Below, piece by piece: positions 1-64,000 of a DNA stretch of 64,000 bases. The notes under the pieces were generated by a model, which saw only the letters and a list, made by a program, of their open reading frames with translations, had not been told where the DNA came from and did no database searches. How positions within the stretch are numbered: position 1 is the stretch's first letter; the number at the start of each line of letters is the position of its first letter. This DNA comes from Trematomus loennbergii (Eukaryota; Chordata; Actinopteri; Perciformes; Nototheniidae). Position numbers and translations under genes: made by a program. The stretch is taken from assembly GCA_012861695.1 (NCBI GenBank), contig JAAOOA010000374.1:248001-312000 (forward strand), written 5' to 3'.

Positions 1-56
1 GCTGGATGAGCTGGGAAACTCTGCAAGGAAAATCAAGAGGGGCATAATCAAACCAA

Positions 57-290
57 ATGTCTCTGGATCGACTGGAACAGACGGTGCTAGATATAAAAGT
101 TCAAATGGGTGAACATGAAGGGAGGATTGGAAAGTTGGAGGACAGAGTCGGCATGGCCGAGGACGTAGCGGTGCGGCATCAGAGGGCGCTCCGATACCTG
201 CTCCACCATGATATTGCCCTCTCAGCCGCCTGCGACAAAGAACTGTTACACAAGGTGCTTAAAATACAATCACTAACGGATATTAAAGGG
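57..290 (+). mobile_element. LINE ORF1-like coiled-coil fragment
   Basis: The reading frame from the ATG at 57 gives a charged, heptad-rich helix (LDRLEQTVLDIKVQ, then GRIGKLEDRV, then LRYLLHHDIAL). This is the pattern of the N-terminal coiled coil of L1-type LINE ORF1 proteins in fish, which bind element RNA. The similarity ends near 290, where a different repeat begins, so this is a broken piece and not a gene. The remaining codons to 440 belong to that other repeat. It could also be any coiled-coil exon; the family call is from general resemblance only. Confidence 0.4.
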
Positions 291-527
291 GACCTATCAT
301 GCAAAATGCACTTTTGTACGTCTTTTATACATGAATATGTGTCCCGGTGTTCCAGGGAACTTACCAAGTGTCAGAAAACACAACCCTTTCTATTTTCCTC
401 CATACCCAAATCTCTAAAAACGGGGCTGCAACGGATCTGATACAGACTGATACAGATTTGAAAATGTCTCGACGTCAGGACGGAGGAGCTCCGCCTATAT
501 GGCCAACTCTCCACCTATCAGGGGAAT
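283..527 (-). mobile_element. Partial copy of the TTAA-flanked element seen at 48.4-49.3 kb
   Basis: The segment starts with AAAGGGGACCTATCATGC and matches, in opposite orientation, the right-hand end of the element at 48425-49348 with few changes down to the CCACCTATCAGGGGAATG block. Only this end is present. It truncates the LINE ORF1-like fragment upstream and abuts LINE reverse-transcriptase remains downstream. Confidence 0.8.
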
Positions 528-539
528 GAGAGGTTGCCG

Positions 540-1221
540 TGGAATGGTAACAGCATGGTAACATAACGCTCGTAACTCGGCCCCCTCCTTTGCAAATAAA
601 TAAATAAAAATAGGCATCTGATGTGTTAATTTGTGCAATAGCTGCTGGGATAAAACTGTTTTTATACCGCTTCGTTCAACTCCTTGGGACAAGTAACCTC
701 CGGAAGGAAGAAGCTTAAATTCTGAGTGCAGAAGGTGGGAGTCATGGTCTAATATGGAGCTGGATAACCGCTTTAACTGCCTGAGGTACAGGGTCTCCAG
801 GTTTAGCTGTGGCTCACCAATCAGTCTGCTGGACCACTTTATGATCTGACTCAGAGAGTTTCTGCTCCTTAAAGTCAGGTTACCAACCATGACATAGTGA
901 AAAAGACAGAATTGACTCGATAAAAGCACGACAAAACATGATCATCATGGTTTTGTCAATGTTAAAATAGGACAGTTTCCTAAGACAGTACAAACGCTGG
1001 TGCCCCCTTTTGCACACAGCTTCACAGTTTGGATCAGAGCTCAATTTTGAGTCAATAATTGTCCCGAGATATTTGTATGATTTGTATGATTGCACAAATT
1101 CTACTTTCTGATTCTGGATTGTTAAAACTTCATGTATGTGGTGATGTCTTCTAAAATCAATGATCATGTCCTTGGTTGTAGTTGTAGATAGTGTGTTGTC
1201 TGTATTTGCTTCCCCTGTCAC
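540..1221 (-). pseudogene. Non-LTR retrotransposon reverse-transcriptase remnant (C-terminal part)
   Basis: Read on the minus strand, this encodes the end of a LINE reverse transcriptase: KDMIIDFRR, then YKYLGTIIDSKL, RLYCLRKLSYF and DKTMMIMFCRAFIESILSFS, all typical of the post-catalytic region of fish LINE ORF2. A frame change near 900 continues the match as NLTLRSRNSLSQIIKWSSRL and LYLRQLKRLSS. The catalytic FADD box and the endonuclease domain are absent, so this is a 5'-truncated, frameshifted dead copy. Its 3' part runs into the repeat at 283-527. Confidence 0.85.
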
Positions 1222-2062
1222 AAGTTCTGATCGCTCAGTGACGATACTTATATTTCTATAATCTGTGGAATCTCAGGATGTTAGCTAAGCTTGTTTGTGC
1301 AGATCCAATAAGTATATCGATCGGTATAACTAGAGTTCTGTAATAACGGCATTAAGATTTTTTCGCTCAGGGGAGATTCAGAGGCTCAGCGTTAGTCTTG
1401 TGTTTTCTTTTACTAAAAATGGTTCATATCATCAGTTAGCTGAGTTTTTCCCGTTACATGATATGAAACATTCATAGTTTATTAAATATTAAGAAGCCCT
1501 CAGACGCTGTTTCCTGCAGATGATGCGTTTTTCCGCCCGGGGGCAGGGGGAAGGGGTTCAACAAACTGGAATGCTCTGTAGCTCTGATTCAAGAAACTCA
1601 CTTATCTGAAATAGAACATTTAAAATTAAAGAGAGAATGGGTGGATCAAATCTACAGATGTAGCACTACAGATAGGACTCCAATGGGTGTGTCCCAACCA
1701 AAAACCCAGCGGATCCAGTGGCTGGGGCGTTGCCAAATTGCTAGAGGGCGTTGCCAAATGTCCCAATTTGTTCAATTACAGGATTTAACCATGAGATGGC
1801 GCTTCATTCACAAATACACAAAGACAACTTGGTGTTGTAGAACTTAGTCTGTTTGCAATGTTGCAGCTCTGCAGTTGTGTTTGCTTAATACTGTAGCATT
1901 TAATCACTTATTGTTATGGTTTTCACTGGCTACTATAACGAAAAAAACATCAATATTTTAGATCAAATAAAGTATATCTAATCTTATTATCTTAATTGTA
2001 ATTCAATAATATATAGTCTTAGGTGTTTTACACAGTACAGTAGATCGAAGTAAATCAACTTA
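1222..2062. other. No gene seen; unique-looking intergenic DNA
   Basis: No open frame here resembles a protein. A short direct repeat, GGGCGTTGCCAAAT, occurs twice near 1725-1760. The rest is AT-rich and featureless to inspection. Confidence 0.5.
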
Positions 2063-2190
2063 TACATTAAGATAAGATAAGATAAGATGGACCTTTATTA
2101 ATCCCGTGGGGAAATTCAGTAGTTCAAACAGCAACAGGGTGAGAGTGAAAAACAGGACAGCACAGATTCACACAGATTAATAAAATCAAA
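2063..2190 (-). mobile_element. LINE 3' end with AAGAT pentamer tail
   Basis: A run of AAGAT units is followed by GGACCTTTATTAATCCC and GGGGAAATTCAGTAGTTC. The same sequence occurs inverted at 11255-11376. A short tandem tail next to conserved 3' UTR sequence is the usual end of CR1/L2-clade LINEs. The pentamer side is the element's 3' terminus, so the element would read on the minus strand. No coding part is attached. Confidence 0.65.
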
Positions 2191-3595
2191 AATAAGATCA
2201 GCGATAAAAATAATAATAATGAGAAACTATGAAATAAGAAATGAATCAAATTAAAATGTAATTATCATATAATATATTATAATGTATTGTATTATTAAGT
2301 AATATCATACATTAACCCCATTATAGCAGATGCCACATGAATGGATGAACACATTTATGCATCAATAATTACAACGGAGTATTTCTAAATACAAGTTGTA
2401 AAAATACTTATATGTATTTAATACTAAAACATAATGATTAATTTTACTTTCAGATGATAATACTTTTCAGGGTTAGGGTTAGGTCCGGTCTGACAGCGCT
2501 TAGCTCTCTGCTGCAGAGAGGAAGAGAAGATCACTGCTCTAAACAAAGTCAAAAATCGTACATCCAAACGGAATAAATATAATTAATTATTATTACTACG
2601 TTAAGTCTTGTTCATTGTTACAGACTGCTGGAGAAGAGAGATCACAGCGGGGGTGGGAGATCACAGTAATTCCGATAGCCCATCGGAATGTGACCGCCAC
2701 ACATTCCGATGGTCAATTAGTTTTAAACAAGAGTTCGCAACATACAGTAGGCAACATAGGGGGTGGGGGCTGGTGAACGGTATGGTCAATGTTTGTAAAC
2801 ACTGTGAAATGTTGACTTTATTTGATCATTTCAGTTAAAACTAATGTTCATATTTCTCTTTTTGAGAAGAGAAATATGAATATGTTAGTGGCTGACCAGC
2901 CCCATGGTCTGTCACAGTAGTGCGGGAAAGAGAAGTGCACTGTTTTGCCTGGCTGGACCTGTATTTTACAGGAAAGGAGTGAGCAGAGGGTGGAGTTGTC
3001 GATTCTTGTTCTGTTTTCTGTGACTATCTTCCTCACCCTCTCAGACTTTCAGTTGCGCGCGCTACTAAAGAGACGCGCTACCATGGAAACCAAACAATGG
3101 TGTAGCTGTATTAAAGTCCGAGTGGAAACAGTAACATTGGAGCGTTATGTTAGAATGAAACAGCCAGGTCGTGACTCACAAATAAAAAGTGTTACTTCAC
3201 TAACTGTAGCTTGTCACTCAGAGTAACCTACAGTTAACTTAACTGCTGGAGAAGAAGATCAGGGGGGGGGGGAGAGAGCTGTGGCTGATGGGCCATTAGG
3301 GGTGTAAACACACAGCTGATCACCTAAGAGCTGCCGTTTCATTCAGACTGTTTAAAAAAAAACAACGGTCTGATTTTAACATTGTACAACGAATTCCACA
3401 ATGAACTCAAGTGTGATTGTTATAGCAGTAATATAAACACTAATAATACAGTAAACTATTAGCACTGTACATATTATTGTTTGCCCGTGGGGAGATGACG
3501 AGGCTCCATGAAAATATAAACCTATTTTTAGTGAATTACTGAGTTAAGACACGTTAATAACGTTTTAATGAAGTTGACTACGGTATATTCATATT
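2191..3595. other. No gene seen; degenerate repeat-like DNA with a small hairpin
   Basis: Positions 2849-2881 form a short perfect-looking hairpin (CATATTTCTCTTTTT... against AAGAGAAATATG). Related G-rich blocks containing CTGCTGGAGAAGA lie at 2629 and 3244, suggesting an old duplicated element. A GGGTTAGGGTTAGG motif near 2470 is only two units long. No supported coding sequence. Confidence 0.4.
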
Positions 3596-3935
3596 TGTCA
3601 GTGCTTTCATGTCAATTCGGCGAACATAAACATAAATGATCATGGTGAAGATGATGATTAAATTAGGATTAAAATAGAGAACCGGGCTGCATTTCCTCCC
3701 GTCGGATGTGATATAAAAAACAAACCGATTATTTTTGTAGTTGTAAACTCACGTGGATTAAACCACATTTATTAGTGCTTTCATGTCAATTCGGCGAACA
3801 TATGATACATTAAATGATCGTGAGGATGATGATTAAAAATAGTTGTATGAGCCGGTCTGCATTTCCTGACGAAAAAACATAGCGATGGTTTTGTATTTAC
3901 GCCAACATGGATTAAACAACATTATTTGTTAAATA
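3596..3935 (+). repeat. Two-copy direct tandem repeat, about 176 bp per unit
   Basis: AGTGCTTTCATGTCAATTCG occurs at about 3599 and again at about 3775. Each copy is followed by GGCGAACAT, a GATGATGATTAAA motif, a CCGG.CTGCATTTCCT motif and a GGATTAAAC motif in the same order. The copies have diverged substantially, so the duplication is not recent. Function unknown. Confidence 0.75.
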
Positions 3936-4401
3936 AAAACATGGTGATGTTTTGTAAATGATTACATGTCTTATTTAGCACAGAATATGATCCTATCCGT
4001 GACATATGGATCTTAAAAAATCCGCTATAGTACCAGACATAAATCTACTGTATCAGAGTTTATTTCACATGAGCTCCAGTGTGGAACCTCACTGCACCCC
4101 CTGGTGGATCAATGATCCATTGTAGCTGGCTTCATTATAATTTAATTTTTTATCAAGGGGGCGGTCTCAAGTCACGCTGGAGGTTTTCCTTTCAGCGAGG
4201 AGGCAGACCCCGTGCGGCCACGGCCCCGGCATTTCAAACTGTTCGAAATGACTGGTCCTGTTTAACTGCTTACATTAACACAAAAAACATTAATCATCAC
4301 CACATTCATTTAGCACCCTTTCAAACTGTACATATTGTATCAAATACTGGTATACATGAAAAACTGCAGTAAATATACAAAGAATAGACACTGAACATGT
4401 A

Positions 4402-4564
4402 TTGCGTGTGCCAGGTGTGATCCATGTGGGGGATGGGCACATAAGAGCGGGAAATGTGTCAAATTGTTCTGTGTGTGTGTTGTGTGTGCCAGGTGTGATT
4501 CACATGGGCGGATGGGCACATAAGGGGGGGGAACACATCTACAGTATGTGTGTGTGCGTGTGGT

Positions 4565-4627
<63 letters not shown>

Positions 4628-4635
4628 TGTGGTGT

Positions 4636-4668
<33 letters not shown>
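4402..4668 (+). repeat. Duplicated 80-bp block running into a (TG)n microsatellite
   Basis: GCCAGGTGTGAT...GATGGGCACATAAG occurs at about 4409 and about 4489. From about 4561 to 4668 the sequence is almost pure TG with a few interruptions. The open frame through it (V/C-rich) is a by-product of the dinucleotide repeat. Confidence 0.9.
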
Positions 4669-4671
<3 letters not shown>

Positions 4672-5041
4672 TATCGGATCCGGATTGATACTAATTCCTT
4701 TTCGTTATAGCGGTTGACCGGGAACACCATGGGTGTTACAAAGTTGACTAAATCATCCATAATTCAATGAAAGTGGTGATCAGCAATTTTCCATGTTCAA
4801 ATGTCTACTGTGAAGGATATCATAAAGCCTTAATGCAATCAAATGTAAAACAAAAAAGTTATGATTGATGAAAGTAGTAAATCGGTCAGATTTGACCCGA
4901 AGACAACAGGAGGGTTAACCAGCAGTCGCAATAAAGATACACAAATGCAACTTGATTCTTGAGGAGTTGTATCATAAAGTCAGCAAAACATAGCCTTTAC
5001 TGTCCTTACACTTCACTGAACAGCTGTTAGTAGTTGAATAA

Positions 5042-5150
5042 TGTCTGAATCAGAATCAGAAATACTTTAATAATCCCAGGGGGGTTGTTTTTAGTGACAG
5101 TTGTTCCCTTTTAGAATGAATAAAATAAAAGATACATACAATCAAAATAT
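5042..5150 (-). mobile_element. LINE 3' tail-like fragment (GAATCA repeats)
   Basis: GAATCAGAATCAGAAATACT followed by TTAATAATCCCAGGGGGGTT is the hallmark 3' terminal sequence of a common fish non-LTR element, here inverted so that the element would read on the minus strand. No coding portion is attached. Confidence 0.55.
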
Positions 5151-5485
5151 AATGTATTATAGAATATAAGAAGTAAGAATAAACTGCTTTTGTAGTTGAA
5201 ACAGGGCAGAGGCATTTTCTGCTGCCTGGTCCACAAATAGAGACTGACTTTTGGTGTCTAATGCAATGCATAACAATACATCACATCAATACAGGAACAA
5301 ACATCTGAACAAATGTTGTCTCAAACACTCTCTCCTTGGGGTTCTACTCAGAATCTGCAAACATACCATCTGTCATGATATTAGTTTTTGTTTATAGTTT
5401 CCTGTTTTATTTTGAAATGTATTTTCCTCGTTGTGCCTCTTTTGGTTTTACTTCCTGTGTTTTCCTTACTGTGCTGATTGTCTGA

Positions 5486-6722
5486 GGCCCAATTCAAACC
5501 GCCCCCTCCAACCTACCCCTACACACTACCCCTCCGATTGTGCGTTCCCGCGGAGGGTCCGCCACATTAAGTGTTCCAAACCAACAAGTGGTGAGGGGTA
5601 GTGGGTTATCAAGCCCTCCAGCAGCGATTCTGCATCGCACCTGACTTCACCTGCTCTCTACCTGACCGACTCAACGCTGTGTGTGTCCGTCATGAAACAT
5701 GCTGCATACAAATAGGACCTGCAAACATTAACTGATAAACTGCACAACAAGATAGACATTTAATATCGTCATACAGATTTAAACAACTTCACGTTACCTT
5801 GTATTGTTTTTAAACTCAGGATCATATACCCGTGTTTAGTTTAGAAAAACGTTAATTGTGTGCATTTTATTATTAGCAGGGACTGTTGCAAAAACAAAGC
5901 TGCTTATAACATCAGATTTTAAAACAAAAAGTGGTTTACAAAAAAGAAACACCATTAAAGATTTTTTGAGTTGTATTTTTTTTTTTTTATCCAAGAGATA
6001 CGATTTGAAACCGTTGTTAGGAAAATGTGACTACGGCCCAATCCAAACCACGCCCTACACCCTACCCCTACACACTACCCCTCCGTGACGGAGTGAACTC
6101 CGTGGAGTGACACTCGCAGCTCAACGAGGCCCTCCTGTCAGATGGAGGGAGTAAATACAACGGCAAGCTTTGGGACAAACTCCCCTCTCTCCGGCAGAAA
6201 CAGGAAATGCCATAACTGTATGTAACAACGGTTTCAAATCGCATCTCTTAGACAAAACATTTAAATTAATAACTAAAATAAAACTCCAAACATCTTTAAT
6301 TTTGTTTCTCTTTTAGTTTTAAACCTGATTGTATAAGCTTCTTAGTTTTTGCAAACAGTCTGAAATATACACAACTTTATAATAAAATGCACATATTTAC
6401 CTTTTTCTAGACTAAACACAGGTATGATCCTAAGTTAAAAAAGATGAGGTTATCATGAGGTTGTTAACATCGCAATTTATCAGTGGATGTTTGCTGGAAC
6501 TACTTGTAAACAGCGTGTTTCCTGACGGACACACACAGTGTTGAGTCCGGTCAGGTAGTGACCGGTCTGAAGTCAGCACCGATGCAGACTCGCTGTTGAG
6601 GGCTTGATAGCCCACTCCCCCTCCACACTCGTTGGTTTGGAACAGCACTTGATATGGCGGACCCTCCGTGCAAACGGAGGGGTAGTTTGTAGGGTAGGGT
6701 GTAGGGCGTCGTTTGGCGAAGT
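5486..6722. mobile_element. Foldback DNA element with about 500-bp imperfect inverted arms
   Basis: The left arm (about 5486-6025) and right arm (about 6220-6722) are imperfect inverted copies. CTACCCCTACACACTACCCC near 5512 answers GGGGTAGTTTGTAGGGTAGG near 6679. The CCAAACCAA block near 5577 answers TTGGTTTGGAA at 6632. GATACGATTTGAAACCGTTG near 5997 answers CAACGGTTTCAAATCGCATC near 6224. The central gap carries another direct copy of the terminal motif at about 6034 (GGCCCAATCCAAACC). No transposase frame is present. The outer ends do not show a clean target duplication, so the superfamily is uncertain. Confidence 0.75.
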
Positions 6723-7131
6723 TCACTGAGTGTTTCCACACTCACTGAACTTTAAATGATTATCATGTTATTACAAAATTAAACTGAAGCATTTCATTCA
6801 TTCATCAAAATGAATGATTTATTTCTGAAGTAAGATATGACTGTAAGTGAACAGCACATTTTAGTGGCACAGTATCAGGAATAACAATGTTTTTTAACAA
6901 TGGGTAACTGTCTGTCTACTCTCTACCACTACCTTCAGAAGATGCCTTCCTCCTTTTATCACCACACCTAAAGAGCGTGCGGTTGCCATTTGTCATCTAT
7001 TAGGTATTAGGTTTGTCATGCATGTATTTATTACAACACCACACATGTATCTACAAGTAATACTAACATGTAAAACTAGCCGTTGCTCATGATAAATCAT
7101 ACATTCTTATTGTGATTAATACAAATGCATA
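6723..7131. other. No gene seen; AT-rich spacer
   Basis: This is spacer between the foldback element and the Tc1 element, with no supported coding or structural feature. Confidence 0.5.
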
Positions 7132-8290
7132 CAGTACCAGTCAAAAGTGTTGATGAGAGAAACATATGGAATTATCTTTTTAACAAAAAAGTGTTAAAAA
7201 ATCCAGAATATGAGTTTTATTTTAGTTTCTTCAAAGTAGTCCCATTTTGCCTTGATCACAGCTTTGCACACTCTTGGCTTCTCTCTGTCAGCTTTCATGA
7301 TGTCGTCACCTTGAATGAATGAACACGTGTGCCTTGTCAAGAGTCAATTTGTGGAATTACTTGCCTTCTTAATGTGTGTTGAGACCATCAGTTGTGTTGT
7401 GCAGAGGTAAGGTTAGTGCACAGTGGAAAGTCCTATTTGACTACTGTTGTAATCCATATATGGAAAGAACGACTCAACTCAGTAAAGAGAAACAACGTCC
7501 ATCATCACTTTAAGAAATTAAGGCCAGTCAATCCGGAAAATGTCAAGAACTTTGAATTATCCTCAAGTGCCGTCTCAAAAACCATCGAACGCTATGATGA
7601 AACTGGCTCTCATGAGGGACCCCCCCCCCCCACAGGAAAGGAAGAGCAAGAGTTACTCTGCTGAAGAGGATAAATACATAAGAGTTACCAGCCTCAGAAA
7701 CCGCAAATTAAAGCACCTAGATTAGAGCCCACAAAATTATCACAGAGCTCAAGTAGAAGACAAATCTCAACATCCACTGTTCAGAGGAGACTGCGTGAAT
7801 CAGGCCTTCATGGTCCAATTGCTCCAAAGATCCACTACTGAGGATGAACAACAAGAAGAACAGAATTGTTTGGTCCAAGAAACACAAGGATTGGACTTAG
7901 ACAGTGGAAATCTGTACTTTGGTACACATTTGAGATTTTTGGTTCTCAAATTTTGGTTCCAACCGCTATGTCTTTGTGAGACGCAGAGAAGGTGAGCAGA
8001 TGGTTTCTGCATGTGTGGTTCCCACGTGAAGCATGGAGAAGGAAGTGTGATGGTTTGGGGGGTTTCTGGTGACACTGTTGGTGATTATTATTCAAAATTC
8101 AAGGCACACTTAACCAGCATAGCTACCACAGCATTCTGCAGTAGCCATTTTTACACTTTTTTGTTTACTAGATAATTCCATATGTGTTTTTTATAGTTTT
8201 GATGTCTTCAGTAGAAACAATGTAGAAAACATTTAAATAAATAAAAAAACTTCTAATGGAATATATGTCCAAAACTTTTGACTAGTAATG
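7132..8290 (+). mobile_element. Tc1/mariner-family transposon, degenerate
   Basis: The element begins CAGTACCAGTCAAAAGT and ends ACTTTTGACTAGTAATG, matching terminal inverted repeats of the Tc1 type. A TA dinucleotide flanks each side (7130-7131 and 8291-8292), as expected for Tc1 integration. At about 1.16 kb it is slightly shorter than a full fish Tc1. The interior carries a broken transposase on the plus strand. Confidence 0.93.
7522..8090 (+). pseudogene. Tc1 transposase pseudogene
   Basis: Tc1 transposase cuts and pastes its element using a helix-turn-helix DNA-binding region and a DDE catalytic core. Recognisable pieces appear in shifting frames. First comes the helix-turn-helix region (SSSAVSKTIERYDETGSHE). 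The middle follows (the NNKKNRIVWSKKH equivalent near 7845-7890). Near 8030-8065 is the conserved KHGEGSVMVWG block that lies beside the second catalytic Asp region. Several frameshifts and a poly-C run at 7621 disrupt it, and no intact start or catalytic core remains. It is a dead copy. Confidence 0.9.
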
Positions 8291-8699
8291 TATGTCATAT
8301 TGTTGCGGAAAATCTTTTTCAATTTCAGTGAGCTGTAGACTGATTCATTAAAATTGTTTGCATTAACATTAATAAAAACAAAATTAACAAGATGCGAAAC
8401 ACTTTTACAAAGCTAGAGACAAATTTACAAGTGTCGAAACACTTAACATTTCCCGAAACACTTATTACGGGTATCACTATACTTAGCCTTCCCAGACAAG
8501 TTAACTCCAAGGTGCTGGAAAGAAGGGTTTGGCCGATAGTCAAACCTCGTATTTTTATTAACTTGCATCTCTTCACTATCCATTAAGATGTCACTTTGAA
8601 TCTATTTTTATATGTTTGTCATAACCTACTGTTACGCAGGTTGAATTTTATTCAACATTCACATAGTTGGAATGCAAGACAACAAAATAAGTTTCCCAT

Positions 8700-8830
8700 G
8701 ACACTGAGCCAGTAGCTCAGCGGCTGTGTCCTCTGCCTCTGAATGGGTGTGATTGTTGACTTATGATGTGAGCACTTTTCTATTCTAGGTGATAAAGACA
8801 ACAAAAGCGCTATATAATTGCAGCGGTTTC
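8700..8830 (+). mobile_element. Possible tRNA-derived SINE relic
   Basis: GAGCCAGTAGCTCAGCGGC resembles an A-box region, and the segment ends with AAAAGCGCTATATAATTGCA, similar to the common fish SINE 3' body. There is no usable B box or cloverleaf, so this is at most a decayed SINE. Confidence 0.35.
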
Positions 8831-11004
8831 CACTTCCAAGAAATGTAAAAGTCCAACCTGTGATTGGGTTTTATTCATAGCTAAGGTGTGAAAAAAAATC
8901 TGTATAATTTGCAGTTAACATCCCTTTCCAAAATGTAATCACTTCATAAGTTTAGCCGAATATAAATAAGATTGAAATGTTCACAATTAAAACAACAATA
9001 TTTTGATGTGTGGCCTAAAAAGTTTCAAATTGATCTTGAAATTTGACTACTTCATTCTAAATAATTAATTGTTGTGTCCAAGTGAACATTTATCTTTAAA
9101 AATGAATTAACCTTTTGTTTTTTGCTTTATTTGAATTTCAGTAAAAAATATATTTTGCAATATAATGTGAGTTTATCTTGAAATAAATCGTAAATCAGAA
9201 AAGAGAGATTATTTTGAAAGGATAAAGGCTTTTGATTCATTATTCATCATTATCAATTTGGTCGAACATGTAAGACCAGTAATTGAACCAGTAAGTGAAT
9301 AACCCTGTGATTTTTTATTTTTTACTTGCATTGATTTTTTAGAATGATTTTAAACACTTGTCTAAACCTGTCTTGTGCACACTTTAAAACTGGTTTAACA
9401 CACACCTGCATATAAATAACAAACTGCCCTCTATTTTTATTCTGTGAACTATAGCTCTTCAACTGCACTCTATCCCCTCATCAGATAAATGTGAATACAA
9501 TTCCTTGTTTCCTCCAGTCTTCCTCATTTGTTTCCACCTGCCATAGTCTTCATGACATGTAAATAACCAGAAAATAATTAATATTCTCCTTACTGGTTTT
9601 TCCATTACACTTCTATAATTTGGGCTTGTCATTAAACTGATATTAAAGTATGGGTGTGGTTTAAAAACAGATCTTACATTTAAAGTGACAAACTTGTCTT
9701 GTGACAAACAATTTGCTTCAATTGTTAAATTGAAACATTCTATATATTCTGCTGACTTTAAGGTAAAAAAAACACATATCTGTTCAACATTTAAACATAA
9801 AGAAATAAAGAAATTAAATATAACAATAACATATTGGATAATGTTGAATTTATTACAGTAATTGATACTTCAGAATAATAATTGCAGTTGTTTGTTGTCA
9901 ATTTCTCACTGCTCCCATAGCACGTCGATAACAATCTATATTTGTTTGTCACAACCTACAATTACACTGCTCAAACGTCCTTCAACCTTCCCATGGATGG
10001 AATGCACTAGCATCGTCTTTTGCAAGACAAAGGAAGCAATACAAAGAAGGGTGTTTGAAATAAAACTGAACAAAGATGCTGACAAATTCACAGCCGAAAA
10101 TGGGTGTGTGCCTCGGGCAACTAGACTAGTTTGCATCCATGACTGTCCAACATGTAATCATTTCATTATATCTCCTTTTAGTTATTTGTGAACATTTTTT
10201 ATTTCAAGTACACTATGAATACCAAATGTCTGACAGTAACTTTGACCCTTGTCTAACATATTCTAACCAGTTCATCCTTGATTCCAAGTGGACGTTTGTG
10301 TCAGATGTCAAGTGGATATTTGTGCCAAAAAATCGGACAAAACCCAAGCTATCATGTTACCATATGTAGATGGCGCAGTCACAACGTAATTGATTTGGCG
10401 GATCACAGAAGGGAGTATTTCATGACACTACGGCCATCAGCAGAAACATTGACAGCTGAAATAACGTACCCTGTAATTGGGCTTTGTTCTTTTCAAGGTG
10501 TACAACATTTCTAAAATGTATGACATGTGAACTACGTCATTAGCCATTATTCCATTCAAATATAAAGGCTCAAATAGTTGTGGAGTGTCACATAAGGCAA
10601 AAGGTTTGAAATATAACATTTGTGAAATTGACTAGATTTAAAGATACTGAAATATTTTAACACATTAAAAGGGGGATTTATTTTTACCTAATTGTTTGGT
10701 AAGTACATGTTTAAGTCTATATGTAATGCTTTATATGTCTCACACTTATTAACTAAAATTGTAATTGATGTGAATGTGGATTTTCTGTTCCGGAGGCAGT
10801 TTAATCTTTATCTTGTGGAGTTTCAGCCGGCATCCACAGACCGGTAGCAAACATTGTTGCTATTGCTAACTACAGTATCTAAAAAGTTCATTATATTGTG
10901 CTGATCATTTATAGGAAAAGGATTTAATAAACTTAACTTAATTAATATCCTACATTGTAAGCATCGTTTCTAGGTCCAGGGTGTTAATGTGAGTCATATA
11001 TTAT
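8831..11004. other. No gene seen; long AT-rich intergenic stretch
   Basis: No open frame over about 110 codons occurs, and none resembles a known family. Base composition is strongly AT-rich and no transposon ends were recognised. Confidence 0.5.
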
Positions 11005-11180
11005 ATATATATATATATAAATGTATGCATAGATAAATATATATATATATATATATATACATATATGTATATATATATGTATACATGTATTTATATTTAT
11101 ATTATATTAAATATTATATTATATTATAAATATTATATTATATATATATATAATATTATAATATTATATATATTTATATA
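11005..11180. repeat. (TA)n-rich simple repeat
   Basis: Long runs of alternating TA with ATATT and ATGTATAT interruptions, likely to be length-variable. Confidence 0.95.
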
Positions 11181-11254
11181 TTTGATCAACGTTTTATCTT
11201 GTTGTGATATCTTGTTTTAACAGTTACTATATAATTGTATTTAGGGTTTTTGTA

Positions 11255-11376
11255 TTATTTATTTACCTTGTGTGAATCTGTACTGTGTTGCTTCATTCTC
11301 ACTCTGTTGCTGCTTTAACTCCTGAATTTCCCCACAGAGATAAATAAAGGGCCATCTTATCTTATCTTATCTTATA
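11255..11376 (+). mobile_element. LINE 3' end with TTATC pentamer tail (inverted relative to 2063-2190)
   Basis: CTGAATTTCCCCACAGAGAT, then AAATAAAGGGCCATC and TTATC repeats, is the reverse complement of the repeat at 2063-2190 with modest divergence. The element would read on the plus strand and end at the pentamer run. Confidence 0.7.
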
Positions 11377-12044
11377 TATAATTATTCATATGAAAGTGTG
11401 ATATCAAATAGTTTTAGGCTGTATACCACCAATACATGAGCACAAAAATAAATGGGGTTCTAGCAGCACCTATATTGATTTTGTTCTCATTAATAAGGGT
11501 CTAAACCACGCAGATTGCTGATGGACGCCAAACCTTTCTGTTTTCATTTTCATAATTTCATTTTCTCTTTGGTCTATGTGTTTGTGCAGCAAAGAAAGTA
11601 GAAATATGTGTAACTTAGTTAGTATTTAATTTATAAATTGATCTGCGTCTTATCTTGAATGGTCTGCTTTAACGATGTCAAATTGTGCCATCTTCTCTAT
11701 TATATCCCCAAACTATTTTTGGAGGCATACCACATTTGATTTGCAAGAGAAAGTTTATGTATGTGAACAATTGTTTTTGAATAAATAAAACTTAATAAGA
11801 CTTATGAGTCTACATTTTACAAAAGGAATAAAATAATTCAGATAAAAAAAAATAAAAAAGACAAATCTCGGTTATCAAGATTACAAGTATTGTTATTGTG
11901 AGTGATGTCATTGGAAGATTAAATATTGTGTACTATTAAATTGGTAATAATTCTTCTGAGTGAAAACCATAAACATTTTTGATAGGCTGTTCCTGTGAGT
12001 AAGCCTCTGCATTGTTTGATTTTATAGATTCAAAGGAAGCCAGG

Positions 12045-12087
12045 ATGGGTGTTGGCTGGGTCGTATCAATCTTCTTGATTTTAATAG
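12045..12087 (+). CDS. Mucin gene exon 1: signal peptide
   Basis: The exon reads MGVGWVVSIFLILI plus one base, then a GTAAGA donor. It is a hydrophobic leader with almost no n-region. The split Gly codon in the continuous sequence becomes Ala after splicing to the acceptor TTTTAG at 12295, giving ATTTTAAQSS at the start of the mature protein. This short leader followed at once by Thr/Ala is as expected for a secreted mucin. Confidence 0.8.
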
Positions 12088-15000
12088 GTAAGATGGGTGT
12101 GTCTGATGTAAATTGATTGATTTAAAATGTCTTTATTGAATCGAAGAAAAAGGTTGTAAACAAACAAAATTATCTGAAGCAAATGTACGGTTGTTCTAAT
12201 ACAAGTCAGAGTATATTGCTATCTTTTATATAACCGTTAGTTAATGAAAAAGCTCCTGTGTTTTGAAATATTATATACTTTGGGATTTATTTTAGCTACA
12301 ACAACTACTGCAGCACAATCAAGTGCAGCACCTACAACTGCTGCTCCTACGACAAAAGCACCTACAACTGCGGCACCTACAACAACAGCAGCAACAACTA
12401 CTATCGCTCCTACAACAGCTGTACCTACAACTACTGCTTCACCTACAACTGTAGCCCCTACAACTGCAGCACCAACAACACTAGCACCTACAACTGCTGC
12501 ACCAACAACTGCTGCACCTACAACTGCAGCCCCTACTACTGTTGCAACAACAACAGCAGCACCTACAACTACTGCTGCTCCGACTACGGTACAACCTACA
12601 ACTACTGCTTCACCTACAACTGCAGCCCCTACTACTGTTCCAACAACAACAGCAGCACCTACAACTACTGCTGCTCCGACTACGGTGCAACCTAAAACTA
12701 CTGCTGCACCTACAACTGCAGCCCCTACTACTGCTGCACCTATAACAGCAGCTCTTACTACTGTTGCAACAACAACAGCAGCACCTACAACTGTTGCAAC
12801 AACAACAGCACACCTACAACTACTGCTGCACCTACAACTGTATCCCCTACTAATGTTGCAACAACAACAGCAGCACCTACAACTACTGCTGCTCGGACTA
12901 CGGTGCAACCTACAACTACTGCTGCTCCGACAACGGTGCAACCTACAACTACTGCTTCACCTACAACTGCAGCCCCTACTACTGCTGCAACAACAACAGC
13001 AGCACCTACAACTGTTGCAACAACAACAGCAGCACCTACAACTACTGCTGTACCTACAACTGCAGCCCCTACTACTGTTGCAACAACAACAGCAGCACCT
13101 ACAACTACTGCTGCACCTACAACTGCATCCCTACTAATGTTGCAACAACAACAGCAGCACCTACAACTACTGCTGCTCGGACTACGGTGCAACCTACAAC
13201 TACTGCTGCTCCGACAACGGTGCAACCTACAACTACTGCTTCACCTACAACAGCAGCCCCTACTACTGTTGCAACAACAACAGCAGCACTACAACTGTTG
13301 CAACAACAACAGCAGCACCTACCACTACTGCTGCTCCGACAACGGTGCAACCAAAACTACTGCTGTACCTACAACTGCAGCCCCTACTACTGTTGCAACA
13401 ACAACTGCAGCTCCTACAACTACTGCTGCTCCGACAACGGTGCAACCAACAACTACTGCTGCTCCTACAACAGCAGCACCTACTACTGTTGCAACAACAA
13501 CAGCAGCACTACAACTACTGCTGCACCTACAACTGCAGCCCTACTACTGTTGCAACAACAACAGCAGCACCTACAACTACTGCTGCTCCGACTACGGTGC
13601 AACCTACAACTACTGCTTCACCTACAACTGCAGCCCCTACTACTGTTGCAACAACAACAGCAGCACCTACAACTACTGCTGCTCCGACAACGGTGCAACC
13701 TACAACTACTGCTTCACCTACAACTGCAGCCCCTACTACTGTTGCAACAACACAGCAGCACCTACAACTGTTGCAACAACAACAGCAGCACCTACAACTA
13801 CTGCTGCTCCGACAACGGTGCAACCAACAACTACTGCTGTACCTACAACTGCAGCCCCTACTACTGTTGCAACAACAACTGCAGCACCTACAACTACTGC
13901 TGCTCCGACAACGGTGCAACCAACAACTACTGCTGCTCCTACAACAGCAGCACCTACTACTGTTGCAACAACAACAGCAGCACCTACAACTACTGCTGCA
14001 CCTACAACTGCAGCCCCTACTACTGTTGCAACAACAACAGCAGCACCTACAACTACTGCTGCTCCGACAACGGTGCAACCTACAACTACTGCTTCACCTA
14101 CAACTGCAGCCCCTACTACTGTTGCAACAACAACAGCACCTACAACTACTGCTGCACCTACAACTACTGCTGCTCCGACAATGGTGCAACCTACAACTAC
14201 TGCTTCACCTACAACTGCAGCCCCTACTACTGTTGCAACAACAACAGCACCTACAACTACTGCTGCACCTACAACTACTGCTGCTCCGACTACGGTGCAA
14301 CCTACAACTACTGCTGCTCCGACAACGGTGCAACCTACAACTACTGCTTCACCTACAACAGCAGAGCCTACTACTGTTGCAACAACAACAGCAGCACCTA
14401 CAACTACTGCTGCTCGGACTACGGTGCAACCTACAACTACTGCTGCTCCGACAACGGTGCAACCTACAACTACTGCTTCACCTACAACTGCAGCCCCTAC
14501 TACTGTTGCAACAACAACAGCACCTACAACTACTGCTGCACCTACAACTACTGCTGCTCCGACTACGGTGCAACCTACAACTACTGCTGCTCCGACAACG
14601 GTGCAACCTACAACTACTGCTTCACCTACAACTGCAGCCCCTACTACTGCTGCAACAACAACAGCAGCACCTATAACTGTTGCAACAACAACAGCAGCAC
14701 CTACAACTACTGCTGCACCTACAACTGCATCCCCTACTAATGTTGCAACAACAACAGCAGCACCTACAACTACTGCTGCTCGGACTACGGTGCAACCTAC
14801 AACTACTGCTGCTCCGACAACGGTGCAACCTACAACTACTGCTTCACCTACAACAGCAGCCCTACTACTGTTGCAACAACAACAGCAGCACCTACAACTG
14901 TTGCAACAACAACAGCAGCACCTACAACTACTGCTGCTCCGACAACGGTGCAACCAACAACTACTGCTGTACCTACAACTGCAGCCCCTACTACTGTTGC

Positions 15001-18000
15001 AACAACAACTGCAGCTCCTACAACTACTGCTGCTCCGACAACGGTGCAACCAACAACTATTGCTGCTCCTACAACAGCAGCACCTACTACTGTTGCAACA
15101 ACAACAGCAGCACCTACAACTACTGCTGCACCTACAACTGCAGCCCCTACTACTGTTGCAACAACAACAGCAGCACCTACAACTACTGCTGCTCCGACTA
15201 CGGTGCAACCTACAACTACTACTTCACCTACAACTGCAGCCCCTACTACTGTTGCAACAACAACAGCAGCACCTACAACTACTGCTGCTCCGACAACGGT
15301 GCAACCTACAACTACTGCTTCACCTACAACTGCAGCCCCTACTACTGTTGCAACAACAACAGCAGCACCTACAACTGTTGCAACAACAACAGCAGCACCT
15401 ACAACTACTGCTGCTCCGACAACGGTGCAACCAACAACTACTGCTGTACCTACAACTGCAGCCCCTACTACTGTTGCAACAACAACTGCAGCACCTACAA
15501 CTACTGCTGCTCCGACAACGGTGCAACCAACAACTACTGCTACTCCTACAACAGCAGCACCTACTACTGTTGCAACAACAACAGCAGCACCTACAACTAC
15601 TGCTGCACCTACAACTGCAGCCCCTACTACTGTTGCAACAACAACAGCAGCACCTACAACTACTGCTGCTCCGACAACGGTGCAACCTACAACTACTGCT
15701 TCACCTACAACTGCAGCCCCTACTACTGTTGCAACAACAACAGCACCTACAACTACTGCTGCACCTACAACTACTGCTGCTCCGACAATGGTGCAACCTA
15801 CAAATACTGCTTCACCTACAACTGCAGCCCCTACTACTGTTGCAACAACAACAGCACCTACAACTACAGCTGCACCTACAACTACTGCTGCTCCGACTAC
15901 GGTGCAACCTACAACTACTGCTGCTCCGACAACGGTGCAACCTACAACTACTGCTTCACCTACAACAGCAGAGCCTACTACTGTTGCAACAACAACAGCA
16001 GCACCTACTACTGTTGCAACAACAACAGCAGCACCTACAACTACTGCTGCTCCGACAACAGTACAACCTACAACTACTGCTGCTCCGACAACAGTACAAC
16101 CTACAACTACTGCTGCTCCGACAACGGTACAACCTACAACTACTGCTTCACCTACAACTGCAGCCCCTACTACTGTTGCAACAACAACAGCAGCACCTAC
16201 AACTACGGATGCACCTACAACTACTGCTGCACCTACAACTGCATCCCTACTAATGTTGCAACAACAACAGCAGCACTACAACTACTGCTGCTCGGACTAC
16301 GGTGCAACCTACAACTACTGCTGCTCCGACAACAGTACAACCTACAACTACTGCTGCTCCGACAACGGTACAACCTACAACTACTGCTTCACCTACAAAC
16401 TGCAGCCCCTACTACTGTTGCAACAACAACAGCAGCACCTACAACTACGGATGCACCTACAACTACGGATGCACCTACAACTGCATCCCCTACTAATGTT
16501 GCAACAACAACAGCAGCACCTACAACTACTGCTGCTCCGACTACGGTGCAACCTACAACTACTGCTTCACCTACAACTGCAGCCCCTACTACTGCTGCAC
16601 CTACAACAGCAGAGCCTACTACTGTTGCAACAACAACAGCAGCACCTACTACTGTTGCAACAACAACAGCAGCACCTACAACTACTGCTGCACCTACAAC
16701 TGCAGCCCCTACTACTGTTGAAACAACAACAGCAGCACCTACAACTACTGCTGCTCCGACTATGGTGCAACCTACAACTACTGCTGCTCCGACAACGGTG
16801 CAACCTACAACTACTGCTTCACCTACAACTGCAGCCCCTACTACTGTTGCAACAACAACAGCACCTACAACTACTGCTGCACTGCTGCACCTACAACTAC
16901 TGCTGCTCCGACAATGGTGCAACCTACAACTACTGCTTCACCTACAACTGCAGCCCCTACTACTGCTGCACCTACAACAGCAGAGCCTACTACTGTTGCA
17001 ACAACACAGCAGCGCCTACAACTACTGCTGCTCCGACAACAGTACAACTACAACTACTGCTGCTCCGACAACAGTACAACCTACACTACTGCTGCTCCGA
17101 CAACGGTACAACCTACAACTACTGCTTCACCTACAACTGCAGCCCCTACTACTGCTGCACCTATAACAGCAGCACCTACAACTGTTGCAACAACAACAGT
17201 CAGCACCTACAACTACGGATGCACTCTACAACTACTGATGCACCTACAACTACTGCTGCACCTACAACTGCATCCCCTACTAATGTTGCAACAACAACAG
17301 CAGCACCTACAACTACTGCTGCTCGGACTACGGTGCAACCTACAACTACTGCTTCACCTACAACTGCAGCCCCTACTAATGTTGCAACAACAACAGCAGC
17401 ACCTACAACTACTGCTGCTCGGACTACGGTGCAACCTACAACTACTGCTGCTCCGACAACAGTACAACCTACAACTACTGCTGCACCTACAACGCATCCC
17501 CTACTAATGTTGCAACAACAACAGCAGCACCTACAACTACTGCTGCTCCGACAACAGTACAACCTACAACTACTGCTTCACCTACAACTGCAGCCCCTAC
17601 TACTGCTGCACCTATAACAGCAGCACCTACAACTGTTGCAACAACAACAGCAGCACCTACAACTACTGATACACCTACAACTACTGATGCACCTACAACT
17701 ACTGCAGCACCTACAACTACTGCTGCTCCGACAACGGTGCAACCTACAACTACTGCTTCAACTACAACTGCAGCCCCTACTACTGTTGCAACAACAACAG
17801 CATCACCTACTACTGTTGCAACAACAACAGCAGCACCTACCTACAACTACTGCTGCTCCGACAACTGCAGCACCTACAACTACTGCTGCACCTACAACTG
17901 CATCCCCTACTAATGTTGCAACAACAACACAGCACCTACAACTACTGCTGCTCCGACAACAGTACAACCTACAACTACTGCTTCACCTACAACTGCAGCC

Positions 18001-21000
18001 CCTACTACTGTTGCAACAACAACAACAGCATCACCTACTACTGTTGCAACAACAACAGCAGCACCTACAACCACTGCTGCTCTGACAACGGTGCAACCTA
18101 CAACTACTGCTATACCTACAACTGCAGCCCCTACTACTGTTGCAACAACAACAGCATCACCTACTACTACTGTTGCAACAACAACAGCAGCACCTACAAC
18201 CACTGCTGCTCTGACAACGGTGCAACCTACAACTACTGCTATACCTACAACTGCAGCCCTTCTACTGTTGCAACAACAACTGCAGCCCTACTACTGTTGC
18301 AACAACAACAGCAGCACCTACATCTACTGCTGCACCTACAACTGCAGCCCCTACTACTGTTGCAACAACAGCAGCACCTACAACTACTGCTTCACCTACA
18401 ACTGCAGCCCCTACTACTGTTGCAACAACACAGCAGCAACTACAACTACTGCTGCTCCAACAACGGTGCCACCTACAACTACTGCTGCACCTACGACAGC
18501 TGCACCTACTACTGTTGCAACAACAACAGCAGCACCTACAACTACTGCTGCACCTACAACTGCAGCCCCTACTACTGTTGCAACAACAACAGCAGCAACT
18601 AACACTACTGCTGCACCAACGACAGCTGTACCTACTACTGTTGCAACAACAACAGCAGCACCTAAAACTACTGCTGCACTACAACTGCAGCCCCTACTAC
18701 TGTTGCAACAACAACAGCAGCACCTACACTACTGCTGCAACCTACAACTGCAGCCCCTACTACTGTTGCAACAACAACAGCAGCACCTACAACTACTGCT
18801 GACCTACGACAGCTGCACCTACTACTGTTGCAACAACAACAGCAGCACCTACAACTGTTGCAACAACAACAGCAGCACCTACAACTTCTGCTTCACCTAC
18901 AACTGCAGCCCCTACTACTGTTGCAACAACAACAGCAGCACCTACAACTGTTGCAACAACAACAGCAGCACCTACAACTTCTGCTTCACCTACAACTGCA
19001 GCCCCTACTACTGTTGCAACAACAACAGCAGCCCCCTTCTACTGTTGCAACAACAACAGCAGCACCTACAACTGTTGCAACGACAACAGCAGCACCTACA
19101 CTACTGCTGCACCTACAACTGCAGCCCCTACAACTGTTGCAACAACAACAGCAGCACCTACAACTACTGCTGCACCTACAACTGCAGCCCCTACTACTGT
19201 TGCAACAACAACAGCAGCCCCTTCTACTGTTGCAACAACAACAGCAGCACCTACAACTACTGCTGCACCTACAACTGCACCCCTACTACTGTTGCAACAA
19301 CAACAGCAGCCCCTTCTACTGTTGCAACAACAACAGCAGCACCTACAACTGTTGCAACGACAACAGCAGCACCTACAACTACTGCTGCACCTACAACTGC
19401 AGCCCCTACTACTGTTGCAACAACAACAGCAGCACCTACAACTACTGCTGCACCACAACTGCAGCCCCTACTAACTGTTGCAACAACAACAGCAGCACCT
19501 ACAACTACTGCTGCACCTACAACAGCAGCCCCTACTACTGTTGCAACAACAACAGCAGCACCTACAACTATTGCTGCACCTACGACAGCTGCACCTACTA
19601 CTGTTGCAACAACAACAGCAGCACCTACAACTGTTGCAACAACAACAGCAGCACCTACAACTACTGCTGCACCTACAACTGCAGCCCTACTACTGTTGCA
19701 ACAACAACAGCAGCACACTACAACCACTGCTGCTCCAACAACGGTGCCACCTACAACTTCTGCTTCACCTACAACTGCAGCCCCTACTACTGTTGCAACA
19801 ACAACAGCAGCCCCTTCTACTGTTGCAACAACAAATGCAGCACCTACAACTGTTGCAACGACACAGCAGCACCTACAACTACTGCTGCACCTACAACTGC
19901 AGCCCCTACAACTGTTGCAAACAACAACAGCAGCACCTACAACTACTGCTGCAACCTACAACTGCAGCCCTACTACTGTTGCAACAACAACAGCACACAC
20001 AACTACTGCTGCACCTACAACTGCAGCCCCTACTACTGTTGCAACAACAACAGCAGCACCTACAACTACTGCTGCACCTACAACTGCAGCCCCTACTACT
20101 GTTGCAACAAAACAGCAGCACCTACAACTCGCTGCACACAACAGCAGCCCCTACTACTGTTGCAACAACAACAGCAGCACCTACAACTGTTGCAACAACA
20201 ACAGCAGCACCTACAACTACTGCTGCACCTACAACACAGCCCCTACTACTGTTGCAACAACAACAGCAGCCCCTACTACTGTTGCAACAACAACAGCAGC
20301 ACCTACAACTACTGCTGCACCTACAACAGCAGCCCCTACTACTGCTGCAACAACAACAACAGCAGCACCTACAACTACTGCTGTACCTACAACTACTGCT
20401 GTTCCGACAACGGTGCAACCTACAACTACTGCTTCACCTACAACTGCAGCCCCTACTACTGTTGCAACAACAACAACAGCAGCACCTACAACTACTGCTG
20501 CACCTACAACAGCAGCCCCTACTACTGCTGCACCTAAAACTACTGCTGTTCCGACAACGGTGCAACCTACAACTACTGCTTCACCTACAACTGCAGCCCC
20601 TACTACTGTTGCAACAAACAACAGCAGCACCTACAACTACTGCTGTACCTACAACTACTGCTGTTCCGACAACGGTGCAACTACAACTACTGCTTCACCT
20701 ACAACTGCAGCCCATCCTACTGTTGCAACAACAACAGCACCTACAACTACTGCTGTACCTACAACTACTGCTGTTCCGACAATGGTGCAACCTACAACTA
20801 CTGCTTCACCTACAACTGCAGCACCTACTACTGTTGCAACAACCACACAGCAGCACCTACAACTACTGCTTCACCTACAACTGCAACCCTACTACTGTTG
20901 CAACAACAACAGCAGCACTACAACTACTGCTTCACCTTCAACTGGAGCCCTACTACAGTTGCACAACAACAGCTGCACCAACAACTGTAGCATCTACATC

Positions 21001-24000
21001 TGCTGCACCAACAACAGGAGCACCTACAACTTCTGCTCCTACAACAGTAGCAACAACTACTATCGCACCTACAACAGCTGCACCAACAACTGTTGCACCT
21101 ACAACAGCTGCACCAACAACTGTTGCACCTACAACTTCTGCTCCTACAACAGTAGCAACAACTACTATCGCACCTACAACAGCTGCACCAACAACTGTTG
21201 CACCTAGACAACAGCTGCACCAACAACTGTTGCACCTACAACTTCTGCTCCTACAACAGTAGCACAACTACTATCGCACCTATAACAGATGCTCCAACAA
21301 CATTAGCACCAACTACTGCTGCTCCAACAACGATGCAACCGACAACTTCTGCTGCACCTACGACAGCAGCAGCTACAACATCTGCACTTGCGACAGCCAC
21401 ACATCTACGACTGCTCCACCTACAACTACACCATCCGCAGCAACAACAAAACCTACAGCCCCTGAAACCACTTATATTCTCTCATCAGAATTTAAAGAAG
21501 TGGCTTTTTCACCTGCCCTCACTGACTCCAACACCGATGAATACAAAGCACTTGAAAGATCAGCTCTAAATGCGGTGAGAGCATTTCCAAAACATACATC
21601 TGTTATTGATTGCATAAGCAATTTGAAAAAGATGATTGAACAGAATGTGTTTTCCCAAAGAATACCTTTTTTTTTAAATAACAAGATAAATTCAGTTGAA
21701 CTGTTATAATTTAATTTAGGGAAAAATGTGCTTGAAATGTACTTATGGTCTTTGAATGTTGCTTTATTTTTGCAGTGTAACAATAGATACAGAAGCAAGT
21801 TTCCGAACACGTTTTCCCACTGCATTTTGAACAATTCAGGTAAATGAAAAATCAAAGTGTGCTTCTCTGATTGAATTCTATATGAAGATTGAGAACTTAA
21901 CATTGGTAACTTCCAATCGAGATGGAATCATAACCACCTATTTAAAAAGAAACAGGATCATCTATTTAATATAACACTTCTTCCTCTCTTTTCTATGATA
22001 CAGTCCTTAAATCCACCAAAAGACAACGAAACTCAAGCAACTGTGGGGATTGTGTTCCAAGGGACTACTGCCATTGCAGAGCTCCCACAGAATTATGTTG
22101 TTGCTCAAACCTTAGTAGAAGCTCTGAATAATTCCACCAATACTCCTAACCTGAGCATTAACCTGCTTCAGTCAAAGTATTAGGTAAGTTAACACATCAC
22201 AATGAATCGTCCTTTCTGATCAGTGAATTTAATTTGGTTAGTACTAACATATCCTTTTAAATATGATTTGTTTCACAGCAAGTCCAGTTCAAGATCCGAT
22301 TACGACTGCTCCACCTACACAACCCATCCGCAGCAACAACAACACCTGCAGCCCTGAACCCACTTATATTCTCTCAGCAGAATTTAAAGAAGTGGCTTTT
22401 TCACCTGCCCTCACTGACTCCAACAGCGATGAATACAAAGCACTTGAAACAGCAGCTCTAAATGCGGTGAGAGCATTTTCAAAATAACATCTGTTATTGA
22501 TTGCAGAAGCAATGTGAAAAAGATGATTGAACAGAATGTGTTTGACCAAAGAATAACTTTTTTAAATAAAAGATAAATTCAGTTGACCTGTTGTAATTTC
22601 ATTTACGGAAAAAATGTGCTTGAAATGTACTTATGGTCTTTGAATGTTGCTTTCTTTTCACAGTGTAACAAGAATACAGAAGCATGTTTCCAAACACGTT
22701 TTCCCACTGCATTTTGAAAAACTTCAGGTAAATGAAAAATCAAAGTGTGCTTCTCTGATTGAATTCTATATGAAGGTTGAGAACTTAACATTGGTAACTT
22801 CCAATCGAGATGGAATCATAACCACACTATTTAAAAAAGAAACAGGATCATCTAATATGTATAGTATAACACTTCTTCCTCTCTTTTCTATGATACAGTG
22901 CCTTAAATCCACCAAAAGACAACGAAACTCAAGCAACTGTGGGGATTGTGTTCCAAGGGACTACTGCCATTGCAGAGCTCCCACAGAATTATGTTGTTGC
23001 TCAAACCTTAGTAGAAGCTCTGAATAATTCCACCAATAGTCCTAATCTGAGCATTAACCTGCTTCAGTCAAAGTATTAGGTAAGTAAACACATCACAATG
23101 AATCGTCCTTTCTGATCAGTGAATTTAACATTTGGTTAGTACTAACATATCCTTTTAAACATGAATTTGTTTCACAGCAAGTCCAGTTCCAGATCCGATT
23201 ATGACTGCTCCACCTACAACAACTCCATCCGCAGCAACAACAACACCTGCAGCCCTGAACCCACTTATATTCTCTCAGCAGAATTTAAAGAAGTGGCTTT
23301 TTCCCTGCCCTCACTGACTCCAACAGCGATGAATACAAAGCACTTGAAACAGCAGCTCTAAATGCGGTGAGAGCATTTTCAAAATAAACATATGTTATTG
23401 ATTGCAGAAGCAATGTGAAAAAGATGATTGAACAGAATGTGTTTGCCCAAAGAATAACTTTTTTTAAAAAAAAGATAAATTCAGTTGACCTGTTGTAATT
23501 TCATTACGGAAAAATGTGCTTGAAATGTACTTATGGTCTTTGAATGTTGCTTTCTTTTCACAGTGTAACAATGAATACAGAAGCATGTTTCCAAAACACG
23601 TTTTCCCACTGCATTTTGAAAACTTCAGGTAAATGAAAAATCAAAGTGTGCTTCTCTGATTGAATTCTATATGAAGGGTTGAGAACTTAACATTGGTAAC
23701 TTCCAATCGTGATGGAATCATAACCAACTATTTAAAAAAAGAAACAGGATCATCTCATGTCATAGTATAACACTTCTTCCTCTCTTTTCTATGATACAGT
23801 GCCTTAAATCCACCAAAAGACAACGAAACTCAAGCAACTATGGGATTGTGTTCCATGGGACTACTGCCATTGCAGAACTCCCACAGAATTATGTTGTTGC
23901 TCAAACCTTAGTAGAAGCTCTGAATAATTCCACCAATAGTCCTAATCTGAGCATTAACCCTGCTTCAGTCAAAGTATTAGGTAAGTAACACATCACAATG

Positions 24001-27000
24001 AATCGTCCTTTCTGATCAGTGAATTTAACATTTGGTTAGTACTAACATATCCTTTTAAATATGAATTTGTTTCACAGCAAGTCCAGTTCCAGATCCGATT
24101 ACGACTGCTCCACCTACAACAACTCCATCCGCAGCAACAACAACACCTGCAGCCCCTGAACCCACTTATATTCTCTCTGCAGAATTTAAAGAAGTGGCTT
24201 TTTCACCTGCCCTCACTGACTCCAACAGCGATGAATACAAAGCACTTGAAACAGCAGCTCTAAATGCGGTGAGAGCATTTCAAAATAAACATGTTATTGA
24301 TTGCAGAAGCAATGTGAAAAAGATGATTGAACAGAATGTGTTTGCCCAAAGAATAACTTTTTTTAAATAAAAAGATAAATTCAGTTGACCTGTTGTAATT
24401 TCATTTACGGAAAAATGTGCTTGAAATGTACTTATGGTCTTTGAATGTTGCTTTCTTTTCACAGTGTAACAATGAATACAGAAGCATGTTTCCAAACACG
24501 TTTTCCCACTGCATTTTGAAAAATTCAGGTAAATGAAAAATCAAAGTGTGCTTCTCTGATTGAATTCTATATGAAGGGTTGAGAACTTAACATTGGTAAC
24601 TTCCAATCGTGATGGAATCATAACCACATATTTAAAAAAGAAACAGGATCATCTCATGTCATAGTATAACACTTCTTCCTCTCTTTTCTATGATACAGTG
24701 CCTTAAATCCACCAAAAGACAACGAAACTCAAGCAACTGTGGGGATTGTGTTCCATGGGACTACTGCCATTGCAGAGCTCCCACAGAATTATGTTGTTGC
24801 TCAAACCTTAGTAGAAGCTCTGAATAATTCCACCAATAGTCCTAATCTGAGCATTAACCCTGCTTCAGTCAAAGTATTAGGTAAGTAAACACATCACAAT
24901 GAATCGTCCTTTCTGATCAGTGAATTTAACATTTGGTTAGTACTAACATATCCTTTTAAATATGAATTTGTTTCACAGCAAGTCCAGTTCCAGATCCGAT
25001 TATGACTGCTCCACCTACAACAACTCCATCCGCAGCAACAACAACACCTGCAGCCCCTGAACCCACTTATATTCTCTCAGCAGAATTTAAAGAAGTGGCT
25101 TTTTCCCCTGCCCTCACTGACTCCAACAGCGATGAATACAAAGCACTTGAAACAGCAGCTCTAAATGCGGTGAGAGCATTTTCAAAATAAACATCTGTTA
25201 TTGATTGCAGAAGCAATGTGAAAAAGATGATTGAACAGAATGTGTTTGCCCAAAGAATAACTTTTTTTAAATAAAAGATAAATTCAGTTGACCTGTTGTA
25301 ATTTCATTTACGGAAAAATGTGCTTGAAATGTACTTATGGTCTTTGAATGTTGCTTTCTTTTCACAGTGTAACAATGAATACAGAAGCATGTTTCCAAAC
25401 ACGTTTTCCCACTGCATTTTGAAAAACTTCAGGTAAATGAAAAATCAAAGTGTGCTTCTCTGATTGAATTCTATATGAAGGTTGAGAACTTAACATTGGT
25501 AACTTCCAATCGTGATGGAATCATAACCAACTATTTAAAAAAAGAAACAGGATCATCTCATGTCATAGTATAACACTTCTTCCTCTCTTTTCTATGATAC
25601 AGTGCCTTAAATCCACCAAAAGACAACGAAACTCAAGCAACTATGGGGATTGTGTTCCATGGGACTACTGCCATTGCAGAACTCCCACAGAATTATGTTG
25701 TTGCTCAAACCTTAGTAGAAGCTCTGAATAATTCCACCAATAGTCCTAATCTGAGCATTAACCCTGCTTCAGTCAAAGTATTAGGTAAGTAAACACATCA
25801 CAATGAATCGTCCTTTCTGATCAGTGAATTAACATTTGGTTAGTACTAACATATCCTTTTAAATATGAATTTGTTTCACAGCAAGTCCAGTTCCAGATCC
25901 GATTACGACTGCTCCACCTACACAACTCCATCCGCAGCAACAACAACACCTGCAGCCCCTGAACCCACTTATATTCTCTCAGCAGAATTTAAAGAAGTGG
26001 CTTTTTCACCTGCCCTCACTGACTCCAACAGCGATGAATACAAAGCACTTGAAACAGCAGCTCAAATGCGGTGAGAGCATTTTCAAAATAAACATGTTAT
26101 TGATTGCAGAAGCAATGTGAAAAAGATGATTGAACAGAATGTGTTTGCCCAAAGAATAACTTTTTTTAAATAAAAAGATAAATTCAGTTGACCTGTTGTA
26201 ATTTCATTTACGGAAAAATGTGCTTGAAATGTACTTATGGTCTTTGAATGTTGCTTTCTTTTCACAGTGTAACAATGAATACAGAAGCATGTTTCCAAAC
26301 ACGTTTTCCCACTGCATTTTGAAAAACTTCAGGTAAATGAAAAATCAAAGTGTGCTTCTCTGATTGAATTCTATATGAAGGGTTGAGAACTTAACATTGT
26401 AACTTCCAATCGTGATGGAATCATAACCACCTATTTAAAAAAGAAACAGGATCATCTCATGTCATAGTATAACACTTCTTCCTCTTTTTCTATGATACAG
26501 TGCCTTAAATCCACCAAAAGACAACGAAACTCAAGCAACTGGGGATTGTGTTCCATGGGACTACTGCCATTGCAGCTCCCACAGAATTATGTTGTTGCTC
26601 AAACCTTAGTAGAAGCTCTGAATAATTCCACCAATAGTCCTAATCTGAGCATTAACCCTGCTTCAGTCAAAGTATTAGGTAAGTAAACACATCACAATGA
26701 ATCGTCCTTTCTGATCAGTGAATTAACATTTGGTTAGTACTAACATATCCTTTTAAATATGAATTTGTTTCACAGCAAGTCCAGTTCCAGATCCGATTAC
26801 GACTGCTCCACCTACAACAACACCATCCGCAGCAACAACAACACCTGCAGCCCCTGAACCCACTTATATTCTCTCAGCAGAATTTAAAGAAGTGGCTTTT
26901 TCACCTGCCCTCACTGACTCCAACAGCGATGAATACAAAGCACTTGAAACAGCAGCTCTAAATGCGGTGAGAGCATTTTCAAAATAAACATATGTTATTG

Positions 27001-30000
27001 ATTGCAGAAGCAATGTGAAAAAGATGATTGAACAGAATGTGTTTGCCCAAAGAATAACTTTTTTTAAATAAAAGATAAATTCAGTTGACCTGTTGTAATT
27101 TCATTTACGGAAAAATGTGCTTGAAATGTACTTATGGTCTTTGAATGTTGCTTTCTTTTCACAGTGTAACAATGAATACAGAAGCATGTTTCCAAACACG
27201 TTTTCCCACTGCATTTTGAAAAACTTCAGGTAAATGAAAAATCAAAGTGTGCTTCTCTGATTGAATTCTATATGAAGGGTTGAGAACTTAACATTGGTAA
27301 CTTCCAATCGATGGATCATAACCACCTATTTAAAAAAGAAACATGATCATCTAATATTATAATATAACACTTATTCCTCTCTTTTCTATGATACAGTGCC
27401 TTAAATCCACCAAAAGACAACGAAACTCAAGCAACTGTGGGGATTGTGTTCCATGGGACTACTGCCATTGCAGAGCTCCCACAGAATTATGTTGTTGCTC
27501 AAACCTTAGTAGAAGCTCTGAATAATTCCACCAATAGTCCTATCCTGAGCATTAATCCTGCTTCAGTCAAAGTGTTAGGTAAGTAAACATAACAAATTAT
27601 TGTACCATCATCATTTGAAATACATTTGGAATAGAATGTGCCGCTCAAGCTCAGTTCATCAATAAGTCAGCAACTGAACTCATACTGAAAACCTCAACAA
27701 TATTCAGTGTTGTACAGTCCTATCCATGCATGACGAGCTTTCTCCAAACTATTTTATATTCAGTAAGAAAGCTTTTTAAGTGAATAATCTCTTATTTACT
27801 GATATATATCGTTACTCATCATTCACTAATAAGATAATAGAATGTTTGCAAAGGCTACTTTTTGAAATCCTTTTATTATGGTTCTTATTGGTCTGTGAAA
27901 CTGTAACCAAAGTACATTTTACATCATACAAGGATAAATATATCTTTTGAGTATTTGCACTAAAATGTATTCACATATTGTTAATATATTTGTTTTACAG
28001 CAAGTCCAGTGCCAGATATAATTACAACTGATGCACCAGCAACCACACCAACTGCAGCAGCAACAAACACAGCAGCCCCGGATCATAGTTATGTTCTAGA
28101 CATACAATTGATAGGAGAACCTTTTTCCCCTGCCCTCACTAACACCAGCAGCAAGGAATACAAAGCACTTGAAAAAAGAATTTTAAATGCGGTGAGTGCA
28201 TTTTCAAATCGCACAAATGTAAATGAATTGGTTTGAACGTGAATGAACAATCGGATGGAAAGTTTAAGATGTCAATGAAAGCTAATCATGGCCTTTTAAT
28301 ATTGCATATCTTCATAATTGCCTTTTAGAAAACTGTGCTTGAAAGCTAATCCTTCAATGTTGTTTCTTTTTGCAGTGTGGTGAAATATACAGAAAAACAT
28401 ATCCCAAAACTTTTCCCACTGCCTTTTGAAAGAATTCCGGTAAATAAATATTTGTGATTTGAGTTCTTCTCTGACTATTTATTAATATAGAGTTCAACAT
28501 GTGTATCTTCTAATATTGGTAGTTAATCATACATATCAAAAGACAATATTATAATCTCATATTACTTTCCTCATTTTGTTTCTGATACAGTGCCTCAAAT
28601 GTAACACGAGTTACTGAAACTCGGGCGACTTTTGCAGCTGTGTTCCATGGGAATACTTCTTATGCAGATCTCCCAATGAATTCTGCTGTTATTAAAGAAT
28701 TCGTACAAGCTGTCAATAATTCCAACAATGCCTTCAACTTGAGCATAAATCCCACCTCAGTCATGATATTAGGTAAGTATCCACAACACAATATTTAGTC
28801 ATTTTCAGATCGTAAAACATATAGAAAACATGAGGTTCTTATGCTCTGTTTATAAATAAATCACCTAAATGATTCTACTTTGAAACTAAATGAAGTAAAG
28901 ATTATTGAAGACAACATCCAAGCATGATAATCAATTCGCTTAACTACCTTGTATTTAAAAATAATAATGGAATTGTTATTAACTGCACTGTTTTTTCAAA
29001 TCAGCTACTTCAAAATTAGATTATATGACTCTGCTAAACCAATTTTTGTTTTACAGAAGTCCAGTTGAAGATCCGATTACAACTGATGCACCAGCAACCA
29101 CACCAGCTGTAGCAGCAACAAACACAGCAGCCCCGGATCATAATTATGTTCTAGACATACAATTGATAGGAGAAGCTTTTTCCCCTGCCCTCACTAACAC
29201 CAGCAGCAAGGAATACAAAGCACTTGAAAAAAGAATTTTAAATGCGGTGAGTGCATTTTCAAATCACACAATGTAAATGAATTGGTTTGAACGTGAATGA
29301 ACAATCGGATGGAAAGTTTAAGTTGTCAATGAAAGCTAATCATGGCCTTTTAATGTTGCATATCTTCATAATTGCCTTTTAGAAAACTGTGCTTGAAAGC
29401 TAATCCTTCAATGTTTCTTTTTGCAGTGTGGGAAATATACAGAACAAAATATCCCAAAACCTTTTCCCACTGCCTTTTGAAAGAATTCCGGTAAATAAAT
29501 ATTTGTGATTTGAGTTCTTCTCTGACTATTTATTAATATAGAGTTCAACATGTGTATCTTCTAATATTGGTAGTTAATCATACATATCAAAAGACAATAT
29601 TATAATCTCATATTACTTTCCTCATTTGTTTCTGATACAGTGCCTCAAATGTAACACGAGTTACTGAAACTCGGGCGACTTTTGAAGCTGTGTTCCATGG
29701 GAATACTTCTTATGCAGATCTCCCAATGAATTCTGCTGTTATTAAAGAATTCGTACAAGCTGTCAGTAATTCCGACAATGCCTTCAACTTGAGCATAAAT
29801 CCCACCTCAGTCATGATATTAGGTAAGTATCCACAACACAATATTTAGTCATTGTGAGATCGCAAAAAAAATATAGAAAACATGAGCTTCTTATGCTCTG
29901 TTTATAAATAAATCACCTAAATGATTCTACTTTGAAACTAAATGAAGGTACAGATTATTGAAGACAACATCCAAGCATGATAATCAATTATCTTAACTAC

Positions 30001-31088
30001 CTTGTATTTAAAACCAAAATAATAATATTAAAGGAATTGTTATTAACTGCACTGGTTTTTCAAATTAGCTAGTTCAAAACTAGATTATATGACTCTGCTA
30101 AACCGATTTTTGTTTTACAGACAGTCCAGTGACAGATCCAACTACAGCTCCCACACCTAGACCTGCTGCACCTAACACTGTTGCAGCTGCGACTACTACT
30201 ACTACTGCTGCACCCATAACTGAAGCACTCGTTATAAAAAGGGTGATATTCAGTTCCCTTCTCACCGACTTTACAAGTGACTTGCTGAATCCATCATCTA
30301 CAGCTTATATAAATCGGGCAGCGAAGATTAAAGAACAGGTACGTCTCACTCTAAGAATGATCTCTGAATATTGAATAAGGACAGCTCAAGTACACACTGT
30401 CACACTCAAAGAATAAAATAAATAAAAACTCACAAAACAGTCAATATATAATATATTTTCGTACTTACATTTCCAGAATGAATTGTTGACAGAGATGTAT
30501 ATGACGACAAATAAATGCTCTCATATGTTCACAGTTCAATGTTAATGTAAATGTCGAGAGTAAAGTAAAAAGTTGTATACCTTTGTATTTTCCTCTGTTT
30601 ACAAACTGTTTCCTGTTTCTGCAGCTTACACCTGTTTTTAAAAGGGAATTCCCTTCATTCAAGTTCTTGGAAGTGAAATCATTCAGGTACATTGTTTTAT
30701 GACATATCGAGTGACAGTTAATGAATAGTGGCCTAAATCTGATATTTCAAACATTAATGATTTTTTCTTCTGCAGTAATGGATCGATCGTCAACAACATG
30801 GACCTCAGCTTTTCAAGCACATCTGTTCCTAATAACGATCAGATAGCGCAGGTCTTAATGAGCGCAGCTGCAAGCATCATCGGCTTCGACATTGAAGGCA
30901 GCTTCCTCAACCTGAATGGCATTTGTAAGTCAAACTGAGTTAATCAACAGTGCAGTCAAAAGATGCTAACTAAAGTTTGTTTCGTTCTTCTCCTTTCAGA
31001 TTCAAGTGGAGTGAGCCATTACATCAGTCCGATCACTGCATCCTTCCTTGTACTGTTGTCATGGCTACTGTCCAGCCAATGGCCGTAG
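12045..31088 (+). CDS. Mucin-like glycoprotein with ten SEA modules, probably GPI-anchored (32 exons)
   Basis: This is one spliced gene. Exon 1 (12045-12087) encodes a signal peptide. Exon 2 (12296-21574) encodes roughly 3,000 residues of Thr/Ala/Pro repeat plus the start of the first SEA module. The remaining SEA modules follow as A-B-C exon triplets, and a last exon (31000-31088) encodes a hydrophobic tail. Every intron has GT-AG ends, and the phases repeat as 1-0-2-1. The ATG has A at -3 and G at +4. Predicted length is about 4,500 residues. The expected role is a heavily O-glycosylated cell-surface or mucus protein. SEA domains are the usual partners of PTS regions in membrane mucins, but I cannot name an orthologue. 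Many single-base indels interrupt exon 2 and some SEA exons. They cluster in repeated sequence and are probably assembly errors. The paralogue lies at 57888-63992. Confidence 0.88.
12296..21403 (+). repeat. Pro/Thr/Ala mucin tandem repeat exon, about 9.1 kb
   Basis: The coding frame reads as variants of a roughly 32-residue (96-bp) unit: TTTAAPTTVQP, then TTTASPTTAAP, then TTVATTTAAP. Higher-order blocks combine these with shorter TTVATTTAAP inserts. The repeat is Thr-dominated with Pro every few residues, which is ideal for dense O-glycosylation. There are almost no Cys or charged residues in this frame. The first 250 bp and the last 450 bp (from about 20,950) are less regular, as usual at repeat edges. 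The correct frame shifts many times through single-base indels, for example near 12806 and 13130. The other two forward frames are also largely stop-free (Gln/Leu-rich and Tyr/Asn/Cys-rich) but are shadows of the repeat. Confidence 0.92.
21404..22183 (+). CDS. SEA module 1 (end of exon 2, exons 3-4)
   Basis: The linker (TAPPTTTPSAATT-like) and the first SEA strand-helix (YILSSEFKEVAFSPALTDSN) close exon 2 at 21574. Exon B is 21776-21839 and starts with Cys. Exon C is 22004-22183 and contains GIVFQGTTAIAELPQNYVV and the SKYLG-like end. Compared with intact modules, exon B is one base short and exon C two bases short, and one base is missing near 21400. The module lacks the G-S-[VI]-V cleavage motif of autoproteolytic SEA domains. 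Confidence 0.8.
22279..23079 (+). CDS. SEA module 2 (exons 22279-22466, 22664-22727, 22899-23079)
   Basis: Same A-B-C cassette, beginning ASPV(Q)DP after TTTCACAG and ending in GTATTAG|GTAAG. Exon A is 188 nt against 191 in intact copies, B is 64 against 65 and C is 181 against 182. All differences are scattered single-base losses, typical of uncorrected sequencing error in near-identical repeats. Introns are also nearly identical to those of neighbouring modules. Confidence 0.8.
23178..23980 (+). CDS. SEA module 3 (exons 23178-23366, 23564-23628, 23800-23980)
   Basis: Same cassette. Exon A is two bases short, one of them at TTTTTCCCTGCC. Exon B has a compensating +1/-1 pair (CCAAAACACG and GAAAACTTC). 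Exon C is one base short at ACTATGGGATT. Content and splice sites otherwise match module 4. Confidence 0.8.
24078..24880 (+). CDS. SEA module 4 (exons 24078-24268, 24465-24528, 24699-24880)
   Basis: Exons A (191 nt) and C (182 nt) are intact. Exon B lacks one base (AAATTCAG instead of AACTTCAG). Exon C carries potential N-glycosylation sites (NET and NNS/NST). Confidence 0.83.
24979..25784 (+). CDS. SEA module 5, fully intact (exons 24979-25169, 25368-25432, 25603-25784)
   Basis: All three exons have full length (191, 65 and 182 nt, 438 nt in total, 146 codons), making this a good reference copy. Exon A gives a 30-residue PTS linker then EPTYILSAEFKEVAF. Exon B gives CNNEYRSMFPNTFSHC then ILKNF. 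Exon C gives SALNPPKDNETQAT, GIVFHGTTAIAELP and LVEALNNSTNSPNLSI. The A-B intron is phase 0, B-C is phase 2, and both outer introns are phase 1, so the cassette can duplicate without breaking frame. The two cysteines of exon B, 15 residues apart, are conserved in the other array modules. Confidence 0.9.
25882..26678 (+). CDS. SEA module 6 (exons 25882-26070, 26268-26332, 26501-26678)
   Basis: Exon B is intact. Exon A is two bases short (ACACAACTCC and GCTCAAATGCG). Exon C is four bases short in two places (CAACTGGGGATT and CATTGCAGCTCCC). This is the most damaged of the recent copies, though its introns and splice sites remain normal. Confidence 0.78.
26776..27578 (+). CDS. SEA module 7, fully intact (exons 26776-26966, 27165-27229, 27397-27578)
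   Basis: All exons are full length (191, 65 and 182 nt). This is the last member of the recently homogenised array. Directly after its donor the intron sequence changes completely to a unique roughly 420-bp intron, marking the edge of the amplified unit. Confidence 0.9.
28001..28772 (+). CDS. SEA module 8, divergent class (exons 28001-28191, 28376-28439, 28591-28772)
   Basis: Same architecture but older sequence: linker DAPATTPTAAATNTAAPDHS, then YVLDIQLIGEPFSPALTN, and exon C with AVFHGNTSYADLPMNSAV and AVNNSNNAFNLSINPTSV. Exon B is one base short in the TTTTCCC run. Conserved Cys residues begin and close the exon B helix. No GSVV-type cleavage site. Confidence 0.85.
29057..29822 (+). CDS. 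SEA module 9, divergent class (exons 29057-29246, 29427-29490, 29641-29822)
   Basis: Nearly a duplicate of module 8, including introns, with a period of about 1.05 kb. Exon A lacks the expected first C after TTTTACAG, and exon B lacks one base in TGTGGGAAAT. Exon C is full length. Modules 8 and 9 form a second, separately duplicated pair. Confidence 0.83.
30121..30924 (+). CDS. Terminal SEA domain 10 with GSIV cleavage-like motif (exons 30121-30338, 30625-30686, 30776-30924)
   Basis: All three exons are in frame. Exon A gives DSPVTDPTTAPTPRPAAPN, then VIKRVIFSSLLTDFTSDLLN. Exon B gives LTPVFKREFPSFKFLEVKSF. Exon C starts with SNGSIVNNMDLSFSS and ends GFDIEGSFLNLNG. The NGSIV stretch sits where autoproteolytic SEA domains have G|SVVV, directly after the exon B helix. 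The exon B cysteines of the array modules are missing here. This domain is closely matched by the terminal domain of the second gene (63033-63814), so it is the ancestral, constrained SEA domain of the family. Confidence 0.9.
31000..31088 (+). CDS. Last exon: C-terminal hydrophobic tail, GPI-signal-like
   Basis: After the acceptor TTTCAG the frame reads YSSGVSHYISPITASFLVLL, then SWLLSSQWP and TAG. A small-residue SSG site, a short spacer, a hydrophobic stretch and no basic cytoplasmic tail fit a GPI-anchor addition signal better than a normal transmembrane anchor. The paralogue ends the same way (SSSGVRHKIS, LVTASCLFLLSWIL). Confidence 0.75.
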
Positions 31089-31624
31089 TGCCACTCATTT
31101 GAGAAATGACTCCGGTGTTTACGTGATTTACAGATTTGGGTAACACATGCAATTAAATTAATGTTAATCCCCCATTAAAATAGCACAATAATAATAGGCA
31201 TAAACAATATAACATTGGGATGTAAGGCAATAATTGCACTAATAATAATTAATCTAGCTCCAGTAAGCACTTTCCTTTAGCATCATTTTTCTTAGTGAAG
31301 GTTATTTAAATGCTATATGTTTTAGTTTTGGAAGTAACAAATGCAGCTCCTTGTGGGCTACACTTTCCAACTCAGAAACAAATGCATACTGTTTTATAAT
31401 CATATTCGTTGTATGTCATAGCAATGCACTGTTCATTTTCTTTTTATACACACTATTTATTTATATAATCATGCACACTGTATTCTGTTAGATTTCCTGT
31501 TTGCTCAATTATTTCTGTCTGAAACTAACAATGACCAGAATACAAACTCTTTTAAGAAATGCATGTGTCTCTCTTTTTCTTTTTGTAATTGTTGGTGTGT
31601 AAATCAATAATCAGGCAGGTTTAA
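31089..31624 (+). other. 3' flank or UTR of the mucin gene; no other gene seen
   Basis: AT-rich sequence follows the stop codon. No clear canonical AATAAA was picked out close to the stop, so the transcript end is not defined. No coding sequence is supported. Confidence 0.4.
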
Positions 31625-32073
31625 TGTAAGGCAAGGCAAGTTTATTTATATAGCACCTTTCAACACAAGGCAATTCAAAGTGCTTTACAAAAAGGAAAGA
31701 CATTAAGAAAATGGCATTTAAAAACAGTCATTAAAAAGCAAAGATAAGGAGGTCAGAAATGTATTTTGGGCCCAAACCATTCAATGCTTATAAACCAGCA
31801 GCAGTATTTTGAAATCAATTATTTGACATACAGGAAGCCATTGTAAAGACTTCAGAACTGGAGTGATGTGATCCACTTTCTTAGTGTTAGTGAGACTCGA
31901 GCAGCGGCGTTCTGAATCAGCTGCAGCTTTCTAATAGATTTTTTAGTGAGACCTGTGAAGACACCATTACAGTAGTCGAGTCTACTGAAGATAAAAGCAT
32001 GGACAAGTTTTTCCAAATCCTGCTGTGACATTAGTCTTTTAATCCTAGATATATTCTTAAGGTGATAGTAGGC
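31625..32073 (-). mobile_element. LINE reverse-transcriptase C-terminal fragment, left half of an interrupted copy
   Basis: On the minus strand the sequence reads YYHLKNISRIKRLMSQQDLE, then KLVHAFIFSRLDYCNGVFTG and KSIRKLQLIQNAAARV. This is the well-known C-terminal part of a fish non-LTR reverse transcriptase, followed toward 31625 by its 3' UTR (AAGGCAAGTTTATTTATATA region). The coding sequence stops abruptly at 32073, where a palindromic element is inserted. It resumes on the far side at 45566. The last six bases, GTAGGC, are repeated there. Confidence 0.9.
32068..32073. repeat. Target-site duplication, left copy (GTAGGC)
   Basis: Identical to 45560-45565 on the other side of the 13.5-kb palindrome. 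A six-base duplication is the length typical of Polinton/Maverick integration. Confidence 0.9.
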
Positions 32074-32229
32074 AGTAGTGTTACCAATCCCGCTTCAATC
32101 TCATTAGTATGCATAAAAAAGGACAGGTCACACCTTCTAAGTCCCGCCCCCTAATTATGTTTATGACATCCCCCTTTGATATGCTAACGAGCCCTTTGAT
32201 CGAGGTGTTATCGCGTACAGGTGTGGACA

Positions 32230-32470
32230 TCCTCACCGGTAGCCCCCCCCCCCTCAGCCACCCCTCCCCCTCAATACAGGTGCTACATCCTCTCAGGTAG
32301 CCCCCCCCCTTCTCAGCCCCCACCCCGCTCGGCCCCCACCCCTCAACCCACCCCTCCTCCCCCTTTACAGCAGGTTTCACATCCGCCCTCTCAGCCCCCA
32401 CCTCTCTCAGCCCCCACCTACCGCAACCCACCCCCCTCCTCATCCCCCTCCTGTCCGGTCAGCAGGGCTG
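32230..32470 (+). repeat. C-rich subterminal block of the left arm (mirror at about 45165-45400)
   Basis: CCCCCCCCCCTCAGCC-type runs and repeated CTCAGCCCCCACC units. The complementary strand, which is the plus strand at 45165-45400, is a dense array of G-tracts able to form G-quadruplexes. A shorter relative lies at 33175-33235 and its mirror at 44390-44455. Confidence 0.85.
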
Positions 32471-33310
32471 TTACAGTTTAAATCTTACGGACAAAATTAG
32501 ATATGATTCGCTATTAAACAAACTAATTATAGTAGATTAATTAACTATTCAAACGTGTACAGTAATTTACAATAACAACGGGAATAATAAAACGGGGGCG
32601 CTCTCCCTCCTCTCATGACAACACGCCAGTATCATGCAGCTCGCGGGTCCAATAGTGAGTGACTCGATAGTAAAACTAAAAAACATAGTTAAACTAGTTT
32701 AGGTAGTTTGAGAGGTAATTAAAATAGCTGCGTGTTATCTGAAGAGTGTGTTTGTTCCGCTCAACGCATACAGAGATGCATGGCGAATAGTCCGCAGCAC
32801 GGTTCTCGTCAGCAGCAGCACAGCGTTCTCCCGTCACGTTACTAGCGTTTATGTCCATGCGCAATCAGCCCATACAGGATATCTTCTGTCGGTCAACACT
32901 ATTCTTGATGTCACATAAGTGATGCAAAGATACGGTATTGCGCTAAGGGTGGTATCATTCTGGGCCGGAGGATTTCCCTCCACACACACACGCACACACA
33001 AGTCTCTCTGGAGAGGTTAACAATAGTTTAAAGATCTTACTGACCATGGGGTATTTTTGGTTTTTTCTTTATGTTTAATTACATCACCCATTAATAAAAT
33101 AATCCTTATATGAAGTTATATGAGATTAGAAATAGCTGTAGGTTAGGAGGAAAGAGAAGATTTTTTTTTTATGTCGCCCCCACCACCTCCTCAGCCCCCA
33201 CCCCCTCTCAACCCCTCCTCCTCACCCCCTCCTGTCCGGTCAGCGGGGCCATTACAGTTTAAATCTTACGGACAAAATTAGATATGACTCGATATTAAAC
33301 AACTAATGGA
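32435..33310 (+). repeat. Subterminal direct repeat pair in the left arm
   Basis: CTCCTGTCCGGTCAGC, then ACAGTTTAAATCTTACGGAC and AAAATTAGATATGA, occurs at about 32445-32520 and again at about 33228-33303. The right arm has both copies inverted (about 44330-44395 and about 45112-45180). Another repeat pair (GCGCAATCA.CCCATACAGGA) lies at about 32860 and 34388. These could be protein-binding or replication sites of the element, but that is only a guess. Confidence 0.7.
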
Positions 33311-33809
33311 CAGTCTCCTGAGACATATGGTGGGGGACTCGTTTGGGGGGTGTACACATAAGTGATGCAACTTTAGATACACTTTTGAAGTAAGCACCAC
33401 TCTACAACTGGTAGAAAGTTAAGTACTTTGTATGGAATTGGGTTTTCTTTAGCTACAGTGTAGATATGTCAATGAAAAACATAGGTCACAGGCTCCTCCA
33501 ACAGTGCACATAAAACAGATAAAATACTGCAATTTGTGCGTAATTCTCTCACAAAGGAACTGTAAGATACACGTTTATGTATGGAAAAACTATATAACTT
33601 GGTAAAATATTCATTCATTTGTAGTAATTGAGTTTTCTTCAAGAATAAAACTCTAAATGGAGAGTTAGTGATTCGATGAAACAATGCAGTTTTGATAACT
33701 TGACTGACTAACATTACTTTTTTTAAATATATGTTTTTTAGATGCTTTACTTTGATTTCTTTCATATTATTTTAACACACATTACTTTTTTCATATTTTT
33801 CAACATACT

Positions 33810-33816
<7 letters not shown>

Positions 33817-33852
<36 letters not shown>
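33817..33852. repeat. (TA)n microsatellite in left arm (mirror 43781-43808)
   Basis: A pure TA run, longer in the left arm than in its mirror. This is an example of length difference between the arms. Confidence 0.9.
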
Positions 33853-33855
<3 letters not shown>

Positions 33856-33965
33856 TTTTCTCTCCATTATATTTTTGAATGTACCAAAATACAACATGCA
33901 ACTATTACATTATACAATATTATGGCTTTTTGCGATATTTTCAACACAATATACTTTCTTTTTTG

Positions 33966-34140
33966 TAGGGCTTCAGGATATTGGGCATGTCATGCGTAAA
34001 ACTGGTGTCATCTTTCCTGAAACTGATGTGCTGTCCGTTTACAAACAGTTATCTTTCTGCTTCTTCACCCTCTAAATTTTCCTCCCCGTCCTCTTCCTTC
34101 AGCCATCACAACAGCAATCAAGTCAGATCTGAGAAATTAA
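33966..34140 (+). CDS. Unrecognised exon-like frame in left arm (mirror 43489-43665, minus)
   Basis: After a pyrimidine run and TTTGTAG, the frame reads GLQDIGHVMRKTGVIFPETD, then VLSV, with a Ser/Pro-rich tail. The right-arm version stays open longer and ends KSDLRN. The left version is frameshifted near 34045. No family is recognised. The splice-acceptor-like context suggests a real exon of an element gene. Confidence 0.4.
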
Positions 34141-34627
34141 ACACCTCTTCCCAAAGCGTGACTTCCCTATTGAGGGAGGGGGGCAGTGGGGCCTAACCCT
34201 ATTTGGCCAAATATACTAACATGCAGAACATATGGTATGTTTGAAAAAAGACTACCATCTATCCAGTTTCAAGATGTCTTTAAGATGTGACTTTTCCCCG
34301 TAAAATCGTGACAAACTATTACTTATTAAATTTGACCTCATGCTGCTTGGTTGAAAATGATAGATGAGCATTTAGCAACAGATCAACGCGCAATCAACCC
34401 ATACAGGAGATCTCTTTCTACACATTATGTGTTATCACTATAATATCATGTCATTATTTAATGTTGTTTGTTTGTGTGTGTGTGTGTGTACAACGAAGTC
34501 TCTTTGAGAGGGAAAATTATAATTTAAAGATCTTAATACCCCCTTATTGTTTAATTACTTCACACAACTATTAAAGAATCCTATATGAAGTTACATGAGG
34601 CTACATTTTACGGGTGTGCTTCCTTAG

Positions 34628-34800
34628 ATGATGTAAATAGTTTAAGTGTCATGTTAGGGGGGCATTACGGACCTCAGGAGTCCGCCCTTGGAGGCTTGGA
34701 GAGCGGATAAAGAGAGGCGTATTTACTGGTGTTGAGCCCGGGATGATGTAAATAGTCCAAGTGCCATGTAACTCAGGAGTCCGCCCTTTGAGGCGTTGTT
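34628..34800 (+). repeat. Direct repeat with AGGAGTCCGCCCTT motif (mirror about 42830-43005)
   Basis: GATGATGTAAATAGT, then TCAGGAGTCCGCCCTT and GAGGC, occurs at about 34630-34700 and about 34742-34795. Both copies are mirrored in the right arm. Role unknown. Confidence 0.6.
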
Positions 34801-34922
34801 AACATTAATGTTTTTTGCTTCTGTTTTTGTTACTAAGATACTTTTTAGCCTTATGATAGGATGAACTTAAGCTGTAGTCAATAAAGACATGTTTAATAGA
34901 GTGTTGCTGTTAGAGAACATAC

Positions 34923-35461
34923 CTGCGCAGCACTCCACCACGTCTTGGTTTTGGCTTCATGGCCTTCACTGTCCTCTCCCTTTTGAGTTTTTTTCAAAGG
35001 CTAGGATACATTTTTCCAAATGATCACTTGTTACCTGGTGACAAAATATGGTTATATAACCTTAAAGAACTAACAAAAAATAATTAAGTATTTGCAATGC
35101 ATAAACATAGAAGATATCACTGTCATATTATGATCACTTATTGTAAGTAAGTTTAAGTAAACTAACACAAGTCAATATTATTCACCTGGGCATTAGTGGG
35201 CTTGAGGGTCTCAGGGAGCGTGGACAAAGTGACTTGTCTCTGTATTTGAGGATTCTCAGTGCAGGCACTAACAGGAAGCTGCTGTGCATTAGTGGAGAGT
35301 CCTCTGAAGGCAGCTGTTATTTCATTCACACACTCATCTGTTACCTGCTGACTCCTCATAGTAAGTCTATCAAAGTCAGCTGTTAAGTTGTCCATACCAT
35401 CGCTGGATAACAGGTAACTTTTGATTGACAGTCCAGCCATGGCAGCTGCCAACTCGTCCAT
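34923..35461 (-). CDS. Unrecognised two-exon frame in left arm (exons 35162-35461 and 34923-35034)
   Basis: This is the mirror copy of the plus-strand gene at 42162-42701. Exon 1 is identical at protein level to its mirror. Exon 2 is one base longer because of a 7-T against 6-A homopolymer difference. See the right-arm entry for content. Confidence 0.5.
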
Positions 35462-36439
35462 ATAATTCTTAAGAACGTGGTGACAATACTACAAAAAAGT
35501 GTATATATTAGGTCAGTTAACCTTGAAGAGCTAAACAGTTCAAGTGGTAAGTAACTAAGTATTTGCAATGAATAAACATAGAAATGATCACTGTCATATT
35601 ATATAATCACTTAATATGGAGATAAGTAAAACTGACACAGACAGTTTAAACTGCTTGTTAAAACGCTATTGCTTATTGTGTTTTCTCAGCACACTAACAT
35701 AAATTAAGGATGTATAATATAAAAAACTAGAAAACGATATAGTATTTTCAAGTCTTACTTTAGTATGGTAAAATTAAGAATAAGTCACATTAAAGTGTGT
35801 CATGATTTTCCGTAAAAAAGTCAAGTATAGTTTGTCAAAAGAATATGAAAAAATCATTTTGTAGAGTAGTATATTGAAAATCTCAGTGTTTAACTGAACA
35901 CACCTACATGTGATAACGCCTCGAACAAAGGGGTAATTAGCATACAAAGGGGGGTCACTAGCATCAGTGGGGGAAAGGTGCTATGGGAATGAACTTTGAG
36001 GAGGGGGAACTTCCAGCCCCTAAACATCTAGTTGGGCAATGTGAATTGAACGATAAACCGATCACTGTAAATGAAACGCGGAGAGAAGCAGCAGTGCAAA
36101 TCGCTAAGTCTATTACCTTGTATGCACTACGACATTAACTTGGTCAAATGTAATATGTCTTTCTGAAGATGTGGCGAATGGTGTGTTTTTCAATTAAACA
36201 ACCATAACAAAATGAAAATGTGTTTTATTTTTGCTTTCATATATAGTAATAGTATTAACTCCTCTGACTAGACTGTACTAAAATAAGACGTTTCACTGTT
36301 AAATAAAAATGGAAGTAGAAAATCGAGATAATGAGGAGGCTCGTTATGTATCCAGTAACTATGAACAGCAGTTTGAAAATGTTATTTAACCCTTTAACTC
36401 TAATTGACAAATCTAAAATAGCCTCTAGCTTATCTATAA

Positions 36440-36960
36440 ATTTGTGATTTTAACACTTATTCACTGACACAAGGCAGATTATGGCTTTTTCTCTTGCCAA
36501 GATACTTTTAGACACACTCTGAGGTATGCAAAACCTTAAAACTAGAAAATGAAGTACATTGTCTGATTAGATTTTTTCGTAAAGACTGTTTCTCTAAAAG
36601 GCAAGTTTGTGATTTTTAACACTTATTTACTGACACAAGGCAGATTTTTGACTTTTTTCTCTTTTCATGTGTTACCAAGATACTTTTTAGATACACTTTT
36701 TTGTATGCAACACTTAACAAAGGGGTATAATATGAAGTACTTTGTAAGGAATGGGGGTTTCTTTAATACCCCGTTGTAGAAAGTTAAGTACTTTTTCTGA
36801 ACAGATTTTCTTTAAGACTGTGACTCTTAAAGACACTCTGGGATTTTAGTAAGACAATCCAGTTTTATGGAAGTAACTAAAATTATTTTTGTTTTTTTCT
36901 CCTACAAAGATACTTATAGTTACACTTTAGTGGATGCAAAACTTAAAGTAAAATTAAAAA
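36440..36960 (+). repeat. Tandem repeat of about 165 bp in left arm (mirror about 40660-41190)
   Basis: TTTGTGATTTTAACACTTAT, TGACACAAGGCAGATT and a CCAAGATACTTTTAGA.ACAC block recur with a period of about 165 bp at 36440 and 36605. A third, more divergent unit overlaps the start of the 124-residue frame (ACAAAGATACTTATAGTTACAC). Each unit has a pyrimidine tract plus AAG, like a splice acceptor, so the repeat may be duplicated exon edges. Confidence 0.65.
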
Positions 36961-37241
36961 TGGGTAACTACTATGGAAAACAATCTGTATATATCTATCA
37001 GAATGCAGTCAATACCTGTTTAATAAGTGTGTTGTTGATGACGATTGAAAACAGAATGAGTAGTGATCCCCGTGTAAACAGAATGGTTGAAGTTTGTAAA
37101 CTAGAAGACATTTTGGATATCGTTCATTCTGGCAGTACTATTCCGGGTCATTGGGAAACGATTGTAAACGAAACATTTAAAGTGGTACTGGAATCTTCAT
37201 TTTCCGAAACATTCTGTAACATTAGTCAAGTCATAGTATAG
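36867..37241 (+). CDS. Unrecognised 124-residue ORF in left arm
   Basis: The frame opens MEVTKIIFVFFSYKD, and its body contains KMGNYYGKQSVYIYQNAVNT, LLMTIENRMSS and LDIVHSGSTIPGHWETIVNE, ending with ISQVIV. The predicted protein is identical to the mirror ORF at 40381-40755 although surrounding DNA shows indels. The first 12-15 codons lie in a pyrimidine-rich, intron-like stretch, so translation may really begin at an exon starting DTYSYTLVDAKL. It lies in the same orientation as the integrase fragment. No family is recognised; a Polinton accessory or structural protein is one possibility. Confidence 0.55.
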   Translation: MEVTKIIFVFFSYKDTYSYTLVDAKLKVKLKMGNYYGKQSVYIYQNAVNTCLISVLLMTIENRMSSDPRVNRMVEVCKLEDILDIVHSGSTIPGHWETIVNETFKVVLESSFSETFCNISQVIV

Positions 37242-37424
37242 TTTGACAAAAAGATCTTGAAAAAGTCATGACATTGTGTGTTGAAATGGTTTTGAATAAA
37301 CACATCAGTATTTAAAAAAGTAAAATTGTATCAAGTGCATCAGACAACTCAAATTACTCCATTTGAACCATATTATAAATAAGTATAGAATGGTCATAGT
37401 ATATAGCAGGGGTGTTTAATAGAT

Positions 37425-38636
37425 TTCTGTGTTCTGTGTTTTGTGTGTCAGTGTTGCAGTGTTTCAGTGTTTCAGTGTTTCAGTGTTCTGTGTTTCAGTG
37501 TTGCAGTGTTTCAGTGTTTGTGTGTCAGTGTGTCAGTGTTGCAGTGTTGTAGTGTTTCAGTGTTTTGTATGTCAGTGTTTCAGTGTTTCAGTGTTTATGT
37601 ATTTCAGTGTTTTCAGTGTTTTGTGTTTCAGTGTTTCAGTGTGTTTGTGTTTCAGTGTTTTCAGTGTTTTTGTGTTTCAGTGTTTCAGTGTGTTTGTGTT
37701 TCAGTGTTTCTGTGTTGCAGTGTTGCAGTGTTTCAGTGTTTTCAGTGTTTCTGTGTTTCTGTGTTGCAGTGTTGCAGTGTTTCAGTGTTTTCAGTGTTTT
37801 GTGTTTCAGTGTTTCAGTGTTTTTGTGTTTCAGTGTTTCAGTGTTTCTGTGTTTTTGTGTTGCAGTGTTTCAGTGTTTTCAGTGTTTTGTGTTTCAGTGT
37901 TTCAGTGTTTTTGTGTGTCAGTGTGTCAGTGTTTCAGTGTTGCAGTGTTTCAGTGTTTTCAGTGTTTGTGTTTCAGTGTGTCAGTGTTGCAGTGTTTCAG
38001 TGTTGCAGTGTTTCAGTGTTTTCAGTGTTTTGTGTTTCAGTGTTTCAGTGTGTCAGTGTTACAGTGTTTCAGTGTTTCAGTGTTCTGTGTTTCAGTGTTT
38101 TGGGTGTCAGTGTGTCAGTGTTGCAGTGTTTCAGTGTTTCAGTGTTCAGTGTTTCAGTGTTTATGTGTTTCAGTGTTTTCAGTGTTTTGTGTTTCAGTGT
38201 TTCAGTGTTTTTGGTGTTTCAGTGTTTCAGTGTTTTTGTGTTTCTGTGTTTCTGTGTTTTTGTGTGTCAGTGTTTTCAGTGTGTCAGTGTTTCAGTGTTG
38301 CAGTGTTTCAGTGTTTTCAGTGTTTTGTGTTTCAGTGTTTCAGTGTGTCAGTGTTGCAGTGTTTCAGTGTTGCAGTGTTTCAGTGTTTTCAGTGTTTTGT
38401 GTTTCAGTGTTTCAGTGTGTCAGTGTTGCAGTGTTTCAGTGTTTCAGTGTTTCAGTGTTCTGTGTTTCAGTGTTTTGGGTGTCAGTGTGTCAGTGTTGCA
38501 GTGTTTCAGTGTTTCAGTGTTTATGTGTTTCAGTGTTTTCAGTGTTTTGTGTTTCAGTGTTTCAGTGTTTTTGTGTTTCAGTGTTTCAGTGTTTCAGTGT
38601 TTTGTGTGTCAGAGTGTCAGTGTTTACAGCCTTTCT
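37425..38636 (+). repeat. 1.2-kb CAGTGTTT minisatellite, left arm
   Basis: The tract is built from short units (TTTCAGTG, TTGCAGTG, TTTTGTGTTTCAGTG). It contains no stop codon in any of the three forward frames, producing V/F/C/Q/S-rich phantom frames of about 380-417 codons. The mirrored tract at 38995-40196 differs in unit number. The repeat sits between the 124-residue ORF and the integrase fragment. Confidence 0.95.
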
Positions 38637-38690
38637 TTGCTCTGATCAATCCCACAGGGATCTCCCCCTGGAAGGAATATAGCAGGATGA

Positions 38691-38819
38691 GAGAAAAACA
38701 TTAAAAAACGTATCTTAGAAGTGGCTATAACATTTGATGCAATTCTAAAAGATAGTCAGATTCCTAAAAAGTTACAAACGGATGATGGAAAAGAATTATT
38801 TGTTTTTTGCAAGCTTTGA
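38691..38819 (+). pseudogene. Retroviral-type integrase core fragment at the palindrome centre
   Basis: A 42-codon open stretch bounded by stops reads RILEVAITFDAILK, then DSQIPKKLQTDDGKELF. The LQTD-x-GKE motif, preceded by a helix and IPKK, matches the second catalytic Asp region of rve-superfamily integrases as found in Polintons and LTR elements. The sequence then runs straight into the symmetry axis (about 38814), losing the rest of the core with the catalytic Glu. The mirror copy lies at 38826-38937 on the minus strand with a one-base homopolymer difference. It cannot encode an active enzyme. Confidence 0.65.
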
Positions 38820-38825
38820 AAAAAT
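38803..38825. other. Axis of the giant palindrome (23-bp spacer)
   Basis: GAATTATTTG on the left is answered by CAAATAATTC on the right. Between them lies TTTTTTGCAAGCTTTGAAAA, itself partly self-complementary around AAGCTT. A short asymmetric spacer is what remains after a hairpin-type or break-induced inversion event. Confidence 0.9.
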
Positions 38826-38937
38826 CAAATAATTCTTTTCCATCATCCGTTTGTAACTTTTTAGGAATCTGACTATCTTTTAGAATTGCATCAAATGTTA
38901 TAGCCACTTCTAAGATACGTTTTTTTAATGTTTTTCT
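38826..38937 (-). pseudogene. Mirror copy of the integrase fragment (right arm)
   Basis: Reverse complement of 38691-38802. It encodes the same LQTDDGKE stretch, with an extra base in the TTTTTTT run near 38920 that shifts the upstream frame. Confidence 0.65.
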
Positions 38938-38994
38938 CTCATCCTGCTATATTCCTTCCAGGGGGAGATCCCTGTGGGATTGATCAGAGCAAAG

Positions 38995-40196
38995 AAAGGC
39001 TGTAAACACTGACACTCTGACACACAAAACACAAAACACTGAAACACTGAAACACAAAAACACTGAAACACTGAAACACAAACACTGAAACACTGAACAC
39101 AAAACACTGAAACACTGAAACACTGCAACACTGACACACTGACACCCAAAACACTGAAACACAGAACACTGAAACACTGAAACACTGAAACACTGCAACA
39201 CTGACACACTGAAACACTGAAACACAAAACACTGAAAACACTGAAACACTGCAACACTGAAACACTGCAACACTGACACACTGAAACACTGAAACACAAA
39301 ACACTGAAAACACTGAAACACTGCAACACTGAAACACTGACACACTGAAAACACTGACACACAAAAACACAGAAACACAGAAACACAAAAACACTGAAAC
39401 ACTGAAACACCAAAAACACTGAAACACTGAAACACAAAACACTGAAAACACTGAAACACATAAACACTGAAACACTGAAACACTGAACACTGAAACACTG
39501 CAACACTGACACTGACACCAAAACACTGAAACACAGAACACTGAAACACTGAAACACTGAAACACTGTAACACTGACACACTGAAACACTGAAACACAAA
39601 ACACTGAAAACACTGAAACACTGCAACACTGAAACACTGCAACACTGACACACTGAAACACAAAACACTGAAAACACTGAAACACTGCAACACTGAAACA
39701 CTGACACACAAAACACTGAAACACTGAAACACAAAACACTGAAAACACTGAAACACTGCAACACAAAAACACAGAAACACTGAAACACTGAAACACAAAA
39801 AACACTGAAACACTGAAACACAAAACACTGAAAACACTGAAACACTGCAACACTGCAACACAGAAACACAGAAACACTGAAAACACTGAAACACTGCAAC
39901 ACTGCAACACAGAAACACTGAAACACAAACACACTGAAACACTGAAACACAAAAACACTGAAAACACTGAAACACAAACACACTGAAACACTGAAACACA
40001 AAACACTGAAAACACTGAAATACATAAACACTGAAACACTGAAACACTGACATACAAAACACTGAAACACTACAACACTGCAACACTGACACACTGACAC
40101 ACAAACACTGAAACACTGCAACACTGAAACACAGAACACTGAAACACTGAAACACTGAAACACTGCAACACTGACACACAAAACACAGAACACAGA
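38995..40196 (-). repeat. 1.2-kb CAGTGTTT minisatellite, right arm (inverted)
   Basis: Same repeat as 37425-38636, inverted, with several unit gains and losses. The phantom frames here are on the minus strand. Confidence 0.95.
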
Positions 40197-40380
40197 AATC
40201 TATTAAACACCCCTGCTATATACTATGACCATTCTATACTTATTTATAATATGGTTCAAATGGAGTAATTTGAGTTGTCTGATGCACTTGATACAATTTT
40301 ACTTTTTTAAATACTGATGTGTTTATTCAAAACCATTTCAACACACAATGTCATGACTTTTTCAAGATCTTTTTGTCAAA

Positions 40381-40755
40381 CTATACTATGACTTGACTAA
40401 TGTTACAGAATGTTTCGGAAAATGAAGATTCCAGTACCACTTTAAATGTTTCGTTTACAATCGTTTCCCAATGACCCGGAATAGTACTGCCAGAATGAAC
40501 GATATCCAAAATGTCTTCTAGTTTACAAACTTCAACCATTCTGTTTACACGGGGATCACTACTCATTCTGTTTTCAATCGTCATCAACAACACACTTATT
40601 AAACAGGTATTGACTGCATTCTGATAGATATATACAGATTGTTTTCCATAGTAGTTACCCATTTTTAATTTTACTTTAAGTTTTGCATCCACTAAAGTGT
40701 AACTATAAGTATCTTTGTAGGAGAAAAAAACAAAAATAATTTTAGTTACTTCCAT
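40381..40755 (-). CDS. Unrecognised 124-residue ORF in right arm
   Basis: Protein identical to 36867-37241. See that entry for motifs. Such conservation between arms points to recent formation, gene conversion between the arms, or selection on the product. Confidence 0.55.
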   Translation of the reverse strand: MEVTKIIFVFFSYKDTYSYTLVDAKLKVKLKMGNYYGKQSVYIYQNAVNTCLISVLLMTIENRMSSDPRVNRMVEVCKLEDILDIVHSGSTIPGHWETIVNETFKVVLESSFSETFCNISQVIV

Positions 40756-42161
40756 AAAACTGGATTGTCTTACTAAAATCCCAGAGTGTCTTTAAGAGTC
40801 ACAGTCTTAAAGAAAATCTGTTCAGAAAAAGTACTTAACTTTCTACAACGGGGTATTAAAGAAACCCCCATTCCTTACAAAGTACTTCATATTATACCCC
40901 TTTGTTAAGTGTTGCATACAAAAAAGTGTATCTAAAAAGTATCTTGGTAACACATGAAAAGAGAAAAAAGTCAAAAATCTGCCTTGTGTCAGTAAATAAG
41001 TGTTAAAAATCACAAACTTGCCTTTTAGAGAAACAGTCTTTACGAAAAAATCTAATCAGACAATGTACTTCATTTTCTAGTTTTAAGGTTTTGCATACCT
41101 CAGAGTGTGTCTAAAAGTATCTTGGCAAGAGAAAAAAGCCATAATCTGCCTTGTGTCAGTGAATAAGTGTTAAAATCACAAATTTATAGATAAGCTAGAG
41201 GCTATTTTAGATTTGTCAATTAGAGTTAAAGGGTTAAATAACATTTTCAAACTGCTGTTCATAGTTACTGGATACATAACGAGCCTCCTCATTATCTCGA
41301 TTTTCTACTTCCATTTTTATTTAACAGTGAAACGTCTTATTTTAGTACAGTCTAGTCAGAGGAGTTAATACTATTACTATATATGAAAGCAAAAATAAAA
41401 CACATTTTCATTTTGTTATGGTTGTTTAATTGAAAAACACACCATTCGCCACATCTTCAGAAAGACATATTACATTTGACCAAGTTAATGTCGTAGTGCA
41501 TACAAGGTAATAGACTTAGCGATTTGCACTGCTGCTTCTCTCCGCGTTTCATTTACAGTGATCGGTTTATCGTTCAATTCACATTGCCCAACTAGATGTT
41601 TAGGGGCTGGAAGTTCCCCCTCCTCAAAGTTCATTCCCATAGCACCTTTCCCCCACTGATGCTAGTGACCCCCCTTTGTATGCTAATTACCCCTTTGTTC
41701 GAGGCGTTATCACATGTAGGTGTGTTCAGTTAAACACTGAGATTTTCAATATACTACTCTACAAAATGATTTTTTCATATTCTTTTGACAAACTATACTT
41801 GACTTTTTTACGGAAAATCATGACACACTTTAATGTGACTTATTCTTAATTTTACCATACTAAAGTAAGACTTGAAAATACTATATCGTTTTCTAGTTTT
41901 TTATATTATACATCCTTAATTTATGTTAGTGTGCTGAGAAAACACAATAAGCAATAGCGTTTTAACAAGCAGTTTAAACTGTCTGTGTCAGTTTTACTTA
42001 TCTCCATATTAAGTGATTATATAATATGACAGTGATCATTTCTATGTTTATTCATTGCAAATACTTAGTTACTTACCACTTGAACTGTTTAGCTCTTCAA
42101 GGTTAACTGACCTAATATATACACTTTTTTGTAGTATTGTCACCACGTTCTTAAGAATTAT

Positions 42162-42701
42162 ATGGACGAGTTGGCAGCTGCCATGGCTGGACTGTCAATC
42201 AAAAGTTACCTGTTATCCAGCGATGGTATGGACAACTTAACAGCTGACTTTGATAGACTTACTATGAGGAGTCAGCAGGTAACAGATGAGTGTGTGAATG
42301 AAATAACAGCTGCCTTCAGAGGACTCTCCACTAATGCACAGCAGCTTCCTGTTAGTGCCTGCACTGAGAATCCTCAAATACAGAGACAAGTCACTTTGTC
42401 CACGCTCCCTGAGACCCTCAAGCCCACTAATGCCCAGGTGAATAATATTGACTTGTGTTAGTTTTACTTAAACTTACTTACAATAAGTGATCATAATATG
42501 ACAGTGATATCTTCTATGTTTATGCATTGCAAATACTTAATTATTTTTTGTTAGTTCTTTAAGGTTATATAACCATATGTTTGTCACCAGGTAACAAGTG
42601 ATCATTTGGAAAAATGTATCCTAGCCTTTGAAAAAACTCAAAAGGGAGAGGACAGTGAAGGCCATGAAGCCAAAACCAAGACGTGGTGGAGTGCTGCGCA
42701 G
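42162..42701 (+). CDS. Unrecognised two-exon frame in right arm (exons 42162-42436 and 42591-42701)
   Basis: Exon 1 opens MDELAAAMAGLSIKSYLLSS, continues MDNLTADFDRLTMRSQQVTD and ECVNEITAAFRGLSTNA, and ends PTNAQ before a GTGAAT donor. Exon 2, after TTGTCACCAG, is VTSDHLEKCILAFEKTQKG, then EDSEGHEAKTKTWWSAAQ, followed by GTATGT. Both junctions are phase 0. The introns around each exon share sequence (GACAGTGAT..CTTCTATGTTTAT, GCAAATACTTA), suggesting duplicated exons. It is helical and acidic with no recognised family. Further exons are not identified. Confidence 0.5.
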
Positions 42702-43771
42702 GTATGTTCTCTAACAGCAACACTCTATTAAACATGTCTTTATTGACTACAGCTTAAGTTCATCCTATCATAAGGCTAAAAAGTATCTTAGTAACAAAAA
42801 CAGAAGCAAAAAACATTAATGTTAACAACGCCTCAAAGGGCGGACTCCTGAGTTCCATGGCACTTGGACTATTTACATCATCCCGGGCTCAACACCAGTA
42901 AATACGCCTCTCTTTATCCGCTCTCCAAGCCTCCAAGGGCGGACTCCTGAGGTCCGTAATGCCCCCCTAACATGACACTTAAACTATTTACATCATCTAA
43001 GGAAGCACACCCGTAAAATGTAGCCTCATGTAACTTCATATAGGGATTCTTTAATAGTTGTGTGAAGTAATTAAACAATAAGGGGGTATTAAGATCTTTA
43101 AATTATAATTTTCCCTCTCAAAGAGACTTCGTTGTACACACACACACACAAACAAAACAACATTAAATAATGACATGATATTATAGTGATAACACATAAT
43201 GTGTAGAAAAGAGATCTCCTGTATGGGTTGATTGCGCGTTGATCTGTTGCTAAATGCTCATCTATCATTTTCAACCAAGCAGCATGAGGTCAAATTTAAT
43301 AAGTAATAGTTTGTCACGATTTTACGGGGAAAAAGTCACATCTTAAAGACAGCTTGAACTGGATAGATGGTTAGTCTTTTTTCAAACATACCATATGTTC
43401 TGCATGTTAGTATATTTGGCCAAATAGGGTTAGGCCCCACTGCCCCCCTCCCTCAATAGGGAAGTCACGCTTTGGGAAGAGGTGTTTAATTTCTCAGATC
43501 TGACTTGATTGCTGTTGTGATGGCTGAAGGAAGAGGGACGGGGGAGGAAAATTCAGAGGGTGAAGAAGCAGAAAGATAACTTGTTTGTAAAACGGACAGC
43601 ACATCAGTTTCAGGAAAGATGACACCAGTTTTACGCATGACATGCCCAATATCCTGAAGCCCTACAAAAAAGAAAGTATATTGTGTTGAAAATATCGCAA
43701 AAAGCCATAATATTGTATAATGTAATAGTTGCATGTTGTATTTTGGTACATTCAAAAATATAATGGAGAGA

Positions 43772-43810
<39 letters not shown>

Positions 43811-45559
43811 AGTATGTTGAAAAATATGAAAAAAGTAATGTTGTGTTAAAATAATATGAAAGAAATCAAAAGTAAAGCATCTAAAAAACATATATTTAAA
43901 AAAAGTAATGTTAGTCAAGTCAAGTTATCAAAACTGCATTGTTTCATCGAATCACTAACTCTCCATTTAGAGTTTTATTCTTGAAGAAAACTCAATTCAC
44001 TACAAATGAATGAATATTTTACCAAGTTATATAGTTTTCCATACATAAACGTGTATCTTACAGTTCCTTTGTGAGAGAATTACGCACAAATTGCAGTATT
44101 TTATCTGTTTTATGTGCACTGTTGGAGGAGCCTGTGACCTATGTTTTTCATTGACATATCTACACTGTAGCTAAAGAAACCAATTCCATACAAAGTACTT
44201 AACTTTCTACCAGTTGTAGAGTGGTGCTTACTTCAAAAGTGTATCTAAAGTTGCATCACTTATGTGTACACCCCCAAACGAGTCCCCCACCATATGTCTC
44301 AGGAGACTGTCCATTAGTTTGTTTAATATCGAGTCATATCTAATTTTGTCCGTAAGATTTAAACTGTAATGGCCCCGCTGACCGGACAGGAGGGGGATGA
44401 GGAGGAGGGGGTTGAGAGGGGGTGGGGGCTGAGGAGGTGGTGGGGGCGACATAAAAAAAAAATCTTCTCTTTCCTCCTAACCTACAGCTATTTCTAATCT
44501 CATATAACTTCATATAAGGATTATTTTATTAATGGGTGATGTAATTAAACATAAAGAAAAAACCAAAAATACCCCATGGTCAGTAAGATCTTAAACTATT
44601 GTTAACCTCTCCAGAGAGACTGTGTGTGCGTGTGTGTGTGGAGGGAAATCTCTCCGGCCCAGAATGATACCACCCTTTAGCGCAATACCGTATCATTTGC
44701 ATCACTTATGTGACATACAAGAATAGTGTGTGACCGACAGAAGATATCCTGTATGGGCTGATTGCGCATGGACATAAACGCTAGTAACGTGACGGGAGAG
44801 ACGCTGTGCTGCTGCTGACGGGAGAACCGGTGCTGCGGACTATTCGCCATGCATCTCTGTATGCGTTGAGCGGAACAAAACACACTCTTCAGATATCACA
44901 CGCAGCTATTTTAATTACCTCTCAAACTACCTAAACTAGTTATAACTATGTTTTTAGTTTTACTATCGAGTCACTCACTATTGGACCCGCGAGCTGCATG
45001 ATACTGGCGTGTTGTCATGAGAGGAGGGAGAGCGCCCCGTTTTATTATTCCCGTGTTATTGTAAATTACTGTACACGTTTGAATAGTTAATTAATCTACT
45101 ATAATTAGTTTGTTAATAGCGAATCATATCTAATTTTGTCCGTAAGATTTAAACTGTAACAGCCCTGCTGACCGGACAGGAGGGGGATGAGGAGGGGGGT
45201 GGGTTGCGGTAGGTGGGGGCTGAGAGAGGTGGGGGCTGAGAGGGCGGATGTGAAACCTGCTGTAAGGGGGGGAGGGGTGGGTTGAGAGGGTGGGGGCCGA
45301 GCGGGTGGGGGCTGAGAAGGGGGGGGGCTACCTGAGAGGATGTAGCACCTGTATGTGAGGGGGAGGGGGGTGGGCTGAGGGGGGTGGGGGCTACCGGTGA
45401 GGATGTCACACCTGTACGCGATACACCTCGATCAAAGGGGCTCGTTAGCATATCAAAGGGAGGATGTCATAAACATAATTAGGGGGCGGGACTTAGAAGG
45501 TGTGACCTGTCACTTTTTTATGCATACTAATGAGATTGAAGCGGGATTGTAACACTACT

Positions 45560-45565
45560 GTAGGC
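45560..45565. repeat. Target-site duplication, right copy (GTAGGC)
   Basis: Matches 32068-32073. Confidence 0.9.
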
Positions 45566-45598
45566 TGATTTAGTAACTGTTTTAATGTGACTGTTTGA
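45566..45598 (-). mobile_element. LINE reverse-transcriptase fragment, right half of the interrupted copy
   Basis: On the minus strand it reads SHIKTVTKSA, which joins in frame to YYHLKNISRI from the left half when one GTAGGC is removed. Beyond about 45598 the LINE similarity is lost. Confidence 0.85.
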
Positions 45599-46230
45599 TG
45601 TGGGCTGGCATGATCCTTCCTGCAGCCATAAAAAAGACAACAAAGAAAATCTTAGAAAATAATAGTAATGATGATAATAACATTACTATTAGTATAACTA
45701 TTCATAAAGTACTTATACAATTACAAAGTGCTTCTCACAATAAAAATAAAGAACATTACAATAACAACAATAAGAAATAAAAAAACTAAGCATTAGAGAA
45801 GTTAAGAGAGAAGGAAATGATTAAATGGTGAAATGTTGTAAACAGTCCAACTTATAAATATGCTTTAGTAAATCTAATAGATTGAGGGATAAATTGCTGA
45901 CTTTCTGAGAGGCTGACTACAACAGTTAGGCTCAATGTCTCTTGATGAAGAAATATAAAGAAGCAGTTTCAATAGATGCTGTTGTAATAATCAAGTTGGA
46001 AAGGATATGATAGGTTCAGATTTCTGATTTTGTGTTGGAGCATTTGGTTTATTGATTGCTGACAGCATGAAGAATTTCTACAAATATAAGAAAAACGTTT
46101 TGAATGTTACAAATCCCAGTTTTATTAAAATCACTAGCAATAAAGGATTTATTAAAACAGAGATAAAGCTAAAGCTTGAACTGTAAAACAACTTACCACT
46201 ATTTACCTCTGTCAGGGATCTGATTAGAAG
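45599..46230. other. No gene seen; AT-rich flank
   Basis: Short A-rich frames only. No transposon ends recognised. Confidence 0.5.
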
Positions 46231-46238
46231 GGTTGACT

Positions 46239-47540
46239 CAGTGCTTGAATTGGAATAAAAAAGGTGCCAGTACTCTAAAACAGCAACTGTTTCAAGTCAA
46301 TTTATTTATACAGCCCAAAAACAAGTATTTGGCTCAAAGTCATAGTATATCCTAATGCTGGTGGGTTTGTCTCTTTACTGTATATTTTAGAAAGGCTCAC
46401 TGTACTTAAACAAATGACTCTGGGTGCATCTGAGATTAGAGGGGTGCAGTGGTAAAGTGCAACATTTATAAGTGGGGAGTGGACCTGACACCCTCTAGGG
46501 GGGTCCGGGGGCATGCTCCCCCGGGAAGATTTTTTTTAAATATTGAAGTTAAATGCATCAATCTAGTGCACTTTGAGAGCAAAATTAAGAGAATATGGAT
46601 ACCTCTCAACATCCATATGAAACAGAACTGTAAACAGATTTGCTTTTTCTTTATGGATATAAAAGAAAGTAAAGCCTGACTCCTACTGGCGGCTGGTTAA
46701 ATGACTCCTGGTCCCTGAGTACACTCACCATCTTTCAGCAGGAAAGGAGAGAGGGAATCAATGAGAGACGGGAGAGAAGGCTCTGTGGGAGCTAGTGCTA
46801 CAGAACTTGGAGCAGGAGGCTCGACCAGAGAAGGCTCCCCGTCCAGTGGCGTTTTTATATGTACAAAAGTGGTGGGGCACAAAAAACTTAGATGTCTATA
46901 TATAAGCTTCTGCAGTGACGTGCAGTGAGGTTCATGGCTGGTGAGGCACTGGCACTGACTCTTCAGGTTTACAAATATTATATTTTGACCTAAACCAAAA
47001 TATAATATTATTTTCAAAAGCTTTTTTTGTCTGATGCTTCAATTAATTTTAACAGACAGTTCAACAAAAGGATACCCAAAAAATGTAATTTTATCATTTA
47101 AATATTGAATTGTTCTCTCTTAGTAAGATCCCAGTTTCAATAAAATTGCGGTCTTACCTTGACTTGAAGATGAAGTCCATTTGTCTATCCTTCTGGACAA
47201 AAATGTCTATTACTTTTTTGTAAAAGTCCTCCTTATCTTCTTGTAATTTCAAAAGTCTATCATAAATCTAATCGATAGACGAATCAGATGATTGACCATG
47301 ATCTTAAAATATATTTTATATTTTTTTAAATTTTTTTTTTTGCATTTTTTGTAATCATTATTTTTAATACTTTCTGCTGACACTAGGTGGGGCTGTGCGT
47401 CATGCCGGCGGCTGAGTACCGGCATCTTACTGAGTACCGGCACCTTGCCGGTACTCAGTAAGAAGTGCCGGTACCACATGGGTAAAAATCAGAAGTGCCG
47501 GTACTGCGTACCGGTGAGTACCGGCCCAATTCAAGCACTG
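46239..47540. mobile_element. Non-autonomous hAT transposon with perfect 8-bp target duplication
   Basis: The ends are CAGTGCTTGAATTGG and CCAATTCAAGCACTG, a 15-bp perfect inverted repeat beginning CAGTG. GGTTGACT is duplicated at 46231-46238 and 47541-47548. Eight-base duplications and CAGNG ends define hAT elements. The interior (1.3 kb) has GGGGTCCGGGGGCATGCTCC near 46500 and GTACCGGCA repeats near 47410-47520, but no transposase. Confidence 0.95.
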
Positions 47541-47548
47541 GGTTGACT

Positions 47549-48150
47549 ATTAGGACAGCAAAGAGGTGGAGGAGGTCTATGTCACGTACAACCATTTGTA
47601 GATATAACACCTGAAAGAAAGATTAAGGAAATAAGACAAGACAGGAGGAAATATATCCTATTAGCTAAAAGACAATATCATATCAAGCTTTAACTGTTTT
47701 ACTCTTTTCAATTTACTGTTGCAAATAAAAATAAATAGGCTAAATTCACACTCAAAAACACAAATAACTGGTTGCCAAAGTGCTGTACCTCGTAGAACAC
47801 GTTCCACACACAGCAGCCAAGACTTGATTCCGGCAGGGCCCTTCGCTGCAAATCCTCTCCTCTTTCGCCACTGTTTCTTGTCGATCTCTACTGCCTCCGA
47901 TAAAACAGAAATGCCCCAAAATAATCATCTTTAAAAGTAAAAAAAACGTTTACTCAACGTATATGTCTGACCCAACTAATGTATGTTTTGCATCTCCTCA
48001 ACAATGTTCTGTATGGTTGAAGCAGGTAGTAAAAACTGTCCCTGCATTTCAGGTAGAATAAACAAACGTTTCTAAGAAAAAGATCACTGAAATGTTCTGA
48101 CATATCCATATCATCTTCTTCTGTGCCTGCCTCGTGCCCTTGTAGTGTAA
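47549..48150. other. No gene seen
   Basis: AT-rich DNA with only short frames. Nothing supported. Confidence 0.5.
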
Positions 48151-48151
48151 A

Positions 48152-48250
48152 CTTCCGTTTTTTTCAGAATAAAACTGCTTTAAATTAAAATTCTGAATTT
48201 AATTAAAATTACGCCATATCAACGATATCATTGATTTTAATTTCTTACAG
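48152..48250 (+). repeat. Repeat segment related to the inserts in the second mucin gene
   Basis: CTTCCGTTTTTTTCAGAATA, AAACTGCTTTAAA, ATTACGC and ATTGATTTTAATTTCTTACA resemble, in the same order, the segments at 60378-60477 and 61810-61909. It is probably a fragment of an interspersed element. Confidence 0.6.
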
Positions 48251-49410
48251 TAGCCTTCTTGTTTAGCTCGGTAGCATACACGCTAGGAACGCCAATTATA
48301 ATGTAATTAAGTTTCGCGACTGACTGTACGGTAAATCACCCGGAGTATACTGTCTATGTCACCCGGAGTATACTGTCTATGGGTACTCCGGGTGATTTAC
48401 CGTACGGTCAGTCGCGAAACTTAAAGCGGACCTATCATGCTATATTTAAATGATATATTGTAGGGCCATACCTATATAAAGTATATTTATACGTTTCTGT
48501 TTTCAAAATACCAAACAGATCATGCATTTTAGCCATGCCTCATTTCGCTCTATGTGCTGTTTGCTGTCTACTGGGCTGATTCTATGAGCTGCAGCTGACC
48601 ACGCCCCCCTGCAGGAGAGGGTAGCTGTGCACTGATCAAGTCAAGAGGGGGAGAAAAAAAGATTTCCGTCCTCCGTGTTTTATTATATTGTTATAGGCCT
48701 ATAGAGTCGTTATTCATTTGTTTTAAAGCTCAATAAATAACAAAGAAGACCTTTGACCGGCACTTTTCTAATTTTGTCCGGAAGATTTAAACTTTAACGG
48801 ACATCTTGACCGGCGAAAGAAACTGAAACTGAAACTCTGCCGCACGGTCCCCTCGTTCCTTGGAAGAGGCGGAGAGGTGGGTGTTTGTCATCTGCTGGTG
48901 GACTAACCGGAGAGAATTACAGTGCTTGCCTCGACGGGGAGGGATTGCATTGAATTAAAGCAGCGGGAGCAAACGCTTGCCTCAGGGAGGGAGAAAAAGC
49001 CACTGCTTTTGTGGCAGACTACAGCGCCACTTACAGGCCTGGCATATGTACTACAGCGTCTCCAGCGCTTTCGAGCGGCAATGGCCGGCCGTGGCCCAAC
49101 CCCACATTCCCCTGATAGGTGGAGAGTTGGCCCAATAGCCGTAGCGCCACTTCTGTGACGTCATTGAAGCGTTCAAATCTGGATCAGTTTTTATCAGATC
49201 CGTTGCAGCCCCTTTTTTAGAGATTTGGGTATGGAGGAAAATAGAGAGGGTTGTGTTTTCTGACACTTGGTGAGTTCCCTGGAACACCGGGGACACATAT
49301 TCATGTATAAAAGACGTACAAAAGTGCATTTTGCATGATAGGTCCCCTTTAATTACATTATAGTTGGCGTTCCTAGAGTGTATGCTACCAAGCTAAACAA
49401 GAAGGCTACC
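48250..49410. mobile_element. Outer inverted-repeat structure with a hairpin and an internal TTAA element
   Basis: The outer arms are 48250-48306 and 49353-49410 (CTTCTTGTTTAGCT.GGTAGC against GCTACCAAGCTAAACAAGAA). Just inside the left arm, 48307-48421 folds into a stem of nearly 40 bp (AAGTTTCGCGACTGAC against GTCAGTCGCGAAACTT) with a duplicated CACCCGGAGTATACTGTCTA in the loop. The TTAA element fills the rest. Confidence 0.75.
48425..49348. mobile_element. TTAA-flanked non-autonomous DNA transposon (piggyBac-type target)
   Basis: The ends are AGCGGACCTATCATGC and GCATGATAGGTCCCCT, flanked by TTAA at 48421-48424 and 49349-49352. TTAA duplication is the signature of piggyBac-superfamily insertion, although the terminal bases are not the common CCC type. 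There is no transposase. The interior near 48766-48812 contains a GTCCGGAAGATTTAAACT/TGACCGG motif also seen in the Polinton-like arms. A partial copy lies at 283-527. Confidence 0.85.
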
Positions 49411-49662
49411 AAGAGCTAGACAATACTCATAGACTCTATGAGTATTTCGTGTGTGAATGCAGACATTCTCCTGCTATGAGATACATGTAAGGCATCTGCT
49501 GACATTAGAGTTGATATATGGAAACGCTAGCAACTTAGTTAGCCCAGTTAGCACTGTGTCAATGGCTTAGCAGCCCAAAAACGTTTACCCATTTAAACAG
49601 TCATGGTAGATACCTTTTGTGTGTTTTAAACATCATAAATACACAAACAACAATGCGTACTC
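49411..49662. other. Short spacer, no gene seen
   Basis: No supported feature. Confidence 0.5.
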
Positions 49663-49946
49663 ACCCCTAGATTCCACCGGGTCCGTCTGCGGCGTGTTAC
49701 GGCCGCGTTACGGCTGCGCCGCGGCGCTCACGGCGATCGCGGCCACTCTAGTCAATGGGTGCTATTCCACCACACGCGGCGCGTTACGGCTCAGAAGCGT
49801 CCCAGAAGCATCCCAGAAGCGTCTCGGTGCAGGGCTCCTCTAAAATTAGGATGAATCCTATTTTTGACGCGACGCAGCCGTAAGGTAATGTCGGGCATGC
49901 AGGAAGTGGAACGTTCAGAGCATATATAGCATATATATATACACAC

Positions 49947-51441
49947 CAGAGGTGGGACTCGAGTCACATGACTTGACTCGAGTCCGACTCGAGTCTCATA
50001 TTTTTGGACTTGAGACTTGCTTGACTAACATTGATAAAAGACTTGACTTGACTTTGACTTGGTATTCATGACTTGAGACTTGACTTAAGCTTGAGACAGA
50101 TGACTTGAAAGGACTTGACTTTTTAAAATTAAATATTTGCGTTTGTTTTTGTATTGAGATATTACGTTTAGTTTTTTCGAAATGTGATTGGGTGATTATA
50201 GCGCCATGCGCGCAAACCTGGCAACCCATTAGTAGGCAGGAGTGTCAGTTAACATGGCAGCGGCTAGCGTTACTCCAAAAATAGTCAAGTTTCGATTCAA
50301 GGATTATGTTGTCGATGACGCTAATAAGAAAAGAACAGCGTATGCAGGGTCTGCAGCATAAGATCAGTGACAGGACAACCACAACATCCAACTTCATTCG
50401 TCACTACAAAAACCCCACAGAGAAAGGTTAATTATGTTGTTTTTGTTTGTAGAAGTGCATCATTCTTTGATTTATTGTAAAATGAATCTGAACTTTTTGA
50501 TCTGTTATAATGATAAACTGAAGCAATTTCAAAATTAACCCAATTAAGTGAGTTTTAAATCGTCCTACTTAGTTTATAAGGAAATTATGAAGAGGAACAA
50601 ATTAAAGGTGGGTAGGTACATTTGAGAAACCGGCTCGAGATACACTTTTTGTTATATTCCATGGAATGCTCTTAACATCCCGATAGCAATGAATATCTTA
50701 AGTGCTTTGACAAAAAATCCATAAAAAAATGTAATCTGTGGAAGCCGTAGTACTGTAAAAAGTACGACCAATCATTTTAGCCGGCCGGCTAAAATAACTG
50801 GATGGCCTACCTGCCTGTCAGCCTTCCATCTGTGCACAAACTTATCTCGTGCCCCCATTGGTCATTGCGCGTTTGTGTGTGTTGGAGGAGGGGCTCTGTA
50901 AGGAAGTGGCAGATTTTCTCCAGTTGTGTATTTTCAAATTCTAGCGATCTCGAGCCGGTTTCTCAAACTTACCTACCCCACCTTTAAATGATTTGAAAAT
51001 GATATCTATGTAGGTGCTGACGCTGTTGGCGGTTCTAGTGTTAACATACATTTAAATTAATATGTGTAATTGCAAATGCCATATATGATTTTCTTACCTG
51101 GAATTCTGCCTTTTTGAACAGACTTTTTGATTGAGTCCTAGATATATTGTCTGCAGTTCTAGGGTCAATATTAATCTAATATGATTGTCATCGGTCTAAA
51201 TTAGATTTCAAATTATTAACTGTGTATGTAATGAAGATCATAGTGTGGGTTGAATCCATTTTCATAACCACTGTCTTTTAACTGATTTAAATGCGGAAAC
51301 TGGGCTTATTCATCAGAATTTGTTGACTTGACTTGACTTGCTTGACTCTCATCACAGTGACTTGGGACTTGCTTGATACTTGTAGGTCAAGACTTGAGAC
51401 TTGCTCATGACTAGCACATGTAGGACTTACTCCCACCTCTG
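49947..51441 (+). mobile_element. hAT transposon with perfect 8-bp target duplication
   Basis: The ends are CAGAGGTGGGACT and AGTAAGTCC-type/TCCCACCTCTG. ATACACAC is duplicated at 49939-49946 and 51442-51449. Subterminal regions carry many ACTTGACTTG/GACTTGAGAC repeats. Near 50250-50430 there is a relic of a BED zinc finger (TTSNFIRHYKNPTE), the usual N-terminal domain of hAT transposases. The rest of the transposase is gone. Confidence 0.93.
50606..50983. mobile_element. TTAA-flanked MITE nested in the hAT element
   Basis: AGGTGGGTAGGTACATTTGA, then GAAACCGGCTCGAGA, is inverted at the right end as TCTCGAGCCGGTTTCTCAAA, then CTTACCTACCCCACCT. TTAA is duplicated at 50602-50605 and 50984-50987. 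It is 378 bp and non-coding. Confidence 0.92.
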
Positions 51442-51859
51442 ATACACACACACACAAACTAATTTTGCAGACCCTATCCCTCCGTAGTCTTTCAAGTAGG
51501 AGGAGAAATGCCAGCGTTCTCCTCCGGTTTACAGGCACTGTAAATTATATACATAGAATAATTATGATGATGAATGCATTTTTTTACCACTAAAATACAG
51601 CAACACATCTTTGATTCATGTCGTTTATAACTGGAATATTACAGTTATTATTAACTTTGTCTGTACAAAGTAGCCTGTCCAGGAAATATGCCCAAATCAA
51701 CAAAAACTGCGAGCCGGCAGGCAAGACGCTCCGCTTCTGAAATGCTTCTGAAACGCGCCTGGTAGGGTATGATGCCGGAGGAGGCCGGACCAAAACCGCG
51801 GCGTAGCCGTAACGTGGCGCAGACGGACCCGGTGGAATCTAGGGGTTACAGGTTGTGTA

Positions 51860-52125
51860 CTCGAATCTCCCGCTGGTCCAAACAAAGTAGGAACAGCATC
51901 GTCCTTCAGTGTCCTACGCTGTGCATATCCGGCATGAATCGCTGCAATGTTTGCGAAGCTTTGGTCCGTGAAATGCCGTGCACACAGTACAATACCGGCT
52001 CGAACATCTGAAGGAACAGTGTTAACAAGAAATGTCAACCACTGACTTCGTCGTGGTTCTGCCCTCGGTAAGGCATAAATTGAAGATTTCCCCTCACAAG
52101 ACAGGAAACAGACCCTCGTTGGCAT
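51860..52125 (-). pseudogene. THAP-type zinc-finger domain, interrupted by a transposon
   Basis: The THAP domain is a DNA-binding C2CH zinc finger found in cell-cycle regulators and transposases. The minus-strand frame from the ATG at 52125 shows every expected element: CFLSC (C-x3-C), a Trp in QWLTFL, LCARHFTDQSF (C-x2-H) and the closing DAVPTLF box. After about 85 residues it runs into the end of the TIR element at 51846 and the rest of the protein is missing. It may be a transposon-derived gene or a host THAP gene. It is uninterrupted within the domain, so decay may be recent. Confidence 0.75.
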
Positions 52126-53053
52126 GACTGGATACAGTTTTGAACTGAACCTCAGCGTCCAACAGTATATATGTTCGGCTGGCAGAGGATGCGGCCATAG
52201 CTCTGGGCGTGGCTACTGGGTATCCCTACGTAGCGATACCCAGGTAGAAAACATTGGAATCCAACGAGGCATTTTGGGGAGGTATTTTCTGTGTTACAGT
52301 TTTACTCGCTACAGGGTGTACTTTGAGGGTTTTTGACTCTGCAGACCGTTTACATGGATAAAAACCTTCATAACACACAAGGGGACGGGTAATAACCGGA
52401 AAAGCATGACATGGGCCTTGAAGATTAAACAAATTTCTTTCATTTGGGAACACCCACATATACATGGAGTTGGCCAGATGTGTGTAAATTACTGTTAATG
52501 GTAATTTGAAAACAAATGCCATTGTCAGACAGACACAGACACACCGAACACACACAGAGCAGAGCTGAGCACATCATGCGCCCTGACCGGACATCTCCTT
52601 CATAAAACAAGTAATAGGGGGATTAATCGGGCAGTTCGATGTGTGTAGAGGTGTGTGTGGTTAACACGTAGCAGCCTGCGGTCGCTCTTTAGCTGTTCTA
52701 ATGAAAGTAAACACAGTGAAGGCGTTGCGTAAAAGGCACAGCTCTTTGCGCGTTGGTGCTGCACTTCTCAGAGGCGGAGTTACACGTCCCACTGCCTCCT
52801 GCTGTAGAGATTTCATGAAGTGAATGAGAGTCAGAGTTCGAAATATATCTAAAATAATGTATGCACTGCCATTTCCCAACATAAACATAACAGTCTGCAA
52901 TGAAACGGCTGTCTCGCTCCTGTGTGCTCCACTTCCTACTTGGCGCTCCGGTAACTTTCTCGTGCAAACGAGATACAGTATCTTTTTTTTTTTTTCATTG
53001 CCCTTTAGGGGCTCCGTACAATACAAAAACAAATGCAAATATTTAATTTTAAA
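52126..53053. other. No gene seen; probable transposon-derived DNA
   Basis: Mixed GC content and a few frames up to 125 codons on the minus strand, none with recognisable domains. CCGTTTACATGGATAAAAAC near 52348 is reminiscent of fish DNA-transposon ends but no partner end was found. Confidence 0.4.
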
Positions 53054-53116
53054 GTCATCTGTCTCAAGTCAAGTCAAGTCTCAAGTCATGAATACCAAGT
53101 CAAAGTCAAGTCAAGT
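53054..53116 (-). mobile_element. Small fragment of the hAT family at 49.9-51.4 kb
   Basis: CATCTGTCTCAAGTCAAGTC, AAGTCTCAAGTCATGAATAC and CAAGTCAAAGTCAAGTCAAG match, inverted, the left subterminal region of the hAT element (about 50040-50105). Confidence 0.7.
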
Positions 53117-54595
53117 GATATTGACCCATAAATAAAAAAATGTATTAGAATCATGAAAATGTATTCAAAGTATACAAATTAAAAGGGTACTCAATGCACA
53201 AAAGTGGCTTCTTGAATCTTTTTTGTTTTGATATCATTTGAAGAACCAGCACTTATCGTGGTAGAGAGGTTTGTGTGCGGCCATCTTTGTGTTCTGGAGA
53301 ATCACAGAACGGCCGGTCGTCAGCGGTCCGTTGACGGCCGGCTCGGTTCGCTGACAGCCGGCACCGCCCTTTTTTTAACTTTTTAAAAAAAAATTTAAAC
53401 GGCATCATGTAAGTTGCGCTGACAGGCGACAGAGGTCCACAGTTTCCCCGCAGCGAGGCTCCCCCCGCCTCCTGTTGACAGTTCACGAGCGTCGAGCTCT
53501 CCGCTCTCCCCCCCCCCATTGACAGTTCTCAAGCTCACAGCTCCTCATATCTGTTCAGAAACTAGACAAAAGTTAAACAAGTACAAACCACAGACTGTCT
53601 GTGTCATAGCGAATACAGTCACTGGTTCAGTTATGTCTGTATAGGCCGTTTGAGTGTGAACGATCGGAGCATATACTGCGTTAGCTTAGCCGATCTCCAT
53701 TCAGAAAACACGCATTTGAAAGGTTTTCACCTGCCATCTTGTCTGCAGACTTGTCAAGCATTATTCATGTTTTTACTAACCGTATCAGTATGTTGTTACT
53801 TCGGCATCATTTTGAAACGTGTATTACAATTAAATCACGGTAAAATTGTTCATTTGCTTGTAGTTGTAGCCCCCTTGCCAGCGATTCTCTCACTAGTTTA
53901 GCATACTCAGCCCGGTTGTTGGCCCGGAAAGAACCTCGATTTTGTCGAGCCAGAAAAACTGTGAAAAGTACCCGCTAGCCGTAACTACCCCTAGTGGAAA
54001 CGCAACAAAAAAACGGGCCGGCACGGCACGCTTAAACGCGCTGTAGTGGAAATGCGCCAATAGTTTCACATGCAAGGTGAATACAGAACAGCTGGTACAA
54101 AAAAATACATTACGTACATTAACAGTTTTTATGATATCACTGACACGAGGGGATCTGACTTTAATTACATTTGACTCAAGTGTTTCGTCAACTTAATGTT
54201 TAAGTAACACTTTGCATACAGTATGTGACAATGTACGTGTTGCACGACCAGATACGTCTCGAGAAGCTGACTCAGATAAATGAGGCGAGTAAACACAGCT
54301 GACAGCCGCCGTGAAACTCGAGCGATTATTCGAGCCACAGGAAATGCACGCAAATACAATCTTTTATATTATTATTATTAGGCCTATTAAAACAATATAT
54401 ATTTCCTTATTTATCTTTGAATAATAATAACGTAAAATAAAGACGACTATACTACGGTCCTTCGGTCCTGAGATTAGCTCCATGGACCTGTCAGCTCCGG
54501 ACAGCGCAAAATTCGTATATGAAGTGCTACGTCATGAATGCAAGAAATGATACCCTCGTGGGGGTGCGCTCATGTGATTGGCCACAGTATTGAGT
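53117..54595. other. No gene seen; GC-varied repeat-like DNA
   Basis: GCGCC-rich patches and AGTGGAAATGCGCC near 54042 suggest another DNA-transposon end. No intact structure or gene could be supported. Confidence 0.4.
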
Positions 54596-54650
54596 ATGTA
54601 AGTCGCTTAGGATAAAAGCGGCTAACAAGTAACATGTAATGTAATGGAGG
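54596..54650 (+). mobile_element. Interspersed-repeat 3' tail (AAGTCGCTTAGGATAAAAGC type)
   Basis: AAGTCGCTTAGGATAAAAGC, then ATGTAATGTAATG, is the common 3' end shared by many fish SINEs/LINEs. Only the tail is present. Confidence 0.5.
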
Positions 54651-54843
54651 AGACATCTGATTGGCTATAGATAGAACAAATTACAAGTACGAATCGGGTC
54701 ACCGTCAGGGGATCTCAAAAACCCACACACGAATGCACATCGTCGAGCGATCCATGCACAGAAAGCGGGTTGTGTTTGCAGGTGCAGCGGTTTTAAACGT
54801 AAAACAAATGTGTGGATCAAAAATACATATGTAAAACTGTTTT

Positions 54844-55101
54844 CTATATAAAACTTTTATTTACATGACACAACCCTCTGATGCGTTTGTGGTAGCTTGG
54901 CACGCTATTTCCCTGGAACCGTTGCTGCTTCCAGTGTTGTCTCCTGAAGTCTTTGATCACTACCCAGTCACCGGGCTTGAAGTGGTGTTGTGGCGCATCA
55001 GCTGGCGTCTGCAGTACGGCTTTCACCTGAGAGTGGATAGCTGAGAGGGAGACTGAAAGACTTATACAGTGGTTCACAAAAGGTAACTTAAATTGTCTCA
55101 A
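54844..55101 (-). pseudogene. Endogenous-retrovirus-like integrase C-terminal fragment
   Basis: The minus-strand frame contains FKPGDWVVIKDFRR, the start of the SH3-like C-terminal integrase domain of retroviral Pol, preceded by a short helix. Downstream of it the frame loses similarity within about 20 residues. No reverse transcriptase, gag, envelope or paired LTRs were seen. It is an old isolated fragment with no coding potential. Confidence 0.6.
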
Positions 55102-55299
55102 CTTTTAGAAACTAACATTACATTAACAGAATAATATTATTTAAATCTGTGCCAGTTCGTCATGTGCCTTGTGCCATCAGAGAGCCAGCTTTTCACGCCG
55201 ACAAATATTTGTAGCTACTTTCACAATGATGACATGCTATTCTCTTTTATTAACCAGTAAAATAGATCTTTACAGGATCAGAATATTTTGAATATTATT

Positions 55300-55830
55300 C
55301 ATCTTTATGGCTTTGTAAGATTATATGTCTCTATTTCACAATGGACATGATTATCACACTTGTTTCAGTCTTACTGTTATGTTTATGCATGGTTTTTGTT
55401 GTGTGATTTCCTGTTTTGCTCCTTTTACCCCTCACCACACTGTCTCTCCTTCTCTGCAGGGCTGGTGTGTGACAGGGGGCGTGGCTGGTATTCTCCTGGC
55501 TGCAGATGAGGCACACCTGTTCCCATTCAGATAATCACCTGTCTTTAAGAGCCTGGCCCTCACCTCACTTCTCTGCCAGAGAATTAAATGCTGTTCAAAC
55601 GATCCAGAGTGCCTTTCTGCAGCCTTGAGTTTTGTTTGTTTCTTTGCAGTTTTTGAGCTACTTTTCAAGTATAGCCTGGGATGTTTCACTCTGCTTTGTT
55701 TTTGGACCTTTCTGCAGCCAGCCAGCTCCTGTTTTCAGTACCTGCCTTGGCCTATTATTTATTAAACACCTTGAGCTTAACTTGTGTCTGTCTCTGCTTT
55801 GGGGTCCAAGAATCCATACGTCACACTTAC
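55300..55830 (+). repeat. Probable interspersed repeat fragment
   Basis: CTGGTGTGTGACAGGGGGCG, GATGAGGCACACCTGTTCCC, TTATTTATTAAACACCTTGA and TGGGGTCCAAGAATCC have the look of a widespread fish repeat 5' region. The similar TTCCTGTTTTATTTTG segment at 5396-5480 may be related. Family not identified. Confidence 0.35.
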
Positions 55831-56062
55831 ATCTGTATTGTCAATGTGCTTTGGCAATAGTATATGTTTTAATATGGTCATATCAATAAGTTAGTATTTC
55901 CTGATATTCTTCTTTTTTTTTGATATAAATGATGTGTGATTTCCTCAAAAAGATAAAGCATTTAAAAATTCAAACCAGCAACCACACACTCCTCGGTCAC
56001 ATACTTCAGGATACTTGCTGCAGAGCTGACCTTCTAGGAAAGAGTTGGCATTCCCATGAGCA

Positions 56063-56602
56063 ATGGAGGAAATCTATGACGATGTCCAAACCCTAAGCTC
56101 AAAATCATCAACAATACAAGAAGGTAAGAGTGTCAGAGTGCACTGTGGATTCTGGATTTACTGTATTACTCCCTGGTTTTCTCTGTGTTCAGGTCCCAGG
56201 AGATTTCTCAGAGCGTCTGTTCTCGGTCTGGGGCTGCTGAGTGTTTTCCTGCTGGCTGGACTCATCGGCCTCGCTGTCCACTGTGAGTCTTTCTTTTAAT
56301 ACGTTTAATCATTTATCAAGTACTGAAGGTATAGTAGAATGTGTGGAGTCATTAAAACCTTGAAAACGCAGAGGGAGGAAGTTATCTTTTATCACATGCC
56401 TCAATACAAGCAGTTTTTTTGCAACTACAGGCCGCCTCCTATTTATATCATTCTTTATTTTCTCTTCGGGCAAAATCAGGAAATATTTTGTTTTGTCTCT
56501 TGATTTCAGACCACGACGTGACTGAAGAGAGAGACCGACTGAAGGCCAGCCTCACCGAAAAGACCAGTGAGTTGCTCAGGCTTCAGTGTTTGATGGACAA
56601 GA
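56063..56602 (+). CDS. C-type lectin receptor (CD209-like), N-terminal exons only, lectin domain absent
   Basis: There are three exons with good splice sites. Exon 56063-56123 (MEEIYDDVQTLSSKSSTIQE) is a short cytoplasmic tail with an IYDDV tyrosine motif. Exon 56193-56282 (RRFLRASVLGLGLL, SVFLLAGLIGLAVH) is the type II transmembrane segment. Exon 56510-56602 (DVTEERDRLKASLTEKTSEL, LRLQCLMDK) is the coiled-coil stalk. All introns are phase 1. Fish CD209/CLEC4-like receptors have this layout followed by lectin-domain exons that bind sugars on pathogens. Here no lectin exon follows: a 0.9-kb hAT element is next, then a mucin exon at 57888 that continues in the same phase. It is either a truncated gene or a chimera. 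Confidence 0.75.
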
Positions 56603-56652
56603 GTGAGTGGTATCATGTGGGGGGTTTTGCATAGTGTGTGTCTGACTATTGA

Positions 56653-57563
56653 CAGGGTTGCCAACTCTCACGCATCTGGCGTGTGACACACGCTTTCACT
56701 CTCAATCTCATGCTCTCACGCTGCCCAAACTATTCTCAACGGCAAAACAAGATGAACCGGCGATCGTTTTTGGTTGGTTATTTACAATGTTGAGTTGACA
56801 GCTGCTCAAGCTGTCGATCCGCTCCTCCCCGCCCCCCACTCTTAACAACGTTAACAGACAGCAGAGCAGTGGGCCGGTTGGTCAATCCCGACCCGTATTG
56901 CGCATGCGCAGATCTAAGATCCAGTAGAAATGATAACAAAGTAAAAGTCTGCTGCTTATTGTACTAGGCCAAAATAGAGTTAAAGAGTATATGAGAGTGA
57001 GAGTGTGTTAATTAATATATTTGGCAGTTTGGAGTAAGTCTGTAGATTTGTGTGTGTGTGTGTGTTTCATGTATAGGCCTCTCACGATAATTAATTTTGT
57101 TGGATACATTTTCCCGGAAATTATTGCGATAAACGATAATATTGTCGCACCGTTGTATGACCATTTTAGACCACTGACATAATGATAATACATAATAATA
57201 ATTCAAATACATCCTTTCAAACTGCTAGTCATATCCTCATGTAAATGGCAATTTTTCGAGTTCATTTTTATTTATCGTACGATAAGTCAATTAATTGCTT
57301 ATCGCGACAGGCCTATGCACACAATAAAACAGTGGAAACAAACATGTGTTTGACTTTCATTAGTGAATGAAACTTTATGCCCTTTATAGTCTGTGTCCAA
57401 TATTGTGTATTTGTATATATTGTGTATATTATCCTATATATATATATATATATGCTAAGGTCCCGCTACTGACACGATAGCAGTCATTTAGTGCGCATAT
57501 GTGTAATTAAACCCATGATATCAAAATCTCACTCCAGCCAGGTACCCAAAGTTGGCAACCCTG
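56653..57563. mobile_element. hAT-like element after the lectin stalk exon
   Basis: The ends are CAGGGTTGCCAACT and AGTTGGCAACCCTG, a perfect 14-bp inverted repeat, with CTATTGA duplicated at 56646-56652 and 57564-57570. Seven of the usual eight duplicated bases are visible. It is 911 bp with no transposase, and includes a short TG run near 57050 and AT repeats near 57435. Confidence 0.88.
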
Positions 57564-57887
57564 CTATTGATGCTTTCATAAAATAGTTACACAATGACAC
57601 TTTTCATTAATGTTAATCAGGAATTCGTTTTGAATTACTTAGTTGTGAGGGATTTAATTTATAGTTTGTTTTTTTTCTTCACCCACCATCATGCCCAACC
57701 CTGTCTCCTAAAAATTACATTTCCACAGAACTAAACTGCATTCTCAATTACGTTTAGTTAGAAACTTATTTTCTCCCACGTTACGTTTGTTATGAACGTA
57801 TCTTAAATACTTTATTTTCTACATATCTTTGCCATTTATTGTCTTGCTTATAATAATGATAATAGTCATTTATAAATATCATTTTAG

Positions 57888-59040
57888 AGCACACATTTGA
57901 AATCGACGATCGGGCTCCATATATGGTTAAATTAAAATCAGTAGGCGAGGCTGTAATTGCGCCAGCTGTTACTCTCATGAGCGAGGCAGAAAATAATAGA
58001 TGTACATCTATGACTGCTGTAGCCACAACTGCCTCACCTACACCTGCTTCACCTACAACTGCAGCACCTACAACTGCAGCACCCACAACTGCTGCACCTA
58101 CAACTGCTGCACCTACAACTGCTTCACCTACAACTGCAGCACTTACAACTGCTGCACCTATGACTGCTTCACCTACCACTGCTGCACCCACAACTGCAGC
58201 CCCTACAACTAGTGCACCTACAACTGCAGCATATACGACTGCTGCACCCACAACTGCTTCACCTACAACTGCAGCACCTACAACTGCTGCACCCACAACT
58301 GCAGCACCCAAAACTGCAGCACCTACAACTGCTTCACTCACAACTGCTGCCCCTATGATTTATGCACATACAACAGCTGCCCCTACAACTGCTGCACCCT
58401 CAACTGCAGCACCTACAACTTCAGCACCCACAACTGCTGCCCCTACAACTGCAAAACCTACGACTGCTGCACTGACAACTGCTGCACCCACAACTGCAGC
58501 AGCTACAACTGCAGCCCCTACAACTAGTGCATCTACGACTGCTTCACCCACGACTGCTTCACCCACGACTGCTTCACCCACAACTGCTGCACCTTCAACT
58601 GCAGCACCTACAACTGCTGCACCCTCAACTGCAGCACCTACTACTGCAGCACCTACTACTGCTTCACCCACAACTTCAGCACCTACTACTGCTTCACCCC
58701 AACTTCAGCACCCACAACTGCTGCACCTACAACTGCAGCACCTCCAACTGCTGCACCTACAACTGCAGCACCTCCCAACTGCTGTATCCACAACTGCAAC
58801 ATCTACGACTGCTGCACCCACAACTGCTTCGCCTACGACTGCAGCACCTACGACTGCTTCGCCTACAACTGCAGCACCTACGACTGCTTCACCTACAACT
58901 GCAGCACCCACAACTGATGCACCTACGACTGCTGCACCCACAACTGCAGCACCTACGACTGCTGCACTTACAACTGCAGCACCTACGACTGCTGCACTTA
59001 CAACTGCAGCACCTACATCTGCTGCACCCACAACTTATTG
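57888..59040 (+). CDS. Second mucin gene, PTS repeat exon
   Basis: After ATCATTTTAG the frame begins KHTFEIDDRAPYMV (first codon split with the upstream exon), then KLKSVGEAVIAPAVTLMSEA, then about 340 residues of APTTA/SPTTA five-residue repeats. Unlike the 32-residue unit of the first gene, this array has a simple APTTA period. One frameshift pair lies near 58695-58775. It can end at a GTGAAT donor (59041) or at the TGA just after it. Confidence 0.7.
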
Positions 59041-62000
59041 GTGAATTGTGATCTTCTCGCTCCCAGGAAAGAAACTTAAAATAATGAGACTATGGAGTCT
59101 CTGAAAAGGTTTAAATGGATACTTTAAGTACGTCGTTATAGAACAAACATAGGTAAGGAAGAGACAAAAGCCGGTGTTGTCCCTTGGGAGGCTGCAGCGA
59201 AGAAGAGAGATCGTGATGTCCCCTCCGATCTGCTTTATGCTCTTCTCGTTCTCTCCCGCTGTTTGGATTGGGGGAGCGCCCTCCTCGGTCTTCAATGTTC
59301 GACATCGCGTGAAACAGAGGATTTCGACATTTTGTATTCATTGCTTACTTCCTTAAGCCTTTTCTCCTCCTTATCTCTTTCATGACTTTTTATTTAATGC
59401 TTTATAACAGCTGTAATAGTTAGTTTAGAAATCCTAGAAACACTTTTACGGCATTTTCTCATTTACGGTAACTCCTTCTGACGTCATAGCTACTCACGTA
59501 TGTGAAAACACTTTACGATCAACTGTACCTTCGTTTAATATTCAGCAGTAATAATATCTCGACGTCTATAGATGTAATGTTAAAATCAGTAGGTTTTAGT
59601 GTGCAACACTCCATGTCATTTTCACTTCACATTCAGAAAACGTATATTAGCCACATGCTAAATACTAACCGGATATGAAGGATTTTCAGAATAAAAGCTT
59701 GGCATTGAGATTTTATGAGAACTTAATACCAACAGTACCTTCGACGTGAGCATAAGTCCTGATTCAGTCAAAGTTATATGTAAGTAAAACAAACAATGTT
59801 TCTCTCCAATAAGTTTCTAAACCATTTGAATAACATTTGCTGCGCATGCTTGGTTTATAAATAATTTACTAACAAAAGTATGGAGCTAAGGAAAAAATGT
59901 AGGTAAAGACAAAATTAATGAACACTACTTTAATGATTTTCAGTTTGCAGTTGTGTATTGTTTAATGTCATATCTTGTAAATAAATTGTTATTTGTTGCA
60001 AGAATACTTTTTCCGAAGAAACTTCAGAACAAATATATTTTTGTAAGCCCTTCATTATTGATATTTTCTGTAAAACTGGCACCAGGGTTTTACCTAAAAC
60101 AAATTAAACATAAATCCTCTTGGTTTGGGCACTGATACATATTAACATAATATGTATATGTCTGTTTTTACAGCAAGTCCAGTCCCAGCTATAACTACAG
60201 CACCGACAACTGCTAAACCTAAAACGGCAGCACCTACAACTGCTAAACCTAAAACGGCAGCACCGACAACTGCTAAACCTAAAACGGCAGCACCTACAAC
60301 TGCTAAACCTAAAACTGCAGCACCTACAACTGCTAAACCTTTATAACCAATAAAAGCTTGGCATTGAGATTTTATGAGAACTTCCGGTTTTTCACAATAA
60401 AACAGCTTTTAAACTGACGGTATTTTTAGACTAAATTACGCTATTAAACATTGATTTTAATTTCTAACAAACTGCAGCACCGACATCTGCTGCACTCACA
60501 ACTGCAACACCTACGACTGCTGCACCCACAACTGCAGCACCCACAACTGCAGCACCCACAACTGCTTCATCTACAACTGCAGCTCCTACGCCTGCTGCTG
60601 CTCCAACGTACGTCATCACAGCAGCCATGGAGGGAGAACCATTTATTGATGCTTATAATGACAACACAAGCCCGGAATACAAAGAATTAGAAACACGACT
60701 TCTATCAACTGTGAATGTTTTTTGTTATATCACCTCGATTTGAGTATCTCTGAATTTTTATTTTAAGCATATTGTGACAAAAGTTACTAAAAGTCTTTCA
60801 ATGTTGCTTTTTTTGCAGTGTGGCTAAGATATACAAAGCCCATTTGGAAAAATGTTTTCCCAATGCAAGGTGAAAAAGCTCAGGTAAAAAAGGTTTCCGG
60901 ATTTGGGTCTCACAAAGACAAATTCTTTAGTGTTGATAGTGACACATGTAAATCAGACGACACAAGGCAACAGACAGAGTCTTTCATATCATAATTGCTC
61001 TCTTTTTTCGTTTGATGTTATAAAACAGCGCTTTAGCAGTAAGGGCGCCCGGAACTGAAGCAGAAATGGGAGTTGTGTTCAAGAGCACTACTCCTCTTGC
61101 AGATCTCCCACAGAATAATGAAGTGGTTCAAACCTTAGTAGAAGCTGTAAATAATACCAACAGTACCTTCGACGTGAGCATAAGTCCTGATTCAGTCAAA
61201 GTTAATGTAAGTAAACACAACACAATGTTTCTCTCCAATAAGTTTCTAAACCATTTTGAATAACATTTGCTGTGCATGCTTGGTTTATAAATAATTTACT
61301 AACAAAAGTATGTAGCTAAGGAAAAAATGTAGGTAAAGACAAAATTAATGAACACTACTTTAATGATTTTCAGTTTACAGTTGTGTATTGTTTAATGTCA
61401 TATCTTGTAAATAAATTGTTATTTGTTGCAAGAATACTTTTTCCTAAGAAACTTCAGAACAATATATTTTTGTAAGCCCTTCATTATTGATATTTTTCTG
61501 TAAAACTGGCACCAGGGTTTTACCTAAAACAAATTAAACATAAATCCTCTTGGTTTGGGCACTGATACATATTAACATAATATGTATATGTCTGTTTTTA
61601 CAGCAAGTCCAGTCCCAGCTATAACTACAGCACCGACAACTGCTAAACCTAAAACGGCAGCACCTACAACTGCTAAACCTAAAACGGCAGCACCGACAAC
61701 TGCTAAACCTAAAACGGCAGCACCTACAACTGCTAAACCTAAAACTGCAGCACCTACAACTGCTAAACCTTTATAACCAATAAAAGCTTGGCATTGAGAT
61801 TTTATGAGAACTTCCGGGTTTTTCACAATAAAACAGCTTTTAAACTGACGGTATGTTTTAGACTAAATTACGCTATTAAACATTGATTTTAATTTCTAAC
61901 AAACTGCAGCACCGACATCTGCTGCACTCACAACTGCAACACCTACGACTGCTGCACCCACAACTGCAGCACCCACAACTGCAGCACCCACAACTGCTTC

Positions 62001-63992
62001 ATCTACAACTGCAGCTCCTACGACTGCTGCTGCTCCAACGTACGTCATCACAGCAGCCATGGAGGGAGAACCATTTATTGATGCTTATAATGACAACACA
62101 AGCCCGGAATACAAAGAATTAGAAACACGACTTCTATCAACTGTGAATGTTTTTTTGTTATATCACCTCGATTTGAGTATCTCTGAATTTTTATTTTAAG
62201 CATATTGTGACAAAAGTTACTAAAAGTCTTTCAATGTTGCTTTTTTTTGCAGTGTGCTAAGATATACAAAGCCACATTTGGAAAAAATTTTTCCCAATGC
62301 AAGGTGAAAAAGCTCAGGTAAAAAAGGTTTCCGGATTTGGGTCTCACAAAGACAAATTCTTTAGTGTTGATAGTGACACATGTAAATCAGACGACACAAG
62401 GCAACAGACAGAGTCTTTCATATCATAATTGCTCTCTTTTTTCGTTTGATGTTATAAAACAGCGCTTTAGCAGTAAGGGCGCCCGGAACTGAAGCAGAAA
62501 TGGGAGTTGTGTTCAAGAGCACTACTCCTCTTGCAGATCTCCCACAGAATAATGAAGTGGTTCAAACCTTAGTAGAAGCTGTGAATAATACCAACAGTAC
62601 CTTCGACGTGAGCATAAGTCCTGATTCAGTCAAAGTTATGTAAGTAAACACAACACGATGTTTCTCTCCAATAAGTTTCTAAACCATTTTGAATAACATT
62701 TGCTGCGCATGCTTGGTTTATAAATAATTTACTAACAAAAGTATGTAGCTAAGGAAAAAATGTAGGTAAAGACAAAATTAATGAACACTACTTTAATGAT
62801 TTTCAGTTTGCAGTTGTGTATTGTTTAATGTCATATCTTGTAAATAAATTGTTATTTGTTGCAAGAATACTTTTTCCTAAGAAACTTCAGAACAAATATA
62901 TTTTTGTAAGCCCTTCATTATTGATATTTTTCTGTAAAACTGGCACCAGGGTTTTACCTAAAACAAATTAAACATAAATCCTCTTGGTTTGGGCACAATA
63001 TTAACATAATATTGATATGTCTGTTTTTACAGCAAGTCCAGTCCCAGCTATAACTACAGCACCTACAACTGCTAAACCTAAAACGGCAGCACCTACAACT
63101 GCTAAACCTAAAACTGCAGCACCTACAACGGCTCGACCTGCGACTACAGCACCTACTACTATAGCCCTTATAACAAAAAGGGTGACTTTCAGATCTGTCC
63201 TAGACACATTTACGAGTGACTTGCTGAATCCATCTTCTGCTGTTTATAAAGGTCGGGCTACAATGATTAAGAATCAGGTAACTTTTCCCCTATAAATAAA
63301 ATCTGCTGGTACCCTTATTGCATTATGTTATCAGAGAGCTACTGTAACGCACCCACTCAAAATATGAGAAACCTACTCCAGTTTCCATACTTCGATAAGG
63401 AATTATTAAATTGATGAAAGACCAATAAAGATCAAGTCATATAAATGAGTAAAGCTTTAAATTCCAAGGCAATGGTTTATGTGAAAAAATGTTTATTTTG
63501 TTTTGTGTTTCTACAGCTTACACCTGTTTTCCAAAAGGCATTCCCTTCATCCTTCGAATCACTAGATGTTTCATTCAGGTAATTTTTGACTATTAAAGTT
63601 TTATAATAAAGAGTAGGATCCTAAATCTGATATTTCAAACAATATAATATTTTCTCTCTCTGCAGTAACGGATCAATCATCAACGTCATTGACGTTTCAT
63701 TTGTAAGCACATCTGCTCCTAATAGCACTCAGATTGCGAACACTTTGATCAACGCAGCTTCAACAGTCGTTGGATTCGACATTGAAGGCAGCTCCATTGG
63801 CGTAAATGGCATGTGTAAGTAAATACTGAGTGCTACTTAATAAAACAAAAAGAAAATTCTAATTTTTGTTGATTTAATGTTTTTTTCTTTTGGTTCTCAT
63901 TTACAGCTTCCAGTGGAGTAAGACACAAGATCAGTCTTGTCACCGCATCCTGCCTCTTTCTGTTGTCATGGATACTATCAAACCAGCAATAG
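57888..63992 (+). CDS. Second mucin/SEA gene, paralogue of 12045-31088, partly decayed
   Basis: The order is a PTS exon (57888-59040), a truncated SEA fragment (to 59779), two near-identical 1.43-kb SEA units (60174-61206 and 61604-62639), then an intact terminal SEA domain and tail (63033-63992). The exon phases and the ASPVPAITTAP linker match the first gene. No signal-peptide exon equivalent to 12045-12087 was found upstream. The first PTS exon is instead in phase with the lectin stalk exon ending at 56602. Both internal units carry an insert with an in-frame stop and irregular exon C ends. The intact terminal part suggests either that splicing skips the damaged units or that this is a recent pseudogene. 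Any product would be a smaller GPI-anchored mucin. Confidence 0.7.
59041..59722. other. Non-coding stretch between PTS exon and first SEA remnant
   Basis: No supported gene. Near 59692 AATAAAAGCTTGGCATTGAG, the start of the insert found in the SEA units, is joined directly to SEA exon C sequence, so at least one unit has suffered an internal deletion or assembly collapse. Confidence 0.5.
59723..59779 (+). pseudogene. Truncated SEA exon C remnant
   Basis: It encodes NTNSTFDVSISPDSVKVI and ends ATAT|GTAAGT in the correct phase 1. The upstream two-thirds of the exon and all of exons A and B are missing. Confidence 0.8.
60174..61206 (+). pseudogene. Second gene SEA unit 1, disrupted
   Basis: A PTS exon (ASPVPAITTAP, then repeats of TTAKPKTAAP) ends in a TAA at 60344 because of a roughly 130-bp insert (about 60343-60468). 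PTS and SEA coding resume at about 60469-60710 (TAAPTSAALTT, then YVITAAMEGEPFIDAYNDNT). Exon B is 60819-60883, with an extra G and a missing A. Exon C is 61029-61206, with MGVVFKSTTPLADLPQNNEV and ending GTTAAT|GTAAGT, one base short of correct phase. Confidence 0.75.
61604..62639 (+). pseudogene. Second gene SEA unit 2, disrupted
   Basis: Almost identical to unit 1, including the insert and its stop (61774-61776). Exon A resumes at about 61910-62142. Exon B (62253-62317, CAKIYKATFGKNFSQC, then KVKKL) is intact with both conserved cysteines. Exon C (62463-62639) ends GTTAT|GTAAGT, two bases short of the phase kept at 59779. Confidence 0.75.
63033..63814 (+). CDS. Second gene terminal SEA domain (exons 63033-63277, 63517-63578, 63666-63814)
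   Basis: All exons are in frame. The linker TTAKPKTAAPTTARP leads to LITKRVTFRSVLDTFTSDLL. Exon B is LTPVFQKAFPSSFESLDVSF. Exon C opens SNGSIINVIDVSFVS and ends GFDIEGSSIGVNG. The NGSII motif sits at the SEA cleavage position. It closely matches domain 10 of the first gene. Confidence 0.9.
63907..63992 (+). CDS. Second gene last exon, GPI-signal-like tail
   Basis: It reads SSSGVRHKISLVTASCLFLL, then SWILSNQQ and TAG. Same layout as 31000-31088: small residues, then a hydrophobic end with no basic cytoplasmic tail. Confidence 0.78.
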
Positions 63993-64000
63993 CATTAGGG

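Follow-up and report, generated by a model that had tools for sequence, protein, structure and literature searches.

Vertebrate Mavericks (Polintons), in the account given in PMC8097293, mostly have the termini (AGT)2//(ACT)2 or (AG)3//(CT)3 and are flanked by a 6-bp target duplication. The terminal repeats of the intact vertebrate elements measured there range from 46 to 1,447 bp, with a mean of 402 bp (PMC8097293). Expansion of Polinton inverted repeats is mentioned as reported in PMC3573991, which cites other authors for it. Our literature search, which covered titles and abstract openings, took in few subscription papers and left Repbase outside its scope, returned no description of a palindromic Maverick.

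The locus analysed here lies in a 64,000-nt stretch of the Trematomus loennbergii genome (hereinafter the window; contig JAAOOA010000374.1, positions 248,001 to 312,000). It contains two 6.74-kb inverted arms, the left at 32074–38802 on the plus strand and the right, its mirror, at 38826–45559 on the minus strand, joined by a 23-nt centre at 38803–38825 (TTTTTTGCAAGCTTTGAAAAAAT), confirming a mirror of 13.5 kb. The element starts with AGTAGT and ends with ACTACT, and GTAGGC stands outside both ends as a 6-bp target-site duplication (32068–32073 on the left, 45560–45565 on the right). The arm alignment and the reading of the ends agree with the earlier note, which had described two inverted arms, a 23-bp spacer and an outer GTAGGC. 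Global alignment of 32074–38816 with the reverse complement of 38817–45559 gives 6662 matches, 23 mismatches and 116 gap columns. Among the 77 difference events of this alignment, in classes that we sorted from the alignment list, 49 are single-base insertions or deletions; 61 fall at or before 35159, in the outer 3.1 kb, and one falls between 35160 and 37819. The left and right flanks, compared over 3 kb per side, do not match each other. A chance or one-off palindrome is ruled out because of the arm length and because 39 further loci have the same centre.

The outer part of the arm resembles a complete Maverick of the same genome. Specifically, arm positions 1–161 (32074–32234, plus strand) are 95–96% identical to the ends of C86 and C17 and constitute a terminal repeat common to PolB-bearing Mavericks. 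The outer 1.28 kb (32074–33354, plus strand), which falls in the variable, mosaic zone of the arm, aligns with the end of the C86 Maverick that lies on the polymerase side, with 94.3% identity over arm 1–1194 and 98.9% over arm 1194–1281; its mirror is at 44266–45559 (minus strand; inner border approximate). The C86 Maverick (ends 24986781–25001977, target duplication TGCTTG) carries PolB and integrase and has a terminal repeat made up of a 164-bp block at 98.8% identity and a 251-bp block at 90.8%. The outer ends C14_R and C27_L of other palindromes show no substitution against the C86 end over 1228 and 1226 aligned columns, with 18 and 15 gap openings. A remnant of the Maverick terminal repeat lies inverted within the arm, at 35899–35973 on the minus strand (arm 3826–3900, 80–89% over 54–75 bp; mirror approximately 41651–41725). 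The palindrome carries the hallmarks of a Maverick, namely AGTAGT termini, a 6-bp duplication and a shared terminal repeat; the termini and duplication, already taken for Polinton features in the earlier note, are seen in the window and in other copies. The element in the window is best read as one copy of a multi-copy, non-autonomous palindromic Maverick.

The interior is poor in genes. Outside the minisatellite, no arm ORF in the ORF list exceeds 124 aa, a length that bears on the possible presence of capsid and packaging genes, and a Pfam search of arm pieces gave nothing above the cut-off and one weak match to DUF3425. The 124-aa ORF, P0001 (36867–37241, plus strand; mirror 40381–40755, minus strand), has four relatives in ENA/JGI-derived data and no Pfam match. 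An exon-like open stretch beginning MDELAAAM (35171–35461, minus strand; mirror approximately 42162–42452, plus strand) has four database relatives, two of which are hypothetical proteins of Dissostichus eleginoides and Chaenocephalus aceratus, and its protein has no match among PDB sequences. The predicted structure of the P0002 family has a mean pLDDT of 43 and was set aside. An 8-bp minisatellite of about 151 units, TTTCAGTG, occupies 37424–38625 (plus strand; mirror 39004–40198). None of the 122 listed PolB (PF03175) matches is on C374 (91 of 116 candidates scored), and no intact integrase is present. An integrase fragment of about 34 codons, IKKRILEVAITFDAILKDSQIPKKLQTDDGKELF, truncated at its 5' end, lies at the axis (38700–38802, plus strand; mirror approximately 38826–38928), as the earlier note had noticed, and is in frame through the founder loop described below.

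The window element belongs to a family. A search of the same assembly, with the axis piece itself as the query, returned 315 candidates, and head-to-head copies were found at 40 of the 40 places scored, 275 candidates being left unscored. A single 32-nt founder loop, AACAAGATTTTTGAAGCCTTGCTGAAGAAAAC, underlies all 40 centres: by our own sorting 13 are exact, 16 carry small changes and 11 are eroded, the C3 centre being placed by eye among the exact ones. The 23-nt spacer in the window, the length of which had been given correctly, is an eroded form of this loop. The founder loop reads on in frame as Maverick integrase, and the integrase homology to six PolB-bearing loci spans it (91/115 nt; 70% of 43 aa); the loop has no match in IMG/VR. 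Both ends of ten other copies start with AGTAGT. The arm interiors are free of substitutions among five copies, with no mismatch in 1381–1575 nt in any of the ten pairs formed by the left arms of C66, C28b, C27, C6 and the window. That this is an amplified, gene-poor mobile family of at least 40 copies, rather than a single event, is well supported, and the best reading is that the family was founded once, when a Maverick folded back within its integrase gene. The proposal that a fold-back formed and then moved as a unit is supported in this sense, while its single event gives way to an amplified family.

The earlier note had looked to copies with the same ends and different target duplications, and such copies exist. 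The 6-bp duplications read at the ends of ten other copies are exact, informative and all different in seven, like the exact GTAGGC of the window; C27 shares only 5 bp, C713 has no duplication, and that of C399 (TACGTA, self-complementary) was discounted. The 300 bases adjoining the ends of 11 copies have nothing in common between copies. Within a copy, the left flank matches the right in three of the ten others, over 1.28 kb in C399, 72 bp in C66 and 114 bp in C23. We suspect that C399, with its mirrored flanks, and C713, with arms unlike each other and no duplication, are assembly faults; both were kept in the arm counts (11 copies). A fold-back artefact of assembly behind the whole family is very unlikely because the flanks of the copies share nothing and the target duplications mostly match, and it was rejected on these grounds.

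Relation to the complete Mavericks is less simple than the mirrored half of a normal element that had been proposed. The outer 1.28 kb matches the polymerase side, at the axis lies a piece of the integrase gene, a member of the other gene module, that lacks its 5' part, and about 5.3 kb in the middle of the arm has no long match in the Maverick sequences compared. A full-length parent continuing the integrase gene, as had been envisaged, was not found: with 40 of 315 candidates scored, no non-palindromic element was found with the integrase allele of the palindrome, and identity to the nearest integrases observed is 79%. Integrase was recovered at 5 of 15 sites offset from PolB (C1570, C1374, C2, C34 and C893), with C86 as a sixth locus; 15 of the 16 regions were placed by this offset, and misses there are no sign of absence.

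The outer ends vary block-wise among copies, and within a copy the blocks of one arm recur as a mirror image on the other. Specifically, the nearest arm is the copy's own opposite arm in 9 of 11 copies, and none of 20000 label shuffles is as good; the left arm of C14 is equally near to the C6 right arm and to its own right arm. C12 and C28a, the two carriers for which this part of either arm is covered, each contain a 239-bp insertion at arm 3944 in both arms, and a 475-bp deletion in C12 is on one arm only. Within-copy substitution counts vary with the aligner, being 1–19 in ten copies and 92 in C713 with one, and 1–32 in nine copies, 106 in C12 and 104 in C713 with the other. The minisatellite is no more alike within than between seven copies, as expected if the interiors are all young, yet it gives no support. 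Because the ends are mirrored mosaics, one ancient fold-back alone is insufficient. The arms have probably been re-symmetrised between insertions, presumably through a hairpin replication intermediate.

We propose that a rearranged Maverick was in linear replication primed by a terminal protein when a 3' end lying within the integrase gene turned back on itself, possibly priming at an AAATA/TATTT microhomology that the parent sequence would be needed to see. Extension of the folded end to the terminus would yield a palindrome with two good ends. As the shared ends and the absence of enzymes suggest, the palindrome would rely on helper Mavericks for polymerase, terminal protein and integrase, provided in trans, and would spread as a satellite. 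Its ends may be swapped with those of helpers through recombination or template switching, and the changed arm would then serve as template for rewriting the other. The simplest route would be a displaced single strand forming a 6.7-kb hairpin, copied from the end round the loop, with the loop at times trimmed towards a perfect palindrome. The helper and the hairpin are both inferred from sequence. We put the probability of the whole account, namely a palindromic Maverick from one fold-back founder, moved by helpers and with arms rewritten via a hairpin before insertion, at about 0.7. That the satellite replicates as a self-folding linear genome, passing through the long hairpin in every cycle and copying arm changes and captured ends across before integration, is put forward tentatively, at a little under even odds.

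Gene conversion between arms has been proposed for sex-chromosome palindromes, and arm rewriting could instead have occurred in this way in the chromosome. A single fold-back founder with arms kept alike by ordinary gene conversion after insertion would fit arms that are alike but patchily so, with 61 of the 77 differences of the window in the outer 3.1 kb. However, the identical interiors of several copies leave little time since the spread, and in 9 of 11 copies whole end blocks already have their mirror image on the other arm; conversion would therefore need to be very fast and complete, and we consider it unlikely. Recurrent fold-back, in which non-palindromic parents with exchangeable ends repeatedly gave palindromes at the same integrase microhomology hot spot, would explain mirrored ends and a common loop without arm rewriting. 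It demands exactly the same junction each time, and all 40 scored places hold palindromes and none a single-copy parent (275 candidates unscored), which makes it distinctly improbable.

Other explanations deny the palindrome itself or its Maverick origin. Long identical repeats assemble poorly, and C713 and C399 look like assembly faults, so the arms might be the long terminal repeats of a normal Maverick, with a single-copy interior that went missing or collapsed during assembly. There is only a very slight chance of this, given the in-frame integrase centre common to 40 loci, the short terminal repeat of the same-ended C86 Maverick and the 46–1,447 bp stated for vertebrate elements in PMC8097293. 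A Foldback/Galileo-type transposon unrelated to Mavericks, suggested by very long, internally repetitive inverted repeats, is hardly credible, since termini, terminal repeat, 6-bp duplication and integrase fragment are all those of a Maverick.

A palindrome that keeps its ends without a whole enzyme gene, occurs at at least 40 places and changes its arms in step is a record of genome copying, recombination and parasitism. If the satellite does replicate as a self-folding linear genome, the mirrored mosaic ends would be a fossil trace of Mavericks replicating as linear, protein-primed DNA outside the chromosomes, and the palindrome would be a natural defective-interfering genome turned transposon family. 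The palindrome also offers a possible route from defective viral genome to mobile family. The account predicts that linear DNA with Maverick ends, hairpin or palindromic in form, exists in an extrachromosomal state. Palindromes this large are also a warning of assembly errors.

Parvovirus replication is hairpin-primed, and the protein-primed linear plasmid pGKL1 has palindromic derivatives, F1/F2. The snapback subgenomes of adeno-associated virus are likewise self-complementary half genomes that keep a terminal origin and depend on a helper, but they belong to a parvovirus, and the account in PMC8235507, so far as it concerns us, describes no integrated family with target duplications. The invertron pAL2-1 (PMC1864894) shares protein priming and a terminal protein with the proposed cycle, whereas such linear plasmids are mitochondrial or cytoplasmic and form no transposon family. 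Galileo and Foldback have long, internally repetitive inverted repeats that make up much of the element, but Galileo is placed in the P superfamily, with another enzyme (PMC3573991), and the ends of the palindrome are Maverick ends. Expanded Polinton inverted repeats, as mentioned in the same source, are also long mirrored ends; in the palindrome, by contrast, mirroring extends over the entire element, with one fold-back within a gene as its centre. Like the vertebrate Mavericks of PMC8097293, the palindrome has (AGT)2//(ACT)2 ends, a 6-bp duplication, a terminal inverted repeat and retroviral-like integrase sequence. Unlike the elements as described there, it is without PolB or a whole integrase, consists almost entirely of a mirror repeat with 6.74-kb arms, and has one fold-back point common to 40 copies.

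Arm-to-arm alignment of the palindrome (32074..45559; two 6.74-kb arms) bears out the position proposed in the earlier note, with 6662 matching columns, 23 mismatches, 116 columns with a gap and a centre of 23 nt. The element has the termini AGTAGTGTTAC...GTAACACTACT, and the GTAGGC duplication described outside it is present on both sides. The left and right flanks do not match each other over 3 kb per side. By our own count from the alignment list, single-base indels make up 49 of the 77 arm differences, and the outer 3.1 kb holds 61 of the 77. Many of these indels are probably sequence errors, because other comparisons in this assembly give 0 substitutions and more than 10 gaps. Relatives of an exon-like arm ORF (35171..35461, minus strand) come from Dissostichus eleginoides, at 70% across 71% of the query, and from Chaenocephalus aceratus, at 95% across 33%, and point to a notothenioid as the probable host. 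A separate 124-aa arm ORF, P0001 (36867-37241), ends where three of four database relatives go on into a further part.

Elsewhere in the window, 12300-21400, 57923-59041 and 60198-63160 contain long, mucin-like arrays of Thr/Ala/Pro-type codons, with ORFs of up to 1116 aa; the ORF at 57923 reads TTAAPTTAAP.... None of three such ORFs scanned against Pfam reaches the cut-off. A unit of ~1.43 kb is repeated two to three times in tandem at 59775-63222, the first two copies being identical over large parts.

The integrase-like fragment noticed earlier at the axis is confirmed by an in-frame loop and by alignment to loci bearing the protein-primed DNA polymerase B (PolB). Specifically, arm and loop of one extracted copy (L014) share one reading frame, ...KKRILEVAITFDAILKDSQIPKKLQTDDGKELFNKIFEALLKKTN, and the integrase of six PolB-bearing loci (C86, C1570, C1374, C2, C34 and C893) aligns across the loop at 91 of 115 nt and, at the protein level, matches the axis at 70% of 43 aa. 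This frame and homology place the fold-back point inside integrase coding sequence. The integrase piece is also cut on its 5' side, and therefore the founder of the palindromes was probably rearranged beforehand. Neither a whole integrase nor a polymerase is present in the palindrome.

In the assembly (1.208 Gb, 3566 contigs, including the window's own contig), the 176 bases adjoining the centre give 80 matches at 40 places, every one a head-to-head pair, with a second half of 54 bp in C3531. The earlier note had suggested looking for other copies; these exist, at no fewer than 40 places including the window; this is a lower bound, as scoring covered 40 of 315 candidates and may have missed a diverged parent. 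All 40 centres (39 others and the window's) are variants of AACAAGATTTTTGAAGCCTTGCTGAAGAAAAC. In our own sorting, 13 are exact (C3 judged by eye owing to a deletion in the stem) and 16 carry small changes. The other 11 are eroded and of greater symmetry; they include that of the window and, in the suspect copy C399, a perfect palindrome. Because hairpin tips are difficult to sequence, individual variants at the tip carry little weight, a doubt that does not extend to the founder common to the centres. The copies share one fold-back point, and their production by recurrent fold-back is quite improbable.

The palindrome has moved with target duplications. Ends were read in ten copies besides the window's, and seven have exact, informative 6-bp duplications, which differ as the earlier note had envisaged: GACATA (C66), TACAAT (C28a), TGTAAC (C28b), AATACT (C14), CTCAGT (C6), CAAACC (C12) and TGTGAT (C23). 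C27 has 5 bp in common. C713 lacks a duplication at its ends, and its two arms differ in end type; it probably consists of two half copies joined together. The TACGTA duplication of C399 (L031/L032) was left uncounted because its flanks mirror each other over 1.28 kb at 99%; a second element end lies 1.5 kb outside, and this copy is either a misassembly or a larger palindrome. The 300 bases beyond the ends do not match between different copies; short matches between a copy's own left and right flanks occur in C66 (72 bp) and C23 (114 bp). Two end types are found, AGTAGTGTTACCAATCCC and, in C12 and C23, AGTAGTAGTACATATCCC. By end positions, the left arm of C14 (L039/L040) is ~1.5 kb longer than the right (~8.2 versus 6.6 kb from the axis), likely owing to an insertion within one arm.

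The palindromes carry Maverick (Polinton) ends. The C86 Maverick (24986781 to 25001977, duplication TGCTTG) encodes PolB and integrase and has a terminal repeat of 98.8% identity over 164 bp. Arm positions 1-1281, counted inward from the outer end, are homologous to its polymerase-side end, at 94.3% over 1-1194 in the window. C14_R and C27_L differ from that end by 0 substitutions (1228 aligned columns with 18 gap openings and 1226 with 15, respectively), and the remaining copies are 85-98% identical where aligned. Nothing long in the arm middle matched the Maverick sequences compared, except an inverted terminal-repeat remnant near 3826-3900. PolB-bearing Mavericks are numerous in the assembly, with at least 122 matches to PF03175 (DNA_pol_B_2), 91 of 116 candidates having been scored; the equal scores and long open frames of several suggest that they spread recently.

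The copies compared are young, judging from their near-identical interiors (~2.9-5.0 kb of the arm). Between any two of C66, C28b, C27, C6 and the window (ten pairs), the left arms have 0 mismatches in 1381-1575 nt; pairs involving C12, C23 or C28a, with a smaller overlap of 286-1177 nt, have 0-1, and the C14 left piece, mostly minisatellite, has up to 7 in 916 nt. The outer 1.4 kb differs block-wise between copies, for example at 300-450 (C66), 450-600 (C28a), 600-750 (C399, C28b) and 750-1050 (C27, C14, C6), and each block is found on both arms of its copy where both align, except in C713. Both arms of C12 and of C28a likewise carry a 239-bp insertion at arm position 3944. Counting substitutions and indels of 10 bp or more, 9 of 11 copies have a left arm that is closest to their own right arm, a result equalled in 0 of 20000 label shuffles; C713 departs from this and C14 ties with C6. 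In the outer-end tree, 7 of 11 copies have their two arms as sisters, fully supported in 5; the arms of C14, C6 and C28b lie too near one another to be resolved, and the C713 arms are not sisters. Raw counts of substitutions between the arms of one copy vary with the aligner (14 or 106 for C12, 19 or 32 for the window), and the minisatellite, in seven copies, has no within- versus between-copy contrast.

Change is mirrored between arms. Chromosomal conversion might keep the arms alike, a route we consider unlikely. We favour rewriting of the second arm from the first, with helper Mavericks, which bear PolB and integrase, supplying enzymes in trans and exchanging ends with the palindromes. A displaced strand of such an element is self-complementary over 6.7 kb; if it were copied from its end round the loop, one arm would give rise to both, the loop would be preserved and any change would appear on each side. 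The yeast plasmid derivatives F1 and F2 are a comparison case. For protein-primed fungal plasmids, a snap-back mechanism and panhandle intermediates are mentioned in PMC1864894.

No description of a palindromic Maverick family was found in the literature searched; Polinton inverted-repeat expansion is mentioned briefly in PMC3573991. The palindrome's ends and duplications fit the description of vertebrate Mavericks in PMC8097293, whereas the polymerase and whole integrase of those elements are missing from it. In its predicted working, the palindrome resembles the snapback subgenomes of adeno-associated virus, as outlined in PMC8235507, a parallel rather than kinship.
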